A stretch of 64,000 nucleotides of DNA from Streptomyces sp. Root1304 (GTDB taxonomy: Bacteria; Actinomycetota; Actinomycetes; Streptomycetales; Streptomycetaceae), in the NCBI RefSeq assembly GCF_001426405.1, contig NZ_LMEP01000001.1, positions 435,241 through 499,240 on the forward strand, in the 5' to 3' direction. Positions within the stretch are counted from its first letter, which is position 1, and each line of letters begins with the position of its first letter. The notes under the pieces were generated by a model. That model searched no databases and was not told where the DNA came from. It saw nothing but the letters and a program-made list of their open reading frames with translations. A program made the position numbers and the translations under genes. This document shows, one piece after another, positions 1 to 64,000 of the stretch.

Positions 1-1
1 G

Positions 2-742
2 ATACCGGGCTCGGGCCCCGGCTGGCCGGTACGGCTTCTCGAGGAGTGCGCGCTGACCCATCTGCTCGACCGCGCCTGGCTGGGCGCCGAACGGCTGCCG
101 TCGGCGTTCGCGACGACGGTACGGACCCGGGTGGGCCTCGCGGCCCCCGCCGACGGCCCGGCGGTCCGCGACCGGTGGCACGTCCTCGCGCAGTACGACG
201 CGGGCGACGCCCGGCTGACCACCCGGCGCATCTGGCTGCACGGCACGACGACCGGGCGCACCGCGCTCCTGCTGTCGTACGGGGCGGCCGGCCGCGCACC
301 CCAACTGGCGCTCCCGGTGGGCGCGGTGCTCGACGGGGAGCTGACGCCGTACGCGGGCTCCGGCCGGCTGCGGGCCGAGCCGGGCGAGCGGTTCGTGCCG
401 GTCGCCTCGTCCGCCGCGCCACCGCCGGGCGGCCCGGTGGGCGCGGCGCTCGACGCGTACGGGCGGGCGCTGCGGGAGGACCCGTGGCTGGACTCCTGGC
501 CGGTGACCCTGAGCGGGGTCGTGCCCACGCGCGCGGAGTACGGCTGGCAGCTCGCCGACGCGAACGGCCGCGAGGCACTACCCCTGACGCCCGCCGCCCA
601 GTCCCGGCCGGGCCTCTGGCGCCTCGTCGCCCTGTCGGGCGGCGGCCCGCTGACGGTCTTCGGCGAGTGCGGGCACCGGGGATTCACACCACTCGCGGCG
701 TGGGCTCCGGAGGCGCCGGACGAGACGGTTCCTCTCATATGA
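2..742 (+). CDS. SWIM zinc-finger family protein, C-terminal part (5' end outside window)
   Basis: The reading frame is open from the first base of the window to a TGA at 740-742, so only the C-terminal ~246 residues are present and the Cys/His SWIM motif itself is not visible. The call rests on family resemblance of the C-terminal half: a beta-rich stretch with RWHVLAQYDAGDARL and RRIWLHGTTTGRTALLLSYG, then ALDAYGRALREDPWLDSWPV, then WRLVALSGGGPLTVFGE. Actinobacterial SWIM proteins of this type usually sit directly upstream of a DUF5691 gene, as here. The biochemical role is unknown; SWIM domains are thought to bind nucleic acid or protein. An ATG overlapping the stop (ATGA at 739) could couple translation to the next gene. 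Confidence 0.7.
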   Translation: MPGSGPGWPVRLLEECALTHLLDRAWLGAERLPSAFATTVRTRVGLAAPADGPAVRDRWHVLAQYDAGDARLTTRRIWLHGTTTGRTALLLSYGAAGRAPQLALPVGAVLDGELTPYAGSGRLRAEPGERFVPVASSAAPPPGGPVGAALDAYGRALREDPWLDSWPVTLSGVVPTRAEYGWQLADANGREALPLTPAAQSRPGLWRLVALSGGGPLTVFGECGHRGFTPLAAWAPEAPDETVPLI

Positions 743-897
743 CCGCTGGGACCAGTAGGACTGCTGGGACCAGTGGGACTGCTGGGGCCACCGGCACCAC
801 TGGCACCACCAGCACTACCAGCACCACCAGCACCACTGGGACCACCCGGACCGCTACGACCGACCACCACCGCCCGCCGACCGACCGGAGGACCTCG
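743..897. repeat. Low-complexity GGGACY/CACCA repeat tract between the SWIM and DUF5691 genes
   Basis: This spacer consists almost wholly of degenerate short repeats (GGGACCAGTAGGACTGCT-like units, then CACCAGCACCAC-like units), ending in the ribosome-binding site of the next gene. In frame with that gene it would encode a Thr/Gly/Ser-rich tail, which is why start placement is ambiguous. Confidence 0.7.
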
Positions 898-2625
898 ATG
901 GAAACGGACCCGAAGACCCCCGACGGCATGCTTCTCACCGCGGACGCCGACGCGGACACGGGCTCAGGCGCGAGCACAGGCGCAGACGTCGGAACGGACG
1001 AGGCCGGCGTCTGGGAGGAGCTCGTCACCTCGGCGCTGCTCGGCACGGACCGGCGCACGCCCACCGGCGTGGCCGGTTTCGGCGCGGTGCCCGGCGCCGA
1101 CCTGCCGGGGGCCCTGCTCGACGCCGCCGCGCTGCACACCGTACGGCGCAGGGCGGGCCTGCGCCCCGGACCCGCCGCACCGCCGCCGGAGCCCGCGCCC
1201 GAGGACCCTCGCGGTCTCCTGCCCGAGGCGGCGAGGCGGCGGCTGGACCAGCTGCTCGCCGGCCGGGCCGCACCCTCCCCGGCCGGCCGGCGCGGTTCCG
1301 CTCCCGACCTCGCCGAACTGCTCCCCCAGTGGCTGACGCTCGCCAACCGGCACGGCTACAAGGCGCCGTCCGCCTCCCTTCCCGCCCTCCTCGACGCGGC
1401 CCGCGCCCGTACCGATCTGCGCCCCCAGGCCCTTCGGCTGGCGGGGCCGCGCGGTCTGTGGCTGGCCCGGCTCAACCCCGAGTGGCGGTTCGCGCTGCGG
1501 GGTGCGGGTGCGGGAGGCGCGCTCCCGGACCTCGGGGACCCGGAGGGCGTACGCACCCTGTGGGACGAGGGCCTGTTCGCCGAGCGGGTCGCCCTGCTCG
1601 CGGCCGTGCGCGCCGAGGACCCGGCCGCCGGACTCGCCCTGCTCGCGTCCACCTGGTCCGCCGAGCGGGCGGAGGACCGGCTGATGTTCCTGGACTCGCT
1701 GCGGGGCGGGCTCTCCGACGCGGACGAGGAGTTCCTGGAGGCGGCCCTCGGCGACCGCAGCCGCAACGTCCGTACCACCGCCGCCGAACTTTTGTCCGCC
1801 CTGCCGGCCTCGGCCCTCGCCGGCCGGATGGCCGACCGCGCCGTCTCGTGCGTAGGCCTCGACCGAACCGCGCCGTCGCCGGCGGTCACCGTCGAGGCCC
1901 CGCACGAGTGCGACACGGCCATGCAACGGGACGGGCTGGTCGCGACGCCCCCGGCGGGGCGCGGCGAGCGGTCCTGGTGGCTCGGCCAGCTCGTCGAGGC
2001 GGCCCCGCTGTCCTGCTGGCCGCCCCGGTTCGGGGGACGCGGCCCGGAGGAGATCGTGGCGCTGCCGGTCGGCGACGACTGGCAGGCCGAACTGCACGCG
2101 GCCTGGTGCCGGGCGGCCGTACGGCAGCGGGACGCGGCCTGGTCGCGCGCGCTGCTCGGCGCGCCGGCTGATCCGCCCGCGACGGGCCCGGGCACGTCGT
2201 CGCTCGCGGAGCGGGCCCAGCTCCTGTCGACGCTGCCCCCGGAGGAACGGGCGCTCTGGGTCGCCGCGTTCGTCGCCGCGCACGGTCTTTCGGAGGCGTT
2301 CCAGCTGCTCGGCGTGTGCGAGGTGCCGTGGGCGGAGCCGCTCGGCGGCGCGGTGGTCGACGCGCTCGACATCGCGCGGGACGCGGGCAGTTATCCGTGG
2401 AGCTTCAGCGGGGTGATGGGCCTCGCGGAGCGCTGCCTCGCCCCGGAGGCGGCCCGGCAGCTGGAGTCCCTGACGGCCCGGCCGGACGAGGCCGAGGACG
2501 TGTCCCCCGGCGCGGGCGGCTACTGGTCCGAGGCGTTCCAGCGGCTGGTCTCGACGCTCCGGCTGCGCGAGGCGATGAGAGCCGAACTCACGGGACCGGC
2601 CCCGGACGCTCCGGTCACCCCGTAG
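898..2625 (+). CDS. DUF5691 domain-containing protein
   Basis: A 575-residue protein of the actinobacterial DUF5691 family; its function is not known. After a short Asp/Ala/Thr-rich N-terminus it has the family opening WEELVTSALLGTDRRTP, an Arg/Pro-rich linker, a helical repeat-like centre (LLAAVRAEDPAAGLALL, FLEAALGDRSRNVRTTAAEL, which looks like a HEAT-type repeat) and a C-terminal helical region. The ATG at 898 is preferred because GGAGG lies about 8 bases upstream. The same frame stays open back to an ATG at 739 that overlaps the upstream stop, but that extension would be encoded by a simple-sequence tract. Pairing with the SWIM gene suggests the two act together. The coding strand ends just before a strong hairpin. 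Confidence 0.8.
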   Translation: METDPKTPDGMLLTADADADTGSGASTGADVGTDEAGVWEELVTSALLGTDRRTPTGVAGFGAVPGADLPGALLDAAALHTVRRRAGLRPGPAAPPPEPAPEDPRGLLPEAARRRLDQLLAGRAAPSPAGRRGSAPDLAELLPQWLTLANRHGYKAPSASLPALLDAARARTDLRPQALRLAGPRGLWLARLNPEWRFALRGAGAGGALPDLGDPEGVRTLWDEGLFAERVALLAAVRAEDPAAGLALLASTWSAERAEDRLMFLDSLRGGLSDADEEFLEAALGDRSRNVRTTAAELLSALPASALAGRMADRAVSCVGLDRTAPSPAVTVEAPHECDTAMQRDGLVATPPAGRGERSWWLGQLVEAAPLSCWPPRFGGRGPEEIVALPVGDDWQAELHAAWCRAAVRQRDAAWSRALLGAPADPPATGPGTSSLAERAQLLSTLPPEERALWVAAFVAAHGLSEAFQLLGVCEVPWAEPLGGAVVDALDIARDAGSYPWSFSGVMGLAERCLAPEAARQLESLTARPDEAEDVSPGAGGYWSEAFQRLVSTLRLREAMRAELTGPAPDAPVTP

Positions 2626-2690
2626 CCCCGGACCGGAGACGACCCGCAGGCTGCCGGGCCACAGCCCGGAGACGTCCCGGACACGCCGAA

Positions 2691-2714
2691 GGGCCCTCCC
2701 CGAAGGGAGGGCCC
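2691..2714. terminator. Bidirectional terminator hairpin
   Basis: A perfect 10-bp stem (GGGCCCTCCC, loop CGAA, GGGAGGGCCC) lies between the stop codons of two convergent genes and could serve both. Confidence 0.75.
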
Positions 2715-2748
2715 CGAAAGCGCGTCCCGAAAGCGCGTCCCGAAAGCG
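2713..2748. repeat. 13-bp tandem repeat, about 2.8 copies
   Basis: The unit CCCGAAAGCGCGT is repeated head to tail directly after the terminator hairpin, the last copy incomplete. A further CCCGAAGG lies just downstream at about 2766-2773. Confidence 0.7.
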
Positions 2749-2775
2749 AGGTCCGCGACAGCGGGTCCCGAAGGG

Positions 2776-3183
2776 TTACGCCGCCACGCGGACGTTCGCG
2801 TTCACCCAGTCGACGATGGACGCGGTCGTGGCGCCGGGCGTGAAGATCTCCGCCACGCCCTTCTCCTTCAGCGGCGCGATGTCCGCCTCCGGGATGATGC
2901 CGCCGCCGAAGACCTTGATGTCCTCCGCGTCACGGTCCTTGAGCAGCTCCAGGACCTTCGCGAACAGCGTGTTGTGCGCGCCCGAGAGGATCGAGAGGCC
3001 GATCGCGTCGGCGTCCTCCTGGATCGCGGTGTCGACGATCTGCTCGGGCGTCTGGTGGAGGCCGGTGTAGATGACCTCCATACCGGCGTCGCGGAGTGCC
3101 CGCGCGATCACCTTGGCCCCGCGATCGTGGCCGTCGAGACCCGGCTTGGCCACCACCACGCGGATCGGACCGGTCACACCCAT
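2776..3183 (-). CDS. Cobalamin (B12)-binding domain protein, methylmalonyl/isobutyryl-CoA mutase small-subunit type
   Basis: A 135-residue stand-alone B12-binding domain. It shows the base-off/His-on signature: DxHxxG (LDGHDRG), the S-x-L motif (LSILSG) and the GG motif (VFGGGIIP). These place the dimethylbenzimidazole tail and supply the axial His to cobalt. Such small proteins partner separate catalytic subunits of acyl-CoA mutases (isobutyryl-CoA mutase IcmB is about this size), moving carbon skeletons between n-butyryl- and isobutyryl-CoA or methylmalonyl- and succinyl-CoA. No large subunit is in the window, so the exact partner is unknown. ATG 3183 ([15 protein letters not shown]) is chosen because GGAGG lies 7 bases upstream; the frame extends further without a better start. 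Confidence 0.85.
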
Positions 3184-3485
3184 CACTGCCTCCACATGCG
3201 ACCCCCGCGCCTGATTGCCGGGGAGGTGAACGAACGTTATCGCCAGCATCCCGCACCCGGCTGTTTCGCGGTGGCGAGCGAGGGGGAAATCACACGTGGG
3301 ACATGTTCGCTCTGCGCCCCACCCCGCTTTCGGGCCCTCCTCCTGGGCCCACCAGCCGCAAGCGGGGCGAGGCGCGAAGGGAGCCGCGACGAGGTCGCCG
3401 CGCCTCCGTGCCGCCGTCCGTGCGGCGCGGGGGCGCGGCGTACCGGCGTACCGTCCGGCCCCGTGTGCCGTTCGGGAGGCCGGCC
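3184..3485. other. Divergent intergenic region
   Basis: This 302-base spacer separates the B12-binding gene (leftward) and the lipase gene (rightward) and should hold both promoters. I see no clear operator, riboswitch or small gene; several frames are open only because of base composition. Confidence 0.5.
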
Positions 3486-4280
3486 ATGGAGTTCACCAAG
3501 GTCACCGCCCTGATGAAGGCCACCGCCCTCGAGCTCGCGATCCTCACCGGGCATCTCGTCCTCTACCCCTCGGGGATCGTGGCCGAGCGCCTCTCCCCCA
3601 CCGTTCCCCCGGCCTCGATCACCCCGGGCCGGCGCCCGGTGATCCTGCTGCACGGTTTCGTCGACAACCGTTCGGTCTTCGTCCTCCTGCGCCGTTCCCT
3701 GCTCCGTCACGGCCGCGACCGCGTCGAGTCGCTCAACTACTCGCCGCTCACCTGTGACCTGCGGGCGGCCGCGGAGCTGCTCGGCCGGCGGGTGGAGGAG
3801 ATCCGCGCCCGTACGGGACACGCCGAGGTCGACATCGTCGGGCACAGTCTGGGCGGGCTCATCGCCCGCTATTACGTCCAGTGCCTCGGCGGTGACGCCC
3901 GGGTACGCACCGTGGTGATGCTGGGCACCCCGCACTCGGGCACGACCGTGGCCCCGCTCGCCGACGCCCATCCGCTGGTCCGGCAGATGCGGCCGGGTTC
4001 CGAGGTGCTGCGGGAGCTGGCGGGCCCGGCGACCGGCTGCCGGACCCGTTTCGTGAGCTTCTGGAGCGATCTCGACCAGGTGATGGTGCCGGTGGAGACG
4101 GCCCGTCTCGACCATCCCGACCTGCTCGTGCACAACGTCCGGGTCAGCGGCATCGGACATCTCGCGCTGCCCGTGCACCCGACGGTGGCCGCCGGGGTCC
4201 GGGAGGCCCTCGACGCGGACGGCGGGGCACAGGCCGTGGGGGCCCGGGAGGCGGAGCCGGGCGCCGGGGCCGTCGCCTGA
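3486..4280 (+). CDS. Alpha/beta-hydrolase lipase/esterase
   Basis: A 264-residue esterase/lipase of the alpha/beta-hydrolase fold. A hydrophobic N-terminal stretch (about residues 5-30, [17 protein letters not shown]) may act as a membrane anchor or uncleaved signal. The oxyanion-hole motif is VILLHGF and the nucleophile elbow is GHSLGG; the downstream [10 protein letters not shown] is typical of lipases that process membrane-associated acyl chains. The C-terminal [11 protein letters not shown] probably carries the catalytic His. ATG 3486 is chosen for the GGGAGG upstream. The gene is monocistronic, with its own promoter region shared divergently with the B12-binding gene. The substrate cannot be told from sequence. 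Confidence 0.85.
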
Positions 4281-4503
4281 CACGCGGAGACCGTTCTTCG
4301 AACGTTCCTCGAACACAAGGCCAAAGCTCGTTCCGTGAGCTGGCGAAACACGGCCGATTGCCCGTTTCCTACGGCTGCGAACCCTTCCGAAGATTGTCGG
4401 CTGCGCATACCGCCGGGTACAGTCGCGCCACTGCTTACCCCCGGGACACCCCTCGTCGGGCCCGCCCCGGACTGGTCCTGCTGCCGAGGCGAGAGAGACG
4501 TTG

Positions 4504-6231
4504 GTGAACGACCAGCACCCCCACGCCGGGTACGCCGGAGACGGCGCCCACACCACCGGCGGTTACGGAGTCGATCCGCACTTCGGCTCCTATCCGGACG
4601 GCCACGCCGACCACAGTGGCCAGTGGGACCTCGGCCAGTACGACGCCACCGGCACGTACGGCACGACGGGTCAGTACGACACCACCGCGACCGGCACGTA
4701 CGACACCACCACGGGTCAGTACGACACCACGCAGTACGACCCCGCCCAGTACGCCACCCCGCAGTACGGGCAGCACGACACGACCGGCCAGTGGGACACC
4801 ACGGGCCAGTGGAACACCACCGGCGCCTACGACACCACGGGCTCGTACGACACGACCGGCGCGTACGACACCACCGGCACCTACGGGACGACGACCGGCC
4901 AGTACGCCGCCGCCCCGCAGTACGACCCCGCCGCCTCGTACGACACCACCGGCCAGTGGGACGCGTCCGCCTGGACCGAGGCCCAGCAGACCGGCCAGTA
5001 CGAGACCGTCCACTCCGGCGCCTACGCCGCCCAGGGCGCGTACGGCTACGAGGCCTACGACACCACCGGCCAGTGGGCCGCCCCCGCCTTCGCCGCCGAC
5101 ACCGGCGCCTACGACGCGACCGCCTGGAACCAGGCGGCCCCCGAGGCCGAGCCGGTCGTCCCGCAGCAGTACACCCCGCAGGCCGAGCACACCGCGGAGT
5201 TCGCCTTCGCGTACGAGCCCGAGGCGGAGACCGCCGCCGAGGCCCACCAGGACCTCGACGAGCGGTCCGGCCGCGACGCCGACCACGCCACCGCGGAAGC
5301 CGACGTCGACACCGCCGCCGAAGGCGACTTCGACACCGAGACCGGCTTCGAGACGGACTTCGAGGCCGAGACCGAAGGCGACTTCGGCGCCGCCGACCCG
5401 GACGGCCGCCCCGCCGTCGAGGTCCGGACCGACTCCCCCCTCGGCGGCCGCCCCGTGCGCCGCCCCTCCGGCGGCAGCCGCGGCCGTCGCCGTACCCCCG
5501 CCAAGCGTTCCGCGCTGCTGACCGTCGCCGTCCCCTCCGCCTGCGTCATGGGGGTCGCCGGCATCGCCGCCGCCTCCGTCGGCGGCCTCACCACCCCCGG
5601 CACCGACGGCGGCCAGAAGGACACCACCGCGCTCGCCGCCGCCGACCCGGCCTCGGTCAAGCAGGTCGCCGCCAACAACGCGCTCGACACGCAGCTCGCC
5701 GCCCTCAGCGCCGACGCCCGCGACTTCGGCGACCGCGCCAGCCGCACCCAGGAGCGCATCGACCTCCGGCAGCGCCAGGCGGCCGACAAGAAGAAGCGCG
5801 AGGAGGAGGCGGCCCGCAAGGAGGCGCTCCGTCCCAAGTACATGCTGCCCGTGAAGCTCCACCGGCTCAGCGCGCGCTTCGGGCAGTCGGGCGTCAACTG
5901 GATGTCCGTGCACACCGGCATCGACTTCCCCGTGTTCACCGGCACGCCCGTGATGGCCGCGACGGACGGCACCGTCCGCACCCAGCTGAACAGCGCCTAC
6001 GGCAACATGGTGATCGTGACCGCCCCGGACGGCACCGAGACCTGGTACTGCCACCTGAGCAGCGCCAAGATCCGCTCCGGCCAGGTGAAGGCCGGCGACG
6101 TCATCGCGTACTCCGGCGACTCGGGCAACTCCACCGGCCCGCACCTCCACTTCGAGGTCCGGCCCGGCGGCGGCTCCGCGATCGACCCGCTGGCCTGGCT
6201 GCGCAGCCACGGCCTCGACCCGACCAACTGA
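4504..6231 (+). CDS. Membrane-anchored M23 (LytM-type) peptidase with Tyr/Thr-rich N-terminal repeats
   Basis: A 575-residue type II membrane protein. Residues ~1-220 are an unusual tract of YDTT/TGQY/GAYDTTG-like repeats, followed by an acidic stretch to ~320 and an Arg-rich patch before a single membrane segment at ~336-358. Outside the membrane comes an Ala/Gln/Lys/Glu-rich coiled coil (~370-445), then the M23 domain (~450-575). Zinc ligands are visible as H470xxxD474 in HTGIDF and H547/H549 in HLHFE, so the peptidase should be active on peptidoglycan cross-bridges. The start is GTG 4504; a TTG three bases upstream is an alternative. A perfect 18-bp hairpin follows the gene. The disordered Tyr-rich part would face the cytoplasm, so its role is probably not wall binding. 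Confidence 0.88.
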   Translation: MNDQHPHAGYAGDGAHTTGGYGVDPHFGSYPDGHADHSGQWDLGQYDATGTYGTTGQYDTTATGTYDTTTGQYDTTQYDPAQYATPQYGQHDTTGQWDTTGQWNTTGAYDTTGSYDTTGAYDTTGTYGTTTGQYAAAPQYDPAASYDTTGQWDASAWTEAQQTGQYETVHSGAYAAQGAYGYEAYDTTGQWAAPAFAADTGAYDATAWNQAAPEAEPVVPQQYTPQAEHTAEFAFAYEPEAETAAEAHQDLDERSGRDADHATAEADVDTAAEGDFDTETGFETDFEAETEGDFGAADPDGRPAVEVRTDSPLGGRPVRRPSGGSRGRRRTPAKRSALLTVAVPSACVMGVAGIAAASVGGLTTPGTDGGQKDTTALAAADPASVKQVAANNALDTQLAALSADARDFGDRASRTQERIDLRQRQAADKKKREEEAARKEALRPKYMLPVKLHRLSARFGQSGVNWMSVHTGIDFPVFTGTPVMAATDGTVRTQLNSAYGNMVIVTAPDGTETWYCHLSSAKIRSGQVKAGDVIAYSGDSGNSTGPHLHFEVRPGGGSAIDPLAWLRSHGLDPTN

Positions 6232-6249
6232 CCCACCTCGTCCGTACGC

Positions 6250-6290
6250 ACAGGAGCGGGCCCCGGCCGAAAGCCGGGGCCCGCTCCTGT
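6250..6290. terminator. Strong bidirectional terminator between the M23 peptidase gene and pcrA
   Basis: A perfect 18-bp stem (ACAGGAGCGGGCCCCGGC) with a CGAAA loop lies between the convergent stop codons. Confidence 0.85.
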
Positions 6291-6342
6291 CGTTCGCCGG
6301 CAGCCGGAGACCGCCCGCGCCCGAGCGGGCGCGGGGGCTCCG

Positions 6343-8793
6343 CTACAGCTTCTCGACCGGCGCGTACCGCAGCAGCAGCCGCTTCGGCTTCTCGTCGCCG
6401 AAGTCGATCGTCGCCTGGGCGTCCGCGCCCGCGCCGGTCACCGTCATGACCGTGCCGAGGCCGAACTGGTCGTGGGTGACCCGGTCGCCGACCTGGAGCG
6501 AGATCACCGGCTTCTCGCCGGCACGCCGGGTGGCGAAGCCCGAGGGGCCGGAACGCGAACGCGCCGAGGACAGCGAGGAGGTGATCCCCGAGGTCGGGCC
6601 GGCCGGCTTGGCCATCGGCCCGGTCCGCTTCCACTCCAGGTACGCGGGCGGGATCTCCTCCAGGAACCGCGAGGCCGGGTTGTACGAGGGCTGCCCCCAG
6701 GCGCTGCGCATCGACGAACGCGTGAGGTAGAGCCGCTCACGCGCGCGCGTGATGCCCACGTACGCGAGGCGCCGCTCCTCCTCCAGCTCCTTCGCCTGGC
6801 CGAGGGCGCGCATGTGCGGGAAGACGCCGTCCTCCATGCCCGTCAGGAACACCACGGGGAATTCGAGGCCCTTGGCGGTGTGCAGGGTCATCAGGGTGAT
6901 GACGCCCCTGCCCTCCTCGTCCTCGTCCGGGATCTGGTCGGAGTCGGCGACGAGCGCGACCTTCTCCAGGAACTCGGCGAGCGTCGCCGGCTCCTCGCCG
7001 CGCTCCTGCTCGAACTCCAGCGCCACGGCGGCGAGTTCCTGGAGGTTCTCGATCCGGGTCTCGTCCTGCGGGTCCGTCGAGGCCTGGAGCTCGGCCAGAT
7101 AGCCCGTCCGCTCCAGGACGGCCTCCAGGACGACGGCCGGGCCGGCGCCGGACTCGACGACGGTGCGCAGCTCGTCCATGAGCGCGTTGAACCGCTTCAC
7201 GGCGTTCGCCGAACGCGCGGCCATGCCGTACGCCTCGTCGACCCGCTTGAGGGCCTGCGGGAAGGTGATCTTCTCGCGCAGCGAGAGGGCGTCGATCATG
7301 GCCTCGGCGCGCTCGCCGATGCCCCGCTTGGGCACGTTGAGGATGCGGCGCAGCGGCACGTTGTCCTCGGGGTTGGCGAGGACGCGCAGGTACGCGAGGA
7401 CGTCCCGGACCTCCTTGCGCTCGTAGAAGCGCACGCCGCCGACGACCTTGTACGGCAGCCCGACGCGGATGAAGATCTCCTCGAACACGCGCGACTGGGC
7501 GTTGGTCCGGTAGAAGACGGCGACGTCCCCCGCCTTGGCCTCGGCCGCGTCCGTGAGCCGGTCGATCTCGTCCGCGACGAACTGGGCCTCGTCGTGCTCG
7601 GTGTCCGCGACGTAGCCGGTGATCTGCGCGCCCGCGCCCGCGTTGGTCCAGAGGTTCTTGGGGCGGCGGGACTCGTTGCGCTCGATGACGGCGTTGGCGG
7701 CGGAGAGGATCGTCTGCGTGGAGCGGTAGTTCTGCTCCAGGAGGATCGTCGTCGCGTCCGGGTAGTCCTCCTCGAACTGGAGGATGTTGCGGATGGTCGC
7801 GCCGCGGAAGGCGTAGATCGACTGGTCGGCGTCACCGACGACGCACAGCTCGGCCGGGCCGAGGTCCTCGTAACCGGTGCCGACCAGCTCCCGCACCAGG
7901 GTGTACTGGGCGTGGTTGGTGTCCTGGTACTCGTCGACGAGCACGTGCCGGAAGCGGCGGCGGTAGTGCTCGGCGACGTCCGGGAACGCCTGGAGCAGAT
8001 GGACCGTCGTCATGATGATGTCGTCGAAGTCCAGGGCGTTGGCCTCGCGCAGCCGCGCCTGGTACATCCGGTACGCCTCGGCGAGCGTCTTCTCGAAACC
8101 GTCGACGGCCTGGTCGGCGAAGGTCTCCTCGTCGATCAGCTCGTTCTTCAGGTTCGAGATCTTGGCGCTGAACGACTTCGGCGGGAACTTCTTCGGGTCG
8201 AGGTCCAGGTCGCGGCAGACCAGGGACATCAGGCGCTTGGAGTCTGCGGCGTCGTAGATCGAGAAGGAGGAGGTGAAGCCGAGCTTCTTCGACTCGCGGC
8301 GCAGGATGCGGACGCACGCGCTGTGGAAGGTCATCACCCACATCGCGTTGGCCCGCGGCCCGACGAGCTGCTCGACGCGCTCCTTCATCTCACCGGCGGC
8401 CTTGTTGGTGAAGGTGATCGCGAGTATCTGGCCGGGGTGCACATGGCGCGTGCCCAGGAGGTGGGCGATGCGGTGGGTGAGCACCCGGGTCTTCCCGGAA
8501 CCGGCGCCGGCCACGATGAGCAGCGGGGTGTCGGTGTGGACGACGGCGGCGCGCTGCTGTTCGTTCAGCCCGTCCAGGAGCGCGGCGGGGTCCACGACGG
8601 GCCGGTGGGCGCCGTCGCGGTAGTACGCGTCCCGGGCGGGCGGGGGCACGTCGAAGTGCTCCCCGAAGAGGTCGTGCGGGACGTCCTCCACGGCCGGGGA
8701 GCCGTGCTCGTCGTCCTCGGGGTGGGGCGGGGGCTCCTCCGAGGAGTGGTTCTGGAGGCCGGCCAGGAAGCTGTCGTCAAAGAGGCTGCTCAT
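6343..8793 (-). CDS. pcrA: ATP-dependent DNA helicase PcrA (UvrD family, SF1A)
   Basis: An 816-residue 3'-5' DNA helicase acting in nucleotide-excision repair and in clearing RecA filaments and stalled transcription complexes. A ~65-residue acidic leader precedes the helicase core. Motif I is AGAGSGKT (95-102), motif Ia is ITFTNKAAGEMKERV, motif II is VDEYQDTN, motif III is VVGDADQSIYAFRGA, motif IV is LEQNYRST, and motif V/VI is TLHTAKGLEFPVVFL and LAYVGITRARERLYL. The C-terminus (about 755-816, LQVGDRVTHDQFGLG) is the Tudor-like RNA-polymerase-interacting domain of PcrA proteins. ATG 8793 gives the usual length. Convergent with the M23 peptidase gene. Confidence 0.97.
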   Translation of the reverse strand: MSSLFDDSFLAGLQNHSSEEPPPHPEDDEHGSPAVEDVPHDLFGEHFDVPPPARDAYYRDGAHRPVVDPAALLDGLNEQQRAAVVHTDTPLLIVAGAGSGKTRVLTHRIAHLLGTRHVHPGQILAITFTNKAAGEMKERVEQLVGPRANAMWVMTFHSACVRILRRESKKLGFTSSFSIYDAADSKRLMSLVCRDLDLDPKKFPPKSFSAKISNLKNELIDEETFADQAVDGFEKTLAEAYRMYQARLREANALDFDDIIMTTVHLLQAFPDVAEHYRRRFRHVLVDEYQDTNHAQYTLVRELVGTGYEDLGPAELCVVGDADQSIYAFRGATIRNILQFEEDYPDATTILLEQNYRSTQTILSAANAVIERNESRRPKNLWTNAGAGAQITGYVADTEHDEAQFVADEIDRLTDAAEAKAGDVAVFYRTNAQSRVFEEIFIRVGLPYKVVGGVRFYERKEVRDVLAYLRVLANPEDNVPLRRILNVPKRGIGERAEAMIDALSLREKITFPQALKRVDEAYGMAARSANAVKRFNALMDELRTVVESGAGPAVVLEAVLERTGYLAELQASTDPQDETRIENLQELAAVALEFEQERGEEPATLAEFLEKVALVADSDQIPDEDEEGRGVITLMTLHTAKGLEFPVVFLTGMEDGVFPHMRALGQAKELEEERRLAYVGITRARERLYLTRSSMRSAWGQPSYNPASRFLEEIPPAYLEWKRTGPMAKPAGPTSGITSSLSSARSRSGPSGFATRRAGEKPVISLQVGDRVTHDQFGLGTVMTVTGAGADAQATIDFGDEKPKRLLLRYAPVEKL

Positions 8794-8861
8794 CGCCTCA
8801 CGAGTCTAGGACGCCCCACCGACATCCGGGCCCGCCTTCGGGACCCGCGCTGTGGAAGCGC

Positions 8862-9215
8862 TCACACCCAGAGGGTCGCGATGAAGATGTTCGCCGTGGT
8901 CAGACCGCCGACGGCGGCGAAAAGGCCCTTGTCGACCTTCTCCTCGTCCCGCTTGACGTAGACGAGGCCGAGGACGACCACGAGGATCAGCAGCTTGATC
9001 CCGACCTTGAGGTTGTTCACGGTCTGGTCGTCCGCCTGGTTGAGGCCGACGAGGGCGACGCCCGTGACCAGCATGGTCAGCGCGCCGTGCAGCATCGCGG
9101 GGCTGAAGCGGGCCGTACCGGAGCCCATCGCCTTCATCTGGGTGAGGAAGCCGCCGAGGAGGGAGGCGATCCCGATGATGTGCAGGGCGACGAAGACATT
9201 GATGAGTACGTCCAT
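8862..9215 (-). CDS. Small integral membrane protein
   Basis: A 117-residue protein, almost entirely hydrophobic, with four predicted membrane helices (about 5-25, 40-60, 70-90, 97-117). A charged loop KRDEEKVDKG lies between helices 3 and 4. His residues in helix 1 (VALHIIGIASLLGGF) and helix 2 (MLHGALTMLVTG) resemble small CopD- or cytochrome-b561-like membrane proteins, but I cannot assign a function. It lies 68 bases upstream of pcrA in the same direction and may be cotranscribed with it. Confidence 0.8.
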   Translation of the reverse strand: MDVLINVFVALHIIGIASLLGGFLTQMKAMGSGTARFSPAMLHGALTMLVTGVALVGLNQADDQTVNNLKVGIKLLILVVVLGLVYVKRDEEKVDKGLFAAVGGLTTANIFIATLWV

Positions 9216-9556
9216 GAGGCGGAGCCTAACGGGGCCCTAGCACCGCGCTCCGGCCGGGTCCACCCACTCCCGCGCTTCGGTCGGGCGGGCACCGGAATGT
9301 CCCCGGCCCCTCACTCCGGGCGAAAGAGTTCGGTCCCCGACACGTCAACTGACGCCAATAGCGATCAACCCTCCGCCCCGCCGTGACCCCAGGTTTAGCG
9401 TCCTGGACCAGGTGGCCGGCTCCCCACCACCGCCGGCGATCCGGCGGTTGTCGGTCACCCCCGCCGAGAAACCCGGCGGCGGGCCGTCTCCCCTGTGGCG
9501 GCCCGCCGTCGGCCCCGGTGGGCCCTGCCCCTCGAACAGAGGATGTGACCGCCCTC
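9216..9556. other. Divergent intergenic/5' leader region upstream of the NlpC/P60 gene
   Basis: This 341-base stretch separates the small membrane protein gene and the NlpC/P60 gene. The part near the hydrolase has several GC-rich self-complementary stretches (for example CCAGG-N8-CCTGG near 9393-9411). I looked for the c-di-AMP (ydaO) riboswitch found before some Streptomyces wall hydrolases and did not see its conserved core. Confidence 0.45.
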
Positions 9557-10672
9557 GTGGCAGCACACCGAAAACCCAGGCAGTCCCCGCTCGGCCGCCC
9601 GGCCGTCCGCACCGCCGCCACCCTCGCCCTCGCCTCCGCGGCGACCACGACCCTCTTCGAAGGGTCCGGGCACGCGGACCCCCGGCCCACCACCGCCCAG
9701 GTCAAGGCGAAGGTCGACCGGCTCTACGAGGAGGCCGAGGCCGCCACCGAGCGGTACAACGGGGCGAAGGAGAAGGCCGACGAGGCCCGCGCCGCCTTCG
9801 ACCGGCTGCGCGACGAGGCCGCCCGCAGGACCCAGCGCCTCAACACGGCACGCGACGGGCTCGGCGCCATGGCCGCCGCCCAGTACCGCACCGGAGGCCT
9901 CGACCCCGCCGTGCAGCTGGCCCTCACCTCGGACCCCGACGAGTACCTGGAGCGCGCCGCCCTCGCCGAGAAGGCGGGCAGCCGGCAGGCCGCCGCCGTC
10001 ACCGCCGTACGGCGTGAGCTGGGAGCGATCCGGCAGCTCCGCGGCGAGTCCGCCGGACACCTCACCGCACTCCGCCGCAACGAGGCGGAGCTCCGCCGCC
10101 AGAAGGCCGCCGTCCTCGGCAAACTGACCGAGGCCCGCACCCTCCTCGCCCGGCTCACCGCCGAGGAACGCGCCCGCTACGAGGCCGCCGCCGCCGGCCG
10201 CGACGGCACCACCAGCACCTCGGCCGGGAACGGCACATCCGGCGGTACCTCCACCGGCGGCTCCGCCATGACCCGCGCCGACCGCTCCTCGGGCGGCGAC
10301 CGCGGCCCCGTCACCGCCCCCACCGGACGGGCCGCCCAGGCCATCTCCTTCGCCCGCGCCCAGCTCGGCAAGCCGTACGTATGGGGCGCGACCGGCCCCT
10401 CGGCCTACGACTGCTCCGGCCTCACCCAGGCGGCCTGGCGCGCCGCGGGCGTCTCCCTGCCGCGCACCACGTACACCCAGATCAACGCCGGTCAGCGCGT
10501 CTCCCGGTCCCAGCTCGCCCCCGGCGACCTGATCTTCTTCTACTCCGGCATCAGCCACGTCGGCCTCTACATCGGCGGCGGCCAGATGATCCACGCCCCC
10601 CGCCCGGGCGCCCCGGTCCGCATCGCGCCCATCGACGAGATGCCCTTCGCGGGAGCCACCCGAGTCGCCTGA
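9557..10672 (+). CDS. Secreted NlpC/P60 peptidoglycan endopeptidase with N-terminal coiled coil
   Basis: A 371-residue secreted wall hydrolase. The N-terminus is a signal peptide (Arg/Lys-rich start, then TAATLALASAATTTLF, cleavage near GHADP). Residues ~45-210 form a long Ala/Glu/Arg-rich coiled coil of the kind that keeps RipA/PcsB-like hydrolases inactive. A Gly/Ser/Thr linker follows, then the NlpC/P60 domain (~255-371). The catalytic Cys is in YDCSGLTQAAW, the His in ISHVGLYIG, and a third polar residue near MIHAPRPG. The predicted cut is D-Glu/diamino acid in peptide stems. GTG 9557 is chosen as start; an in-frame GTG at 9545 is possible but sits too close to AGAGG. A modest hairpin follows the gene. 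Confidence 0.9.
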   Translation: MAAHRKPRQSPLGRPAVRTAATLALASAATTTLFEGSGHADPRPTTAQVKAKVDRLYEEAEAATERYNGAKEKADEARAAFDRLRDEAARRTQRLNTARDGLGAMAAAQYRTGGLDPAVQLALTSDPDEYLERAALAEKAGSRQAAAVTAVRRELGAIRQLRGESAGHLTALRRNEAELRRQKAAVLGKLTEARTLLARLTAEERARYEAAAAGRDGTTSTSAGNGTSGGTSTGGSAMTRADRSSGGDRGPVTAPTGRAAQAISFARAQLGKPYVWGATGPSAYDCSGLTQAAWRAAGVSLPRTTYTQINAGQRVSRSQLAPGDLIFFYSGISHVGLYIGGGQMIHAPRPGAPVRIAPIDEMPFAGATRVA

Positions 10673-10678
10673 CACCCC

Positions 10679-10701
10679 CACCCCGGGCTCGGACCGGGGT
10701 G
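10679..10701. terminator. Hairpin between convergent NlpC/P60 and response-regulator genes
   Basis: An 8-bp stem (CACCCCGG / CCGGGGTG) with a 7-base loop lies just after the hydrolase stop; it is a moderate candidate terminator. Confidence 0.5.
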
Positions 10702-10750
10702 CGGCCTCCGCCCGGCTGCGGTCGAAGGTCCGGGCTGCGGGTTCGGAACT

Positions 10751-11467
10751 TCAGACCAGGCGGCGTGCGGTGGCCCAGCGGGTCAGTTCGTGGCGATTGG
10801 AGAGCTGGAGCTTCCGCAGCACCGCGGAGACGTGCGACTCGACCGTCTTCACGGAGATGTAGAGCTGCTTGGCGATCTCCTTGTACGCGTACCCCCGGGC
10901 GATCAGCCGCAGCACCTCCCGCTCCCGCTGGGTGAGCCGGTCCATGTCCTCGTCCACCGGCGGCGCGTCCGTCGACGCGAAGGCGTCCAGGACGAAGCCG
11001 GCGAGCCGCGGCGAGAACACGGCGTCGCCCTCCTGGACCCGGAAGATCGAGTCGACCAGGTCGGTGCCGGTGATCGTCTTCGTGACGTAGCCGCGGGCAC
11101 CGCCCCGGATCACCCCGATCACGTCCTCGGCCGCGTCCGAGACCGAGAGGGCCAGGAAGCGGACCGGGTCCTCCGCCGCTCCCATGAGGTTCGCGCAGCG
11201 GCGCAGCACCTCGACCCCACCGCCGCCCGGCAGGTGCACGTCGAGCAGCACCACCTCGGGGCGGGTCGCCGTGATCACGGTGACCGCCTGGTCGACGTCG
11301 GCGGCCTCGCCGACCACCTCGACGCCGGTCACGTCGGTGCGGCCGATCTCCGCCTGCACTCCGGTACGGAACATCCGGTGGTCGTCGACGAGCACCACCC
11401 GCACCCGGCGGTCCGTGCCCGCCGCCCCCGCGTCGGCTCCGGCCGCTGTCCCGGTGTCGTCGCTCAT
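10751..11467 (-). CDS. LuxR/NarL-family response regulator
   Basis: A 238-residue DNA-binding response regulator. A ~20-residue Ala/Gly/Asp leader precedes the receiver domain (about 21-145), with acidic pocket LVDDH, phosphoacceptor Asp in EVVLLDVHLPG, switch Ser in LALSVSD and conserved Lys in GYVTKTI. The C-terminal LuxR HTH (about 170-238) reads LTQREREVLRLIARGYAYKEIAKQL with VKTVESHVSAVLRKL. Its ATG overlaps the kinase stop by four bases (ATGA), so the two are translationally coupled. The likely targets include the divergent PspC gene, where a TCAGGG motif cluster lies. Confidence 0.93.
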   Translation of the reverse strand: MSDDTGTAAGADAGAAGTDRRVRVVLVDDHRMFRTGVQAEIGRTDVTGVEVVGEAADVDQAVTVITATRPEVVLLDVHLPGGGGVEVLRRCANLMGAAEDPVRFLALSVSDAAEDVIGVIRGGARGYVTKTITGTDLVDSIFRVQEGDAVFSPRLAGFVLDAFASTDAPPVDEDMDRLTQREREVLRLIARGYAYKEIAKQLYISVKTVESHVSAVLRKLQLSNRHELTRWATARRLV

Positions 11468-12732
11468 CCGTCCGCCCTCTCCATCTCAAGCTCCACTTCG
11501 GTGCCCCCGTCCGGAACGGACCGCAGCCGGGCCGAGCCGCCGTTGCGCTGCATTCGGCCGATGATCGATTCTCGTACGCCCATCCTGTCCTCGGGCACCG
11601 CGTCCAGGTCGAATCCCGGCCCCCGGTCCCGCACCGAGACGAAGACCCTGCGGCCCTCCACCTCGGCGTACACCTGCACGGCCCCGCCCTCGCCACCGTA
11701 CTTGGCGGCGTTGACCATCGCCTCGCGCGCGGCCTGCATCTGTGCCACCAGTCCGTCGTCGAGCGGGCAGTCGCCCACGACGACGACCTCCAGCGGCACT
11801 CCGTGCTTGTCCTCGACCTCCGCCGCGGCTCTCTTCACCGCCTCGGCGACCGTCCCGGGCTCCTCGTCCTTGTCCTTGCCCGTGCCCTCGGGCTTGTAGA
11901 GCCAGTTCCGCAGCTCCCGTTCCTGGGCGCGGGCGAGGCGGCGCACCTCGGCCGCGTTCTCGGCGTTGCGCTGGATCAGGGTGAGGGTGTGCAGCACCGA
12001 GTCGTGGACGTGGGCCGCGACCTCGGCGCGTTCCTGGGCGCGGATGCGCATGGTCCGCTCCTCGGTGAGGTCCTGGGACATCCGCACCAGCCAGGGGCCG
12101 GCGAGGAGGGCTATGCCCGTGAGGACCGCGACGGCGGCGGTGAGGGCAGTGCCGAGCTGGGCGACGGACCCCCGGACCACCACGAAGACGGCGAGGCCGG
12201 TGCCGACCAGGGCGACACCGACGAGCCCCCGCGTGACATGGAAGGCCCGGCTGTGTCGCCCGCCGTCGGTCCAGCTGGCCCGCCGGGCGTTGTCCGACTG
12301 GCGCCAGACGACGGCGAGACCGGCGCCGATGAGGAGGACGGGCCAGACGTACCGTCCGGACTCGCTGTCGATGTTGATGTTCCCGATGAGGGCCGCGCTG
12401 CCTATCGCGAGCGCTATGAGGGCGAAGACCTGCCCCCGGTCGGGCTTGCGCAGTCTGCGCCGGCCGTCCGAGGTGACCTCGAAGACGGGGCGCGGGGCGG
12501 CCCGGCCGCCCACGCCCAGCGGGACGACGATCCAGAAGGCGGCGTAGACCAGCAGACCGAGGCCGTCCATGAAGGTGAGGACGAGGAACGCCACCCGCAC
12601 CCACACGACCGGCAGTCCCAGATGCCCGGCGAGGCCGCGTGCGACACCGCCGAGCCACCGCCCGTCGGCGCTCCGGTAGAGCTTGCGCACGGGCGGTTCG
12701 TCGGTGTCGGTGACACGAGCGGATGCGGACAT
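11464..12732 (-). CDS. PspC-domain sensor histidine kinase
   Basis: A 422-residue membrane sensor kinase with an N-terminal PspC domain (about 10-75, RKLYRSADGRWLGGVARGLAGHLG followed by a membrane helix). Further membrane helices follow to about residue 200, then a DesK/LiaS-type kinase core. The phospho-His is in VAAHVHDSVLHTL; the ATP-binding domain has an N-box (REAMVNAAKYG) and a G-box (VRDRGPGFDLD). Fusion of PspC to a kinase is an actinobacterial arrangement and points to sensing of membrane or wall stress. ATG 12732 (MSASARVTDTDEPP) is chosen because it leads straight into the PspC motif. It is operonic with the response regulator and divergent from a second PspC protein. Confidence 0.93.
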   Translation of the reverse strand: MSASARVTDTDEPPVRKLYRSADGRWLGGVARGLAGHLGLPVVWVRVAFLVLTFMDGLGLLVYAAFWIVVPLGVGGRAAPRPVFEVTSDGRRRLRKPDRGQVFALIALAIGSAALIGNINIDSESGRYVWPVLLIGAGLAVVWRQSDNARRASWTDGGRHSRAFHVTRGLVGVALVGTGLAVFVVVRGSVAQLGTALTAAVAVLTGIALLAGPWLVRMSQDLTEERTMRIRAQERAEVAAHVHDSVLHTLTLIQRNAENAAEVRRLARAQERELRNWLYKPEGTGKDKDEEPGTVAEAVKRAAAEVEDKHGVPLEVVVVGDCPLDDGLVAQMQAAREAMVNAAKYGGEGGAVQVYAEVEGRRVFVSVRDRGPGFDLDAVPEDRMGVRESIIGRMQRNGGSARLRSVPDGGTEVELEMERADG

Positions 12733-12767
12733 GCACCGATCGTCACACGTTCGGCCCGCCCGGGGCA

Positions 12768-12832
12768 TCAGGGTCCGCCCTGAGATCGTCCCTGGTACGG
12801 CATCAGGGAGAGGGGTCCTCCGAATATCAGGG
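12768..12832. promoter_or_regulatory. TCAGGG motif cluster, candidate response-regulator operator
   Basis: The 156-base divergent spacer contains an inverted repeat TCAGGG-N4-CCCTGA at 12768-12783 and two more TCAGGG copies at 12803-12808 and 12827-12832. Dyad-plus-direct-repeat arrangements suit NarL/LuxR-type dimers, so this may be the autoregulatory site of the two-component system. Inference only. Confidence 0.5.
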
Positions 12833-12888
12833 TCGGGCCAGGGTCGATCCCGGTGCCGCTCGACGTCACGGGCGGTCACCATGGAGGC

Positions 12889-14235
12889 ATGACGAGTTCG
12901 ATGCCTTCGCAGCACGAGGCCCCGCCGCCGGCGGAGGCCGAGGCCACCCCACCCCTGCGGCGCTCGCGCGGCAGCAAGGTCGTGGGCGGTGTCTGCGGTG
13001 GTCTCGGGCGGTACTTCGACCTCGACCCGGTGATCTTCCGGGTCGCGTTCGGTGTGCTGGCGGTGCCGGGCGGGCTCGGACTGATCTTCTACGGCTTCGC
13101 CTGGCTGCTGATCCCGCTCGCGGGCGACGAGGAGAACGAGGGGCGCAGAGTCCTGACCGGCCGGGTCTCCGGGGCCTCGCTGGCCGCGCTGCTGATGGCG
13201 CTGGTGGGCTGCGGGATCTTCCTCTCGATGCTGCACAGCGGGTCGATGCTGGGCTCCGCCCTCCTGCTGTCCTTCGTGGTGTGCGCGGCGGCGGTGTGGT
13301 CCCGGCACCGGCAGGCCGGCGCGGTGGAGCCCGAGGGCCGGGTGGAGTCGGCCGCGGCCGCCCTCGCGGTCTCCGAGGCACCGCCCGAGACCAAGGCCCC
13401 GCCGCTGGCCGATCACCCGTCCTGGTGGAGGGACCCGATAGTCAAGGACGGGTCGACGGGCAAGGTGGCCATCGGCTATCTGTGGGGACCGCACGGCGTC
13501 CTCGACGAGGACGGCCGGGTGAACGGCGAGGTGCCGAAGCCCGGCAGCCAGTGGGGGCCGCCTCCCGCGGCTCCCGGCCGGCCGGAGCCGTCGGTGCGGC
13601 GGAGTCCGCTGTCCATCGGTGGTCTCGTGTACCTGCTCGCCCTGGTGGCGGCGGTCACCGGCACCGCGCTCACCTGGGAGACGGAGCCGCTCGGCACGAG
13701 TCTGCAGACCGGTCTGGCCGCCGCCCTCGCGGTGTTCGGTCTCGGCCTGGTCGTCAGCAGCTTCCTCGGCCGGACCGGGTTCGGCACGATCTTCCACACC
13801 GTGATCACGGCGGGTCTGCTGGCCCTGGCGACGGCGCTGCCCACCGAGATCACGACGGATTGGGTCCGTGACACCTGGAGACCGACGTCGGTCACCGCCG
13901 TGCAGTCCCACTACGAGCTCGGCACCGGCGTCGGCACGCTCGATCTGTCGGGGCTCCCGCTCCCGGCGGGAGCGACCGTCTCGGCGTCGGCGGAGGTGGG
14001 CGCGGGGCAGCTGAAGGTGATCGTCCCGAAGGACGCGGTGGTGAAGCTGCACGCCGAGGTCGGACTCGGTGATCTGCAGCTGCCCGGCGAGACCCCCAAC
14101 GACATCGACATCGCGCCGGACCGCGATGTGACCCGCACGATCCAACCGCCTGCCGGGACCACTCCGGCGGGCACCCTGGACCTCTCGCTCGAGGTCGGCA
14201 TCGGACAGGTGGAGGTCACCCGTGCTGCTTCATGA
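12889..14235 (+). CDS. PspC-domain membrane protein with LiaF-like C-terminal domain
   Basis: A 448-residue membrane protein divergent from the PspC kinase. The N-terminal PspC domain (about 20-85, RGSKVVGGVCGGLGRYFDLDP then a hydrophobic helix) is followed by membrane helices, a soluble acidic/proline linker (about 145-235), three more helices (about 245-325) and a C-terminal beta-helical LiaF-like domain. That domain carries repeated YELGTGVGTLDLSGL / AEVGAGQLKVIVP / AEVGLGDLQLP / LEVGIGQVEVT units. In Firmicutes LiaF inhibits its cognate kinase; a similar sensor or brake role is likely here. Start choice is uncertain: GGAGG is only one base from ATG 12889, and ATG 12901 is an alternative. 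Confidence 0.85.
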   Translation: MTSSMPSQHEAPPPAEAEATPPLRRSRGSKVVGGVCGGLGRYFDLDPVIFRVAFGVLAVPGGLGLIFYGFAWLLIPLAGDEENEGRRVLTGRVSGASLAALLMALVGCGIFLSMLHSGSMLGSALLLSFVVCAAAVWSRHRQAGAVEPEGRVESAAAALAVSEAPPETKAPPLADHPSWWRDPIVKDGSTGKVAIGYLWGPHGVLDEDGRVNGEVPKPGSQWGPPPAAPGRPEPSVRRSPLSIGGLVYLLALVAAVTGTALTWETEPLGTSLQTGLAAALAVFGLGLVVSSFLGRTGFGTIFHTVITAGLLALATALPTEITTDWVRDTWRPTSVTAVQSHYELGTGVGTLDLSGLPLPAGATVSASAEVGAGQLKVIVPKDAVVKLHAEVGLGDLQLPGETPNDIDIAPDRDVTRTIQPPAGTTPAGTLDLSLEVGIGQVEVTRAAS

Positions 14236-14482
14236 GTTCCGCCCCGGCCGGCTGCTCGTCGGCCTCACCGCCCTCGCGCTGGCCGCGGTCTACGCCGGGG
14301 ACGCCGCCGGGTCCTGGACGACCCCGTGGTACGCGGTGTTCCCCGTGCTCGGCGGCGGCCTGGGAGTGGCCGGCATCGCGACCTGGGTGGCCTATCGAAT
14401 ACGGCGTCGCACGGCCAGGAGCCGGTCCAGCGACAGCACCGACGCCCCGGCGAGCAGCAGCGGGAGCCAGGACATCAGATAG
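14222..14482 (+). CDS. Small two-helix membrane protein
   Basis: An 86-residue protein starting at GTG 14222 and overlapping the end of the PspC/LiaF-like gene by 14 bases, as in coupled genes. Two membrane helices are visible (about 10-30 and 38-58), then a basic Arg cluster (YRIRRRTARSR) and a Ser/Asp-rich tail. The last ~90 bases run antisense over the 3' end of the DoxX gene, which is unusual but not disqualifying. Its position suggests an accessory subunit of the envelope-stress module. No family is recognised. Confidence 0.5.
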   Translation: MLLHEFRPGRLLVGLTALALAAVYAGDAAGSWTTPWYAVFPVLGGGLGVAGIATWVAYRIRRRTARSRSSDSTDAPASSSGSQDIR

Positions 14483-15036
14483 GCCAGATCGTTGCCGAGG
14501 TAGTACGGATTCACCTGCCAGCTCACGGTCAGCCAGAGGCTCAGGGAGATCAGTGCGCCGCCGAGCGCCGCCACGCGGGCGTAGAGACCCAGCAGGGTCC
14601 CGATCCCGACGGCGAGCTCCCCGAAGGCGATGGCGTAGCCGAATCCGGTGGGGTTCTTGAGGGCGACGTCGACGAGGGCGGGGAGGGCCGAGGAGTCCCG
14701 GACGCCCCGCATCATCTCGCCGATGGAGCCGCTGCCGGAGTCCGCGAAGAAGGCGGAGTCCGTGAGCTTGTCGAGTCCGGCGTAGATGAAGGTGATCCCG
14801 AGGAAGAGCCGGAGAGGAAGGAGCGAGTACCGGGAGGCGACCGCCTTCCACCCGTCGATCCCACCGAGTCCACCGAACCGGCCGGCACCGGTCGCACCAC
14901 CGGAGTCACGAGCGGCACCGGAGTCAGCAGCAGCACCGGAGCCACCGGTGCCGTCGGCACCGCTGCCGCTTCCGCTGCCGCCGAACCCGTCGGCCGGGTC
15001 GTACTCCTGGCCCGCGCGGCCCGCCTGTCCCGTCAT
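14392..15036 (-). CDS. DoxX family membrane protein
   Basis: A 214-residue protein. The first ~65 residues are a disordered Gly/Ala/Ser-rich cytoplasmic leader (GGSGSGSGADGTGGSGAAA). The DoxX-like domain follows with four membrane helices (about 70-90, 125-145, 152-175, 188-205) and the family signature LRLFLGITFIYAGLDKLTD. DoxX proteins are linked to redox or thiosulfate/quinone metabolism and to membrane oxidoreductase complexes, but the role of this subfamily is not established. It is convergent with the small membrane gene at 14222, overlapping by 91 bases. Confidence 0.85.
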   Translation of the reverse strand: MTGQAGRAGQEYDPADGFGGSGSGSGADGTGGSGAAADSGAARDSGGATGAGRFGGLGGIDGWKAVASRYSLLPLRLFLGITFIYAGLDKLTDSAFFADSGSGSIGEMMRGVRDSSALPALVDVALKNPTGFGYAIAFGELAVGIGTLLGLYARVAALGGALISLSLWLTVSWQVNPYYLGNDLAYLMSWLPLLLAGASVLSLDRLLAVRRRIR

Positions 15037-15138
15037 CGTCGGTCACCTCTCCACACCCCGTACGGCTGTTCGCGGAACGATTCTCCTCGCACCGCCGCTC
15101 CGGGGACACGCCAAGGGGCCGGATGCGCAGTCCGGTCT

Positions 15139-16380
15139 TCAGTCCACCACGTCGATCGCGACGCGGTTGGTCTCCACGCCCGCCGCCGTCACGACCGACA
15201 CCTCCACCCGGCCGGGTTCCACGTCGGCGGGGAGGGGGACGGTCAGGGACGTGTCGGTGGGGTTGGCGAAGCCGCCCGGGACCGGGACGAGTGGCACGTG
15301 GGCGTGGACGGGGCCGATGCGGACCACCAGGCGGGTCAGCGGGTCGGGGGCGCCGGCACCGGGCGGGACGAAGCCGTAGCCGCGGATCTCGATGTCGTCG
15401 CCCGTGCGGATCGGGGCGTCGAGATCGCCGGCCTCCCGGGACCGGACCACGGAGTGGATCGTGGGGGGGACGCCCTCGGTGAGCTTGGCGGCGAGGTGCC
15501 AGGCGGCCGAGACCCCGAGGAGCACCACCAGGGACCAGGGAACTTCGGGGAGCCGCGAGGGGTCCTCGGCGAGGCCGAAGGCCGTGAGGGCGAGGACGGC
15601 GACGGAGACGAGGAGGTACTGGACGTCGGCGAGAGCGGCCCGGCCGCTGTCGTCGCAGAGCAGGTCGGCGGCGCGGGGACGGTCGGCGCGCACCTTCTGG
15701 AGGCGGCCGGCCGCGATGCCCGCGGAGACGACGAGGCGGGCGGTCACGGTGACGGCCGACACCAGGGCGAGGACGGTGAGGAGGCCCGCGCCGCGGGCCA
15801 GGGCGAAGGCGGCAGCGCCCGGTGACAGGAACGCCAGGAAGAGGAGGGTGAAGGCGAGGAGCAGGAGCCAGGCGGCGGCGACGGCGCGGGTGGTGGAGAG
15901 CCGGTTGTCCTCACCGACCAGGGGGGCGAGGAGGCCGCCTCGGGCCCGGTGGGTGTGGGCGGCGGCGCTGAGAAGCAGGGCGAGGACCACGGCGGTGCAG
16001 AGGCCGGCCGTGCGGGCTCCGGTCCAGCCGGCCTCGATCGCGGTGAGGGCCTGGCCGAGGAGGAGGGCGAGGGCGGCGCCCCAGACGGCGCCGAGGCCGC
16101 CGCGGCGGACCCGGTCGAGCCAGGCGCCCCCGGCCTCGCGGCCGTGCACGGCGACCGCGCGGGCGGACTGGGCGAGCTCGTCGGAGACCCACTGGCGGGC
16201 GGCGACCGGGGAGTGGGCGACGGCCGCGGGGACGCCGTGTCCGGCGGCGAGTTCGTCGCGCCGGGCGAGGAAGGCGGCGACGGCGCGCCGGTGGCCGGCC
16301 TGCCCGCAGTGGGCGCAGCCGGCGCAGGCCGTCCCGTGTTCGCCGTACTGTCTCGCCTCTTGAACCGCCACGGTGCCCAC
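15139..16380 (-). CDS. Multi-pass membrane protein with N-terminal CxxCxxC motif and C-terminal Ig-like domain
   Basis: A 413-residue protein of unknown function. The N-terminus carries CAGCAHCGQ, possibly a metal-binding knuckle, in a soluble helical region (to about residue 90). About six membrane helices follow (~95-300), then a soluble C-terminal beta domain with DDIEIRGYGFVPP and RVEVSVVTAAGVETNRVAI, resembling an IPT/TIG-like immunoglobulin fold. The C-terminus is likely extracytoplasmic or at the membrane face. GTG 16380 is used; GTG 16371 is better spaced from the GGGAA and may be the true start. It stands alone in its transcription unit. Confidence 0.75.
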   Translation of the reverse strand: MGTVAVQEARQYGEHGTACAGCAHCGQAGHRRAVAAFLARRDELAAGHGVPAAVAHSPVAARQWVSDELAQSARAVAVHGREAGGAWLDRVRRGGLGAVWGAALALLLGQALTAIEAGWTGARTAGLCTAVVLALLLSAAAHTHRARGGLLAPLVGEDNRLSTTRAVAAAWLLLLAFTLLFLAFLSPGAAAFALARGAGLLTVLALVSAVTVTARLVVSAGIAAGRLQKVRADRPRAADLLCDDSGRAALADVQYLLVSVAVLALTAFGLAEDPSRLPEVPWSLVVLLGVSAAWHLAAKLTEGVPPTIHSVVRSREAGDLDAPIRTGDDIEIRGYGFVPPGAGAPDPLTRLVVRIGPVHAHVPLVPVPGGFANPTDTSLTVPLPADVEPGRVEVSVVTAAGVETNRVAIDVVD

Positions 16381-16548
16381 TTCCCGAGCTCACTTCACGA
16401 CACGTGCCGGTGCGCCCCGAATGGTCAACCAGCCGTTGATTCACCGGAATTGTGTCGCACCGGCGGCTTCCGCGCGTGCCGCGTGCGCCCCGCCGGAGAG
16501 TGATTGCCGCGCCATCTCATTGACGTACAGAAGGGTGAAGCGATGGTG

Positions 16549-17337
16549 TTACGACAGGAGTTCGGGCTCCGCTCGGCTGATCCTGCGCCAGAGCGGCTGG
16601 TAGTTGATCCAGGCGACGAGGTCGCTGCCGAGCTGTTCGCGGGTGGCGACGGCCTCGCGGTGGTCGATCAGGACGGGTTTGCCGGCCGCGCGCGCGGTCA
16701 GCTGGACCTGGGCGCAGCGTTCCAGGGCGATGAACCACCAGGCGGCCGCGTCGACGGAGGTGCCGACGGTGAGGAGGCCGTGGTTGCGGAGGACGATCGC
16801 CTTGAACGCGCCGAGGGCGACGGCGATGCGGCGGCCTTCCTCGGCGTCCACGGTGACGCCCGTGTAGGCGTCGTAGAGGGCGTGGTCCTGGTAGAAGGCG
16901 CAGGCCTCCTGGGTGATCGGGTCGAGGAGTTCGCCGAGCGCGGCGAGGGCCCGTCCGTGGAGGGAGTGGGTGTGGGCGACGGCGACGGCGTCGGGCCGGG
17001 CGCGGTGGACCTGGGCGTGGACGGTGAACGCGGCCTGGTTGACGTGCCGGCCGCCCCGGAGGACCTGGCCGTCGCCGTTGACGAGGATGAGTTCGCTCGC
17101 GGTCACTTCTTCGAACGGGGCCCCGAAGGGGTTCACCCAGTAGCAGTCGGGGTGCTCGGGGTCGCGGGCGCTGATGTGGCCCGAGACGCCCTCCTCGTAT
17201 CCGAAGCGTCCGAAGAGCCGGAGTGCGCCCGCGATCCGCTGTTTGCGGTGGGTGCGTTCCTCCTCGGCCGTCGCGTGGACGGGCGGCATGGCGAAGTGGA
17301 GCCGTTCGAGGGGGACGGGGTCGGGTATCACGCTCAT
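16549..17337 (-). CDS. Class II aldolase/adducin family protein
   Basis: A 262-residue protein of the class II aldolase (fuculose-phosphate aldolase/adducin) family. Zinc ligands are visible as VAHTHS and RNHGLLTVG, and the early GVSGHISARDP matches the family substrate-binding loop. The acidic catalytic region is near ITQEACAFYQDH. Members cleave sugar phosphates or act as decarboxylases; the substrate here is not predictable because no sugar kinase or isomerase is adjacent. ATG 17337 gives the usual length. It lies downstream of guaA in the same direction but is separated from it by a strong terminator hairpin. Confidence 0.88.
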   Translation of the reverse strand: MSVIPDPVPLERLHFAMPPVHATAEEERTHRKQRIAGALRLFGRFGYEEGVSGHISARDPEHPDCYWVNPFGAPFEEVTASELILVNGDGQVLRGGRHVNQAAFTVHAQVHRARPDAVAVAHTHSLHGRALAALGELLDPITQEACAFYQDHALYDAYTGVTVDAEEGRRIAVALGAFKAIVLRNHGLLTVGTSVDAAAWWFIALERCAQVQLTARAAGKPVLIDHREAVATREQLGSDLVAWINYQPLWRRISRAEPELLS

Positions 17338-17394
17338 GCGCCGGAAGGTAACGCCCGGCCGGTCAACTCACCAGAGCCCGGACGGACCGAACGA

Positions 17395-17433
17395 CGAAGC
17401 CGCCGCCCCCGGTCGTGCGGGGCGACGGCTTCG
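17395..17433 (-). terminator. Terminator downstream of guaA
   Basis: A stem of 8 + 6 bp with one internal mismatch (CGAAGCCG...CGCCCC / GGGGCG...CGGCTTCG) lies 24 bases past the guaA stop. Confidence 0.75.
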
Positions 17434-17456
17434 GCCGGCTCAGGGGGCGGGAGCGA

Positions 17457-19049
17457 CTACTCCCACTCGATGGTGCCCGGCGGCTTGCTCGTGATGTCGA
17501 GGACGACGCGGTTGACGTCGGCGACCTCGTTGGTGATGCGGGTCGAGATCTTGGCCAGTACATCGTACGGGAGACGCGACCAGTCGGCCGTCATGGCGTC
17601 CTCGGAGGAGACCGGACGGAGGACGATCGGGTGGCCGTAGGTGCGGCCGTCGCCCTGGACGCCCACGGAGCGGACGTCGGCGAGCAGGACGACCGGGCAC
17701 TGCCAGATCTCTCGGTCGAGGCCGGCCGCGGTGAGCTCCTCGCGGGCGATGGCGTCGGCCTCGCGCAGCAGGTCCAGGCGGTCCTTGGTGACCTCGCCGA
17801 CGATGCGGATGCCGAGGCCGGGGCCGGGGAAGGGCTGGCGCTGGACGATCTCGTCGGGCAGGCCGAGCTCCTGGCCGACCATGCGGACCTCGTCCTTGAA
17901 GAGCTGGCGCAGCGGCTCGACGAGCTCGAACTCGATGTCGTCGGGGAGGCCGCCCACGTTGTGGTGGGACTTGATGTTGGCCGTGCCGGTGCCGCCGCCG
18001 GACTCGACGATGTCCGGGTAGAGGGTGCCCTGCACGAGGAACGCGACCTCGGGGCCGTCCTCCTGGAGGATCTCCAGCTGCGCCTGCTCGAAGACGCGGA
18101 TGAACTCACGGCCGATGATCTTGCGCTTGGTCTCCGGGTCGGAGACGCCGGCGAGGGCGGTGAGGAAGCGCTCCTGGGCGTCGACGACCTTCAGGTTGAC
18201 GCCGGTCGAGGCGACGAAGTCCTTCTCGACCTGCTCGGTCTCGCCCTTGCGCATCAGGCCGTGGTCGACGTAGACGCAGGTGAGCTGGGAGCCGATGGCC
18301 TTCTGGACGAGCGCGGCGGCCACGGCGGAGTCGACGCCGCCGGAGAGGCCGCAGACGGCGCGCTTGTCGCCGACCTGGGCGCGGATGGCCGCGACCTGCT
18401 CCTCGATCACGTTGCCCGTGGTCCAGCTGGGCTCGATGCCGGCGCCCCGGTAGAGGAAGTGCTCCAGGATCTGCTGGCCGTGGGTGGAGTGCAGCACCTC
18501 GGGGTGGTACTGGACGCCGTAGAGCTTCTTCTCGTCGTTCTCGAAGGCGGCGACCGGCACGACGTCCGTGGACGCGGTGACGGTGAAGCCCTCGGGGGCG
18601 GCGGAGCAGGCGTCGCCGTGCGACATCCACACGGACTGCTCGACCGGGGTGCCCTCGAAGAGGGTGGAGCCGGCCTTGGAGACGTGCAGCTCGGTGCGGC
18701 CGTACTCGCGGGCGCCGGTGTTGTCGACGGTGCCACCGAGGGTCGTCGCCATCAGCTGGAAGCCGTAGCACATGCCGAAGACGGGGACGCCCGCCTCGAA
18801 GAGGGCGCGGTCGAGGCGCGGGGCGCCTTCCGCGTACACGGAGGACGGGCCGCCGGAGAGGATGATCGCCTTCGGGTTCTTGGCCAGCATCTCGGCCACC
18901 GGCATGGTGGACGGGACGATCTCGCTGTAGACCCGGGCCTCACGGACGCGGCGGGCGATGAGCTGGGCGTACTGGGCGCCGAAGTCGACAACGAGGACTA
19001 CGTCCGGGTTGGTGACGTCGGGCGCGGCAGCGGGGGTCGCTGATGACAC
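17457..19049 (-). CDS. guaA: GMP synthase (glutamine-hydrolysing)
   Basis: A 530-residue enzyme converting XMP, ATP and glutamine to GMP, the last step of guanine nucleotide synthesis. The N-terminal class I glutamine amidotransferase domain (~18-205) has nucleophile Cys in FGMCYGFQ and the His-Glu pair in YHPEVLH. The ATP-pyrophosphatase domain has the PP-loop [10 protein letters not shown], and the C-terminal dimerisation domain ends with [15 protein letters not shown] 19049 is preceded by GGAAGG. guaB and guaB3, which make XMP or are related, lie ~19 kb away in the same window. The gene is flanked by a terminator and probably transcribed alone. Confidence 0.98.
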
Positions 19050-19193
19050 TTCGGCGGCCTTCCGGCGGTAGGAGGGTGGGTCCCCCGAAGGGGGGTGCTA
19101 TTTGTCGATTCTACCGGCGCGCCGGTGGCGCTTTTCGTCTCACCATCCGAACCCGGTTCGGTCCCGCTCCGTACGGGGGTCCATACTGTCGGC

Positions 19194-19265
19194 ATGCGCG
19201 AGTTCACGACCTACGTCTTTACCTATGGCAACCGGCCCACCGGCTGCCATGGTCGTGCTGCTTGA
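19194..19265 (+). CDS. Putative aromatic-rich leader peptide upstream of chorismate mutase
   Basis: A 23-codon reading frame starting MREFTTYVFTYGN and ending TGA at 19263-19265. It contains two Phe and two Tyr codons within eight positions, including TTT and TAT, which are rare in this genome. A -10-like CATACT at 19182-19187 would place the transcription start at or next to the A of the ATG, so it may be translated leaderless. Twenty-four bases after its stop lies a strong hairpin, and 136 bases after the stop begins the gene for chorismate mutase, the branch enzyme for Phe/Tyr synthesis. This layout fits ribosome-mediated attenuation. The antiterminator structure was not resolved. Confidence 0.5.
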   Translation: MREFTTYVFTYGNRPTGCHGRAA

Positions 19266-19289
19266 GCAACTGACAAGCGACTTCCCAGG

Positions 19290-19314
19290 CGCCCCGGGCT
19301 GACAGCCCGGGGCG
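19290..19314 (+). terminator. Candidate attenuator hairpin upstream of chorismate mutase
   Basis: A perfect 11-bp stem (CGCCCCGGGCT, loop GAC, AGCCCGGGGCG) is followed by TTCTGTCGTT. It lies between the putative leader peptide and the chorismate mutase start, 5' of the gene it would control. Confidence 0.65.
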
Positions 19315-19401
19315 TTCTGTCGTTCCGGGCCGGGTCGCCCCGGGGTCATCCGCATCGGTCCGGCGCCGCCGGGACCGTACGACACCCCCAGGAGCACCGC
19401 C

Positions 19402-19695
19402 ATGACGACGAACACCGCCACCCCCGAGAAGACCGGCGCCCGCACCGACGAGGCGGCGACGCTGATCGGGGGCGCCCGGGAGCGGATCGACGCGCTGGAC
19501 GACCGGATCATCGGGCTGATCCAGGAGCGGATGGCCGTCTCGGCCGTCATCCAGGAGTCCCGGATCTCCTCGGGCGGCCGCCGGGTGAACCTGGCGCGCG
19601 AGATGGAGGTCCTCGCCCACTACCGGGACGCGCTGGGCAAGCCGGGCACGGCGCTGGCGATGACGATGCTGGAGCTGTGCCGGGGCCGCATCTGA
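19402..19695 (+). CDS. Chorismate mutase, AroQ type
   Basis: A 97-residue all-helical chorismate mutase converting chorismate to prephenate for Phe and Tyr synthesis. The AroQ features are the first helix IGGARERIDALDDRIIGLIQERM (Arg-x-x-Ile-Asp and the Asp-x-x-Ile pattern), VSAVIQESR with active-site Lys/Arg-equivalent residues, and the helix NLAREMEVLAHYRDALG. A ~20-residue Thr/Ala-rich extension precedes the domain. AGGAG lies upstream of ATG 19402. The upstream leader frame and hairpin suggest control by aromatic amino-acid supply. Confidence 0.92.
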   Translation: MTTNTATPEKTGARTDEAATLIGGARERIDALDDRIIGLIQERMAVSAVIQESRISSGGRRVNLAREMEVLAHYRDALGKPGTALAMTMLELCRGRI

Positions 19696-19703
19696 CGGGA
19701 GCG

Positions 19704-19806
19704 GCGGCGGCCCGGGGCGCGGGCAGCACACCTCGGCGCGGCGGCCCGGGGCGCGGGCAGCACACCTCGGCGCGGCGGCCCGGGGCGCGGGCAGCGCGCC
19801 TCGGAC
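19704..19806. repeat. 34-bp tandem repeat, three copies
   Basis: CGGCCCGGGGCGCGGGCAGC followed by ACACCTCGGCGCGG is repeated with a 34-base period (CCCGGGG at 19711, 19745 and 19779); the third copy diverges at its end. It lies 10-110 bases past the chorismate mutase stop. No transposase or inverted flanks are visible. Confidence 0.8.
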
Positions 19807-20414
19807 CCGCCAGGGGCCGCGCCGGGCACGCACCGGGGTGGCTGCCCGGATCTGAGTTCGGGCCCGCTCTCACCCGTACGGCGCGTGACCGGCTCCGAGT
19901 CGGCTTCGTTGGTCCGGGTGTCCGTGCCAGCCAGGGGCGGGCCCGTAAGAAACCACGCGTGGCTTCGCTGGGGCGTGTGGCGTACCTCTGGTACGTCGTG
20001 GGACCTCGCACCAGCGCTTGTGACCGGACAGCAGGGGACAGCAGTCCGGTCGCCCAGAAGGAGCGGTCGATCCCGGGGACGCTCGGGGTCGGCCGCAACC
20101 GGCTCATCCGGCCGCGGCCCCCGCGACCGCCAGCAGCGTACGAACCCCGTACTCCGTACCGACCCGTCCCCCTCCCCTCTCCCTCCCCACGCGGCGCAAC
20201 CCCCGGCGCCGCCCCGCTCGGCACCGCCGCTGCCCTGACACCGGTGCCGACCCCCAAGGGCCCCGTGCCGCGACCGGAATCGCGCCACGGGGCCCTTGCC
20301 CGTGCGCCCGGACACCCCTCACCCCGTACGTGACGCGCGTCACACGAAGAACCTGTGCAACCGCTACAACCATCCCCGGCGGTCGCGGGTCATCTATGCA
20401 GCACCACCAAAGCT
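19807..20414. other. Long intergenic region without a supported gene
   Basis: About 600 bases between the 34-bp repeats and the hairpin at 20415. Several frames are open only through high GC; none shows Streptomyces third-position bias or a recognisable domain. A dyad ACCGGAC...GTCCGGT occurs near 20021-20052. A noncoding RNA is possible but not supported by conserved motifs I can see. Confidence 0.4.
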
Positions 20415-20457
20415 GGTAAGGGCGCTGCACTCGGAGGGGGGTGCAGCGCCCTTTACC
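20415..20457. terminator. Extended hairpin downstream of the GMC oxidoreductase gene
   Basis: An 11-bp stem (GGGCGCTGCAC / GTGCAGCGCCC) with a 10-base loop is lengthened by GGTAA/TTACC across a one-base bulge. It starts 24 bases past the GMC stop and probably terminates that operon; on the + strand it could end an unannotated transcript. Confidence 0.65.
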
Positions 20458-20480
20458 TGTTCACCTGTCCCGCGAGCGGG

Positions 20481-22322
20481 TCACTCCGCCTTCGGCGGGA
20501 CCGTCGGGATGCCGAGGAAGGGCAGCCGCAGGGCGCCGAAGGCCTCGGCCGGGACCACGGGGGACTTCGGTTCGACCGCCGAGAGCCGTACGTACGCCTC
20601 GCCCTGGCGCGGCCGGGTGTCCTCGTCGCCCTTGTTCGGCCAGAAGGACATCGCCCGCTCCGCCTGCGCCGTGATGGTCAGGGACGGGTTGACGCCGAGG
20701 TTGGCCGAGACGGCCGCGCCGTCGACGACGGAGATCCCGGGGTGCCCGTAGAGCCGGTGGTACGGGTCGATGACGCCGGACTCGGCGTCGGAGCCGATGG
20801 GGCAGCCGCCCAGGAAGTGGGCGGTGAGCGGGGTGCCCATCAGTTCGCCGACGTTGGAGCCGGGGAAGCCGTTGATCTCCTCGGCGAGGAGGGTCGCGGC
20901 CCGGGTGGCCTCCGGGATCTGGACCGGGTTGGGCGCGCCGTGGCCCTGGCGGGCGGTGAGCAGGCCCTTTCCGAGGCCGCCGGGCTTGCGGTAGGTCGTC
21001 AGGGAGTTGTCGAGGGACTGCATGACCAGGCCGATGATGGTCCGCTCCGACCAGTGCCAGTTGGAGAGCGAACGGGCGGCGAGCGTGGGGTGCCGGAGCA
21101 GGTTGAGGAACCAGTTGCGCACCCGGTGGGCCCCGTAGGGGACCTGGAGGACGGTCAGGCTGCCCATCGAGTTGGAGCCCTTGCCGTACCGCACGGGCTC
21201 GATGTGGGTGTTGGTGTCGGGGTGGACCGAGGAGGTGATGGCGACGCCCCTGGTGAAGTCGGCCTTCTCCTTGCCGTGCTTCCTGCGGTAGCGCCGGTCG
21301 GTGGTCTGGGCGCCGACCAGGCCCTCGGAGTTGGTGCGGGTGAGTTCGCCGAGGCGCTGCGAGATCCGGGGCAGCAGCCCGCTGTCCTTCATCCGGTGCA
21401 GCAGGGTCTGGGTGCCGTAGGTGCCGGCCGCGACGACCACCCGGCGGGCGGTGAAGGTGCGGCCCTTGCCCTTGCGCCGCTGGTCGGTGGGGAGGGTCTT
21501 CACGGCGAAGCCGCCGCGCGAGTCCTCGGTGACGGTGACGACGGTGGTCATGGGGTGGACGGTGGCGCCCGCCTTCTCGGCGAGGTGGAGGTAGTTCTCG
21601 TTGAGGGTGTTCTTGGCGCCGTGGCGGCAGCCCGTCATGCACTCGCCGCACTCGGTGCAGGCGCGCCGGGAGGGGCCCGCGCCGCCGAAGTAGGGGTCCG
21701 CGACCTCGCCGCCGGGCTTCGCCTTCGCCGTACCGTCGGCGTCGTCGCCGTCACCGAAGAAGACGCCGACCGGCGCCATGTGGAAGGTGTCGCCGATTCC
21801 CATGGCCTGCGCGGCGGACTTCAGGTGCACGTCGGAGGGGGTCATGGTCGGGTTGAGGCGGACGCCGAGCATGCGCTTCGCCTGGTCGTAGTAGGGCCCC
21901 AGCTCCTCCTGCCAGTCCGTGATGTCCTTCCACTGCGGGTCGTCGAAGAACGGCTTCGGCGGTACGTAGAGAGTGTTGGCGTAGTTGAGGGAGCCGCCGC
22001 CGACGCCGGCGCCCGCGAGGACCATGACGTTGCCCAGCAGGTGGATGCGCTGGATGCCGTAGAGCCCGAGGGCCGGGGCCCACAGGAAGTTCTTCACGTC
22101 CCAGGAGTTCTTCGGCAGGGTCGCGCGGGTGAAGCGGCGGCCGGCCTCCAGGACGCCGACCCGGTAGCCCTTCTCGGTGAGGCGGAGGGCGGTGACCGAA
22201 CCGCCGAAGCCGGAGCCGACGACGAGGACGTCGTAGTCGTAGCCGTCCCCGGAGCCGTCGCCGTCGCCGTACGAGCCGTTCTCGGGCTGCTCCTGATTTT
22301 GGGTAGGGGGTAGCGCGGTCAT
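20481..22322 (-). CDS. GMC-family FAD oxidoreductase (cholesterol-oxidase-like) with four-Cys cluster motif
   Basis: A 613-residue flavoprotein. A ~28-residue Gly/Asp-rich leader precedes the FAD Rossmann motif VVGSGFGGSVTALRL (~34-48). GAGVGGGSLNYANT is the second flavin contact. The C-terminal GMC half carries GGCPIGSDAESGVIDP and the active-site region VDGAAVSANLGVNPSLTITA. Between them, Cys222, 225, 228 and 232 form CxxCxxCxxxC, the spacing of a [4Fe-4S] ligand set. Relatives oxidise sterols or other alcohols. It lies 49 bases downstream of an aldehyde dehydrogenase gene in the same direction, so an alcohol-to-acid oxidation pair is plausible. Substrate unknown; no secretion signal is visible. 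Confidence 0.9.
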   Translation of the reverse strand: MTALPPTQNQEQPENGSYGDGDGSGDGYDYDVLVVGSGFGGSVTALRLTEKGYRVGVLEAGRRFTRATLPKNSWDVKNFLWAPALGLYGIQRIHLLGNVMVLAGAGVGGGSLNYANTLYVPPKPFFDDPQWKDITDWQEELGPYYDQAKRMLGVRLNPTMTPSDVHLKSAAQAMGIGDTFHMAPVGVFFGDGDDADGTAKAKPGGEVADPYFGGAGPSRRACTECGECMTGCRHGAKNTLNENYLHLAEKAGATVHPMTTVVTVTEDSRGGFAVKTLPTDQRRKGKGRTFTARRVVVAAGTYGTQTLLHRMKDSGLLPRISQRLGELTRTNSEGLVGAQTTDRRYRRKHGKEKADFTRGVAITSSVHPDTNTHIEPVRYGKGSNSMGSLTVLQVPYGAHRVRNWFLNLLRHPTLAARSLSNWHWSERTIIGLVMQSLDNSLTTYRKPGGLGKGLLTARQGHGAPNPVQIPEATRAATLLAEEINGFPGSNVGELMGTPLTAHFLGGCPIGSDAESGVIDPYHRLYGHPGISVVDGAAVSANLGVNPSLTITAQAERAMSFWPNKGDEDTRPRQGEAYVRLSAVEPKSPVVPAEAFGALRLPFLGIPTVPPKAE

Positions 22323-22371
22323 GGCTCTCCTCGTACGGAAAAGGGCGAAAAGGGGCGGGGCGGATCCGGGA

Positions 22372-24033
22372 TCAGCGCAGGCGCAGGGCCTTCATCGCCT
22401 TCAGGGACGTGCTCATGAACGCGGCGTACTTCTCGTCGTCCATCCCGAAGGAGGGCGCGAGCGGGATCAGCCGCTGCTGGGCGACGGTCTGGGCCTCGGT
22501 GTACTTGAGGATGCCCTCGGAGCCATGGCGGCGGCCGAGGCCGGAGTCCTTCATGCCGCCCATCGGGGACTGCACGCTGCCGTAGGCGGGGGCGTATCCC
22601 TCGTTGATGTTGACGGTGCCGGTGCGCAGCCGGGCGGCGACGGCGTGGCCGCGGCGGGCGTCCTTCGTCCAGACGGAGGAGTTCAGGCCGTACGGGGTGC
22701 CGTTGGCGAGGGCGACGACCTCGTCCTCGTCGCGGAAGCGGTAGATCGAGACGACCGGGCCGAAGGTCTCCTCGTTGCAGACGGCCATCGGGGCCTCGAC
22801 GCCGTCGAGGATGGTCGGCTCGAAGAAGAGGGGGCCGATGTCGGGGCGGGCGACGCCGCCCGCGACGAGCGTGGCGCCCTTGGCGACGGCCTCCTCGACG
22901 TGCTTCGTGACCGTCTCCAGCTGCCGCTCGCCGACGAGGGAGCCCATGTCCGCGCCGTACGCGAGGGAGTGGCCGAGGCGCATGGCCTTGGTGCGGGCGG
23001 CGAAGCGGTCGAGGAAGGCGTCGGCGATCGACTCGTGCACGTAGAGGCGCTCGATGGAGATGCAGAGCTGGCCGGCGGAGGAGAAGCAGGCGCGGACGGC
23101 TCCGGCGGCGGCCTTCTCGATGTCGGCGTCCTTCAGGACGAGCATCGCGTTCTTGCCGCCGAGCTCCAGGGTCACGCCGACCAGTCGGGCGGCGGCGCCC
23201 TGGGCGACCTCGCGGCCGGTGCGGGTGGAGCCGGTGAAGGAGACGTAGTCCGCGTGCTTGACGACCTCGGGGCCGACGACCGGGCCCTCGCCGATGACGA
23301 CCTGGAAGACCTCGGCGGGAAGGCCGGCCTCGATGAGCAGGTCACGGGCCCACAGCGCGGTGAGCGCGGTCTCGGTGTCGGGCTTCATGACGACGGCGTT
23401 GCCCGCGACGAAGGCGGGGAGCGCGTCGCCGACGGACAGCTCCAGGGGGTAGTTCCAGGGCGCGATCTGGCCGACGACACCGCGGGGCTGGCGCAGCTCG
23501 GTGACCTTGGTGAGGGTCGGGACGACGCCGGTGTGGCGCTTGGGGCGCAGGTACGAGGGGGCCTTGCGGCCGTAGTGGCGGGCGGCGACGGCCACCGCCT
23601 GCACCTCCTCGTGGGCGTGCAGGCGCGCCTTGCCCGTCTCCAGCTGGATGAGGTCGAGGACCTCGGACTGGCGCTGGAGGACGAGGTCGTGGAAGCGGAG
23701 GAGGATCGCGGCGCGGGCCTTGACCGGCGTGGCGGCCCAGGCCTCCTGGGCGGCCCGCGCGCGCGTGAAGGCCTCGGCGACGTCCTCGGGGGTGGACTCG
23801 GGCAGGTCCGCCAGCTTCGCCCCGGTGAAGGGGGTGTGGTTGGCGGTGCGTCCGGAGCCGGCGACTCCGCGGGTGAGCCGGGCGACCACCTCGGGCGTCA
23901 CGACGTCGGCGGCGGTACGCGCGCCGGCGGGCGCGGGCGCGACCGGATTGGTCGCCCCCGCGGGGGCGGCTCCGGCCTTCGCGGCGGGGGCGTCGGGAAC
24001 CGAGGGGGCGGCGGGGGCCTGCGAGTCCGTCAT
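22372..24033 (-). CDS. Succinic-semialdehyde dehydrogenase-type aldehyde dehydrogenase
   Basis: A 553-residue NAD(P)-dependent aldehyde dehydrogenase with a ~45-residue Ala/Pro-rich leader. Family landmarks: cofactor site APWNYPLELSVGD and VMKPDTETALTAL, FTGSTRTGREVA, general-base Glu in VTLELGGKNAML, nucleophile Cys in SSAGQLCIS, and EETFGPVVSIYRF. The subfamily resembles actinobacterial succinic-semialdehyde dehydrogenases that feed GABA-derived carbon into succinate, but adjacency to a GMC oxidoreductase leaves other aldehydes possible. ATG 24033 is the start. First gene of a probable two-gene operon. Confidence 0.9.
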   Translation of the reverse strand: MTDSQAPAAPSVPDAPAAKAGAAPAGATNPVAPAPAGARTAADVVTPEVVARLTRGVAGSGRTANHTPFTGAKLADLPESTPEDVAEAFTRARAAQEAWAATPVKARAAILLRFHDLVLQRQSEVLDLIQLETGKARLHAHEEVQAVAVAARHYGRKAPSYLRPKRHTGVVPTLTKVTELRQPRGVVGQIAPWNYPLELSVGDALPAFVAGNAVVMKPDTETALTALWARDLLIEAGLPAEVFQVVIGEGPVVGPEVVKHADYVSFTGSTRTGREVAQGAAARLVGVTLELGGKNAMLVLKDADIEKAAAGAVRACFSSAGQLCISIERLYVHESIADAFLDRFAARTKAMRLGHSLAYGADMGSLVGERQLETVTKHVEEAVAKGATLVAGGVARPDIGPLFFEPTILDGVEAPMAVCNEETFGPVVSIYRFRDEDEVVALANGTPYGLNSSVWTKDARRGHAVAARLRTGTVNINEGYAPAYGSVQSPMGGMKDSGLGRRHGSEGILKYTEAQTVAQQRLIPLAPSFGMDDEKYAAFMSTSLKAMKALRLR

Positions 24034-24228
24034 GAGGCCGAGCGTAGGCCGCGTTCCGCCCTTTGGGTACCCGTCGGTAACGCGTTTTCACCGGGTACTC
24101 ACATCGCGCCAGCGATCACTGGCACATAAGGCCTGATCAGCGGCTTACGGCCGCCGGGGCGTTTTTGCGGAGATTTTCCGGCACCTCCGGGCGGGCCGGT
24201 CCGTCGTCCGCGCCTCCGGCCCCGCCGG

Positions 24229-26043
24229 TCAGTCGCCCGGCGCCCGCCAGTGCTGGAGGACGATGTCGAACTGTTCCCGGGTCTTCTCCCAGCTCGACTC
24301 CGGCGAGGACATGTACAGGGCGTACTCCGTGCCGTCGTCCTCGTAGTACATCAGGTCGATCGCGTGCCGGGGCCCGGGGAAGTCCTTCTTCTCCGTCCAG
24401 GTGAACTCCCACTGGCAGGAACGGACCTGGTCGCGGTAGGTGACCTGGCCGAGCTTGATCCGGCTGTAGTCCATCCGCCGCTCCAGGACCCGTTCCAGGT
24501 CGAGGGCGTGCATGTACGGATTCTCGAAGTCCGGGTTCCGGTCGATGCTGATCCGGATGCGGTGGTTGCCGTTGTCCGGGGTGTAGTCGATCTGGTCGCC
24601 CTCGGTCTGGCGCTTCCAGCCGTCCGGTACGAGGAGGCTGAAGCCCTCGGGGTCGTCGACGCGGTGCCAGCCGGCCGGGACGTCGGTCGCGGGGCCCGGT
24701 GTGGACGGGGCGGGACCGGGTCCGGTGGACGTGGTCCGGCCGCCGTCGTTGCCCTCGCGGTCGCCGCCGACGTAGTTCATCGCGGCGAAGACCGCGCCGC
24801 CCGCGACGAGTCCGGCGAGCAGGGCCGCCAGGACGGCGGTGCGCCAGCGGCCCCGGCCGGGGGCGGAGGGAGCGGGGGCCAGGGTGGGCGGAGAGGCGGG
24901 GTGGGACGACTGGTGGGGGTGAGCGGGCTGGTGGCCGTGGGGCGGCTGGGCCCACTGGGCGGTACGGGCCGGGGCGGGCGTGCGGGAGGTGCCCGACGGG
25001 CCGGTGGCGTCCGCCGAACCCGTACCCGTGGCCGTACCGGCGCCCTTCCCCGTGCGTGCTCCGGTGCCTTCGTGGCTCTGCGGGCCTTCGCCGTCGTCCT
25101 CACCCAGCTCCACGAGGTCGAGGACGGAGCCCCGCCCCTCCCCCGCCGACTCCAGCTCTTCCCTGGCCACGCGCTGGGTCGGCACGTACGCCTGCGCCGC
25201 CTCCGGCGCGCGCCCCTCCATCGCGTCGAGCAGCATCCGCCCGGCCTCGTCCGCCTGCGGCCGCTGGTCCGGGTCCTTGCGCAGCAGGGCCACGATGACG
25301 GAGGCCAGCGGTCCGGCCTTCTCCGGGTACGGCGGCTCCTCGGCGACCACGGCCTGCATGGTGCTGATGGGGGAGGTGCGGCGGAACGGCGAGGTGCCCT
25401 CCACCGCCGTGTACAGGGTGGCGCCGAGGGACCAGAGGTCGGAGGCCGGTCCGGGGTCGCCGCCCCGCACCCGCTCGGGCGCCAGGTAGTCGATGGAGCC
25501 GACGAGTTCACCCGTCCGGGTGATCGTCGCGTCCCCCTCGATCGCCGCGATCCCGAAGTCGGTGATCAGCACGCGCCCGTCGCGCGCCAGCAGGACGTTG
25601 CCCGGCTTGACGTCCCGGTGCAGCACCCCGGCCGCGTGGGCGGCGCGCAGCGCGCCGAGGACGTGCAGCCCGATCCTGGCCGCCTCGTGGGGGTCGATCG
25701 GGCCCGACTCCTTGGCGGCGTCGGCGAGCGAGGGCCCGTCGACGTACTGCATCACGATCCACGGACGGTCGTCGTGCTCCAGGACGTCGTGGACGGTCAC
25801 CACGCCCGGGTGCGTGATCCGCGCGGCGGCCCGCGCCTCCTTCTGCGTCCGGGCGTGCAGCACCAGCCGGTCGGCCTCGCCCACGAACCGGCCGGCCGTC
25901 AGCTCCTTCACCGCCACCACACGGTGCAGCACCTCGTCGTGCGCGCGCCAGACCTTGCCCATGCCGCCGCGCCCGATGGACTCGCCCAGCCGGTAGCGAC
26001 CGGCGAGCAACAGCCCGGATCCTGTGCTCTGAGAATGTTCCAC
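24229..26043 (-). CDS. Transmembrane Ser/Thr protein kinase (first of three)
   Basis: A 604-residue Hanks-type kinase. The kinase domain (~16-275) is intact: Gly loop GRGGMGKV, Lys46 in VAVKE, HRDVKPGN (142-149), DFG (162-164), APE (188-190) and SDLWSLG. A Gly/Thr/Pro-rich juxtamembrane linker (~300-398) leads to one membrane helix (~401-424) and an external C-terminal domain (~450-604). That domain opens with PAGWHRVDDPEGFSLLVPDGW, a fold shared with the next kinase. GTG 26043 is the start. Together with the next two genes it forms a cluster that I recall as syntenic with the S. coelicolor kinase cluster SCO4775-4779, implicated in spore-wall synthesis. Confidence 0.93.
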   Translation of the reverse strand: MEHSQSTGSGLLLAGRYRLGESIGRGGMGKVWRAHDEVLHRVVAVKELTAGRFVGEADRLVLHARTQKEARAAARITHPGVVTVHDVLEHDDRPWIVMQYVDGPSLADAAKESGPIDPHEAARIGLHVLGALRAAHAAGVLHRDVKPGNVLLARDGRVLITDFGIAAIEGDATITRTGELVGSIDYLAPERVRGGDPGPASDLWSLGATLYTAVEGTSPFRRTSPISTMQAVVAEEPPYPEKAGPLASVIVALLRKDPDQRPQADEAGRMLLDAMEGRAPEAAQAYVPTQRVAREELESAGEGRGSVLDLVELGEDDGEGPQSHEGTGARTGKGAGTATGTGSADATGPSGTSRTPAPARTAQWAQPPHGHQPAHPHQSSHPASPPTLAPAPSAPGRGRWRTAVLAALLAGLVAGGAVFAAMNYVGGDREGNDGGRTTSTGPGPAPSTPGPATDVPAGWHRVDDPEGFSLLVPDGWKRQTEGDQIDYTPDNGNHRIRISIDRNPDFENPYMHALDLERVLERRMDYSRIKLGQVTYRDQVRSCQWEFTWTEKKDFPGPRHAIDLMYYEDDGTEYALYMSSPESSWEKTREQFDIVLQHWRAPGD

Positions 26044-26367
26044 TTGCCCCCGCCCGTTCCTTCTGATGCCAGGTTACGGAGGGGGGTACGCGCGACGGAA
26101 CCTCGGGGCTGCCATAGGAACAGCACTGTGACCGGGGGCCGGTGGACGTTTCGGCGCCCTGCGCGTGCCACGCGCGGATCGTGCGCGGCGCATGCGCGGC
26201 TTGTGCACGGATTGCGCGGGGATTGCGTGCGCCCCGGGCGCACTTCGGTCGGGTGTTCCGCGCGCTCGGCGTGCGCGGCGCGCGTACAACCCGCGTACGA
26301 CCGGAGTACGAACCGCGCGCCCTCCGCGCGCGACCGGGCGCGCGATCCCGCCTGCGATCCCGCCCGT
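26044..26367. other. Intergenic region between first and second kinase genes
   Basis: 324 bases, extremely rich in GCGCG and CGCGTAC words (26156-26355), with many short self-complementary runs. It should include the promoter of the kinase gene to its left and the 3' end of the one to its right. No small gene is supported. Confidence 0.4.
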
Positions 26368-29300
26368 TCAGCGGCCCGGGCGGAACGCCTTCGTCGCCTC
26401 GTCGAAGATCTCCGACACCTTGTCGCGCTCGCTCTGCGGGCCGATGACCTGCACGACGTGATAGCGACCGCCGTCGATCAGCGCGAGGTTGCGGACGAAC
26501 ACCTCACGGCCCGTGCTGTCCAGCCACCAGTAACTCCCGGTGGCCGTAGCCGTGCTGCCGATGTCGACCCGGCGGGTCTTCTCCGCCCCCGACCAGCTGG
26601 ACGTGCGCCACGGATCCAGCTCGCGCTCCTTGGAGTTCTGGTACTCCAAGGGGTCCGAGCCGTTCTCGCGGACGCCGTCCCGGCCGGGTACGACGATCAT
26701 CGTGAAGTCGCCGCTGCTGTACCGCACTTGTCCGGCGTCGTTGATGGCACTGCGCCGCCACCCGTCCGGCACCCCGATGCGGAAGCCCTCCGGGTCCTGC
26801 CGCAGGGCGTACCCGGCGGCGAGCGCGGGCCCCGAAGGGTTCGCGGGGGGCGGGGTGGTGCGCGGCGCGGTCGGCTTCGTCGACGGTGCGGTCGTGGGTG
26901 CGGTGGTGCCGGAGCCCGGGCTCCGACCGGCCGTGGTCGGGGGCCGGCCGGCGGTGGTGGGCTCGGTCGGCCCGGCGGGCGACTCCTTGTCGCCGGGCAG
27001 GAAGAGGACGGCGTACGCGACGGCGCCGCCGAGCAGGAGGAAGACCAGGACCAGGAGCGTACGGCCGAGGTTCCGCGGCGAACCCGAGGCACCCTCGGAC
27101 CCGGCGGACGACGACCGTCCGGTACGGGGCGGCCTGGGCGCGCGCTGCGGGATCTCCTCGCGGTACTCCTCGTGGAACTCCTCGCGGTACTCGGCCCGTA
27201 CGCGATCGGCGCGCCCGCGACCGGCGGGGGCGTGATCGCCACCGCCTCCGGGGTCGCCGCGTCCGTGATCGGCCTCGTACGCGCGCGCGTCCTCGTGGGG
27301 GGCCGGAAGGCGCGCGTCCTTGCCGCGCTTGTGGCGGTGCCGGCCCGCCCCCGCTCCCCCGCGCCGGCGGCGCACCAGCTCACCGCGCCGGCGGACGATC
27401 GGCAGCCGCGCCTCGTCGAAGGACGGCAGCGGTACGACTCCGGCTCCCGCCTCCGGCTCGGGCGCCGAGCGCACGAGGGACCGCAGCCAGCCGCGCAGCT
27501 CCTCGAAGTCGGGCCGTTCGGTGGGGTCCTGACGCAGCAGCGACTCCACGACCGGGCGCAGCGGCCCGCATTCCTCCGCGAAGGCGGGCGGCTCGGCGCA
27601 GACCAGCTGGACCAGCTCCGCCGCGCTGTCCTCCGGGTACGGCGCGTGCCCCTGGACGGCCCGGTAGAGGAGCGCCCCGAGCGCCCACAGGTCGGTCGCG
27701 GGGCCGATCGGCGGGGCGAGCCGCCAGTTCTCGTGGACCGGACCGGCCTGTTCGGGGGCCCAGCGTTCCGTGACGGCGCCGACGACCGCGATCCGGGTCT
27801 GCCGGGCCCGCTCGGCGGCGAGCCGGGTGGTGGGGCCGCGGTGGGCCTGCGCGGGGATCGCGACCGCCCCGGCCTCGCGGGCGGCGGCGGGGACCGGGAG
27901 GCGGGCCGGGTCCGGGGTCGCGGCCGTGTACCCGGCGGGCAGGGCGGGGCGACCGGAACCGGGCAGCACGGGCCCTCGTCCGGGCCCTTCACCTCCCGCG
28001 CCCCGCGACCCTCCCGTACCCCCTGAACCACCCGGTCCGCCCGAACCGCCGCCGGCGGGGATCGGTCCCGAGCCGTCCCGCGAGCTGTGCGGGCCGTCGC
28101 TCCAGCTGCCGGCGAGCATCACGCGCGGGGGCCTGCCGGGCGGCGGCCCACCGTCCCCGTACGGCTCGTCGCCGTCGTCGTCCTCGTCGTCGTCCGCCAC
28201 CCGCGCCCACCACTGCGGCTCGGGCGCGCCGACCGCCTGGGCCGTCGGCGGAGGGGGCGGCGGCAGTTCGGGCGGGCCGGGCGGCGCGGGCCGCTGGACC
28301 GGGAGCGACCCGGTCTCGCCGAGGCGCGCGGCGGCACGGGCCCCGGCCCGGTACGCGGCGATGGCCCCGGCCCGTGCGGCCCGCACATCGGCGGTGGGCG
28401 GCGCGGGGGCGGGCTGCGTCTCGGCGGGGGCAGCGGGGGTGGCGCGCCCGTAGGGGTCGACGCCGTACAGGTCGGGGCCGGGGCCGGGGTCCGGGTCCGG
28501 GTCGGTGTCGGGGTCCGGGCCGTACGGGGCAGGGGTCAGGTCCGGGTCCGCGTGCGCTTCCGACCCGTACGGGACCTGCTCGTCGGCCTCCTCGTAGACC
28601 TCCACCTCGTACAGGTCGGAGGCGTGGACCTCGGAGCCGTACTCCTCCGTGCCGTACTCCTCGAAGCCCCGCCGGCCGGAGCCGTACTCCTCCGCGCCGT
28701 ACCGCTCGGAGCCGTACTCCTCGGTCCCGTACCCCCCGAAGCCCTCCGGGTCCCCGAGGCCGCCCTCGGTCGCGAAGTCCTCCTCGGTCCCGAAGTCCGT
28801 CTCGGTCCCGAAGTCCGTCCCGCTCCCGAAGTCCGTCTCGGTCCCGAAGTCCGTCCCGCTCCCGAAGTCCTCCTCGGTCCCGAAGCCGACCTCGGGCCCC
28901 AAGTCGTCCTCGTGCCGGAACTCGTCCGGACCCTCGTCCCCGTCGGCCTCCCCCGTCGGCGAGTCCCACCCCGGTCCGGGTGCCTCCGCGTCCTCCTCCG
29001 GTACGGGGGCGTACCCGCAGAGGGCCTCCTCGGCCGCGCCCACCGCGAGGCCCGTGAGCACCACCCGGCCGTCGTCGCAGACGAGCACGGTCCGGGCGGT
29101 GATGTTCCGGTGCACCCAGCCATGGGCGTGGAGGGCGCGCAGCGCGGTGAGGACGTCGGCGCCGATCTCGGCGGCCCGGTAGGGGTTGAGCGGCCGCTCG
29201 GCGAGGAGCGCCGCCAGCGGGCGGGCCGCGATGCGTTCGCTCACTATCCACAGCGAACCGGCCTCCGCGAAGACGTCGAAGACCTGGTCGAGGAGGGGGT

Positions 29301-29604
29301 GGTCGGGGATCTGCGCGGCGGCCTGGGCCGCCTCGATCGCCCGGCGCACGACGGGTTCGGCGGGGCGGCGGGTCGCCCGCCCCGTACCGCCGTGGAGCGC
29401 CGCCGTGCCGCTCTCTCCGTCGAGCACCTCGGCATCGACGAACTCCGGCAGCGGCACCTGGCGGACCAGGACCTCCTGGCCGCTGTAGGTGTCGAAGGCG
29501 CGCGTCTCGGCCAGGGCGTACGCGTCGGAATGCCCGTCCGCGTCCACCGGCGGCAGCGGCAGGCGGTAGCGGTCCGCCAGCACCCTTCCCGCGTAGTCGT
29601 CCAC
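26368..29604 (-). CDS. Transmembrane Ser/Thr kinase homologue: split pseudokinase with ~415-residue insertion
   Basis: A 1078-residue protein. The N-lobe lacks a Gly loop, and the VAVK lysine position reads LVRQ. The catalytic loop is HRNITARTVL (~165-174) instead of HRDxKxxN, and the DFG position is TGLAVG (~184-189), so catalysis is unlikely. Just after this the domain is interrupted by ~415 low-complexity residues (about 193-608): tandem DFGTET/DFGSGT units, YGTEEYGSE units, an Asp/Pro run and Gly runs. The fold then resumes with RWAPEQ and ATDLWALGALLYRAV. One membrane helix at ~848-870 leads to an external domain opening DPEGFRIGVPDGW, as in the first kinase. GTG 29604 has GGGAGG upstream; GTG 29625 is also in frame. 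Confidence 0.9.
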   Translation of the reverse strand: MDDYAGRVLADRYRLPLPPVDADGHSDAYALAETRAFDTYSGQEVLVRQVPLPEFVDAEVLDGESGTAALHGGTGRATRRPAEPVVRRAIEAAQAAAQIPDHPLLDQVFDVFAEAGSLWIVSERIAARPLAALLAERPLNPYRAAEIGADVLTALRALHAHGWVHRNITARTVLVCDDGRVVLTGLAVGAAEEALCGYAPVPEEDAEAPGPGWDSPTGEADGDEGPDEFRHEDDLGPEVGFGTEEDFGSGTDFGTETDFGSGTDFGTETDFGTEEDFATEGGLGDPEGFGGYGTEEYGSERYGAEEYGSGRRGFEEYGTEEYGSEVHASDLYEVEVYEEADEQVPYGSEAHADPDLTPAPYGPDPDTDPDPDPGPGPDLYGVDPYGRATPAAPAETQPAPAPPTADVRAARAGAIAAYRAGARAAARLGETGSLPVQRPAPPGPPELPPPPPPTAQAVGAPEPQWWARVADDDEDDDGDEPYGDGGPPPGRPPRVMLAGSWSDGPHSSRDGSGPIPAGGGSGGPGGSGGTGGSRGAGGEGPGRGPVLPGSGRPALPAGYTAATPDPARLPVPAAAREAGAVAIPAQAHRGPTTRLAAERARQTRIAVVGAVTERWAPEQAGPVHENWRLAPPIGPATDLWALGALLYRAVQGHAPYPEDSAAELVQLVCAEPPAFAEECGPLRPVVESLLRQDPTERPDFEELRGWLRSLVRSAPEPEAGAGVVPLPSFDEARLPIVRRRGELVRRRRGGAGAGRHRHKRGKDARLPAPHEDARAYEADHGRGDPGGGGDHAPAGRGRADRVRAEYREEFHEEYREEIPQRAPRPPRTGRSSSAGSEGASGSPRNLGRTLLVLVFLLLGGAVAYAVLFLPGDKESPAGPTEPTTAGRPPTTAGRSPGSGTTAPTTAPSTKPTAPRTTPPPANPSGPALAAGYALRQDPEGFRIGVPDGWRRSAINDAGQVRYSSGDFTMIVVPGRDGVRENGSDPLEYQNSKERELDPWRTSSWSGAEKTRRVDIGSTATATGSYWWLDSTGREVFVRNLALIDGGRYHVVQVIGPQSERDKVSEIFDEATKAFRPGR
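28773..28890. repeat. 18-bp tandem repeat inside the pseudokinase gene, about seven copies
   Basis: CGAAGTCC recurs every 18 bases (28773, 28791, 28809, 28827, 28845, 28863, with a variant at 28881), encoding six-residue units of the type DFG(T/S)(E/G)(T/E). Copy number is likely to vary between strains. Confidence 0.85.
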
Positions 29605-29761
29605 GACGCCTCCCCACGCGCGCACGCTGTCCCCCGTGGACCCGCGGACCCCAGGAGTCGTGCGGGGTCACGCGAGTCCGTCACATTCGGTCCGGCACCG
29701 TGCAGTCAACGACTCTGTTCGACTTCGTACGGTCCTCGAACCCTCACGATACGGCCGCCGG

Positions 29762-32281
29762 TCAGTCCTTGGGGCTGAACGTGGCGAACGCCGTCTCCCG
29801 CAGCGTCCGGCACTCCGCGCCGTTCCACTCGTCCGCCTTGCAGCTGATCATGATGGAGTAGCCGTGCTTGGCGTCCACCTTGAAGCCGCGGTTGAGCACG
29901 TGGACGCGCATGCCCTGCTGGGTCCGCTCGAACTCCCAGTCGGCGACGGTCGGGTAGCCGTTGTACGAGACCGGGCTTATGCCGACGTGCTTGTAGCCCT
30001 TGCTGGTGGCGGCCACACCGATCTTGGCCAGCTCCCAGGCGCTCGCCGCGTCGTCCTTCGGGCTGCCGTTGAAGTCGACCTGGATGCGCGGGAAGCCGCC
30101 GCTCTCGCTGAACACGCCACCGCCGCTGTATCCCGGTATGGCCCGCATGCGGAAGTTCGCGGGCATCGCCATGGAGAAGTGGAAGCGCGCGTTCGTCACG
30201 AGGGCGTAGCCGGCGGGCAGTTGCGCTCCGCCCGCGCCGCCGCCGGGCTTCCCGGACGGCGTGACGCCGTTGCCGTTCGTCCCGTTGGCCCCGTCCGTGG
30301 CGCCGGTGGTGCCGTTGGCGCCGGTCGATCCGTTGGATCCGCTGTCCCCGGGCTGCACCCCGCCCTGCTGGCCGGGTCCGCCGGAGGTCTGGCCCTTGCC
30401 GCCGTCCGAGCCCGCGCCGCCGGAACCGTCACCGCCGGCCGAGGCACCGGCCGAGGACGTGGTGCCCCCGTCGCCCTTGCCCTGGTCGCCTTCGTCGCCA
30501 CCGCTGAGGGAGACCGCGAGGATCGTTCCGAGCAGGGCGAGCACGACGACGGCGGCGATGATCACCAGCGTGCGGCGCGGCACGACATCGGTGAGCGGCG
30601 CGCGTGCCGGGGTCGGCCGGCCGGTCCCGTGCTGCGGTACGGAGCCGGTGCCGGCGCCCGTCCGCGCTCCCGTGCGCGCGGTGCCGTGCGCCGCGGGCGT
30701 CGCGTCGGGCTTCACCGAGGCCGCCGCGTTGCGCACGGACTTCAGGGCGCCGCGCATCCGGTCGGAGGCCTCGGACGTCCGGTCCTGGCCGGCGGCCGGC
30801 GCCGCCGGTCCCACCGGCGCCCCCGGAACGCCCTCGGGGCGGGGCGGCAGCGGTACGACCCTGGTGACCTCGGGCGAGACCTCGGGCGCCGCGTCGGGCG
30901 CGTCGAGCACGGCCCGCAGCAGGGCGCGCGCACCGGCGTCGTCGAGCCGCTGGGCGGGGTCCTTGGCGAGCAGGCCGTAGATGACCTTCTCCAGCTCGGG
31001 CCCGGCGTTCTTCGGCGGGTCGACCGGCTCGGTCATCACCGCCGTGAGGGTGGCGATGGCGGAACCCTTGTCGTACGGCGGGCTGCCCTCGACCGCCGCG
31101 TAGATCAGGCCGCCGAGCGACCACATGTCTGCGGCGGGGCCGGGCTTGTGGCCGCGGGCGCGCTCCGGGGAGATGTACGAGGGGGCGCCGACGAGCATGC
31201 CGGTGGAGGTGATCGAGGGGTCGCCCTCCACCTGGGCGATGCCGAAGTCGGTGAGGACGACCCGGCCGTCCTCGGCGATCAGCACGTTGGACGGCTTCAC
31301 GTCGCGGTGGAGGATGCCCTCGCGGTGGGCCGAGCGCAGCACGTCGAGGATGGCGAGGCCGACCTCGGCGGCGCGCCGGGGCGTGAGGGTGCCGTCCTCG
31401 CGCACGGCGTCCGCGAGGGACTTGCCCTCGATGAGCTCCATGACGATCCACGGACGGTCGTCCTCGTCGACGACGTCGTACACGGTGACTGCGCCGTTGT
31501 TGCGGATCCGGGCGATGGCCTTGGCCTCGCGCAGGGTCCGGGTGATGAGGCGTCGCTTCTCGTCGTCGTCGATGCTGGTGGGGAAGCGGAGTTCCTTGAC
31601 GGCGACGGTACGGCCGAGGGTCTCGTCGACCGCGCGCCACACCGTGCCCATGCCGCCGCGCCCGAGGACCGCGCCGAGGCGGTAGCGGCCCGAGAGCAGC
31701 CGGCCCTCGCCGACCGGGGCCTTGCGCATCCGGTCTCCGCCGGTGCCGCGCGCACCGGAGGCGCCCTGCGCCGGCCGGCGGTCGCTCTCGCCGTCGCCGT
31801 CCCCGGCGCCGAACCCGGCCCGTCCGGTCGACGGCTCGGTCCCCCGCAGCCGCCCGGCCCCGGCGGGGGCGTCACCGGCGGTGGCGGCGGCTCCGGTCCC
31901 GGCGTCGCCGGCGGCCGAACCCGTCGCGCCGTCAGACGGCACGTCCCGAGGGTCCTTCGCGCCGTCGGCACCGGACTCCGGCTCCGACTGCGACTCCGAC
32001 TGCGCTTCAGGCTCCGAGTCCGGCCCGGACGTCAGTCCCGGCTTCGACTCCTCGGAAGATGCCCGAGACGGCTCCGAACCGGCCGCAGGCTCCGGCTCGC
32101 GCCCGTCCTCCGGTTCCCGTGCACCCCGGCTGACCTGCGCGTCCTGTTCCGTGTCCCGCGCGTCCCGCTCCGGCTCACGCGCGGCCGGGACCACTCCTCG
32201 GTCGCCGTCGGTCGCGGCCCCCGCGGCGGCGTCCCGCCTGGGGTCCTTCGCCGTGTCCCGCGACTGCTCCGCCTCCGACAT
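29762..32281 (-). CDS. Transmembrane Ser/Thr protein kinase (third of three)
   Basis: An 839-residue Hanks-type kinase with a long acidic, disordered N-terminus (~1-190, rich in Glu/Ser/Asp/Gly). The kinase domain (~200-460) is intact: GRGGMGTV, Lys229 in VAVKE, HRDVKPSN (325-332), DFG (345-347), SPE (371-373), ADMWSLG. A single membrane helix lies at ~571-592, followed by a Gly/Ser/Thr/Asn-rich external stalk (~593-680) and a globular C-terminal domain. ATG 32281 (MSEAEQSRDT) is preferred over a further upstream in-frame ATG because AGGGG precedes it. It is the promoter-proximal member of the kinase cluster, with the pseudokinase gene 157 bases downstream. Confidence 0.92.
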   Translation of the reverse strand: MSEAEQSRDTAKDPRRDAAAGAATDGDRGVVPAAREPERDARDTEQDAQVSRGAREPEDGREPEPAAGSEPSRASSEESKPGLTSGPDSEPEAQSESQSEPESGADGAKDPRDVPSDGATGSAAGDAGTGAAATAGDAPAGAGRLRGTEPSTGRAGFGAGDGDGESDRRPAQGASGARGTGGDRMRKAPVGEGRLLSGRYRLGAVLGRGGMGTVWRAVDETLGRTVAVKELRFPTSIDDDEKRRLITRTLREAKAIARIRNNGAVTVYDVVDEDDRPWIVMELIEGKSLADAVREDGTLTPRRAAEVGLAILDVLRSAHREGILHRDVKPSNVLIAEDGRVVLTDFGIAQVEGDPSITSTGMLVGAPSYISPERARGHKPGPAADMWSLGGLIYAAVEGSPPYDKGSAIATLTAVMTEPVDPPKNAGPELEKVIYGLLAKDPAQRLDDAGARALLRAVLDAPDAAPEVSPEVTRVVPLPPRPEGVPGAPVGPAAPAAGQDRTSEASDRMRGALKSVRNAAASVKPDATPAAHGTARTGARTGAGTGSVPQHGTGRPTPARAPLTDVVPRRTLVIIAAVVVLALLGTILAVSLSGGDEGDQGKGDGGTTSSAGASAGGDGSGGAGSDGGKGQTSGGPGQQGGVQPGDSGSNGSTGANGTTGATDGANGTNGNGVTPSGKPGGGAGGAQLPAGYALVTNARFHFSMAMPANFRMRAIPGYSGGGVFSESGGFPRIQVDFNGSPKDDAASAWELAKIGVAATSKGYKHVGISPVSYNGYPTVADWEFERTQQGMRVHVLNRGFKVDAKHGYSIMISCKADEWNGAECRTLRETAFATFSPKD

Positions 32282-32471
32282 GCGTCCCCTCTGCGATCCC
32301 TGATCTTCGCCGCGTCTGCCGCTTCCCGCGCGATGCGGTAACCCGCCCTGGAAGAGAGCCCATTGTCCCTCACCTCGGGACGGGTGGCGCCCCCGGGTCC
32401 GTACTCCGGGATGACGACGCCCCCGCACACCCCCCAGGTTCCCACCGGAATCGGGCGACCCGGACTTCCTG

Positions 32472-34178
32472 TCAGATCGGCACGATGTCCGGCGCCCCGA
32501 GCCGCGCCGCGTCCGCCGTCTGGTCGTCGGGCTGCCGCTGCGACTCGCGCTCCGCCTCGACCCGCTTCTCGTAGTGCTCGATCTCCTTCTCGATCTGCCG
32601 GTCGTCCCAGCCGAGGACGGGCGCCATCAGCTCGGCGCACTCGCGGGCGCTGCGCGTGCCCCGGTCGAAGGTCTCGATGGAGATCCTGGTCCGCCGGGTG
32701 AGGACGTCGTCGAGGTGGCGGGCGCCCTCGTGCGAGGCGGCGTAGACGATCTCGGCGCGCAGGTAGTCGTCGGCCGCCGCGAGCGGCTGACCCAGCGTGG
32801 GGTCCGCGGCGACGAGCTCGAGGATCTGCTCCGTCAGGGAGCCGTAGCGGTTGAGGAGGTGCTCGACGCGGACGACGTGGAGGCCGGTGCGCGCGGCGAT
32901 CCTCGCCCGCGCGTTCCACAGGGCCCGGTAGCCCTCCGCGCCGAGCAGCGGGGTGTCCTCGGTGACACAGGGCGCCACGCGCTGGTCGAGGCCGTGCACC
33001 GCCTCGTCGACGGCGTCCTTCGCCATGACGCGGTACGTCGTGTACTTGCCGCCGGCGACGACGACGAGGCCGGGGACGGGGTGGGCGACGGTGTGTTCGC
33101 GCGAGAGCTTGCTCGTGGCGTCCGACTCGCCGGCGAGCAGGGGCCGCAGGCCCGCGTAGACGCCCTGGACGTCGTCGCGGGTGAGCGGTGTGGAGAGCAC
33201 GGTGTTCACGTGCTCCAGGAGGTAGTCGATGTCGGCGCTGGACGCGGCGGGGTGGGCCTTGTCGAGGTCCCACTCGGTGTCCGTGGTGCCGACGATCCAG
33301 TGGCGGCCCCAGGGGATCACGAAGAGCACGGACTTCTCGGTGCGCAGGATGAGTCCGGTGGTCGAGTGGATGCGGTCCTTGGGGACGACGAGGTGGATGC
33401 CCTTGGAGGCGCGGACGTGGAACTGGCCGCGCTCGCCGATGAGGGCCTGGGTGTCGTCGGTCCACACCCCGGTGGCGTTGACGATCTGCTTGGCCCGGAT
33501 CTCGTACGCGAGACCGGCCTCGACGTCCTGGACGCGCGCGCCGACGACCCGCTCGCCCTCGCGCAGGAAGCCGGTGACGCGGGCCCTGCTGGCGGCCTTG
33601 GCGCCGTAGGAGGCGGCGGTGCGCACGAGGGTGGTGACGAAGCGGGCGTCGTCCATCTGGGCGTCGTAGTACTGCAGGGCGCCGACGAGCGCGTCCTTCC
33701 GCAGGCAGGGGGCGACCCGCAGTGCCGAGCGCCGGGAGAGGTGCCGGTGGACGGGGAGGCCCCGGCCGTGGCCGGAGGACAGGGACATCGCGTCGTACAG
33801 CGCGACGCCGGAGCCCGCGTAGAACCGCTCCCAGCCCTTGTGCTGGAGCGGGTAGAGGAAGGGGACCGGCTTCACCAGGTGGGGTGCGAGCCGCTCCAGG
33901 AGCAGACCGCGCTCCTTGAGCGCTTCTCTGACCAGGGCGAAGTCCAGCATCTCCAGATAGCGCAGGCCGCCGTGGATGAGCTTGCTGGAGCGGCTGGAGG
34001 TGCCGGATGCCCAGTCGCGGGCCTCGACGATGCCGGTGGAGAGCCCTCTCGTGACGGCGTCGAGGGCGGTCCCGGCGCCGACCACTCCGGCGCCGACGAC
34101 CAGCACGTCCAACTCGCGCTCGGCCATGGCCGCGAGCGCCTCGGTGCGCTCGGCGGGTCCCAGTGTCGCTGTCCTCAC
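32472..34178 (-). CDS. glpD: Glycerol-3-phosphate dehydrogenase, FAD-dependent
   Basis: A 568-residue flavoenzyme oxidising glycerol-3-phosphate to dihydroxyacetone phosphate and passing electrons to the quinone pool at the inner membrane face. The FAD motif is VLVVGAGVVGAGTALDA (~25-41). GTSSRSSKLIHGGLRYLE is the family signature, and ATGVWTDD and VVAGGKYTTYRVMAKDAVDE are further flavin/substrate contacts. The helical C-terminal domain includes RYGSLTEQILEL and EIVYAASHEGARHLDDVLTRRTRI. GTG 34178 has GGGAGC upstream. No glpF or glpK is adjacent, so it appears to be a stand-alone unit. Confidence 0.95.
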   Translation of the reverse strand: MRTATLGPAERTEALAAMAERELDVLVVGAGVVGAGTALDAVTRGLSTGIVEARDWASGTSSRSSKLIHGGLRYLEMLDFALVREALKERGLLLERLAPHLVKPVPFLYPLQHKGWERFYAGSGVALYDAMSLSSGHGRGLPVHRHLSRRSALRVAPCLRKDALVGALQYYDAQMDDARFVTTLVRTAASYGAKAASRARVTGFLREGERVVGARVQDVEAGLAYEIRAKQIVNATGVWTDDTQALIGERGQFHVRASKGIHLVVPKDRIHSTTGLILRTEKSVLFVIPWGRHWIVGTTDTEWDLDKAHPAASSADIDYLLEHVNTVLSTPLTRDDVQGVYAGLRPLLAGESDATSKLSREHTVAHPVPGLVVVAGGKYTTYRVMAKDAVDEAVHGLDQRVAPCVTEDTPLLGAEGYRALWNARARIAARTGLHVVRVEHLLNRYGSLTEQILELVAADPTLGQPLAAADDYLRAEIVYAASHEGARHLDDVLTRRTRISIETFDRGTRSARECAELMAPVLGWDDRQIEKEIEHYEKRVEAERESQRQPDDQTADAARLGAPDIVPI

Positions 34179-34540
34179 GGCTGTGGCTCCCGTCGTTCCT
34201 GTCGTTCCCGTGGTCCCTGTCGTCCTCGTCGTCGTGCGTCGTTCCTGTGGCCGCGCGCCGTTCTCTTCCCGCCGACACGCGAACCGGACCGGACCCGTAC
34301 GAACCGGCCCGACCGGCCCCGGCCGCGTGTGGTCCGGCTCACAGCTCGATTCTGTCCCGCCCCGGCGACTTCAGCCACCGCCTCGCCGCCGACCTGTGGA
34401 TAACACTCGATGACCTTCGGCCCCACAATGCGGCATATCGGTCATATTTACGCCTAGTCTGACATTGCGCTCGACCCGTTCTGTCCACCGGGCTTGCGCC
34501 TCGCGTGCCCTCCGGCTACAGGGAAGGACGGTCCACCTCC
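34179..34540. other. Divergent intergenic region between glpD and the nucleotide-sugar dehydrogenase gene
   Basis: 362 bases. Next to glpD lies a GTCGTTCCT-like simple repeat (about 34189-34248). Further right is a single perfect DnaA-box-like TGTGGATAA (34395-34403) and an AT-rich motif (34441-34463) that recurs upstream of whiD. Both flanking promoters should be here. Confidence 0.55.
34441..34463. promoter_or_regulatory. AT-rich GTCATATTTAC motif, copy 1
   Basis: GTCATATTTAC is followed by GCCTAGTCTGAC; the ends form a GTCA...TGAC dyad. 18 of 23 positions match a site upstream of whiD (41567-41589). It lies 78 bases before the dehydrogenase start. The function is unknown; a shared regulator or promoter class is inferred. 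Confidence 0.45.
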
Positions 34541-35782
34541 ATGCCCGCTGATCTCGCCGTCATCGGCCTCGGCCACCACGGACTCCCCCTCGCCCAGGCC
34601 GCCGCCGCCGCAGGCGTCGACACCATCGGCTTCGACACCGACCCCCGTCCCGTCGCCGAACTCGCCGCCGGACGGTCCCCCGTCGACGGCTCCCTCACCG
34701 TCCCGGAGATCCGCCGGATGCTGTCCGGGCGCTTCCGGCCGACCGCCGACCCCGCCGAACTCGGCCGGGTCCGCACCGCCGTCATCTGCGCCCCCACCCC
34801 CCTCGCCCCCGACCGCACGCTCGACCTCACCGCCGTCACCGACGCGGCCCGCGCGCTCGCCGCCCGGCTGCGCCCCCACACCACGGTCCTCCTGGAGTCC
34901 CCCGTCCCGCCCGGCACCACGGAGGGCCTGCTCCGCGACCTCCTCGAAGAGGGCTCGGGCCTCCGCGCCGGCCGCGACTTCCACCTCGCGTACTCCCCCG
35001 GCCGCCTGGACCCCGGCAGCCGTACCCACGGCTTCGCCGGCACCCCCAAGGTGATCGGCGGCCTCACCCCGGCCTGCACCGAATCGGCGGCCGCCTTCTA
35101 CGGCCGGCTCACCGACAAGGTGGTACGCGCGCGCGGCCCCCGCGAGGCGGAGACGGTCAAGCTCCTGGAGACCAACTTCCGGCACGTCAACATCGCCCTC
35201 GTCAACGAGATGGCGGTGCTCTGCCACGAACTCGGCGTCGACCTGTGGGACGTCATCCGCTGCGCCGAGACCAAGCCCTTCGGCTTCCAGGCCTTCCGCC
35301 CCGGCCCCGGGGTCGGCGGCCACGGCGTCCCCGTCGACACCGTCGGCGCCCACCGCCCGCTCCGGCTCGTCGAACTCGCCGGCCAGGTCAACGAACGCAT
35401 GCCCCCGTACGTCGTCCAGCGCGCCGCCACCCTCCTCAACGAGCACGGCAAGTCGGCCCGCGGCGCCCGCGTCCTCCTCCTGGGCATCACGTACAAGCCC
35501 GACCTCCCCGACCGCCAGGGCTCCCCCGCCGACGAGATCGCCCGCCGCCTGATGGACCTGGGCGCGGCCGTCAGCTACCACGACCCGCACGTCCCCGACT
35601 GGCGCGTCCGCGAACTCCCCGTCCCCCGCGCGGACTCCCTCTACGAGGCCGCCGCCCACGCCGATCTGACGGTCCTGCTCCAGCACCACCGCACGTACGA
35701 CCTCCAGGGCCTCTCGGTCAAGGCCCAACTCCTCCTCGACACCCGGGGCGCCACCCCCACGGGCGCGGCCCACCGGCTCTGA
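34541..35782 (+). CDS. Nucleotide-sugar (UDP-glucose/ManNAc) dehydrogenase homologue lacking catalytic residues
   Basis: A 413-residue member of the UDP-glucose/GDP-mannose dehydrogenase family. The N-terminal Rossmann fold (VIGLGHHGLPLAQAAAAAG), central helix (KLLETNFRHVNIALVNEMA) and C-terminal Rossmann fold (VLLLGITYKPDLPDRQGSPADEI) are intact. The nucleophilic Cys of GGHC is Gly262 in PGVGGHGVPVD, the Glu of SPE is Gly154 in SPGRLDPG, and the Asn of KLxxN is Thr211. Lys207 remains. Four-electron oxidation of a nucleotide sugar is therefore unlikely; it may be a pseudoenzyme or bind a ligand for regulation. ATG 34541 is chosen with GGAAGGA 11 bases upstream; GTG 34505 is in frame. Confidence 0.85.
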   Translation: MPADLAVIGLGHHGLPLAQAAAAAGVDTIGFDTDPRPVAELAAGRSPVDGSLTVPEIRRMLSGRFRPTADPAELGRVRTAVICAPTPLAPDRTLDLTAVTDAARALAARLRPHTTVLLESPVPPGTTEGLLRDLLEEGSGLRAGRDFHLAYSPGRLDPGSRTHGFAGTPKVIGGLTPACTESAAAFYGRLTDKVVRARGPREAETVKLLETNFRHVNIALVNEMAVLCHELGVDLWDVIRCAETKPFGFQAFRPGPGVGGHGVPVDTVGAHRPLRLVELAGQVNERMPPYVVQRAATLLNEHGKSARGARVLLLGITYKPDLPDRQGSPADEIARRLMDLGAAVSYHDPHVPDWRVRELPVPRADSLYEAAAHADLTVLLQHHRTYDLQGLSVKAQLLLDTRGATPTGAAHRL

Positions 35783-35887
35783 GGACGGCTTCGGCCGGAA
35801 TTCCCTATGCCCGTGGCACATGCGGCTGCTAGCCTCCGGGACCGCCGCGCGCACCGTTCCCTGCGCGCACCGTCCCGGGGGCCCTCC

Positions 35888-36154
35888 GTGTTCATCGTCA
35901 TCCTGCTGTTGCTCGTGTTCTTCCTGACGGGAGGGGTCTCCGGCCTCTGGGTCGCGCTCGACGTGAGGAACTCCGCCACCCGACTGGAGCGCTGGCACGT
36001 GCGCAACCTCGACCTGCGCGCCCAGGCCTCGGGACGTCTCGGCCCGCACGACCGGCTCCTCACCGCCACCGGCTTCCGCGTCGTCGGCGGGGTGCTGGCC
36101 CTGATCGGCTTCGGGATGATCCTCGCGCCGTTGATCGCGGCGCTCCTCGGCTGA
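35888..36154 (+). CDS. Small two-helix membrane protein
   Basis: An 88-residue protein beginning at GTG 35888 after GGGGG. Helix 1 (~2-22, FIVILLLLVFFLTGGVSGLW) and helix 2 (~66-86, VVGGVLALIGFGMILAPLIAALL) flank a basic soluble loop (SATRLERWHVRNLDLRAQAS). No family is recognised. It lies 49 bases upstream of another membrane-protein gene, with which it may be cotranscribed. Confidence 0.65.
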   Translation: MFIVILLLLVFFLTGGVSGLWVALDVRNSATRLERWHVRNLDLRAQASGRLGPHDRLLTATGFRVVGGVLALIGFGMILAPLIAALLG

Positions 36155-36203
36155 CGCCGTTCACGACCGACCGCACTTCACCGTTCCCTGGGGGGATCAC
36201 CGC

Positions 36204-36728
36204 ATGTCTCAGCCCGTTCCGCCGCCCGGCAACCCGTTCGCCGAGGGCGCCGCCCCGCAGCCGTACCCGATGGCGCCGGCACCCGCGCCCGCCCGCGCCA
36301 ACCTGGCCCTCGGCCTGCTGGCCGGTTTCGGCGGTGCGATCGTCGGCGCGCTCGTCCTCGGCGGCATCATGCGCGCCATGGCGAAGGAGGACGGCAGCTA
36401 CACGCAGCTCGGCATCCTCGCACTCGGCGTCGGCGCGCTGGTCGGCTTCGCCCTCGGCAAGGTGGGCGGCGCCCATCCGGTCCTGCCGTTCGCGGGCGTG
36501 CCGATCGCCCTGTTCGGCGTCTTCGCGGGCCAGCTCTTCGGTTACGCCCTGATGGCCAGCTGGTGGGCCGAACTGGACGGGCAGTCCCTGCCCGTCACCG
36601 AGATCCTCACCTCGCACTTCTCGGACCTGCTCACGGCGTGGAAGGAAGAGCTCGGAGCCATGGACCTGCTGTTCTTCGCCATCGCCGGCTACGAGGGCTT
36701 CGTCATCACCAAGAAGATCTCCGCCTGA
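36204..36728 (+). CDS. Multi-pass membrane protein
   Basis: A 174-residue protein with a proline-rich cytoplasmic leader (~1-30, PPPGNPFAEGAAPQPYPM) and about four membrane helices (LALGLLAGFGGAIVGALVLGG, LGILALGVGALVGFALG, FAGVPIALFGVFAGQLFGYAL, and a weaker C-terminal MDLLFFAIAGYEGFVI). The helix arrangement resembles small Yip1/DUF-type proteins of actinobacteria, but no function can be given. A strong terminator hairpin follows the stop. Confidence 0.75.
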   Translation: MSQPVPPPGNPFAEGAAPQPYPMAPAPAPARANLALGLLAGFGGAIVGALVLGGIMRAMAKEDGSYTQLGILALGVGALVGFALGKVGGAHPVLPFAGVPIALFGVFAGQLFGYALMASWWAELDGQSLPVTEILTSHFSDLLTAWKEELGAMDLLFFAIAGYEGFVITKKISA

Positions 36729-36743
36729 TCCCGCGGCCTACGC

Positions 36744-36781
36744 CGAAGGGGCCCCGCACCACCCGGTGCGGGGCCCCTTCG
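36744..36781. terminator. Bidirectional terminator between the membrane-protein gene and guaB3
   Basis: A perfect stem of at least 16 bp (GAAGGGGCCCCGCACC, loop ACCC, then the complement) lies between convergent stop codons. Confidence 0.85.
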
Positions 36782-36798
36782 CGTACGGACCTACGCGG

Positions 36799-37923
36799 TC
36801 AGCGCTTGTGCTGTGCGTCCGCGACCGTGACCTCGACGCGCTGGAACTCCTTGAGCTCGCTGTAGCCCGTGGTGGCCATCGCGCGGCGCAGGGCGCCGAA
36901 GAAGTTCATCGAGCCGTCCGGGGTGTGCGACGGGCCCGCGAGGATCTCCTCGGTGGTGCCGACGATGCCCAGGTCGACCAGCTTGCCGCGCGGCACGTCC
37001 TCGTGGACGGCCTCCATGCCCCAGTGGTGGCCCTTGCCGGGCGCGTCCGTGGCGCGGGCCAGCGGGGAGCCGATCATGACCGCGTCGGCGCCGCAGGCGA
37101 TGGCCTTCGGCAGGTCGCCGGACCAGCCGACACCGCCGTCGGCGATGACGTGCACGTACCGGCCGCCGGACTCGTCCATGTAGTCGCGGCGGGCCGCGGC
37201 CACGTCGGCGACCGCGGTCGCCATCGGGACCTGGATGCCGAGGACGTTGCGGGTGGTGTGCGCGGCGCCGCCGCCGAAGCCGACGAGGACACCCGCCGCG
37301 CCGGTGCGCATCAGGTGCAGGGCCGCGGTGTACGTGGCGCAGCCGCCGACGATGACCGGGACGTCCAGCTCGTAGATGAACTGCTTCAGGTTCAGCGGCT
37401 CGGACGCGCCGGAGACGTGCTCGGCGGAGACCGTCGTACCGCGGATGACGAACAGGTCCACGCCCGCGTCGACGACGGCCTTGGAGAACTGCGCGGTGCG
37501 CTGCGGGGAGAGCGCGGCGGCGGTGACGACACCGGAGTCGCGCACCTCCTTGATGCGCTGCCCGATCAGCTCTTCCTTGATCGGCGCCGCGTAGATCTCC
37601 TGCAGACGGCGGGTCGCGGAGGCCTCGTCCAGCTCGGCGATCTCGTCGAGCAGCGGCTGCGGGTCCTCGTACCGGGTCCAGAGACCCTCCAGGTTCAGCA
37701 CGCCCAGGCCGCCCAGCTCACCGATGCGGATGGCGGTCTGCGGCGAGACGACCGAGTCCATCGGCGCGGCCAGGAACGGCAGCTCGAACCGGTAGGCGTC
37801 GATCTGCCAGGCGATCGAGACCTCCTTCGGGTCCCGGGTGCGCCGGCTGGGGACGACGGCGATGTCGTCGAACGCGTACGCCCTGCGGCCGCGCTTGCCG
37901 CGCCCGATCTCGATCTCAGTCAC
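36799..37923 (-). CDS. guaB3: GuaB3-family IMP dehydrogenase-related protein
   Basis: A 374-residue (beta/alpha)8-barrel protein of the IMPDH/GMPR superfamily without CBS domains. It begins MTEIEIGRGKRGRRAYAFDDIAVVPSRRTRDP, typical of the GuaB3 group. The phosphate loop and neighbouring catalytic-loop position reads VGFGGGAAHTTRNVLGI, where true IMPDH has GPGSICTTR, so the catalytic Cys is absent. HVIADGGVGWSGDLPKAIACGADAVMIGSPLA is the second phosphate-binding region. It lies 106 bases downstream of guaB in the same direction but behind a terminator hairpin. A regulatory or altered catalytic role in guanine nucleotide metabolism is more likely than standard IMPDH activity. GTG 37923 start. 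Confidence 0.93.
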   Translation of the reverse strand: MTEIEIGRGKRGRRAYAFDDIAVVPSRRTRDPKEVSIAWQIDAYRFELPFLAAPMDSVVSPQTAIRIGELGGLGVLNLEGLWTRYEDPQPLLDEIAELDEASATRRLQEIYAAPIKEELIGQRIKEVRDSGVVTAAALSPQRTAQFSKAVVDAGVDLFVIRGTTVSAEHVSGASEPLNLKQFIYELDVPVIVGGCATYTAALHLMRTGAAGVLVGFGGGAAHTTRNVLGIQVPMATAVADVAAARRDYMDESGGRYVHVIADGGVGWSGDLPKAIACGADAVMIGSPLARATDAPGKGHHWGMEAVHEDVPRGKLVDLGIVGTTEEILAGPSHTPDGSMNFFGALRRAMATTGYSELKEFQRVEVTVADAQHKR

Positions 37924-37980
37924 GATGTGTGGCCTTTCCCTCTACGTCTGCGCCTACCAGTATCCCCGACACAAGCGTGA

Positions 37981-38013
37981 GGGGCGGTTCCGGTCATGTT
38001 CCGGAACCGCCCC
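37981..38013 (-). terminator. Terminator downstream of guaB
   Basis: A perfect 13-bp stem (GGGGCGGTTCCGG, 7-base loop, complement) lies 16 bases past the guaB stop. Confidence 0.8.
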
Positions 38014-38029
38014 CACGCGTCGCGCTGTG

Positions 38030-39574
<1,545 letters not shown>

Positions 39575-39632
39575 CTAACGGCCTGAAGCGGTGTCTCATT
39601 CCACGATCAAGATCAGCCGCAAGCTTTGGACA

Positions 39633-39648
39633 TTCGTACGTGTACGAA
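39633..39648. promoter_or_regulatory. 16-bp palindrome upstream of guaB
   Basis: TTCGTAC-GT-GTACGAA, perfect 7-bp arms, about 100 bases upstream of the guaB start; a candidate operator. No regulator assigned. Confidence 0.45.
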
Positions 39649-39681
39649 AGGGCCGACAGACCCCGGGAACGCCTACTGGTC

Positions 39682-39756
39682 GGCCACCGCGACCGAGGCC
39701 ACCGCGCGACCGAAGTCACCGTGCGACCGAGACCACCGTGCGACCGAGGTCACTCC
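39682..39756. repeat. 17-bp tandem repeat, about four copies, between shbA and guaB
   Basis: Units of the type RGYCACCGYGCGACCGA follow one another (15, 17, 17 and 17 bases, then a partial GGTCACTCC). It lies between the shbA stop and the guaB promoter region. Confidence 0.8.
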
Positions 39757-39802
39757 ACGGGACACGCGCCAACGCCCGCCGGGCGCCGCCGCCCGCTCGG
39801 TG

Positions 39803-40495
39803 CTACTGCTCCGCCAGCGCGCGGAGCCGGCTGAGGGCACGGTGCTGTGCGACGCGGACGGCGCCCGGCGACATGCCGAGCATCTGGCCGGTCTCCTCGG
39901 CGGTCAGGCCGACGGCGACCCGGAGCACGAGCAGCTCGCGCTGGTTCTCCGGGAGGTTGGCCAGCAGCTTCTTGGCCCACTCGGCGTCGTCGCTGAGCAG
40001 CGCGCGCTCCTCGGGCCCGAGGGAGTCGTCCGGGCGCTCCGGCATCTCGTCGGAGGGCACGGCCGTGGACCCCGGGTGCCGCATGGCGGCCCGCTGGAGG
40101 TCGGCGACCTTGTGTCCTGCGATGGCGAAGACGAAGGCCTCGAAGGGCCTGCCGGTGTCCTTGTAGCGCGGCAGCGCCATCAGGACCGCGACGCAGACCT
40201 CCTGGGCGAGGTCCTCGACGAAGTGCCGGGCGTCACCGGGAAGGCGGTTGAGGCGGGTGCGGCAGTACCGCAGGGCGAGCGGGTGCACGCGCGCGAGCAG
40301 GTCATGGGTGGCCTGGGCGTCGCCCTCGACCGCACGGCGGACGAGCGCGCCGATCTCCCCCTGCCCGGCAGGCATGGGGGAACCCACGGTCTCGTCGTCG
40401 CGCATCGCTCCATGGTGCCCCGACGCCTCTGCGTTCGCGGCACCGCGTCCGTAGTTGTGCACCGAAGCGTTATGAGCAGGTGCGCCGGAACTCAT
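39803..40495 (-). CDS. shbA: ECF RNA polymerase sigma factor, SigD/ShbA family
   Basis: A 230-residue ECF sigma factor. Region 2 is [64 protein letters not shown]; region 4 is [47 protein letters not shown]. Its position beside guaB and a WhiB-family gene matches Mycobacterium sigD. The Streptomyces counterpart ShbA drives transcription of the principal sigma gene hrdB (S. griseus literature, recalled). The start is uncertain: ATG 40495 has GGGAGG upstream, GTG 40546 lengthens it by 17 residues, and ATG 40405 gives a core of 200 residues. No adjacent anti-sigma gene is seen. Confidence 0.85.
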
Positions 40496-40648
40496 CTCCC
40501 GCGCCCTCCCCTCCCGCTCGATCGACTCGTCCCCGAGGAACTCCACATCTCAAGGATGCGTCATCCGGCGGGGAAGTGACACAAGCCCGCCCCGTCCACC
40601 CCGCGAAGGGCGCGGGCGAGGACGGGAACACGGCGGGTGACCTGCGGC

Positions 40649-41260
40649 TCAGCGAACCAGTCCCCAGCGGAAACCGAGAGCGACGGCGTGCGCCCGGTCC
40701 GAGGCGCCGAGCTTCTTGAAGAGGCGCCGGGCGTGGGTCTTGACGGTGTCCTCGGAGAGGAAGAGCTCGCGCCCGATCTCCGCGTTGGACCGGCCGTGGC
40801 TCATGCCTTCGAGGACCTGGATCTCGCGCGCGGTGAGGGTGGGCGCGGCGCCCATCTCGGCCGAACGGAGACGGCGGGGGGCGAGCCGCCAGGTCGGGTC
40901 GGCGAGCGCCTGGGTAACGGTGGCCCGCAGCTCGGCGCGCGAGGCGTCCTTGTGCAGATAGCCACGCGCACCCGCGGCGACCGCGAGGGCGACGCCGTCG
41001 AGGTCCTCGGCGACGGTGAGCATGATGATGCGGGCGCCGGGGTCCGCGGAGAGCAGCCGGCGGACGGTCTCCACGCCGCCCAGACCGGGCATGCGTACGT
41101 CCATCAGAATCAGGTCCGAGCGGTCCGCGCCCCAGCGGCGGAGGACTTCCTCGCCGTTGGCCGCGGTGGTCACGCGCTCGACGCCGGGCACGGTCGCGAC
41201 CGCCCGCCGGAGCGCCTCTCGGGCAAGCGGGGAGTCGTCGCAGACGAGGACGGATGTCAT
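40649..41260 (-). CDS. bldM: Developmental response regulator BldM
   Basis: A 203-residue FixJ/NarL-type response regulator that controls aerial hypha formation and early sporulation genes. The receiver domain (~1-120) keeps the acidic pair in VLVCDDSPLA, the Asp in LILMDVRMPG, the Thr in IMLTVAED and the Lys in GYLHKDAS. In S. coelicolor BldM phosphorylation of this Asp is reported not to be needed. The HTH (~138-203) reads LTAREIQVLEGMSHGRSNAEIGRELFLSEDTVKTHARRLFKKL. BldM acts as a homodimer or with WhiI (established). ATG 41260 has GGAGG upstream. It is divergent from whiD, with its promoter in the 41261-41693 spacer. Confidence 0.96.
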   Translation of the reverse strand: MTSVLVCDDSPLAREALRRAVATVPGVERVTTAANGEEVLRRWGADRSDLILMDVRMPGLGGVETVRRLLSADPGARIIMLTVAEDLDGVALAVAAGARGYLHKDASRAELRATVTQALADPTWRLAPRRLRSAEMGAAPTLTAREIQVLEGMSHGRSNAEIGRELFLSEDTVKTHARRLFKKLGASDRAHAVALGFRWGLVR

Positions 41261-41693
41261 GCCTGACCTCCGCGGCTCTCGCAGCTGTTGCGCGTCACCT
41301 TGAGCCTCCAGGGCTGTACGTAATCGTCACCTGTGCGATTGACGCTCTCGGACACCTGTCCGAGCGCTTGTTCCTTCAACCGCCTCCGCACTCTCAACGA
41401 CGGTCACTCGAAAGAGTTACGGGTCGGACGGCAGCCTTCGGCACTCTACGTGAGGGCTCGTGCGCGGAGGAGAGCGACGCGGGTCATCCGTCCTTCATCG
41501 AAAGCTATGCCCCATTTAGCGGGTTTTCTTCCCTTTTCGCGGTGTCTGTGGCTAGATTCGCAATGAGTCATATTTACATCTACTTAGACAGTAGGTGTAC
41601 CGACCCGGACCCGTCGGGACCCGAGGAGCCCCGGCCATCAGCCATCCATCCGCCCACCTATCCGTTCGACACGGTTTCAAGGGGACAAGCGCT
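41261..41693. promoter_or_regulatory. bldM-whiD divergent promoter region
   Basis: 433 bases. The half near bldM is GC-rich; the half near whiD (about 41510-41600) is unusually AT-rich, with CATTTAGCGGGTTTTCTTCC and the GTCATATTTAC motif. bldM is known to be transcribed by sigma-BldN; I could not place its -10/-35 with confidence. No gene is supported in the spacer. Confidence 0.6.
41567..41589. promoter_or_regulatory. AT-rich GTCATATTTAC motif, copy 2, upstream of whiD
   Basis: GTCATATTTAC followed by ATCTACTTAGAC, about 105 bases before the whiD start; it matches the site at 34441-34463 at 18 of 23 positions, including the first 11 in a row. Confidence 0.45.
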
Positions 41694-42056
41694 ATGGCAG
41701 ATTTCTCCCGCCTTCCCGGACCCAACGCCGACCTGTGGGACTGGCAACTCCTCGCGGCCTGCCGCGGGGTCGACAGCTCCCTGTTCTTCCACCCCGAGGG
41801 AGAGCGCGGCGCGGCACGGAGTGCGCGTGAGAACTCGGCGAAAGAGGTCTGCATGCGGTGCCCGGTGCGCGCGGAGTGCGCGGCACACGCACTCGCCGTG
41901 CGGGAGCCCTACGGCGTATGGGGCGGCCTCACCGAGGACGAACGCGAAGAGCTCATGGGACGTGCGCGCAATCGCCTGATCACGACGGCGCCGGCCATGA
42001 CACCCCTGACGACATCGGCGGCGGCAGCAGGCCGGCCGATCGTGGAGCGCATGTGA
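41694..42056 (+). CDS. whiD: WhiB-family sporulation regulator WhiD
   Basis: A 120-residue iron-sulfur transcription factor needed for spore maturation. Four Cys ligands for a [4Fe-4S] cluster are at 23, 53, 56 and 62 (AACRG; VCMRCPVRAEC), the same positions as in S. coelicolor WhiD, and the beta-turn GVWGGLT follows. WhiB-like proteins bind region 4 of the principal sigma factor; the basic C-terminal part (GRARNRL) contacts DNA. ATG 41694 has AAGGGGA upstream. The Thr/Ala-rich tail (~98-120) is variable. It is divergent from bldM, an arrangement conserved in Streptomyces (recalled). Confidence 0.95.
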   Translation: MADFSRLPGPNADLWDWQLLAACRGVDSSLFFHPEGERGAARSARENSAKEVCMRCPVRAECAAHALAVREPYGVWGGLTEDEREELMGRARNRLITTAPAMTPLTTSAAAAGRPIVERM

Positions 42057-42189
42057 AGGAACGTTTCTCCAGCTAGGACGGCGACCACCACCGAGCCCGG
42101 ACACGACCGCGCCCGCGCGCGCGTGACGGCGCCCTCAGGGTGCCTGCGCGCGCGTGGCGGCGCGGAGCTCCGCGGCCCGGCGGGACGGC

Positions 42190-42270
42190 TCACGCGTGTG
42201 TGGCCCGGGAAAGCCGTCTCACGCGCGCGTGGCCCGGCCGGACCGGCTCACGCGCGCGTGGCGGCGCGGG
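42190..42270. repeat. 29-bp tandem repeat, about 2.8 copies, spanning the LysR gene stop
   Basis: TCACGCGYGYGTGGC recurs at 42190, 42219 and 42248 (29-base period). The TGA of the LysR gene (42248-42250 on the minus strand) is part of the third unit. Related CGCGCGTGGC words also lie at 42110-42160. Confidence 0.75.
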
Positions 42271-43141
42271 TCAGTTCGTCGAGCGTGGCGGCGACGGCCG
42301 GGACCTGGGCCAGGTCCGGCAGCGTGAGGGCCACGATCTCCCGCTCCACGGCGGGCTCCACGGCCACGGTCCGCGCCCCCTTGGGCCGTACGGACTCGAT
42401 GGCCAGCTCCGGCAGGACGGCCACGCCCAGGCCCGCGCCGACCAGGCCCACCACCGCCGGGTAGTCGTCGGTGGCGAAGTCGATGCGGGGCGTGAAGCCC
42501 GCCTCCTCGCAGACGTCGACGAGCTGGCGGCGGCAGCGCGGGCAGCCCGCGATCCAGGACTCCTCGGCGAGTTCGGCGATGCCGACGGACCCGGCCCCGG
42601 CGAGCCGGTGCCCCTCGGGGACCAGGCCCACCAGACGGTCGGCGAGGATCGGCCGGACGACGAGGTCGTCCCACTCGGCCTGGCCCGCCCCGTAGCGGAA
42701 GGCGAGAGCCACGTCGCAGTCGCCCTCGCGGAGCATCTCGACCGAGCGCGGCGGTTCGGCCTCGACGAGCGAGACCCGGGTGCCGGGGTGCGCGGCCCGC
42801 AGGGCGGCGAGCGCGGTGGGGACGAGGGTGGAGCTGCCGCTCGGGAAGGAGACCAGGCGGACCCGGCCCGCCCGGAGCCCGGCGATGGCGGCGACCTCCT
42901 CCTCGGCGGCGGTGAGCCCGGCGAGGATGCCGGAGGCGTGCCGGACGAGGACCTCGCCGGCCTGGGTGAGGCGCATCTCGCGTGCCGCGCGGATCAGCAG
43001 GGGCGTGCCCGCGGAGGCTTCGAGGGCCTTCATCTGCTGGCTGACGGCGGGCTGGGTGCAGCCGAGTTCGCGCGCGGCGGCCGAGAAGGAGCCGGTCGCG
43101 GCGACGGCGCGCAGGACGCGGAGGTGGCGTGCCTCGATCAT
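42248..43141 (-). CDS. LysR-family transcriptional regulator
   Basis: A 297-residue LysR regulator. The N-terminal winged HTH (~1-65) reads LRVLRAVAATGSFSAAARELGCTQPAVSQQMKALEA; the periplasmic-binding-like effector domain follows (~90-290) with VRLVSFPSGSSTLVPTAL and AGLGVAVLPELA. WIAGCPRCRRQLV adds a CxxC near the hinge that could be redox- or metal-sensitive. The neighbouring divergent MOSC gene is the likely target. ATG 43141 is used, with GGAA four bases upstream; ATG 43153 adds four residues. The stop lies in a 29-bp tandem repeat. Confidence 0.9.
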   Translation of the reverse strand: MIEARHLRVLRAVAATGSFSAAARELGCTQPAVSQQMKALEASAGTPLLIRAAREMRLTQAGEVLVRHASGILAGLTAAEEEVAAIAGLRAGRVRLVSFPSGSSTLVPTALAALRAAHPGTRVSLVEAEPPRSVEMLREGDCDVALAFRYGAGQAEWDDLVVRPILADRLVGLVPEGHRLAGAGSVGIAELAEESWIAGCPRCRRQLVDVCEEAGFTPRIDFATDDYPAVVGLVGAGLGVAVLPELAIESVRPKGARTVAVEPAVEREIVALTLPDLAQVPAVAATLDELTRAATRA

Positions 43142-43222
43142 GCGTTCCAGCATAAGCGAATCTTGGGTGAACCAGCACATTTTCGCCTGCGACTTTGAGA
43201 CCTGTGCCCCTAAGGTTCCGGC

Positions 43223-43897
43223 ATGACCTTGCTGAGTGTGAATGTGGGCCGCGCCAAGGCCGTGGACTACACCGACGCCGCGTCCGGGACGACCGGCATC
43301 GACAAGCGCCCGGTCGACGGGCCGGTGCGGATCGAGGCCCCCGGGGTGCCCGGGGTCGGAGCGAGTGGGCTGGCCGGGGACACCGTCTGCGACCTGCGCT
43401 TCCACGGCGGCGACGACCGGGCGGCGTACGCCTTCGCCCGGGAGGACCTGGACCGGTGGGAGCGGGAGCTCGGCCGCGAGATCGTGAACGGCTCCTTCGG
43501 CGAGAACCTCACCACCTCCGGCCTCGACGTGAACGGGGCCCTGATCGGCGAGCGCTGGCGGATCGGTGACGAGGTGGTCCTGGAGGTCACCGGCGGCCGC
43601 ATCCCCTGCCGTACGTTCGCGGGCTTCGTGGAGGAGAAGGGCTGGGTGCGGCGGTTCACCCGGTCCGAGGCCGGTCCCGGGGCGCTGCTGCGGGTGATCG
43701 TGCCGGGCGAGATCCGCGCGGGCGACCCGATCACCGTCGTCCACCGGCCGGACCACGACATCACGGTCGCGCTGCTGCACCGCGCGGCCACCACCGAACG
43801 CCCGCTGCTGCCCAGCACGTTGGCCGCCGCCGAGTGGATGGAGTCGGGACTCCTCGCGCTCGCCCGCCAGTACACGGAGAAGTACGCGCGCGCGTAG
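43223..43897 (+). CDS. MOSC domain-containing protein
   Basis: A 224-residue MOSC protein (molybdenum-cofactor sulfurase C-terminal type, YiiM-like). Signature features are DLRFHGGDDRAAYAFAREDLDRWE, FGENLTTSGLDV, and the conserved Cys in GGRIPCRTFAGF, which in relatives handles sulfur or coordinates the cofactor. A C-terminal helical extension (~165-224) is typical of YiiM-like proteins that reduce N-hydroxylated substrates. The ATG has AAGG upstream. It is divergent from the LysR gene (spacer about 80 bases), so probably under its control. Confidence 0.9.
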   Translation: MTLLSVNVGRAKAVDYTDAASGTTGIDKRPVDGPVRIEAPGVPGVGASGLAGDTVCDLRFHGGDDRAAYAFAREDLDRWERELGREIVNGSFGENLTTSGLDVNGALIGERWRIGDEVVLEVTGGRIPCRTFAGFVEEKGWVRRFTRSEAGPGALLRVIVPGEIRAGDPITVVHRPDHDITVALLHRAATTERPLLPSTLAAAEWMESGLLALARQYTEKYARA

Positions 43898-43983
43898 GCC
43901 CCGCGAGCCCGGCCCGATCCGAAGGACAGGCCCTCGCCGGTACGCGGACAAGAAGGCCTGCGGTGGGGCACTACCGTGCCCGT

Positions 43984-44757
43984 ATGACGACTGCACTGAT
44001 TACGGGCGCCACCGCGGGCATCGGGGCCGCCTTCGCACGGAGACTCGCGGCGGACGGCCACGATGTCGTGCTCGTGGCCAGGGACGTGAAGCGGCTCAGG
44101 GAGCAGGCGACCGAGCTGCACGACCGACACGGCGTCGAGGCCGAGGTGCTGTCGGCGGACCTCGCCGAGGAGAAGGGGATCGCCGCCGTCGAGGCGCGGC
44201 TCTCGGATCCGAAGCGGCCGGTCGACATGCTCGTGAACAACGCCGGGTTCGGCAACAAGGGGCGCTTCCTCGAAGTGTCGATGGCCGACGAGCTGAAGAT
44301 GCTCACGGTGCACTGCGAGGCGGTGCTGCGGCTGACCTCGGCCGCCGCCACCGCGATGAAGGAGCGCCGCCGGGGCGCCGTCGTGAACGTCGCCTCGGTG
44401 GCCGCCTTCCTGCCCCGGGGCACGTACGGCGCCTCGAAGGCCTGGGTCGTGCAGTTCACCCAGGGCGCTGCGCGGGACCTCACGGGCAGCGGGGTGCGGA
44501 TGATGGCGCTCTGCCCCGGCTTCGTACGGACCGAGTTCCACGAGCGGGCCGGGATGGGGACCGACAACATCCCGGGCTGGATGTGGCTCGACGCGGACAA
44601 GCTGGTGACGGCGGCCCTCGCGGACCTGGAGCGGGGGAAGACGCTGTCGATCCCGGACCCCCGCTACAAGGCCCTGATGGGTGTGGTGAAGCTGGCGCCG
44701 CGCGGGCTGCTGGGCGGCGCCTCCTCCAGGGCGGGCCGGAAGTACGGGCCCAAGTAG
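43984..44757 (+). CDS. Short-chain dehydrogenase/reductase
   Basis: A 257-residue classical SDR. The cofactor motif is TGATAGIGAAFA (TGxxxGIG), with VNNAGFG, catalytic Ser in NVASVAAFLP and YxxxK as YGASK. CPGFVRTEFH follows. The C-terminal ~40 residues are hydrophobic and basic (VVKLAPRGLLGGASSRAGRKYGPK), as in SDRs that associate with membranes. There is no Shine-Dalgarno sequence; TACCGT lies ~8 bases before ATG 43984, so translation may be leaderless. Substrate unknown. Convergent with the beta-helix gene, 13 bases between stops. Confidence 0.9.
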   Translation: MTTALITGATAGIGAAFARRLAADGHDVVLVARDVKRLREQATELHDRHGVEAEVLSADLAEEKGIAAVEARLSDPKRPVDMLVNNAGFGNKGRFLEVSMADELKMLTVHCEAVLRLTSAAATAMKERRRGAVVNVASVAAFLPRGTYGASKAWVVQFTQGAARDLTGSGVRMMALCPGFVRTEFHERAGMGTDNIPGWMWLDADKLVTAALADLERGKTLSIPDPRYKALMGVVKLAPRGLLGGASSRAGRKYGPK

Positions 44758-44770
44758 CGCTTCCGAAGGG

Positions 44771-46294
44771 TCAGTTCACGCCGGGGCCCTCGTACGCGCC
44801 GATGTTCGGAACCGTCGTCGCCGACACGGCGTTTCCGAACCAGTCCCTGCCGCCGTTGTCCGCGATGAGCGTGCCCGCGGACAGGGCCGGGGAGCCGGCG
44901 GCGAGCCTGAGGTCGGGGCGGAGCAGCGGGTCGGCGTCGATGCCGCCGGGGTTGGGGCGGGTCATGGCGATGCCGTGGAAGAGGTTGTGGGAGAAGGAGA
45001 GCCCGGGGGTCGGGTTCTTGAACGCGTAGCCGCCGCTCGCGCCCTCGTTGACGAAGATGTTGTTGCGGATCGACAGCTCGTGCCGGGTGGTCGCGGGGCT
45101 GCCGGCGTCGTCCTGGACGAGGTAGGCGGGCACCGCGGTCCGGTTGACGAAGGTGTTGTTGTGGATCCGGGTGTCGAGGATGGGGCCCCAGCAGTTCTGG
45201 ATCAGCCGGGCCCCGTCGTCGACGCTGAGGTTGTAACGGACCACGGTGCCGAGGGTCTTGGCGCCGCTGTAGGGGCAGATCAGCAGGAAGCCGCCCTGGT
45301 TGTCGTGGCTGTGGTTGTACTGGAAGACCGTGCCCTTCGAGGCTCCGTCGGCGTCGAAGGACATGCCGTCCTTGGTGCCGCCGCCGCCCGAGACCTCGTT
45401 GTACTCGACGACGGTGTCGTCGGTGTTGAAGGTCCAGATGCCCGCGTTGGCGGCCCGGGAGCGGAGCTGGAACCCGTCGAGGCGGTTGTGGTCGACGCGG
45501 GCGCCGCTGGTGGTGTCGATCTTGATGCCGTCGCCGGCGAGCGAGGTCAGGGTGTTGTGGTGGATCCGGACGCCGAGGCTGGGGGTCCAGGCTCCCGGGT
45601 AGGCGTTCGGGTCCTGCTGGTTGCCGACCAGCTCGCGCTTGGAGAAGCGGGACTTGAAGTAGATGCCCTCGCGGTCGACGTCGCGGATGTCGTTGTGGTG
45701 GATCTCCAGGCCGTCGTACCAGCTGGGGACGGTGGTTCCCTCGACGGCGACGTGGATCGCGCTGGAGCCGGTGAGGGTCTTGAAGTCGCCGCCGCGCACG
45801 TCGTGGATCGACAGGTGGTCGAGGGTGATGTCCTTCGCGGCGCCGAAGTCGCCGAGGCGGAGGCGGACGCCGTTGCGTTCGGTGCCGGGGGCGGCGGCGT
45901 TGGTGATCTCCAGGCGGGTGAGCCGCAGGTACTGGCTGTCGGCGAGGAGTACGGCGTCGTGGGCGCCGTTGCCGTCGATCACCGCGCGCGTGGGGGCGTC
46001 CCCGTAGTCCGCGACGGTGAAGGGGTGCGCGGCCGAGCCGGAACCCCGGGGCGCGAGGGTGCCGAGGCAGGTGGTGCCGCGCTTGAACAGGAGCCGGTCG
46101 CCGGGCCCGTAGGGGTGGGCGTTGGCCTCGGCGAGGGTGGTCCAGGGGTGCTGGACGGTGCCGTCGCCGGGGGCGGTCGCCGAGCAGTCGACGTGGTGGC
46201 GGTCGCCGGGCGGGGGTGCGGCCTGGGCGGGGGCGGTGGCGAGCAGGGACAGCGTGAGGGCGGCGAGCGCGGTGTACGTACGGCGCTGGGTCAC
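44771..46294 (-). CDS. Secreted right-handed parallel beta-helix protein (putative polysaccharide lyase/hydrolase)
   Basis: A 507-residue secreted protein. A signal peptide (TQRRTYTALAALTLSLLATAPAQAA) is followed by HHVDCSATAPGDGTVQHPW, which starts the beta-helix. Repeating coils contain I/V-x-x-N-x-I/F-type turns (LEIHHNDIRDV, VRIHHNTLTSL, VEYNEVSGG, TRIHNNTFVNR, LSIRNNIFVNE). Such folds occur in pectate, alginate and chondroitin lyases. The catalytic residues cannot be fixed from sequence alone. GTG 46294 overlaps the upstream DUF2264 stop by four bases and has GGAGG, so both are coupled. It is part of the carbohydrate locus controlled by the adjacent regulator. Confidence 0.85.
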   Translation of the reverse strand: MTQRRTYTALAALTLSLLATAPAQAAPPPGDRHHVDCSATAPGDGTVQHPWTTLAEANAHPYGPGDRLLFKRGTTCLGTLAPRGSGSAAHPFTVADYGDAPTRAVIDGNGAHDAVLLADSQYLRLTRLEITNAAAPGTERNGVRLRLGDFGAAKDITLDHLSIHDVRGGDFKTLTGSSAIHVAVEGTTVPSWYDGLEIHHNDIRDVDREGIYFKSRFSKRELVGNQQDPNAYPGAWTPSLGVRIHHNTLTSLAGDGIKIDTTSGARVDHNRLDGFQLRSRAANAGIWTFNTDDTVVEYNEVSGGGGTKDGMSFDADGASKGTVFQYNHSHDNQGGFLLICPYSGAKTLGTVVRYNLSVDDGARLIQNCWGPILDTRIHNNTFVNRTAVPAYLVQDDAGSPATTRHELSIRNNIFVNEGASGGYAFKNPTPGLSFSHNLFHGIAMTRPNPGGIDADPLLRPDLRLAAGSPALSAGTLIADNGGRDWFGNAVSATTVPNIGAYEGPGVN

Positions 46295-48222
46295 TGATCC
46301 TCCGAATCGGGGGCTTCGAGGGCTGCGAGATCGAGCTGTGCGGTGGTGCCGTTCCACCAGGTCACGGTGAGGGCGTGGGGGCCCGTGACCTGGACGTTCG
46401 CGAGGGCCGACACGGGTGCGGGGCCGGGCTCCGCCGTGAGGGAGGCGAGGGCCACGAAGAGGGCGGCCGGGCCGCTCGTCACGCCGTGCAGGCTCAGGGT
46501 GCGGCTGCCGGGTCCCTGAAGGGTTTCCCCGGTGGGGAGTTCGGCGGCCGGACGGTCTCCGGGATAGCCGTGGACCGGGTGGAGCTGGGCGTGCGGTCCG
46601 TCGGGGGTGGTGGCCCAGCCGGTCTGCCGTACGGGGGTCCCCTCCGGGGCGCCGAGGACGAGATGGGCGCGGACCTCGGCCCGCCCGTGGGCGAGGGTCG
46701 CGGAGAGCACCCGGACGCCGGGCAGCGGGTGGTGGAGGGAGAGGGCCCGGTCGGGGCCGGTACCGAGGGGGGTGGCGGGGCCCCGGGTGGTGGCCCGGCC
46801 GTCGGCCGTGAGCAGTGCGAAGTGGTTGTCGGCGGGGGCGTCGCCGGTGGTGGGTCCCGTACGGGTGGAGTAGGCGTGCCGGGCGTAGCCGGGGTCGTCC
46901 GTCCCGCCTTCCGCGCTGCCCACGTGGTTGCTGCCGTGGTTGTGGAGGCGTACGAGTCCGTCGGCGGCGGTGGTCTGGACGAGGAGCCCGGCCGGGGCGA
47001 AGGCCCGGACGGTGTCGGCGCGTTCGGCGGGCAGGGGTTCCTCGGGGTCGGTCCAGGCGGGGTGGTCGGCGGGGAGCAGGAGGCCGAGGAAGCCCTTGGA
47101 CGCCCAGTAGGGGGAGCCGGGGCCCGAGTACTCCTGGACGAGCGGCGGGTAGGGGCCGTGCCAGCCGAGGGTGAGGAGTCCGTTCGGGTCGGTGGCGCCC
47201 CGGTCGAGGAAGTACCGGAGGGTGCCGGAGCCGAGGCGGCGGGTGGCGCCGGGGGTGAGCGGGGTGTGGCCGGCGAGGGTGCCGAGCCAGGGTGCGGCGG
47301 CGGCGGCGAAGCGGTAGATCAGGGACCGCCCGTACGGGAGGGGGGCGCCGTCGGCGTCGAAGAGGTGGACGTAGTCGTCGAGATGGGCGCGCAGCCGGGA
47401 CCCGTAGTGGTCGAGGAGCTTCCGGTCGCCGGCGAGGTGGGCGTGGAGGACCGGGTAGAAGTGCAGCGCCCAGGCGTTGTAGTGGTCGAAGGCGCGGTTG
47501 TCGCCGTCGCTGTACCAGCCGTCGCCGAGGTACCAGTCCTCGACGCGGGCGAGCGAGCGGTCGATCGTGGCGGCGGCCAGGTCCGTCTCGATGCCGGCGT
47601 CCTGGAGGAAGCCGGCGACGGTGAGGCCGAACAGCCACCAGTTGTTGTCGACGGGGGAGGGTCCGAGCGCGGGGCGGAGCCAGTCGACGACCTGCTCGCG
47701 GGTGCGGTCGTCGAGCCGGTCCCAGAGCCAGGGGCGGGTGAGGCGGAGGCCGAGGGCGATGGAGGCGGATTCGACGATCGCCTGGCGGGTGTCGGCCATC
47801 CGGGGCCAGGAGTCGGGGCCCGGGCCGCGGGACGCACCGGCCGCGGACCTCGCCGCACCCCTCGCCGTCCGCGCCGCACCCTTCGCCGTCCCCGCCGTCC
47901 TCGCCGTCCTCGCCGTCCCCGCACCCCGCGCCGTCCCCGCCGCGAGTCCCTCCGCGTACCGGTCCAGGTGCCCGTACGGGTCCCGGCCCCCCGCGCCCGC
48001 GACCCTGAGCGCCGCGAGCAGGAAGGTGCGGGCCCAGCCCTCCAGGCCGTCGGAGCGCGGGCCCGACCAGCTGGCGCGCGGGCCGGGGAGGTCGATGAGG
48101 CCGCGTCCCGGCGAGGCGAACGGGCGTACGTCCAGGAGGAGTCGGTCGGCCGTGGTCTCCCAGTGGGCACGGGTCCAGCCGGTGTACGGGCTGAGCTCAC
48201 GGTTCTCGGGCGGCGTGGGCAT
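46291..48222 (-). CDS. DUF2264 domain-containing protein (putative carbohydrate-active enzyme)
   Basis: A 643-residue cytoplasmic protein. The DUF2264 (alpha/alpha)6-toroid-like region (~10-390) carries GWTRAHWE, DNNWWLFGLTVAGFLQDAG, WYLGDGWYSDGDNRAFDHYNAWALHFYP and GPYPPLVQEYSGPGSPYWASKGFLGLLLP, resembling unsaturated glucuronyl/rhamnogalacturonyl hydrolases and heparinase-like lyases. A C-terminal beta domain follows (~420-640). Residues ~95-133 are an Ala/Arg/Thr/Gly repeat insert (TARTARTAGTAKGAARTARG) in a surface loop. A strong promoter (TTGACG-N17-CAGGAT) lies upstream. It is the first gene of a two-gene operon with the secreted beta-helix protein. Confidence 0.85.
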   Translation of the reverse strand: MPTPPENRELSPYTGWTRAHWETTADRLLLDVRPFASPGRGLIDLPGPRASWSGPRSDGLEGWARTFLLAALRVAGAGGRDPYGHLDRYAEGLAAGTARGAGTARTARTAGTAKGAARTARGAARSAAGASRGPGPDSWPRMADTRQAIVESASIALGLRLTRPWLWDRLDDRTREQVVDWLRPALGPSPVDNNWWLFGLTVAGFLQDAGIETDLAAATIDRSLARVEDWYLGDGWYSDGDNRAFDHYNAWALHFYPVLHAHLAGDRKLLDHYGSRLRAHLDDYVHLFDADGAPLPYGRSLIYRFAAAAAPWLGTLAGHTPLTPGATRRLGSGTLRYFLDRGATDPNGLLTLGWHGPYPPLVQEYSGPGSPYWASKGFLGLLLPADHPAWTDPEEPLPAERADTVRAFAPAGLLVQTTAADGLVRLHNHGSNHVGSAEGGTDDPGYARHAYSTRTGPTTGDAPADNHFALLTADGRATTRGPATPLGTGPDRALSLHHPLPGVRVLSATLAHGRAEVRAHLVLGAPEGTPVRQTGWATTPDGPHAQLHPVHGYPGDRPAAELPTGETLQGPGSRTLSLHGVTSGPAALFVALASLTAEPGPAPVSALANVQVTGPHALTVTWWNGTTAQLDLAALEAPDSEDQ

Positions 48223-48266
48223 GATGCTCCCTGGGACTCCCTGCGGTGACGTCTGCGTCGCCGGGA

Positions 48267-48295
48267 ATCCTGAACAGGCTCCGATCGAACGTCAA
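48267..48295 (-). promoter_or_regulatory. Promoter of the DUF2264/beta-helix operon
   Basis: On the minus strand: TTGACG (48295-48290), a 17-base spacer and CAGGAT (48272-48267), the same -10 and nearly the same -35 as the ABC importer promoter. TTCGATC lies in the spacer. Confidence 0.75.
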
Positions 48296-48307
48296 GAGAA
48301 TCGGAGC

Positions 48308-48339
48308 GAATGATCGAAACTCCCGTCGTTCGATCATTC
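48308..48339. promoter_or_regulatory. Operator: GAATGATCGAA-N10-TTCGATCATTC
   Basis: Perfect 11-bp arms with a 10-base spacer, between the leftward DUF2264 promoter and the regulator gene. The half-site TTCGATCA recurs at the ABC importer promoter (49491). Probably bound by the DeoR/LacI-type regulator encoded next to it. Confidence 0.7.
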
Positions 48340-48386
48340 CTGGGCTAGGGTCGGGGATCCACCACCACCGCGAGGGGGAACGCGCC

Positions 48387-49484
48387 GTGCGCGAGAGTGC
48401 TGCCGAACGACACGACCGACTGCTGGCCCTGGTGCGCGAGCGCGGCACCGCCCGCGTCTCCGAACTGGCCGAACGGCTCGGGGTCTCCCCCGTCACGGCC
48501 CGCCGCGACGTCGAGGTGCTGGCCGGCCGCGGCCTGCTCGACCGGGTGCACGGCCAGGTCTCCTGGCCGCTCCGGCAGGGCGCGCCCGGCGGCGGACGGG
48601 CCGGCGAGGGCCTGGTCCTCGGCCTGCTCGCACCCTCCGCCACGTACTACTTCGCCGAGGTCATCCGGGGCGCGCACGAGGCGGCGGCCCGCGCCGGGGC
48701 GCGGCTCGTGCTGCGCATCTCGGACTACCGGCCGGAGGAGGACCGGGCCCGCACCGAGGGGCTGCTCGCGGCCGGTGCCGAGGGGGTGCTCGTCGCGCCC
48801 GGCTGGCGGGGCCCCGAGGACCGGCCGGCGTACGGCGACTGGCTGGCCGAACTGCCGGTGCCCGCGGTGCTCCTGGAGCGCACGGCCGAGCCCGGCAGCC
48901 CGCTGGACGGGCTGGACCGGGTGGCGTCCGACCACGGCCACGGCGTCCTGCTCGCCCTGCGCCACCTGCTCTCCCTCGGGCACGCGACCCCGCTGCTGGT
49001 GGCCCGCAAGGACTCCCCCACCGCCCTCGCGGTGCGCACCGGGTACGCCGACGCGCTGAAGACGCTGGGCCTGGAGGAGCCGCGGCCGGTCATCGACTCC
49101 GTTCCGGCGGAGGCGGATCCGGAGGGCTTCGAGCGGGCGGTCAGGGCGCTGCACGAGGCGGTCGGTTCGGGCCTGGCGGGCGCGGCCCTGGTGCACAACG
49201 ACGTGGACGCGATCGAGATCGTGCAGCGGCTGGCCGAGCTGGGCGTACGGGTGCCGCAGGACCTGGCCCTGATCGCGTACGACGACGAGGTCGCCGCGCT
49301 CGCGGACACCCCGCTCACGGCGGTCGCCCCGCCGAAGCGTCAGGTGGGGCGGCACGCGACGGAACTCCTGGTGGAGCGGCTCACCCAGGACCCCGACGAG
49401 GACGCGGCGCGACGGCATCTCGGGCTGCTGCCGAGGCTGCGGGTGCGGGCCTCCTGCGGGGCGCGCGCCACACACTCCGTCTGA
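48387..49484 (+). CDS. Chimeric transcriptional regulator: DeoR-type HTH with LacI-type sugar-binding domain
   Basis: A 365-residue regulator. Residues ~1-60 form a DeoR-family winged HTH (RLLALVRERGTARVSELAERLGVSPVTARRDVEVLAGRGLL). The rest (~75-360) is a LacI/periplasmic-binding-protein sensor, with GLLAPSATYYFAEVIRGAHEAAARAG, PAVLLERTA, DRVASDHGHGVLLALRHLLSLGH and DLALIAYDDEVAAL. It should sense a carbohydrate breakdown product and release the TTCGATCA operators. GTG 48387 has GAGGGGGAA upstream. The gene sits between the two operons it probably controls. Confidence 0.9.
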   Translation: MRESAAERHDRLLALVRERGTARVSELAERLGVSPVTARRDVEVLAGRGLLDRVHGQVSWPLRQGAPGGGRAGEGLVLGLLAPSATYYFAEVIRGAHEAAARAGARLVLRISDYRPEEDRARTEGLLAAGAEGVLVAPGWRGPEDRPAYGDWLAELPVPAVLLERTAEPGSPLDGLDRVASDHGHGVLLALRHLLSLGHATPLLVARKDSPTALAVRTGYADALKTLGLEEPRPVIDSVPAEADPEGFERAVRALHEAVGSGLAGAALVHNDVDAIEIVQRLAELGVRVPQDLALIAYDDEVAALADTPLTAVAPPKRQVGRHATELLVERLTQDPDEDAARRHLGLLPRLRVRASCGARATHSV

Positions 49485-49490
49485 TCTTTT

Positions 49491-49542
49491 TTCGATCAAT
49501 CAATCTTTCGCTCTTGACTTCGGTCATGAACGGTCACAGGAT
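49491..49542 (+). promoter_or_regulatory. Promoter and operator of the ABC importer operon
   Basis: TTCGATCAATCAATCTTTCG at 49491-49510 is followed by TTGACT (49514-49519), a 17-base spacer and CAGGAT (49537-49542). The operator half-site TTCGATCA and flanking TTCGCTC and CTCTTGAC words also occur at the DUF2264 promoter. Confidence 0.75.
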
Positions 49543-49584
49543 CACGGCCACAACCTCCCCGCCGCCGCCCTCAGGAGTCGTGCC

Positions 49585-50901
49585 GTGACCCGTAGTTGGA
49601 GCAGAACGTCCCGTGTCATAGCCGGCACCGCCACCGCCCTCGCCGTCCTCACGGCCTGCGGCGGCGGTGGTGACGACACCGCGAACAAGCCCGCCGGGCC
49701 CGTGACCCTCACCTTCTGGGGCTGGGCCAAGGGCTCCAAGGACGTCGTCGACGCCTTCAACGCCTCCCACACCGACATCCAGGTGAAGTTCGAGGAGATC
49801 CCCTCCGGCACCGCCGGCGGCTACGCCAAGATCTCCAACGCGGTGAAGGCCGGCAACGCCCCCGACCTCGTCTCCATCGAGTACTCCTCGCTCCCCGAGT
49901 TCGTGAGCTCCGGCGCCCTCCAGGACATCGGCGGCGAGTTCACCGAGGCCGACCGCGCCAAGCTGCTGCCACAGACCGTCGACCTCACCACCCTCGGCGG
50001 CAAGACCTGGGCCGTCCCCTTCGACGCCGCCCCGCAGGCCTTCTTCTACCGCAAGGACCTCTTCGCGCAGTACAAGGTCCAGGTCCCCACCACCTGGGAC
50101 GAGTTCAAGAAGGCCGCCGAGCAGGTCAAGAAGGCCGACGCCAAGGCCCGTATCGCCACCTTCTTCCCGGACGACCCGACCACCTTCGAGGCCATGGCCT
50201 GGCAGGCCGGCGCCCAGTGGTTCAAGGCCGAGAACGACACCTGGAAGATCAACACCACCGACCCCGCCACCACCAAGGTCGCCGCCTACTGGCAGGGCCT
50301 CCTCGACGGCGGACTCGTCCACAAGAACGCCTCCTTCAGCCCCGAGTGGACCGGCTCCCTCAAGAACAGCACCACCATCGGCTACCTCGGCGCCTCCTGG
50401 GGCGCGGGCGTCCTCAAGGGCACCCTCCCCGAGCAGAACGGCAAGTGGGCCGTGGCCCCCATGCCCAGCTGGGACGGCAAGCCCGCCAGCGGCATGCTCG
50501 GCGGCACCTCCTTCGCCGTGACCAAGGACAGCAAGCAGAAGGCCGCGGCCGTCACCTTCGCCGAGTGGATGTCCACCACCGAGGAGGGCGTCAAGGCCCG
50601 CATCGCCTCCGGCACCTCCTCCGCCTTCCCCGCCGCGACCGCGCTGCGCCCCGTCGCCAAGAAGGCCTTCGACGCCAGCTACTACGGCGGCCAGGACATC
50701 TACGCCCTCTTCGAGAACGCGGGCGCCTCCATCAGCCCCAACTGGGCCTGGGGACCGACCACCGGCACCACCAACACCACCATCAAGGACAACTTCGGCA
50801 AGATCGCCCAGGGCGGCCCCGGCATCGCCGAAGCCGTCAAGGCCGGCCACGACGCCACCGTCGCCGAACTCACCAAGCGCGGCCTGAAGGTCGAGGGCTG
50901 A
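49585..50901 (+). CDS. ABC transporter sugar-binding lipoprotein
   Basis: A 438-residue extracellular solute-binding protein of carbohydrate ABC importers (family 1). Lipobox LTAC places the lipidated Cys at residue 25, after an Arg-rich signal peptide. VTLTFWGWAKGSKDVVDAFNASH is the typical start of the mature domain, and aromatic residues such as FWGWAKG, PNWAWGPT and AYWQGLL may form the sugar platform. GTG 49585 has AGGAG upstream. It is the first gene of a four-gene operon with two permeases and a dehydrogenase; no ATPase is present, so a shared MsiK-type ATPase encoded elsewhere is expected (established for Streptomyces). Confidence 0.93.
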   Translation: MTRSWSRTSRVIAGTATALAVLTACGGGGDDTANKPAGPVTLTFWGWAKGSKDVVDAFNASHTDIQVKFEEIPSGTAGGYAKISNAVKAGNAPDLVSIEYSSLPEFVSSGALQDIGGEFTEADRAKLLPQTVDLTTLGGKTWAVPFDAAPQAFFYRKDLFAQYKVQVPTTWDEFKKAAEQVKKADAKARIATFFPDDPTTFEAMAWQAGAQWFKAENDTWKINTTDPATTKVAAYWQGLLDGGLVHKNASFSPEWTGSLKNSTTIGYLGASWGAGVLKGTLPEQNGKWAVAPMPSWDGKPASGMLGGTSFAVTKDSKQKAAAVTFAEWMSTTEEGVKARIASGTSSAFPAATALRPVAKKAFDASYYGGQDIYALFENAGASISPNWAWGPTTGTTNTTIKDNFGKIAQGGPGIAEAVKAGHDATVAELTKRGLKVEG

Positions 50902-50905
50902 CCGG

Positions 50906-51814
50906 ATGAAGGCCCGCACCCGCGCCGCGACGATCCTGCTGACCCCCTTCTTCCTGCTCTTCACCGCGGTGATGGTGGTGCCGATCGGATACGCGGTCTG
51001 GCTCAGCCTCTTCACCGAGAAGCAGTCCGGACTGGGCTTCGGCGGCACCGAGACCGTCTTCACCGGCCTCGACAACTACACCGCGGCGCTGGGTGACCGG
51101 GCCTTCCGCGAGGGCTTCGGCGTCCTGCTCGGCTACTGCCTGTTCTACATCCCGCTGCTGCTCGCCGGGGCCCTCGGCCTCGCCCTCCTGCTCGACTCGG
51201 CACTCGCCCGCGCCCGGCGCTTCTTCCAGCTGGCGCTGTTCCTGCCGCACGCCGTCCCCGGCATCATCGCCGCCCTGATCTGGGTCTACCTCTACACGCC
51301 CCAGCTCAGCCCGGTCGTCCAGGCCATGGAGTCCGGCGGCATCGGCTTCGACTTCTTCTCCCCCGAAGGCGCCCTGCCCTCCGTCGTCAACATCGCCCTG
51401 TGGGAGTGGCTCGGCTACAACATGGTCATCTTCTACGCGGCCCTCCAGGCCATCGACCGCTCCGTCCTCGAAGCGGCCACCGTCGACGGGGCCGGCGCCT
51501 GGCGGATCGCCTTCTCCATCAAGATCCCGCTGGTCAAGGCCTCCCTCGCGATGGTCGGCCTCTTCACGGTCATCGGCTCCCTCCAGCTCTTCACCGAGCC
51601 GCTGATCCTCAGCAAGGGCACCGGCTCCGCCGTCACCTCCACCTGGACGCCGAACATGTACGCCTACACCGCGGCCTTCGACCGCAACGACTACGGACTC
51701 GCCGCCGCCGCGTCCGTACTCCTCGCCCTGACCGCGGCGCTGCTCTCCTTCGTGGTGACCCGGCTGACCGGCCGCCGCAAGGCCGGCGCCGCCCGGAAGG
51801 AGAAGGCGGCATGA
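50906..51814 (+). CDS. Carbohydrate ABC transporter permease, MalF type
   Basis: A 302-residue inner-membrane permease with six membrane helices. The EAA loop that docks the ATPase reads EAATVDGAGAWRIAFSIKIPLVK. Basic residues at the N-terminus (MKARTRAAT) keep it cytoplasmic. It lies four bases after the binding-protein stop, and its own stop overlaps the next permease ATG (ATGA). Forms a heterodimer with the next gene product. Confidence 0.93.
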   Translation: MKARTRAATILLTPFFLLFTAVMVVPIGYAVWLSLFTEKQSGLGFGGTETVFTGLDNYTAALGDRAFREGFGVLLGYCLFYIPLLLAGALGLALLLDSALARARRFFQLALFLPHAVPGIIAALIWVYLYTPQLSPVVQAMESGGIGFDFFSPEGALPSVVNIALWEWLGYNMVIFYAALQAIDRSVLEAATVDGAGAWRIAFSIKIPLVKASLAMVGLFTVIGSLQLFTEPLILSKGTGSAVTSTWTPNMYAYTAAFDRNDYGLAAAASVLLALTAALLSFVVTRLTGRRKAGAARKEKAA

Positions 51815-52665
51815 GCAAGCCCCGTACCCCCAACCGCTGGCTGTCGAAGACCGCCGTCAACGGCGCCCTCCTCCTCGCCGTCGCCTACATGCTCTTCCCG
51901 CTCGTGTGGCTGCTCACCGCCGCCACCAAGGACGCGGGCGGTCTCCTCGCCGGAAACGCCTTCTCCTTCGAGGGCTTCGACCTCGGCGGCAACCTCTCCC
52001 GGCTCGCCGAGTACAACGACGGCATCTACTTCCACTGGTACCTGAACAGCCTCCTCTACGCCGGATTCGGGGCGCTGGCCTGCTCGTTCGTCAGCGTGGC
52101 CGCCGGATACGCCTTCCACGTCTACGACTTCAGGGGCAAAGAGAAGCTCTTCGGCCTCGTCCTCCTGGGCGTGCTCGTCCCCACCACCGCGCTCGCCCTG
52201 CCGATGTACCTCCTCGCCAGCGAGGTCGGCATCGTCAACACCTACTGGGCCGTCCTGATCCCGGTCCTCGTCAACCCCTTCGGCGTCTACCTGTCCCGGG
52301 TGTTCTGCGCCGGCTACATCCCCGACGAGGCGCTGGAGGCCGCCCGTATCGACGGGGCCGGCGAGCTGCGCGTCTTCTGGTCGATCGGTCTGCGCATGGT
52401 GATGCCCGGCTTCGTGACCGTCTTCCTCTTCCAGTTCACCGCCGTCTGGAACAACTTCTTCCTCCCCCTGGTGATGCTGTCGGACCAGAAGCTCTATCCC
52501 CTGAGCCTCGGCCTGTACGCGTGGAACAGCAACGCCCACGCCGAACCCGACTACTACCCCCTCGTCGTCACCGGATCCCTGCTCGCCGTCGTCCCCCTCG
52601 TCGTCGCCTTCGTCTCCCTCCAGCGCCACTGGAAGGCCGGTCTGACCGCCGGCAGCGTCAAGTGA
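51811..52665 (+). CDS. Carbohydrate ABC transporter permease, MalG type
   Basis: A 284-residue permease with six membrane helices and the EAA loop EAARIDGAGELRVFWSIGLRMVMP. ATG 51811 overlaps the previous stop by four bases, showing translational coupling. QFTAVWNNFFLPLVML is the conserved late helix of MalG-type subunits. Confidence 0.93.
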   Translation: MSKPRTPNRWLSKTAVNGALLLAVAYMLFPLVWLLTAATKDAGGLLAGNAFSFEGFDLGGNLSRLAEYNDGIYFHWYLNSLLYAGFGALACSFVSVAAGYAFHVYDFRGKEKLFGLVLLGVLVPTTALALPMYLLASEVGIVNTYWAVLIPVLVNPFGVYLSRVFCAGYIPDEALEAARIDGAGELRVFWSIGLRMVMPGFVTVFLFQFTAVWNNFFLPLVMLSDQKLYPLSLGLYAWNSNAHAEPDYYPLVVTGSLLAVVPLVVAFVSLQRHWKAGLTAGSVK

Positions 52666-52682
52666 GGAACACAGGTACAACG

Positions 52683-53705
52683 ATGCACCCGACCACTGAC
52701 AACCGCCCGGCGCTGCTGCTCGCGATGGGCGAGGACGTCGCCGGACGCCTCCTCACCGACGCCCACCGCACCCGCCTCGCGGTCCTCGCCCGCACCGACC
52801 CGCACCTGGTCGCCCACGACCTGACGGACCCCGGCCCCCGGGCCGCCGCCGCCCTCGCCGAGGCCGAGATCCTCCTCACCTGCTGGGGAGCGACCCCGCT
52901 GACCGCCGAGGTGCTGGACCGCGCGCCCCGCCTGAAGGCGGTCGTCCACGCGGCCGGCTCGGTCAAGCACCACATCACCGACGCCTGCTGGGAGCGCGGC
53001 CTGCGCGTCACCTCGGCCGCCGCCGCGAACGCGCTCCCGGTCGCCGAGTACACGCTCGCCGCGATCCTCTTCGCCGGGAAGCGGGTCCTCGGCTCCGCCC
53101 AGCGGTACGCGGAACTCCGCACCGACCACTCCTGGCTCACCGAGTCCGCCGCCTGGGGCAACTACCGCCGCACGGTAGGCATCGTGGGCGCCTCCCGCAT
53201 CGGCCGCAGGGTCATCGAGCTGCTGCGCCCCTTCGACATCGAGATCCTGCTGTACGACCCCTACGCCGACGTCCCGCCCCCCGGTGTGGAACTGGTCGCG
53301 GACCTCGACGAGCTGTGCGCCCGCAGCACGGTCGTCTCGGTCCACGCGCCCCAGCTCCCCTCCACGTACCGCATGATCGGCGCGGCGCAGCTGGCGGCGA
53401 TGCCGGACGGCGCGACCCTGATCAACACCTCCCGGGGCTCCCTGATCGACGAACAGGCCCTCCTCCCCCATCTCGTCCGCGGCCGGCTCCACGCGACCCT
53501 GGACGTCACGGACCCCGAGCTCCCGCCCCCGGGCTCCCCGCTCTACACCCTCCCGAACGTCCTGCTCACCCCGCACGTGGCGGGCTCCCTGGGCAACGAG
53601 CTCCACCGCATGACGGACCAGGCGCTGGACGAGGTGGAGCGGTACGGGAAGGGCGAACCGTTCGCGGAGGAGGTACGGGCCTCAGACCTGCAGCGCTCGG
53701 CGTAG
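52683..53705 (+). CDS. D-2-hydroxyacid dehydrogenase family protein
   Basis: A 340-residue NAD(P)-dependent 2-hydroxyacid dehydrogenase. The cofactor motif is VGIVGASRIGRRVIELL (GxSxxG variant of GxGxxG), with catalytic Arg in INTSRGSLID, Glu in DVTDPE and His in LTPHVAGS. It is the last gene of the importer operon, 17 bases after the MalG-type permease, so it probably reduces or oxidises a 2-keto/2-hydroxy acid formed from the imported sugar acid. Its last 24 bases overlap the 3' end of the convergent STAND gene. Confidence 0.9.
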   Translation: MHPTTDNRPALLLAMGEDVAGRLLTDAHRTRLAVLARTDPHLVAHDLTDPGPRAAAALAEAEILLTCWGATPLTAEVLDRAPRLKAVVHAAGSVKHHITDACWERGLRVTSAAAANALPVAEYTLAAILFAGKRVLGSAQRYAELRTDHSWLTESAAWGNYRRTVGIVGASRIGRRVIELLRPFDIEILLYDPYADVPPPGVELVADLDELCARSTVVSVHAPQLPSTYRMIGAAQLAAMPDGATLINTSRGSLIDEQALLPHLVRGRLHATLDVTDPELPPPGSPLYTLPNVLLTPHVAGSLGNELHRMTDQALDEVERYGKGEPFAEEVRASDLQRSA

Positions 53706-56700
53706 CCGCGCGGCCTCGTCGAGGACGAGCGGAACCGCTTCGGGCGCGACGTCGAGAACGGCCGGCAGCACGACCGGCCGTTCGCCCAGCCGCAGCGCGA
53801 GCACGGCCCAGCGTCGGGCCCGTACGGGATCGGGCTCGGCGCGGGCCAGCAGCGCGTAGGCCTCGCCGCAGGGCGGACCGACGTGGTGCATGCCGTCGAG
53901 GAGGGCGGCGGCGTGGTCGTACCGGGCGGTCCGCAGCAGCTCGGTGACCACGGTGACGGACCACCGCCCCGGATAGCTGTGCGGAAACTCGCGGAACCGG
54001 GCCACTACCTCGTCGCAGGAGCCGGTGACGACGAGCGCGACGGGCGAGGTCCGCTGCCACGGGAACCGGGCGAAGCACGCGGCGCCCAGGGCGGCCGCGT
54101 TCTCCGGTGCCAGGGCGCACTCGGCGCGCAGCAGGGGCAGCGACGCGGGCCCGTCGAGTTCCCGCGCGCGGGCGGCGGCCAGGTAGTGCTCGGCGTCCTC
54201 GCGGCGCCCCCGCTCCCCACAGGCCAGCGCCATCCGCGCGTACACCTCCACGGCGTTCGGCGCCGCGGGCCGACCCGACATCAGTTTCTCCGCCCGCTCC
54301 CTGGCGCCGACGGCCGCGAAGGCCACGGCCGCCTCCTGGCCGAAGTTCTCGTGCGTGCCCGGATCCCCGACCAGCCGCAGGACGCGGTCGAACTCCCCCT
54401 CGGCCGCGTAGGCCTCGTAGAGCCGGCGGAACAGCTCCCGCCGCAGTGACCACGGCGCCGCCCGGATGAACGTCTCCGCCCACTCCCACCGCCCCGCCGC
54501 GAGCGCCACGAGGGCGGCGTCGCGCGGCTCGACACCCGGCTCGTTCTCCACGGCGCGGAGCAGATCCACCGCCTCCTCGCGCCGCCCGGCCTCCGCCAGG
54601 CCCCGGGCGAGCGCCACCAGGTCACCGGCCAGCGCCGCCCGCGCGGGGACGCGCACCCTCCTCTCCTCCGCCGCGAGCAGCCGCCGGGCCTCGGCGACGT
54701 GGCCCGCCCGGTACAGCTCCTCCGCGAACACGGCGAGGCCCTCCGTGTTCTCCCCCAACTCCCTCATCACCGCGCGGGCCCGGTCCACCGCTCCCTCCGC
54801 GAGCAGCCGGCGGAGAAGGGCTCCGAGCACCCGGAGGCCGTCGCCGCTCCGCCCGGACCTGCCCCGGGGCGCGTCCGGGCCCGCCACGAGCCGTGCGCAC
54901 AGCGGGGCGACGGCCTCCAGGTCCCCGCGTGCCAGCAGGGCCTCGGCAAGCGCGGGCCAGGTGTCGTCGGAGTACCGGCCGGGACCCCGTTCCGGAGCCA
55001 GGGCCAGGGCCCGCTCGACGGCACCGGCGCGCGCCAGCCCGCGGGCGACCCGCCCGCGCAGGGTCTCCCTGTTGTGGTCGTCCAGGGTCCCGGCGACCTC
55101 GAGGGCCTCGTCCCACCGGCCGTACTCCGCCAGCGCGGCGGCGTACGAGAAGGCCTCCTTCCCCGCACCGACGGCACGCGCCGCTTCGGTCTCCCCGGCG
55201 GCGAAGAGGGCGGCGATCACCTGCCCGCCGAACCGCGCGAACTGCCGGCGGTCCATCCGCGCCAGGCGCCTCGTCGCGAGGCGCAGCACTCCCTCCGCCG
55301 CGTCGCGGTGACCGGCCGCGCGCAGGGCGACCGAGGCCCTGAGCATCACCGCCACCCGTCCGCCCAGCTCCTCCTCACCCCCGAAGCACGCCTCGTTCAC
55401 CGCCTCGTCGATGCGACCGTCCCGAACCAGGGCGGCCACGACGGCGGACCGCAGGACCGGCCGCGTGGCCGGGTCCTGCTCCGACTCCACGAGGGCACCG
55501 GCCCTGCGGTACCGCCCCGCCGCGAGCAGGAGATCCGCGAGCATCCGCCGGGAACGGGGCGCCACACGGGAGTGGTGCGCCCTCACCAGCCGTTCCGCCC
55601 GCTCGGGCGCGCCGAGCCGCACGAGCAGCAGCGGGAGGGCGTCGCCCGCCGCGGGGGACGTGATGTCCGTGAAGCCCCTCGTCAGCGGCTCCGCCTCGTC
55701 TGCGAGTGCCTCGGCCCGCTCCCGCTCCCCCGCGTCGAGCAGTTTCTCCGCCACCACGCACAGTCCCTCGACGACACGGTCGCCCTCCAGGCTCCGGGCG
55801 AGCGCCACCGCGCGGTCCGGCCGCCCGACGGCCACCCAGCCCGCCAGCAGGGAGACCGGCACGCTCCCGCTGCCCCGGAGCAGCGCCGCCCGGGCCGTCG
55901 CGAGCCGCAGCGCGGCCACCACCGAGCCCTCGGCCTCCACCGCGCTCTCGACCACCACCGAGCCCTCGGCCTCCGCCCGGCCGAGGACCGCGTCCTCCGC
56001 CGCCCCGATCTCCGCCAGCGCCGCCGCGTCGCCCCCGGTCACGGCGAGGAGCCGGGCGTGGCGCCGCTCGTCCACCGCGCAGGCCACCAGCCGCTCCGCG
56101 TCCCCGGCCGCCCGCAGCATCGGGACGTACCCGTGCAGGAGGTAGTCCGGGGTGTCGTCCGGCCAGCCCCGCTCGCGCCGGCGGCCGGCCCAGTCGTGCA
56201 GCACCGCCCGCCACCGGTCGAGCTCCCGGTCCCCGAGCATCTCCCGGGCGCGGACGACCAGTTCCTCGTGCGCGAGCAGGTACGCCTCGCTCCGCCGCGC
56301 GAAGGTACGGCCCGGTCCCGTCCGCAGCACGTCCCGCACCCGGTACGGCACCGCGCCCGTGAGCTCCGCCAGGTCGTCCGCCGTCAGGCCGCCGCCCGCC
56401 GCCGTGACCAGGGCGAGCAGTTCGTACGGGAGGCCGCCCGCCTCCAGGAGGCGTTTCAGTTCGCGCTCGGCCTCGACGCGGATCGCCCGCGCGGACGGGG
56501 ACGGGGCGAGGGGCCGGACGACCGCGGGGTCCCGGAGCGGATGGTTCTCGGGGACGTCGGCCGGGAGCGGCGGGTTCGGGCGGCCCGAGACGATCACCCG
56601 GAGGCCGTACGGCAGCAGGCCTGCGATCGAGCGGGCGTCCGCCCCCGTGGTCACGCCCCGGTCCTCGTCCAGGCCGTCGACGAGGAGGACCAGGCGCTCG

Positions 56701-57194
56701 CCGCGCGCGGCGCACGCCTCGGCGGCCGAGGTGTACAGGCGCAGGAGGTGGGCCTCCCTCGTCGCCGCCGTGAGCAGGGCCGGCAGGCCCTCGCCGGCCA
56801 GTTCGGCGAGCTGTTCCAGGACCACGTCCGTGTAGGCGGCGACATCGTTCTGGGCGCCGAGGCGGGCGGTGACGAAGAAGGGGACGATCCGTACGCCCGG
56901 CGGCGGATCGAGGGCGAACCACGCCATCAGCGCGGTCTTCCCGGCCCAGGCCTCGGCGCGCCAATACGCGTACGCCGGGCCGGAGTCGGCTCGGCAGAAC
57001 TCCGCCAGCTCCACCAACTCGGCTTCCCTGCCGACGAGTTCGGGCGGGGCGATGCGGCGCACCTGCTCCCGGTAGGCCGAGCGGACGGCCGGCGGCGTCC
57101 CGTTCACGACGCGGTTGCCGTCGCCGATGACGACGACGCCCGGCCCGTTGTCGACCGTGATCGACGGCCGCGGCTCTCCCCCTGCCCGCTCCAT
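53682..57194 (-). CDS. Large STAND-type NTPase with TPR/ARM-like helical repeats
   Basis: A 1170-residue protein. A short N-terminal segment (ITVDNGPGVVVIGDGNRVVN, ~12-31) resembles the glycine/asparagine motif that starts many Streptomyces STAND proteins. The NTPase core follows (~45-340): ELVGREAEL, P-loop EAWAGKT (Lys86), Walker B RLVLLVDGLDED (~167-178) and sensor-like VIVSGRPNPPLP. From ~400 to the C-terminus are helix-turn-helix repeats of the form AAGETEAARAV / ARAGAVERALAL / LLARGDLEAVAPL. STAND proteins are switches in signalling, apoptosis-like and antiphage systems. No effector domain is recognisable, so the output is unknown. ATG 57194 is the start; divergent from the ester-cyclase-like gene by 46 bases. 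Confidence 0.85.
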   Translation of the reverse strand: MERAGGEPRPSITVDNGPGVVVIGDGNRVVNGTPPAVRSAYREQVRRIAPPELVGREAELVELAEFCRADSGPAYAYWRAEAWAGKTALMAWFALDPPPGVRIVPFFVTARLGAQNDVAAYTDVVLEQLAELAGEGLPALLTAATREAHLLRLYTSAAEACAARGERLVLLVDGLDEDRGVTTGADARSIAGLLPYGLRVIVSGRPNPPLPADVPENHPLRDPAVVRPLAPSPSARAIRVEAERELKRLLEAGGLPYELLALVTAAGGGLTADDLAELTGAVPYRVRDVLRTGPGRTFARRSEAYLLAHEELVVRAREMLGDRELDRWRAVLHDWAGRRRERGWPDDTPDYLLHGYVPMLRAAGDAERLVACAVDERRHARLLAVTGGDAAALAEIGAAEDAVLGRAEAEGSVVVESAVEAEGSVVAALRLATARAALLRGSGSVPVSLLAGWVAVGRPDRAVALARSLEGDRVVEGLCVVAEKLLDAGERERAEALADEAEPLTRGFTDITSPAAGDALPLLLVRLGAPERAERLVRAHHSRVAPRSRRMLADLLLAAGRYRRAGALVESEQDPATRPVLRSAVVAALVRDGRIDEAVNEACFGGEEELGGRVAVMLRASVALRAAGHRDAAEGVLRLATRRLARMDRRQFARFGGQVIAALFAAGETEAARAVGAGKEAFSYAAALAEYGRWDEALEVAGTLDDHNRETLRGRVARGLARAGAVERALALAPERGPGRYSDDTWPALAEALLARGDLEAVAPLCARLVAGPDAPRGRSGRSGDGLRVLGALLRRLLAEGAVDRARAVMRELGENTEGLAVFAEELYRAGHVAEARRLLAAEERRVRVPARAALAGDLVALARGLAEAGRREEAVDLLRAVENEPGVEPRDAALVALAAGRWEWAETFIRAAPWSLRRELFRRLYEAYAAEGEFDRVLRLVGDPGTHENFGQEAAVAFAAVGARERAEKLMSGRPAAPNAVEVYARMALACGERGRREDAEHYLAAARARELDGPASLPLLRAECALAPENAAALGAACFARFPWQRTSPVALVVTGSCDEVVARFREFPHSYPGRWSVTVVTELLRTARYDHAAALLDGMHHVGPPCGEAYALLARAEPDPVRARRWAVLALRLGERPVVLPAVLDVAPEAVPLVLDEAARLRRALQV

Positions 57195-57240
57195 GCACTC
57201 AACCTAGACTGGAAGGACCGCACCTGGGTCGGGAGGCGTC

Positions 57241-57939
57241 ATGACGTTCGTACAGATCATCGACTGCAGGACGAGCCGGATGGACGACCTGAACCGGCTC
57301 ATGGACCGGTGGGTCGAGCAGACCCGGGGCAAGCGGACCGCCACCCACAGCATCGTCGGCAAGGACCGTTCCGACGCCTCGCACCTCGTGGAGATCGTCG
57401 AGTTCCCCTCGTACGACGTGGCCATGCGGAATTCCCAGCTCCCCGAGACCGACCGGATCTTCCGGGAGATGGTCGCCCTCTGTGACGAGATGCCGACCTT
57501 CACGGACCTGGACGTGGTCCGGAACGAGGCCCTCTACAAGGCGGCCGCCCGCCGCCTCCTGGAGATGTTCGAGACCGAGCCGGAGCTCGCGCTGCTCGAC
57601 GAGGTGCTCGCCGAGGGCTACCACGACCACGACCCGACGAACGAGCAGGACGTCATCGGCATGGACGCCGTCCGGCGCGAGGTGGAAATGTGGCGGGGCG
57701 GCTTCGACTTCGCCTTCGCCGTCGACGACCAGATCGCGGAGGGCGACCGGGTGTGCACCCGCTGGACCTGGCGGGGCTCGCACACCGGCGACTTCATGGG
57801 GCTCCAGCCCACCGGCATGGAGGTGACGATGACCGGCACGGTCGTCCACCGCTTCCGGGAGGACGGGAAGATCGCGGAGGGCTGGTGGCAGTACGACCTG
57901 CTGGGGCTGATGGGGCAGCTGGGCGCGGTGGAGGGATAG
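57241..57939 (+). CDS. SnoaL-like ester-cyclase family protein with N-terminal monooxygenase-like domain
   Basis: A 232-residue two-domain protein. The first ~95 residues resemble a dimeric alpha/beta-barrel (FVQIIDCRTSRMDDLNRLMDRW, HLVEIVEFPSYDVAMRNS). Residues ~100-230 form a SnoaL-like/NTF2-fold domain with the ester-cyclase signature EVLAEGYHDHDP, HTGDFMGLQPTGMEVTMTGTVVHRFREDGKIAEGWWQYD. These proteins often act on polyketides or small hydroxylated substrates, but many have unknown roles. ATG 57241 start. No biosynthetic genes adjacent. The next genes downstream belong to a region of apparent decay and transfer. Confidence 0.85.
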   Translation: MTFVQIIDCRTSRMDDLNRLMDRWVEQTRGKRTATHSIVGKDRSDASHLVEIVEFPSYDVAMRNSQLPETDRIFREMVALCDEMPTFTDLDVVRNEALYKAAARRLLEMFETEPELALLDEVLAEGYHDHDPTNEQDVIGMDAVRREVEMWRGGFDFAFAVDDQIAEGDRVCTRWTWRGSHTGDFMGLQPTGMEVTMTGTVVHRFREDGKIAEGWWQYDLLGLMGQLGAVEG

Positions 57940-57978
57940 CGGCCTGCAAAGAGAGGCCGTTCAGGACCGGAATCGAAG

Positions 57979-58297
57979 TTGCTGGCGTACGTGGAAGTGG
58001 GGCAGACGCCCGACTTGTACGCGCACGCCCAACACCGAGCCGCTTCGAGCCTGGGGGGGACATTCCAGTTCATGGGCGCCTGTGGCCGCATCAACGAGTC
58101 CGACGTGCTGATCACCGTCCCTGGCGGGCTGAATCTGCTGGAGCTGAAGGGGCACTCCCGCCAGATCTTGAACCACAGCGGCACCTGCCATTCCCACGGT
58201 GGCCGGGTCAGCACCCTCCGCAATCCCTGCATCTGACCGATCTCAACGCCAAGGAACTGACGGGCGAGAGGGGCGGCCAGCCGCCCCTCCATCGTCT
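57979..58297 (+). pseudogene. NERD-domain protein fragment, frameshifted
   Basis: An N-terminal fragment in one frame (57979-58236) reads YVEVGQTPDLYAHAQHRAAS, GRINESDVLITVPGGLNLLE and LKGHSRQILNHSGT, matching the NERD nuclease-related domain that opens kinases and helicases of the PglW type. The frame stops at LRNPCI; in the next frame the sequence continues LHLTDLNAKELTGERGG, as expected for such proteins, so a one-base deletion near 58226-58230 broke the gene. No 5' start region or downstream kinase/helicase is recognisable. Homology to intact genes has not been tested. Confidence 0.6.
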
Positions 58298-58471
58298 TGT
58301 CAGCCGCGCACGGCCATCTGGCAGTGGCTGCCCACTTCTGGGCATCGACGCAGACACGAGCGTGCTCCTGCCGCTTGGAGTCACGGTCAAGCATCGCCGT
58401 TCCAGCGTCTGCGGCCTCGACGCAGTCGCCACCATCACCCGCGCGGTCGCGCCGCCAACGACCGATGCGGC

Positions 58472-59947
58472 TCAGGTCGCCACTCTGGGCACTCCGCCCT
58501 TGCGACCCACGCCGAAGGCGATCCGGTAGACATCCGGGAGGTCGATGCGGCGGTCGGCGCGGCGGCGCATCACGCCGAGCTCGATCAGTTCCTCGATCAG
58601 CTGGGCCGGGTTCTCTGGGTAGCGGGGGCCCGTACGCACCGGTGAGTCGCCCTCAGGGTTCCCCGGCACGTAACGCTCGGCCTCCTTGCGCAGGGCGTCC
58701 ACAAGGCGGTGCTCCTCCCACAGGGACTCGACCTTGTCCTGCTCGATGGGCACCTGGTGGCCGGCGAGCGGTTCGATGGCCAGGCTCACCCATGGCATGT
58801 CCTCGCTGACCTCGACGACTCGCGTCTCCGAGGCCTTCTGCACTCCGCGTCGGATCCCCTCGTGGTGCAGTGCGAACTCGTGACCCGCGTACTGCCCCTT
58901 GGTCTCCGACAGGGCTTTCTGCAGGGCGCTCAGAAAGCTGCGGGGACTGACCTGTTCGACGCCGTCCATGAGGTGATTGGGCAGCCACGTGAAAGTGTGG
59001 CCCTTGCGGAAGTTGGACCCCATGTAGGGTCCGGCGACCTGGGTGAACTGATCTGTCTGGAACTGCTCGTCACCGCTGAGCAGTGCGGGTGGAACATGAC
59101 GTCGACCGTCCGCCTCGCTCTGCCAGCCCCCCGTCAGTTGCCGGAAGCGCGCCGCTAGCACACTGTCGGCGTTGCCCATGGTGTGAAACAGCAGTCCGTA
59201 AAGGTTGGCTCGCGACCAAGTCAGGGCCGCGGCGTTGGAACTGAGCTTGGACGCGTCTGGGAAGTGGAGCAGGGCGCCGTCGTACATGTCAGGACGGATG
59301 AACACCTTGAACCGGATGGCGCGTGTACCCAGGCGCATGGCGAGCGCCAGTTCCAGGATGCCGCCCACGAGCTTGTCGGCCTGCGCCCGGACGCGGTGCA
59401 GGTGATCCAGAGCGTCGAACAGGACCAGGTGGGTAACGCCGTCTTCCTGGGCCTGGCGGTCGACGACCTGGATGGTGCGCTCGACCGCGCCCGGATTGTT
59501 GCGCACCCAGGCGGCCTTGTCCCGCCACTCGGTCAACTCGCGCAGCTCCGGTTGGCCGAACGCGGTCAGCAGCACGGCGTACCAGAGGTCGTAGGGAGGG
59601 ATGCCCTCCTCCATCAACTGTCGCAGGTTCCCCGTCCCAGGGTAGAGGTCCGGTTCCATGGAGGCTCCGTAGCCCCGATACACCTTCACCCTGCGCAGTC
59701 GCTCAATGCCGTACTCCTGGGCGGCGATCTCTCGCAGGGTCTCGTCGAGGAGCGAGCGGTACCAGAACGTCTTCCCGACGCCCCGGCCGCCGCGGACCAC
59801 CGTGCTGTCGACGTAGAGGGCCGCACGATGGCTGTCCGGGGTGAACAGGCTCTGCACGTTCGGCTCGGCGGTGTCGGCGTCCGTGGCCTCCGGGAGTGCG
59901 GCGGCCAGAAGCTCGCGATACTCCTGGACGCTCAGTGGGGTGGTCAT
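58472..59947 (-). CDS. P-loop ATPase, third gene of the HEPN/KGGVGR cassette
   Basis: A 491-residue P-loop protein. Walker A is GGRGVGKT (53-60) after SLFTPDSHRAALYVDSTVV, and the Walker B-like region is THLVLFDALDHLHRV (~172-186). A sensor-like FKVFIRPD follows (~213-220). The central region contains conserved-looking SKLSSNAAALTWSRANLYGLLF, and the C-terminal ~110 residues resemble a winged-helix end (IEELIELGVMRRRADRRIDLPDVYR). The overall style is that of a STAND-like or ORC-like ATPase of conflict systems; no nuclease or protease domain is evident. The ATG overlaps the upstream ATPase stop (TGATG), so it is translationally coupled. Codon use is less GC-biased than neighbouring core genes. 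Confidence 0.8.
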   Translation of the reverse strand: MTTPLSVQEYRELLAAALPEATDADTAEPNVQSLFTPDSHRAALYVDSTVVRGGRGVGKTFWYRSLLDETLREIAAQEYGIERLRRVKVYRGYGASMEPDLYPGTGNLRQLMEEGIPPYDLWYAVLLTAFGQPELRELTEWRDKAAWVRNNPGAVERTIQVVDRQAQEDGVTHLVLFDALDHLHRVRAQADKLVGGILELALAMRLGTRAIRFKVFIRPDMYDGALLHFPDASKLSSNAAALTWSRANLYGLLFHTMGNADSVLAARFRQLTGGWQSEADGRRHVPPALLSGDEQFQTDQFTQVAGPYMGSNFRKGHTFTWLPNHLMDGVEQVSPRSFLSALQKALSETKGQYAGHEFALHHEGIRRGVQKASETRVVEVSEDMPWVSLAIEPLAGHQVPIEQDKVESLWEEHRLVDALRKEAERYVPGNPEGDSPVRTGPRYPENPAQLIEELIELGVMRRRADRRIDLPDVYRIAFGVGRKGGVPRVAT

Positions 59948-61332
59948 CAGGGTCCCTTGCTGCTCTGCGGATCTGCGGTGATCAGGAGCGTAGCGGTGGG
60001 CAGGAAGTCCTGGTACGCCGCCTGCACGAAGGCCCGGTCCTGCCACCCCGGGACGGTGACCGCATCCAAGCCGACGAGTCCCGGCTCGAAGAGGATCGGG
60101 ACGGGGTGGTGGGGTGCCGATTCGTCTTCCAAGGAGGGAGAGAAGAGGTCGGGGTCGAGCTCGTTGGTCCCCGAAGCCGGGACATCGTCGTCATACAGCA
60201 GGGAGAAGCACTCCCACGCGTGCTCACGGAACGACCGCAGATACGCGTCCTGCGGCGAGTCGGGCACCATCGAGGCCACCATGCGCAGCTTCTCCCGGAT
60301 CGCCGGCGCCTGCCCGGAGGAGAGCCACGCCGCGAAGAGGTCCCCGTAGCCCTGCCAGGTCTGCGCGTTGTCCGTGCCGAAGAGCAGAGCCAGGTCACAC
60401 AGGCGGGAGATGGTGACGGCGGCAATGTCATGGATGCCGGCCCTGCTATCGAGGAGGACGATGTCGGGGCGACGGCCGCTGTCGCCGTTCCGAACCACCG
60501 CGTCCTCGCAGGCACGGACTGCCTGTTCCAGCCGATCGGAGAAGCCTGCGCCGGGCACGTCCGCGTACACACGGTTGAGCTTATCGACGTAGGCGTACGG
60601 AATGCCGGGCGTCCCTTGCCCGCGAGCGGGCGCCAGCCACAGCTCGCCCCGGCCGCCTCGAGGCATGTAGGCCGAGCGGACGACATGCTCGAGCCCCTCG
60701 TCATTGCCGATGGCCGCCTCGACGAGCTGGTCGATGATGCCGTGCGGGGGCAACTCCGCTCCGGCGGCAACGATCGGGCCGACACCCGGCGACTCCAGGT
60801 CCAGGTCGACGACGAGCACAATGTGCCCCTTGTCTGCGAGGTGGCGCGCGAGGACAGCAGTGGCCGTACTGCGACCGACACCGCCCTTGAAGCCGTAGAG
60901 CGCGGTGCGGTGGGTACGCGTCCCGTCAGCTTCTGCAGCGGGGGTGGACACATGTGCCCAGTCCTCGCCCACTACGGTGTTGTCAAGCACGCGGACCCGG
61001 CCGGCAGGCCGCTCCGGGTCGGCCACGGCGCGCTCCGAGTCAAGCAGCACCCCTGCCGAGAAGAGCCCGGACGCCCGCATCAGCGGTCGGTCCGCGGCGT
61101 ACGGTCCCAGGTCTCGGGCGACACGGGGCCCGTAGATCTCTTCCAGGTTCTCCAGAGCTGGCGGGACCTGCCGATTGCGGTCGTCAACGATGAGGGTGAA
61201 CCGTCCCTGCACGTCACGGACGGCCAGGACGTCCACCCCGACGGCCGCCAGCTCGTGGGCGAGAGCGAGGGCAAGCAAGCGCGCCTCGGCAAAGCGGACG
61301 GGTCCGCCAGCCGGTTCAGGGACGAGAGTCAC
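59947..61332 (-). CDS. KGGVGR-motif variant ParA/MinD-like ATPase
   Basis: A 461-residue ATPase. Residues ~1-130 form an N-terminal domain with LLALALAHELAAVGVDVLAV and GRFTLIVDDRN. The ParA-like core follows: deviant Walker A GFKGGVGRSTATAV (KGGVGR 149-154), VVDLDLESPG (~174-183, Walker A' Asp), IVLLDSRAGIHDIAA (Walker B). The Arg after KGGVG instead of Lys-Thr is the hallmark of a variant family seen in actinobacterial accessory loci. GTG 61332 overlaps the upstream stop by four bases, and its own stop overlaps the next ATG. The long N-terminal extension of the frame upstream of 61332 overlaps the HEPN-like gene and is not coding. Confidence 0.85.
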   Translation of the reverse strand: MTLVPEPAGGPVRFAEARLLALALAHELAAVGVDVLAVRDVQGRFTLIVDDRNRQVPPALENLEEIYGPRVARDLGPYAADRPLMRASGLFSAGVLLDSERAVADPERPAGRVRVLDNTVVGEDWAHVSTPAAEADGTRTHRTALYGFKGGVGRSTATAVLARHLADKGHIVLVVDLDLESPGVGPIVAAGAELPPHGIIDQLVEAAIGNDEGLEHVVRSAYMPRGGRGELWLAPARGQGTPGIPYAYVDKLNRVYADVPGAGFSDRLEQAVRACEDAVVRNGDSGRRPDIVLLDSRAGIHDIAAVTISRLCDLALLFGTDNAQTWQGYGDLFAAWLSSGQAPAIREKLRMVASMVPDSPQDAYLRSFREHAWECFSLLYDDDVPASGTNELDPDLFSPSLEDESAPHHPVPILFEPGLVGLDAVTVPGWQDRAFVQAAYQDFLPTATLLITADPQSSKGP

Positions 61333-61817
61333 GGCATCCTTCCGGTGATGAGTGCCTGTTCGTGTAGGGCCAGTATGTTCTCGGCCACCGTACGCCGCTG
61401 CCGGACATCCGCCTCGACGACGGCGCTGCCGTCGAGGTAGCGGTCGTGCACCGACCATGTCGCGAAGGCGCTGAGACCCGCGAGTGCGGCGGTCAGGCTG
61501 GCTGCCGACCGTCCGTGCGTGAGCAGGGACACGTCGGTCGTCAGCCCGGGGAGGTGGCCGTGTTCCTGAAAGGCGCCGGTCATCGGATTCATGGACCACG
61601 GCTTGGTCGCGGGCTTACCGTTGGGTTTCGGGCCCATGGTGGCAGTGGTGAAACGCAGCAGCAGGCTCTTCAGAGCGCATTCCACCGCGAAGCCGAAGTG
61701 ATGGTCGGCATTGGACAGCCTCGCGCCGTCGTGGAGAAGGACAGCATCCTTGTAGTGGCGAAGAGCTGCATGGGCGAAGTGGTGCTCTGCTGAATTCACC
61801 TGCACGGGAGAGATCAT
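61329..61817 (-). CDS. HEPN-like small protein, first gene of the cassette
   Basis: A 162-residue helical protein. Its N-terminal half (SAEHHFAHAALRHYKDAVLL, ARLSNADHHFGFAVECALKSLLLRF) matches the HEPN pattern, in which the second helix contains N-A-x-H-x-x-x-x-A-x-E-x-A-L-K. The RNase signature R-x4-6-H is not evident, so it may be a non-catalytic HEPN used for assembly or signalling, or a toxin of another type. ATG 61817 is preceded by a short promoter region. Its stop overlaps the start of the KGGVGR ATPase (GTGA), so the three genes are coupled. Confidence 0.7.
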   Translation of the reverse strand: MISPVQVNSAEHHFAHAALRHYKDAVLLHDGARLSNADHHFGFAVECALKSLLLRFTTATMGPKPNGKPATKPWSMNPMTGAFQEHGHLPGLTTDVSLLTHGRSAASLTAALAGLSAFATWSVHDRYLDGSAVVEADVRQRRTVAENILALHEQALITGRMP

Positions 61818-62774
61818 AGGCGGGGCGGTCCGGAACCGGTACGGCTCCGCCGCGCAAGGCTCTCCCTTCTCACCAACCCACCGACGCCCACAACAGGCCG
61901 ACCAACCCCCGCAGCGCCCACCCCGCGCCCTGCAAGCACTGCCGTACACGAAGAGATCCTGGTCAGCGACCCGAGCGGGCGGGAGCTTCAAAGCACAGCC
62001 ACCGCATCCTCGGGTGCCGCTTCGTTCACCAGCACCCCAGTCCACCCTCCCTTCCCCCGCCCACGACGCCCTGGAGTTGGTCGTGGCCGAGCTTCCCAGC
62101 AACGCCACCAGCCGGGCCCGATCTCGTGGAGGACGGACGCCTGCTGTTCGGGCCGCGCTGAAAGACTCAGGGCCTCGCTGCGGGCGCAGCTAAACGGCGT
62201 TTTAAGCAGTGGCACTTCATGAATCTGACGGCGTCGTGCACGGCTCCGCCGCCGTTAACCGTGCTGAACGGTCGCACAGAAAACGGCCGCACAGACCCGG
62301 ATCTGCTCACCGAAGAAGTCGAAGGGCCACCGAAAGCTGCTGCTTGCGAGGCGCAGTTGGGTGGGGACATACATCCACTGGCGACGCAGACGTGCTTCGT
62401 GGAACCGACAGAAGACGGCGGGCGTGCCAAGTGGAATGGATTCGGACCGGACCGCTTCCGTTCACACACTCTGACGCGCACCGCCGGGGAGGTTCTGCCC
62501 GACACCGATCCACCCGTGCTACTCACGTTGCGGGCACAGGCGAAACTGGCCGAGGCCCGGGAAGCGTATCTGGACCTGATTTTATCTGGCGGGAACAGCG
62601 ATCACTCGCCAGGGAGACGGCGACGTCCGGTGGAATCACTACCGCAGCGTCTCGCGGAGGCAGCTCTCGCGGCGCGCCTGCCAGACATCGAAGGGCGTGA
62701 GCACTGCTCTCAGAGCCTGTCCGCTTCGTGCTGCGCACTCATAGCTGACAACTCCACCCACGTAAGAAGAAAAA
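61818..62774. other. About 1 kb of non-coding, decayed DNA between the cassette and groEL1
   Basis: No frame in this region is convincing. Around 62052-62110 the + strand reads PAHDALELVVAELPSNATSR, which resembles the N-box region of GHKL/HATPase anti-sigma-like proteins (ELVVSELVTNAxRH), and 62111-62160 continues in another frame, suggesting a decayed gene. A frame at 62219-62854 lacks homology I can recognise and overlaps groEL1 in antisense. Confidence 0.45.
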
Positions 62775-62822
62775 GAGGAAGGCCCCGCTCACATGCTGCT
62801 GCGCGCGGGCAGGGCCTTCCTC
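62775..62822 (-). terminator. Rho-independent terminator downstream of groEL1
   Basis: An 11-bp stem (GAGGAAGGCCC / GGGCCTTCCTC) with a 26-base loop; on the minus strand it is followed by TTTTTCTTCTT. A typical intrinsic terminator 14 bases past the groEL1 stop. Confidence 0.85.
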
Positions 62823-62835
62823 CGACCGTGCGACC

Positions 62836-64000
62836 TCAGTGCGAGTGGCCGTGACCGTGGCCGTGGCCCGCGTCGGCCGGCTCCTCTTCCTTCTTCTCCA
62901 CCACGAGGGTCTCGGTGGTGAGGAGGAGGGAGGCGATCGAGGCGGCGTTCTCCAGGGCGGAGCGCGTCACCTTCACCGGGTCGATGACGCCGGCCTTGAC
63001 CAGGTCGCCGTACTCGCCGGTCGCGGCGTTGAAGCCCTGGCCCTTGTCGAGCTCCGCCACCTTCGAGGTGATGACGTAGCCCTCGAGGCCGGCGTTCTCG
63101 GCGATCCAGCGCAGCGGCTCGACGGCGGCGCGGCGGACGACCGCGACACCCGTGGCCTCGTCGCCGGTCTTGTCGAGGTTGCCCTCGAGGACCTTGACGG
63201 CGTGGACGAGCGCGGAGCCACCACCGGAGACGATGCCCTCCTCGACCGCGGCGCGGGTCGCGGAGATGGCGTCCTCCAGACGGTGCTTCTTCTCCTTCAG
63301 CTCCACCTCGGTGGCGGCGCCGACCTTGATCACGCACACGCCGCCGGCCAGCTTCGCGAGGCGCTCCTGGAGCTTCTCGCGGTCCCAGTCGGAGTCCGTG
63401 GACTCGATCTCGGCCTTGATCTGGTTGACGCGGCCCTGCACCTCGGAGGAGTCGCCGCCACCGTCGACGATCGTCGTGTCGTCCTTGGTGATGGTGACGC
63501 GGCGGGCGGTGCCGAGCACGTCCAGACCGGCCTGGTCGAGCTTGAGGCCGACCTCCTCGGCGATGACGGTCGCACCGGTGAGGGTGGCGATGTCGCCGAG
63601 CATGGCCTTGCGGCGGTCGCCGAAGCCGGGGGCCTTGACGGCCACGGCGTTGAACGTGCCGCGGATCTTGTTGACGACCAGGGTCGACAGGGCCTCGCCC
63701 TCGACGTCCTCGGCGATGATCAGCAGCGGCTTGCCGGCGCCGGCCTGGATGACCTTCTCCAGGATGGGCAGCAGGTCCTGGATCGAGGAGATCTTGCCCT
63801 GGTTGATCAGGATGTACGGGTCGTCGAGGACGGCCTCCATACGCTCCTGGTCGGACACCATGTACGGGGACAGGTAGCCCTTGTCGAAGGCCATGCCCTC
63901 GGTGAAGTCGAGCTCCAGGCCGAAGGTGTTGGACTCCTCGACGGTGATGACACCGTCCTTGCCGACCTTGTCCATCGCCTCGGCGATGAGCTCGCCGACC
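62836..64000 (-). CDS. groEL1: Chaperonin GroEL1, 5' end outside window
   Basis: The C-terminal ~388 residues of a 60-kDa chaperonin; the frame stays open to the window end ([22 protein letters not shown]). Visible features: substrate-binding apical region [25 protein letters not shown]-binding and hinge segments [28 protein letters not shown], equatorial [43 protein letters not shown]. The C-terminus ends in a His-rich [10 protein letters not shown] tail, which marks the actinobacterial GroEL1 type rather than the Gly-Gly-Met tail of GroEL2. groES should lie just beyond 64000. A strong terminator follows the gene. Confidence 0.96.

Follow-up and report, generated by a model that had tools for sequence, protein, structure and literature searches.

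A HEPN-ATPase gene trio matching the candidate system PDC-M28 remains at a former BREX type 2 site in Streptomyces

In the genome of Streptomyces sp. Root1304, three overlapping genes lie between gene relics close to groEL1, within the 64,000-nucleotide stretch of DNA that was analyzed (here called the window). The locus raises the question of what these genes are, whether they belong together, and how they came to stand among relics. The initial annotation described a HEPN-like protein without a visible RNase motif (A), a ParA-like ATPase with a KGGVGR loop (B), and a P-loop ATPase with no obvious effector domain (C). It placed them in a defense setting, proposed counting how often they co-occur, and matched them to no named system.

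Identity of the trio and properties of the two ATPases

The coordinates and the overlaps of 1 to 4 bases were correct (Table 1). The trio does match a named entry. PADLOC profiles hit the three adjacent genes at near full length (A, 5.9e-40; B, 1.8e-131 with PDLC04559; C, 8.9e-174), and the trio is, gene for gene, the PADLOC candidate PDC-M28. Its anti-phage activity has candidate status, as a PADLOC catalogue entry, and the name PDC-M28 was absent from the literature searched. Added here are its link to BREX, a reading of the residues of A, and the orphan state of the cassette.

Table 1. Features of the cassette and its surroundings (positions within the window)
Feature	Position	Strand	Evidence or remark
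STAND gene	53682-57194		PADLOC STAND_TPR, 5.4e-94
Relic of the 5' part of pglW (NERD region), in three frames	57974..58268	+	tblastn, collinear pieces, E 2e-16; 7e-20 with PglW of G207
Relic of the sequence that directly follows pglX	58281..58450	+	blastn with G207 3932395-3932562, 73.4%, E 7e-22
Gene C, P-loop ATPase	58472..59947	-	ATG 59947, stop 58472
Overlap of B stop and C start, 1 base (TGATG)	59947..59947	-	Sequence
Gene B, ParA/MinD-like KGGVGR-variant ATPase, 461 aa (PDC-M28B)	59947..61332	-	GTG 61332, stop 59947
Overlap of A stop and B start, 4 bases (GTGA)	61329..61332	-	Sequence
Gene A, HEPN-fold protein (by model), 162 aa (PDC-M28A)	61329..61817	-	ATG 61817, stop 61329
Short, tentative pglY scrap, in the opposite orientation to the other scars	62104..62154	-	blastn, 80.4% over 51 bases, E 2e-7
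Relic of the 3' part of brxHI and the brxHI-groEL1 spacer, internal deletion at 62633	62211..62735	+	blastn
groEL1, 3' part (insertion-site marker, outside the cassette)	62836..63975	-	Same neighbor in G207, G216, G189, G062, and L059

The descriptions of both ATPases held. Protein B carries the string FKGGVGRS and passes the NCBIfam model NF047398 (AAA_KGGVGR) with 178.6 bits against a cutoff of 90. Of 94 B rows, duplicates included, 92 have arginine at the position of the Walker A lysine. The Walker A motif of C is invariant in 53 rows (G53, G56, G58, and K59), and no Pfam domain scored over its cutoff. Against NF047389 (P-loop ATPase, Sll1717 family) C reached 56.3 bits, under the cutoff of 75, which by sequence suggests a relative rather than a filed member of that family. 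The structural model of C has a STAND/ORC-Cdc6-like AAA+ fold with Walker A and Walker B, and we describe the protein as STAND/ORC-Cdc6-like on the basis of that prediction. Its Foldseek matches include BrxC of an Acinetobacter BREX system (1.5e-4), a protein absent among the 50 VIA-align rows.

In a sister family, the KGGVGR::Sll1717 proteins, natural fusions join a B-like half to a C-like half. Fused B and C with a relative of A upstream were found at locus L055 and on a Nostoc plasmid. Pairwise distances of B and C correlate at 0.96 over 74 loci, with shared species ancestry uncontrolled. Because of the natural fusions and this correlation, B and C probably form a complex. The fixed stoichiometry that had been proposed from the tight coupling is unsupported for A. 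A fusion scan of 296 Actinobacteria genomes returned 0, but it lacked a positive, so this zero is uninformative.

Residues of the HEPN-like protein

The structural model of A, compared with known folds, is a HEPN four-helix fold, in agreement with the original description, and A is assigned to the HEPN superfamily by predicted fold. Four residues, E46, K50, H88, and R126, are invariant in the alignment (72/72 rows). We take R126 to be at the usual place of the arginine of the HEPN RNase motif. Only 12 of 72 rows have a histidine 5 to 7 positions after it, and the A protein of the window has none there. The view that A has no visible RNase motif is therefore right at R126 alone; elsewhere in the protein, an Rx5H string runs from R33 to H39. 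An Rx4-6H string begins at R33, a different place from R126, in 44 of 72 rows. The second HEPN motif, Ex3[KR] (PMC3710099), is present in every row as E46 and K50.

According to the same source, HEPN families of the AF0298/AbiV type typically lack the motif histidine and have an alternative site (PMC3710099). A resembles them: R126, H88, and the Ex3K pair are retained, and 60 of 72 rows lack the motif histidine. The title of PDB entry 9bj6 describes AbiV as the RNase of a two-component antiphage system. We infer that A may act as an RNase through R126, H88, and the E46-K50 pair.

Co-inheritance and spread

Loci were fetched by similarity to C, and 15 duplicates were left out. The three genes keep their order and strand in 78 of the 93 distinct loci, which is the co-occurrence count that had been proposed. 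Because of this conservation, the coupling is more than chance, and the trio is a co-inherited unit. The 4-base overlap recurs between A and B in 65 of 78 loci and between B and C in 62, as assigned by a nearest-start method that is biased to small gaps and with one of the 78 (L055) having B and C fused. Trios range from Actinobacteria to Proteobacteria and include one in a Chloroflexi metagenome-assembled genome. C was found on 21 of 72,556 plasmid records. Four of these 21, from proteobacterial plasmids, were opened and checked with HMMs; all carried the trio, and in three a tyrosine recombinase lay beside it. Ratios of dN to dS were 0.08 to 0.36 and were alike in orphan and BREX-embedded pairs.

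A phage origin was considered and rejected because no relative of C was found in IMG/VR viral contigs, where four pattern matches to C could not be confirmed, or in 50,697 phage records. A nucleotide search with the DNA of an Enterobacter trio, from which distant copies could escape, gave no match in 20,395 Escherichia coli records.

Association with BREX

BREX genes were present in the fetched flanks of 46 of the 78 trio loci, compared with none of the 12 loci that have C alone. Type 2 (Pgl) accounts for 45 of these 46 and type 1 for the remaining one. Within type 2 loci the trio is placed between pglW and pglX or between pglX and pglY, each in both orientations. These two layouts fall on different branches of a tree of C (88 rows, six partial, relic, fused, or distant rows left out), a "quick" tree that has no bootstraps and contains several long branches. 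PADLOC analysis of flank proteins (nine from four loci and two from L128, where A overlaps the end of pglX) identified PglX, PglW, BrxC/PglY, PglZ, BrxD, and BrxHI.

Of 295 Streptomyces genomes surveyed, 64 have PglW; among the 19 that hold a full trio, 17 do (Fisher p 1e-10). In those 17 genomes the distance from C to the nearest PglW ranges from 53 bases to 15.4 kb. From the PglW side, the trio is present at 17 of 67 places and absent at 50; the scan scored two candidates per genome, so extra copies could have escaped it.

In the fetched flanks of the remaining 32 of the 78 trios, BREX genes are absent. Genome G000 has an intact trio but lacks a PglW match at 1e-100 and any match to PglY/BrxC or PglZ (the PglZ scan was validated in G207 and G216); a PglX profile match there covers only positions 191-298 and lies inside a 1897-amino-acid frame. 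The neighbors of BREX-free trios were scanned at 28 of the 32 loci, taking at most the five closest proteins per locus (120 of 137 listed proteins, leaving out 10 copies of A and 7 others). At E values of 1e-20 or below, mad3 was found in four loci and every other PADLOC family in one each. Pfam hits were to housekeeping proteins, such as succinate dehydrogenase, MnmA, and GroEL. Because the PADLOC families are scattered and the Pfam neighbors are housekeeping, a general defense-island setting of the stand-alone copies is not claimed.

Relics at the groEL1 site

The relics on both sides of the trio that had been noted in the window proved to be BREX fragments. The pglW relic is also visible in DNA, with 74.9% identity over 243 bases (58027-58268; E 7e-41). 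The brxHI relic gave two blastn segments, one of 424 bases at 74.5% (E 1e-73) and one of 104 bases at 73.1% (E 1e-10). In tblastn with BrxHI it reached 3e-36; the best of 50 shuffled copies per flank reached 0.68. This relic, upstream of the trio, was weak with proteobacterial queries and clear with Streptomyces BrxHI. An earlier candidate reading, that the relics are generic debris, was dropped once clustering of the flanks showed pglW, pglX, pglY, and pglZ.

At the same groEL1 site, G207 and G216 have a complete BREX type 2 system with the trio inside it. The relics of the window are pieces of the BREX type 2 (Pgl) island that these relatives keep whole. Scars were sought by blastn against G207. 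L059 has scars around its trio that differ from those in the window; one further relative has the trio with no scars found by the same search; and in G062, which has lost most of A and C, the trio is gone from the site. The window holds no BREX type 2 set, only fragments of pglW and brxHI plus the tentative pglY scrap. It is a former BREX type 2 site, not a BREX type 2 system. The defense setting that had been proposed is borne out by the island in relatives and by the BREX flanks elsewhere, and the STAND gene mentioned with it is indeed nearby, with groEL1 next door.

Proposed function

We give about even odds (roughly 0.5) to the explanation that the trio is a self-contained cassette, often located in BREX islands, that has outlasted a deleted BREX type 2 island here and is likely an ATPase-gated HEPN toxin. 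B and C would act in one complex and hold A off until infection, with ATP-bound or DNA-bound C as the sensor. Upon infection, B-C would release A, which would then attack RNA. Activation may arrest growth in infected cells, which would make the trio a second line of defense behind BREX. Since orphan copies persist without BREX, the trio should supply its own off-state, independent of BREX proteins. A more specific version, possible but tentative, is that a mobile, autonomous immune cassette has repeatedly entered two BREX types, that a STAND/ORC-like sensor and a KGGVGR switch, joined in a single protein in a widespread sister family, gate a HEPN RNase with a non-canonical active site, and that its own off-switch lets it outlive BREX.

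These proposals give the anonymous PDC-M28 a concrete hypothetical role, that of a self-controlled back-up module associated with BREX. If they are true, BREX islands host guest immune cassettes. The groEL1 site offers a natural series in Streptomyces (full BREX with trio, trio with scars, trio alone, and remnants only) in which the dependence of the module on BREX can be tested without engineering.

Alternative explanations

A doubtful but serious alternative is that the trio is an addiction cassette, a three-part toxin-antitoxin system (A the toxin, B and/or C the antitoxin) that settles in islands, is kept because it is costly to lose, and has no defense role of its own. Orphans left intact after island loss, in the window and in L059, would fit this explanation, as would the plasmid-borne trios, three of the four opened having a tyrosine recombinase next to them. 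A toxin-antitoxin function has also been postulated for a different HEPN gene that neighbors a ParA/Soj ATPase (Anantharaman et al., PMC3710099). However, a free addiction module would not be expected to show the strong preference for BREX seen among Streptomyces genomes, a simple antitoxin would not need three genes with two ATPases, and G062 was apparently unharmed by losing most of A and C.

It is unlikely that the trio is a subunit or regulator that joins the BREX machinery and tunes its activity. The resemblance of C to BrxC and ORC-like ATPases points in this direction, the Foldseek match to Acinetobacter BrxC lying outside the 50 VIA-align rows, and the trio is embedded in two BREX types at near-zero spacing, as with the A-pglX overlap in L128. 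Against this, the fetched flanks of 32 of 78 trios lack BREX genes, 50 of 67 PglW places have no trio, and the G000 trio is intact although searches of that genome, which covered PglW, PglX, PglY/BrxC, and PglZ, gave no match to PglW, PglY/BrxC, or PglZ.

Still less probable is a partition-like or DNA-maintenance module in which the ParA-like and ORC-like ATPases work on DNA, with the HEPN protein serving only as a non-catalytic adaptor. The ParA/MinD-like character of B, the ORC/Cdc6-like character of C, the plasmid records with C, and the loss of the motif histidine in most A rows are consistent with such a module. It does not explain why chromosomal copies are often BREX-embedded, why arginine replaces the Walker A lysine in nearly all B rows, or why E46, K50, H88, and R126 are kept in every A row.

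Streptomyces genomes are large and island-rich, and it could be argued from this that the genes are mere neighbors, spaced as in compact Streptomyces operons and near BREX by defense-island chance, but this is scarcely credible with trio order kept across phyla, B::C fusions, PglW within 16 kb of the trio in 17 of 17 PglW-bearing trio genomes, and trios inside BREX operons in several layouts, and as an account of co-occurrence it is refuted by the 78 of 93 conserved loci, the 46 of 78 BREX flanks, and the Streptomyces PglW survey.

Comparison with known systems

One parallel among known systems is PrrC in the PrrI type Ic restriction operon, an ATPase-controlled HEPN RNase, as proposed here for A, that is described as a second line inside a DNA-based defense locus (PMC3710099). 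PrrC is one protein silenced by its restriction partner, whereas the two ATPases of the trio are separate proteins and the trio survives in places that have lost BREX; its orphans argue against a strict PrrC-like dependence on the host system. The HEPN family MAE_18760 also lies beside a ParA/Soj-like ATPase gene (PMC3710099). By its description there, it is a two-gene dyad whose HEPN protein is listed as keeping Rx4-6H; the trio includes a third gene, for a STAND/ORC-like ATPase, and just 12 of 72 rows of A retain the motif histidine.

Accessory effectors of BREX, among them HEPN, Schlafen, PIN, and PARIS-like modules, have been proposed as back-ups (PMC12839542) and, like the trio with its putative RNase, are nuclease modules embedded in BREX loci. 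In the main text of that article the words ParA, SIMIBI, Soj, PDC, and Sll1717 are absent, and no such trio was found there. ParA-like effectors occur in other conflict systems, according to passages of PMC7159879 that hold nothing on the trio. No description of a HEPN toxin gated by a STAND-like and a ParA-like ATPase was found in the literature searched. The NF047389/KGGVGR::Sll1717 fusions have their halves in the order of B and C, which in the window are separate genes. Two Streptomyces genomes carry such fusions.

The gene trio and its co-occurrence

The window carries three coupled genes, designated A (HEPN-fold protein), B (KGGVGR-variant ParA/MinD-like ATPase), and C (P-loop ATPase), which overlap by 4 bases (A/B, GTGA) and 1 base (B/C, TGATG), in agreement with the 1- to 4-base overlaps described in the initial annotation. 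Pfam gave ParA/CbiA-type matches for B, no match for A, and none above the cut-off for C. NCBIfam assigned B to the KGGVGR-motif variant AAA ATPases (178.6 bits; cut-off, 90) and scored C at 56.3 bits against the Sll1717 family, below the cut-off of 75. The earlier statement that the trio could be matched to no named system did not hold: all three proteins match one PADLOC candidate system, PDC-M28 (A, 5.9e-40; B, 1.8e-131; C, 8.9e-174), so that the trio is already known as a catalogue entry. A literature search under "PDC-M28," "KGGVGR," or "Sll1717" found nothing among 5.39 million papers.

Coordinates of the trio, of BREX scars, and of loci discussed in the text
Sequence	Feature	Position	Strand	Length or match
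Window	STAND_TPR-type gene (PADLOC PDLC01173)	53682-57194	minus	5.4e-94
Window	pglW 5' part	58027-58268		74.9%, E 7e-41
Window	stretch directly 3' of pglX	58281-58450		E 7e-22
Window	C	58472-59947	minus	491 aa
Window	B	59947-61332	minus	461 aa
Window	A	61329-61817	minus	162 aa
Window	tentative inverted pglY scrap	62104-62154		E 2e-7
Window	brxHI 3' part	62211-62633		E 1e-73
Window	brxHI end and spacer	62633-62735		E 1e-10
G062, C52	pieces of A and C	104939-106685
G062, C28	PglW and PglZ	18499-47116
L118 (locus L052)	trio remnant	9739-10729
L128	trio in type 1-like BREX locus	797-16206
L134	mnmA, trio, purB	7168-12881
L137	mnmA, trio	7137-8674
L138	tyrosine recombinase, trio	5914-10449
L139	tyrosine recombinase, trio	5938-11602
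L140	tyrosine recombinase, trio	6057-10422
L142	two-gene form	5330-8442

Relatives of C were sought in 295 Streptomyces genomes (28 of which matched), in 396 genomes of the phylum (three matches: the window genome, a further Streptomyces, and a partial, distant one), and in 84,980 species genomes (117 confirmed, of which the best 80 were kept). Among 93 distinct C loci counted with iterated profiles, the window's own excluded, 78 had A, B, and C in a single order on a single strand. Because these loci were chosen by similarity to C, the counts give the frequency of A and B beside C and not that of C beside A and B. The profile check for co-occurrence proposed in the initial annotation was thus positive. 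Twelve loci had C without A or B, two had B and C (L054, a fusion, and L104, cut by a contig end), and one had pieces of A and C. Protein distances, with shared species ancestry uncontrolled, correlated across 74 loci (A-B, 0.85; B-C, 0.96; A-C, 0.88). One Streptomyces clade on the C tree consists of eight C-only rows (L049 to L051, L113, L116, and L119 to L121) and possibly represents another system built on C. A common 174-aa gene ends at or just before the start of C in L049, L113, and L116.

Association with BREX islands

Clustering of the trio-flanking genes yielded large recurrent families, and PADLOC identified nine flank proteins from L097, L089, L060, and L133 as PglX, PglW, BrxC/PglY, PglZ, BrxD, and BrxHI. 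Profiles of the PglW, PglX, PglY, and PglZ families detected one or more such genes (E ≤ 1e-6) in the fetched flank (up to 10 kb) at 46 of the 78 distinct trio loci versus none of the 12 C-only loci. Forty-five of the 46 were type 2 (Pgl). The single type 1 case, L128 from a Halomonas MAG, has the trio between pglX and pglZ, with BrxC recognized by profile and PglX and PglZ by PADLOC, and A overlaps the end of pglX by 4 bases. PglW (E ≤ 1e-100) was present in 64 of the 295 Streptomyces genomes, at 67 places, and the full trio in 19, of which 17 also had PglW (Fisher p 1e-10), with 53 bases to 15.4 kb between C and the nearest PglW gene.

Layouts were listed for 47 loci, including the cut locus L104. 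In those of type 2, the trio stood reversed between pglW and pglX in 21 (only pglW visible in L104), forward between them in 17 (only pglW visible in L117), reversed between pglX and pglY in 4, and forward after pglX in 4, two of which were complete to pglY and pglZ and two cut by a contig end. In the C tree, one clade comprises the reversed pglW-pglX layout, and the pglX-pglY layouts lie elsewhere; the forward pglW-pglX layout needs two changes, with a single origin possible. Because the layouts are spread over the C tree, the trio either entered BREX islands several times or moved within them.

Loss of the BREX island at the groEL1 site

The window belongs to a C-tree group of seven (SH-aLRT 100), together with four copies reversed between pglX and pglY and two loci, L059 and L083, without BREX in reach. 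Genomes G207 and G216 have a complete pglW-pglX-HTH-trio (reversed)-pglY-pglZ-brxD-brxHI island, bounded on one side by groEL1 and on the other by left-hand genes that the window shares. In the window about 12 kb more, including the STAND gene, separates these genes from the SnoaL gene. Scars in the SnoaL-groEL1 interval were identified by a blastn comparison with the G207 island, with tblastn as a cross-check. The intact trio, in the order C-B-A, lies between the pglW and pglX-side scars and the brxHI scars, the latter preceded by the tentative pglY scrap, and tblastn concurred (BrxHI, E 3e-36; PglW, E 7e-20; best in 50 shuffled copies per flank, 0.68). The relics previously noted on both sides are therefore fragments of pglW and brxHI. 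Genome-wide, the window genome gave no match for PglW at 1e-100, for BrxC/PglY, or for PglZ; the PglZ scan was positive in G207 and G216. The STAND gene reported near the trio is also real, of the STAND_TPR type, and is not considered part of the cassette because it had no match at 1e-20 in loci L030 to L142.

In L059 the scars differ, comprising a 31-base piece of brxHI (E 3e-6) and a 156-base piece of the HTH-side spacer (E 3e-10). No BREX scar was found at the groEL1 site of G189, where the trio is present. In G062 this site holds only pieces of A and C, and PglW and PglZ are kept on another contig. A second natural decay product, in L118, keeps A's first half and, close by, C's last half.

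Persistence of orphans and natural fusions

In the window the island was removed by several deletions on both sides, and the three reading frames of the trio are intact. Pairwise dN/dS values of 0.08 to 0.36 (eight pairs, three genes), which mix time before and after BREX loss, were alike for orphan and embedded trios and fit continued constraint on the trio. If the trio were a toxin restrained by BREX alone, in the way that PrrC depends on its restriction partner, BREX loss should release it. The intact orphans thus argue for an internal off-switch.

A complex of B and C is independently supported by natural fusions. In the Streptomyces locus L055, one 872-aa protein joins a B-like half to a C-like half, and its gene shares 4 bases with that of a 129-aa A relative (profile E 2e-11). 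This fusion had 538 relatives at E ≤ 1e-20 among 7,994 candidates scored, and 116 of the 120 relatives listed were at least 800 aa long. On the Nostoc plasmid L142 a two-gene form, comprising a HEPN-like gene (A profile E 4.5e-9) and a fused ParA-type ATPase gene, adjoins hsdR. Neither of the two Streptomyces fusion loci adjoins the PglW gene of its own genome.

Active-site residues and proposed mechanism

Residues G42, E46, C47, K50, H88, W121, R126, and Y127 of A were invariant in 72 rows and H21 was conserved at 97%; R126 was conserved at at least 90% in a second set (43 rows). A histidine at Rx4-6H spacing past R126 occurs in 12 of the 72 rows, scattered (L089, L085, L080, L091 to L094, L117, L122, L124, L132, and L133). 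The initial description of A as lacking a visible RNase motif stands for this position, where the window protein has no such histidine, but another Rx4-6H string begins at R33 in 44 of the 72 rows, including the window (R33-x5-H39). Given the R33 string and the scattered histidines past R126, the active site may have shifted within the A family. The HEPN survey PMC3710099 describes an Ex3[KR] motif in many HEPN families. In families of the AbiV and AF0298 type, it states, the motif histidine is typically missing, and the retained basic residue and another conserved, more N-terminal histidine are proposed as an alternative active site. Most A rows agree with this pattern through E46-K50, R126, and H88. 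We infer that A is an RNase. In 92 of 94 B rows (duplicates counted), arginine takes the place of the Walker A lysine. In all 53 C rows this lysine (K59) is kept, as is the F177-D178 pair.

In the mechanism that we propose, C (STAND/ORC-like) and B (ParA-like, with its variant loop) would form a nucleotide-dependent complex that keeps A inactive until a signal linked to phage, perhaps a BREX block or foreign DNA, switches the complex. The released A would then cut or block RNA, stopping the infected cell. Because BREX acts on DNA, the trio would be a second line, different in kind. We give this mechanism as a whole about an even chance (roughly 0.5). The strongest rival explanation, that the trio is an addiction cassette, is considered unlikely.

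The 2026 BREX survey (PMC12839542) includes HEPN and other nucleases among BREX accessories; its main text, to which the comparison was confined, has no mention of ParA, SIMIBI, Soj, PDC, or Sll1717. "Phage growth limitation," HEPN, and BREX are co-mentioned in PMC12839542 and PMC11676413. For the gating ATPase pair of the proposed embedded second-line module, no description was found in the literature searched.

Mobility and stand-alone copies

C was found in 21 of 72,556 plasmid records. All four proteobacterial plasmids with C that were examined carry A-B-C. Three of them (L138 to L140), of which two are IncF conjugative plasmids of Enterobacter and one is from Paraburkholderia, have a tyrosine recombinase gene directly upstream of the trio. 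A TIR-domain gene follows the trio in L139.

Stand-alone chromosomal trios can adjoin housekeeping genes. The trio follows a YebC-family gene in L125. In L134 and L137 (a Methylomonas and a Methylovulum genome), mnmA lies directly upstream of the trio, with purB after it in L134. The product of mnmA is a tRNA 2-thiouridylase, and this translation-linked neighbor may hint at the target of the trio.
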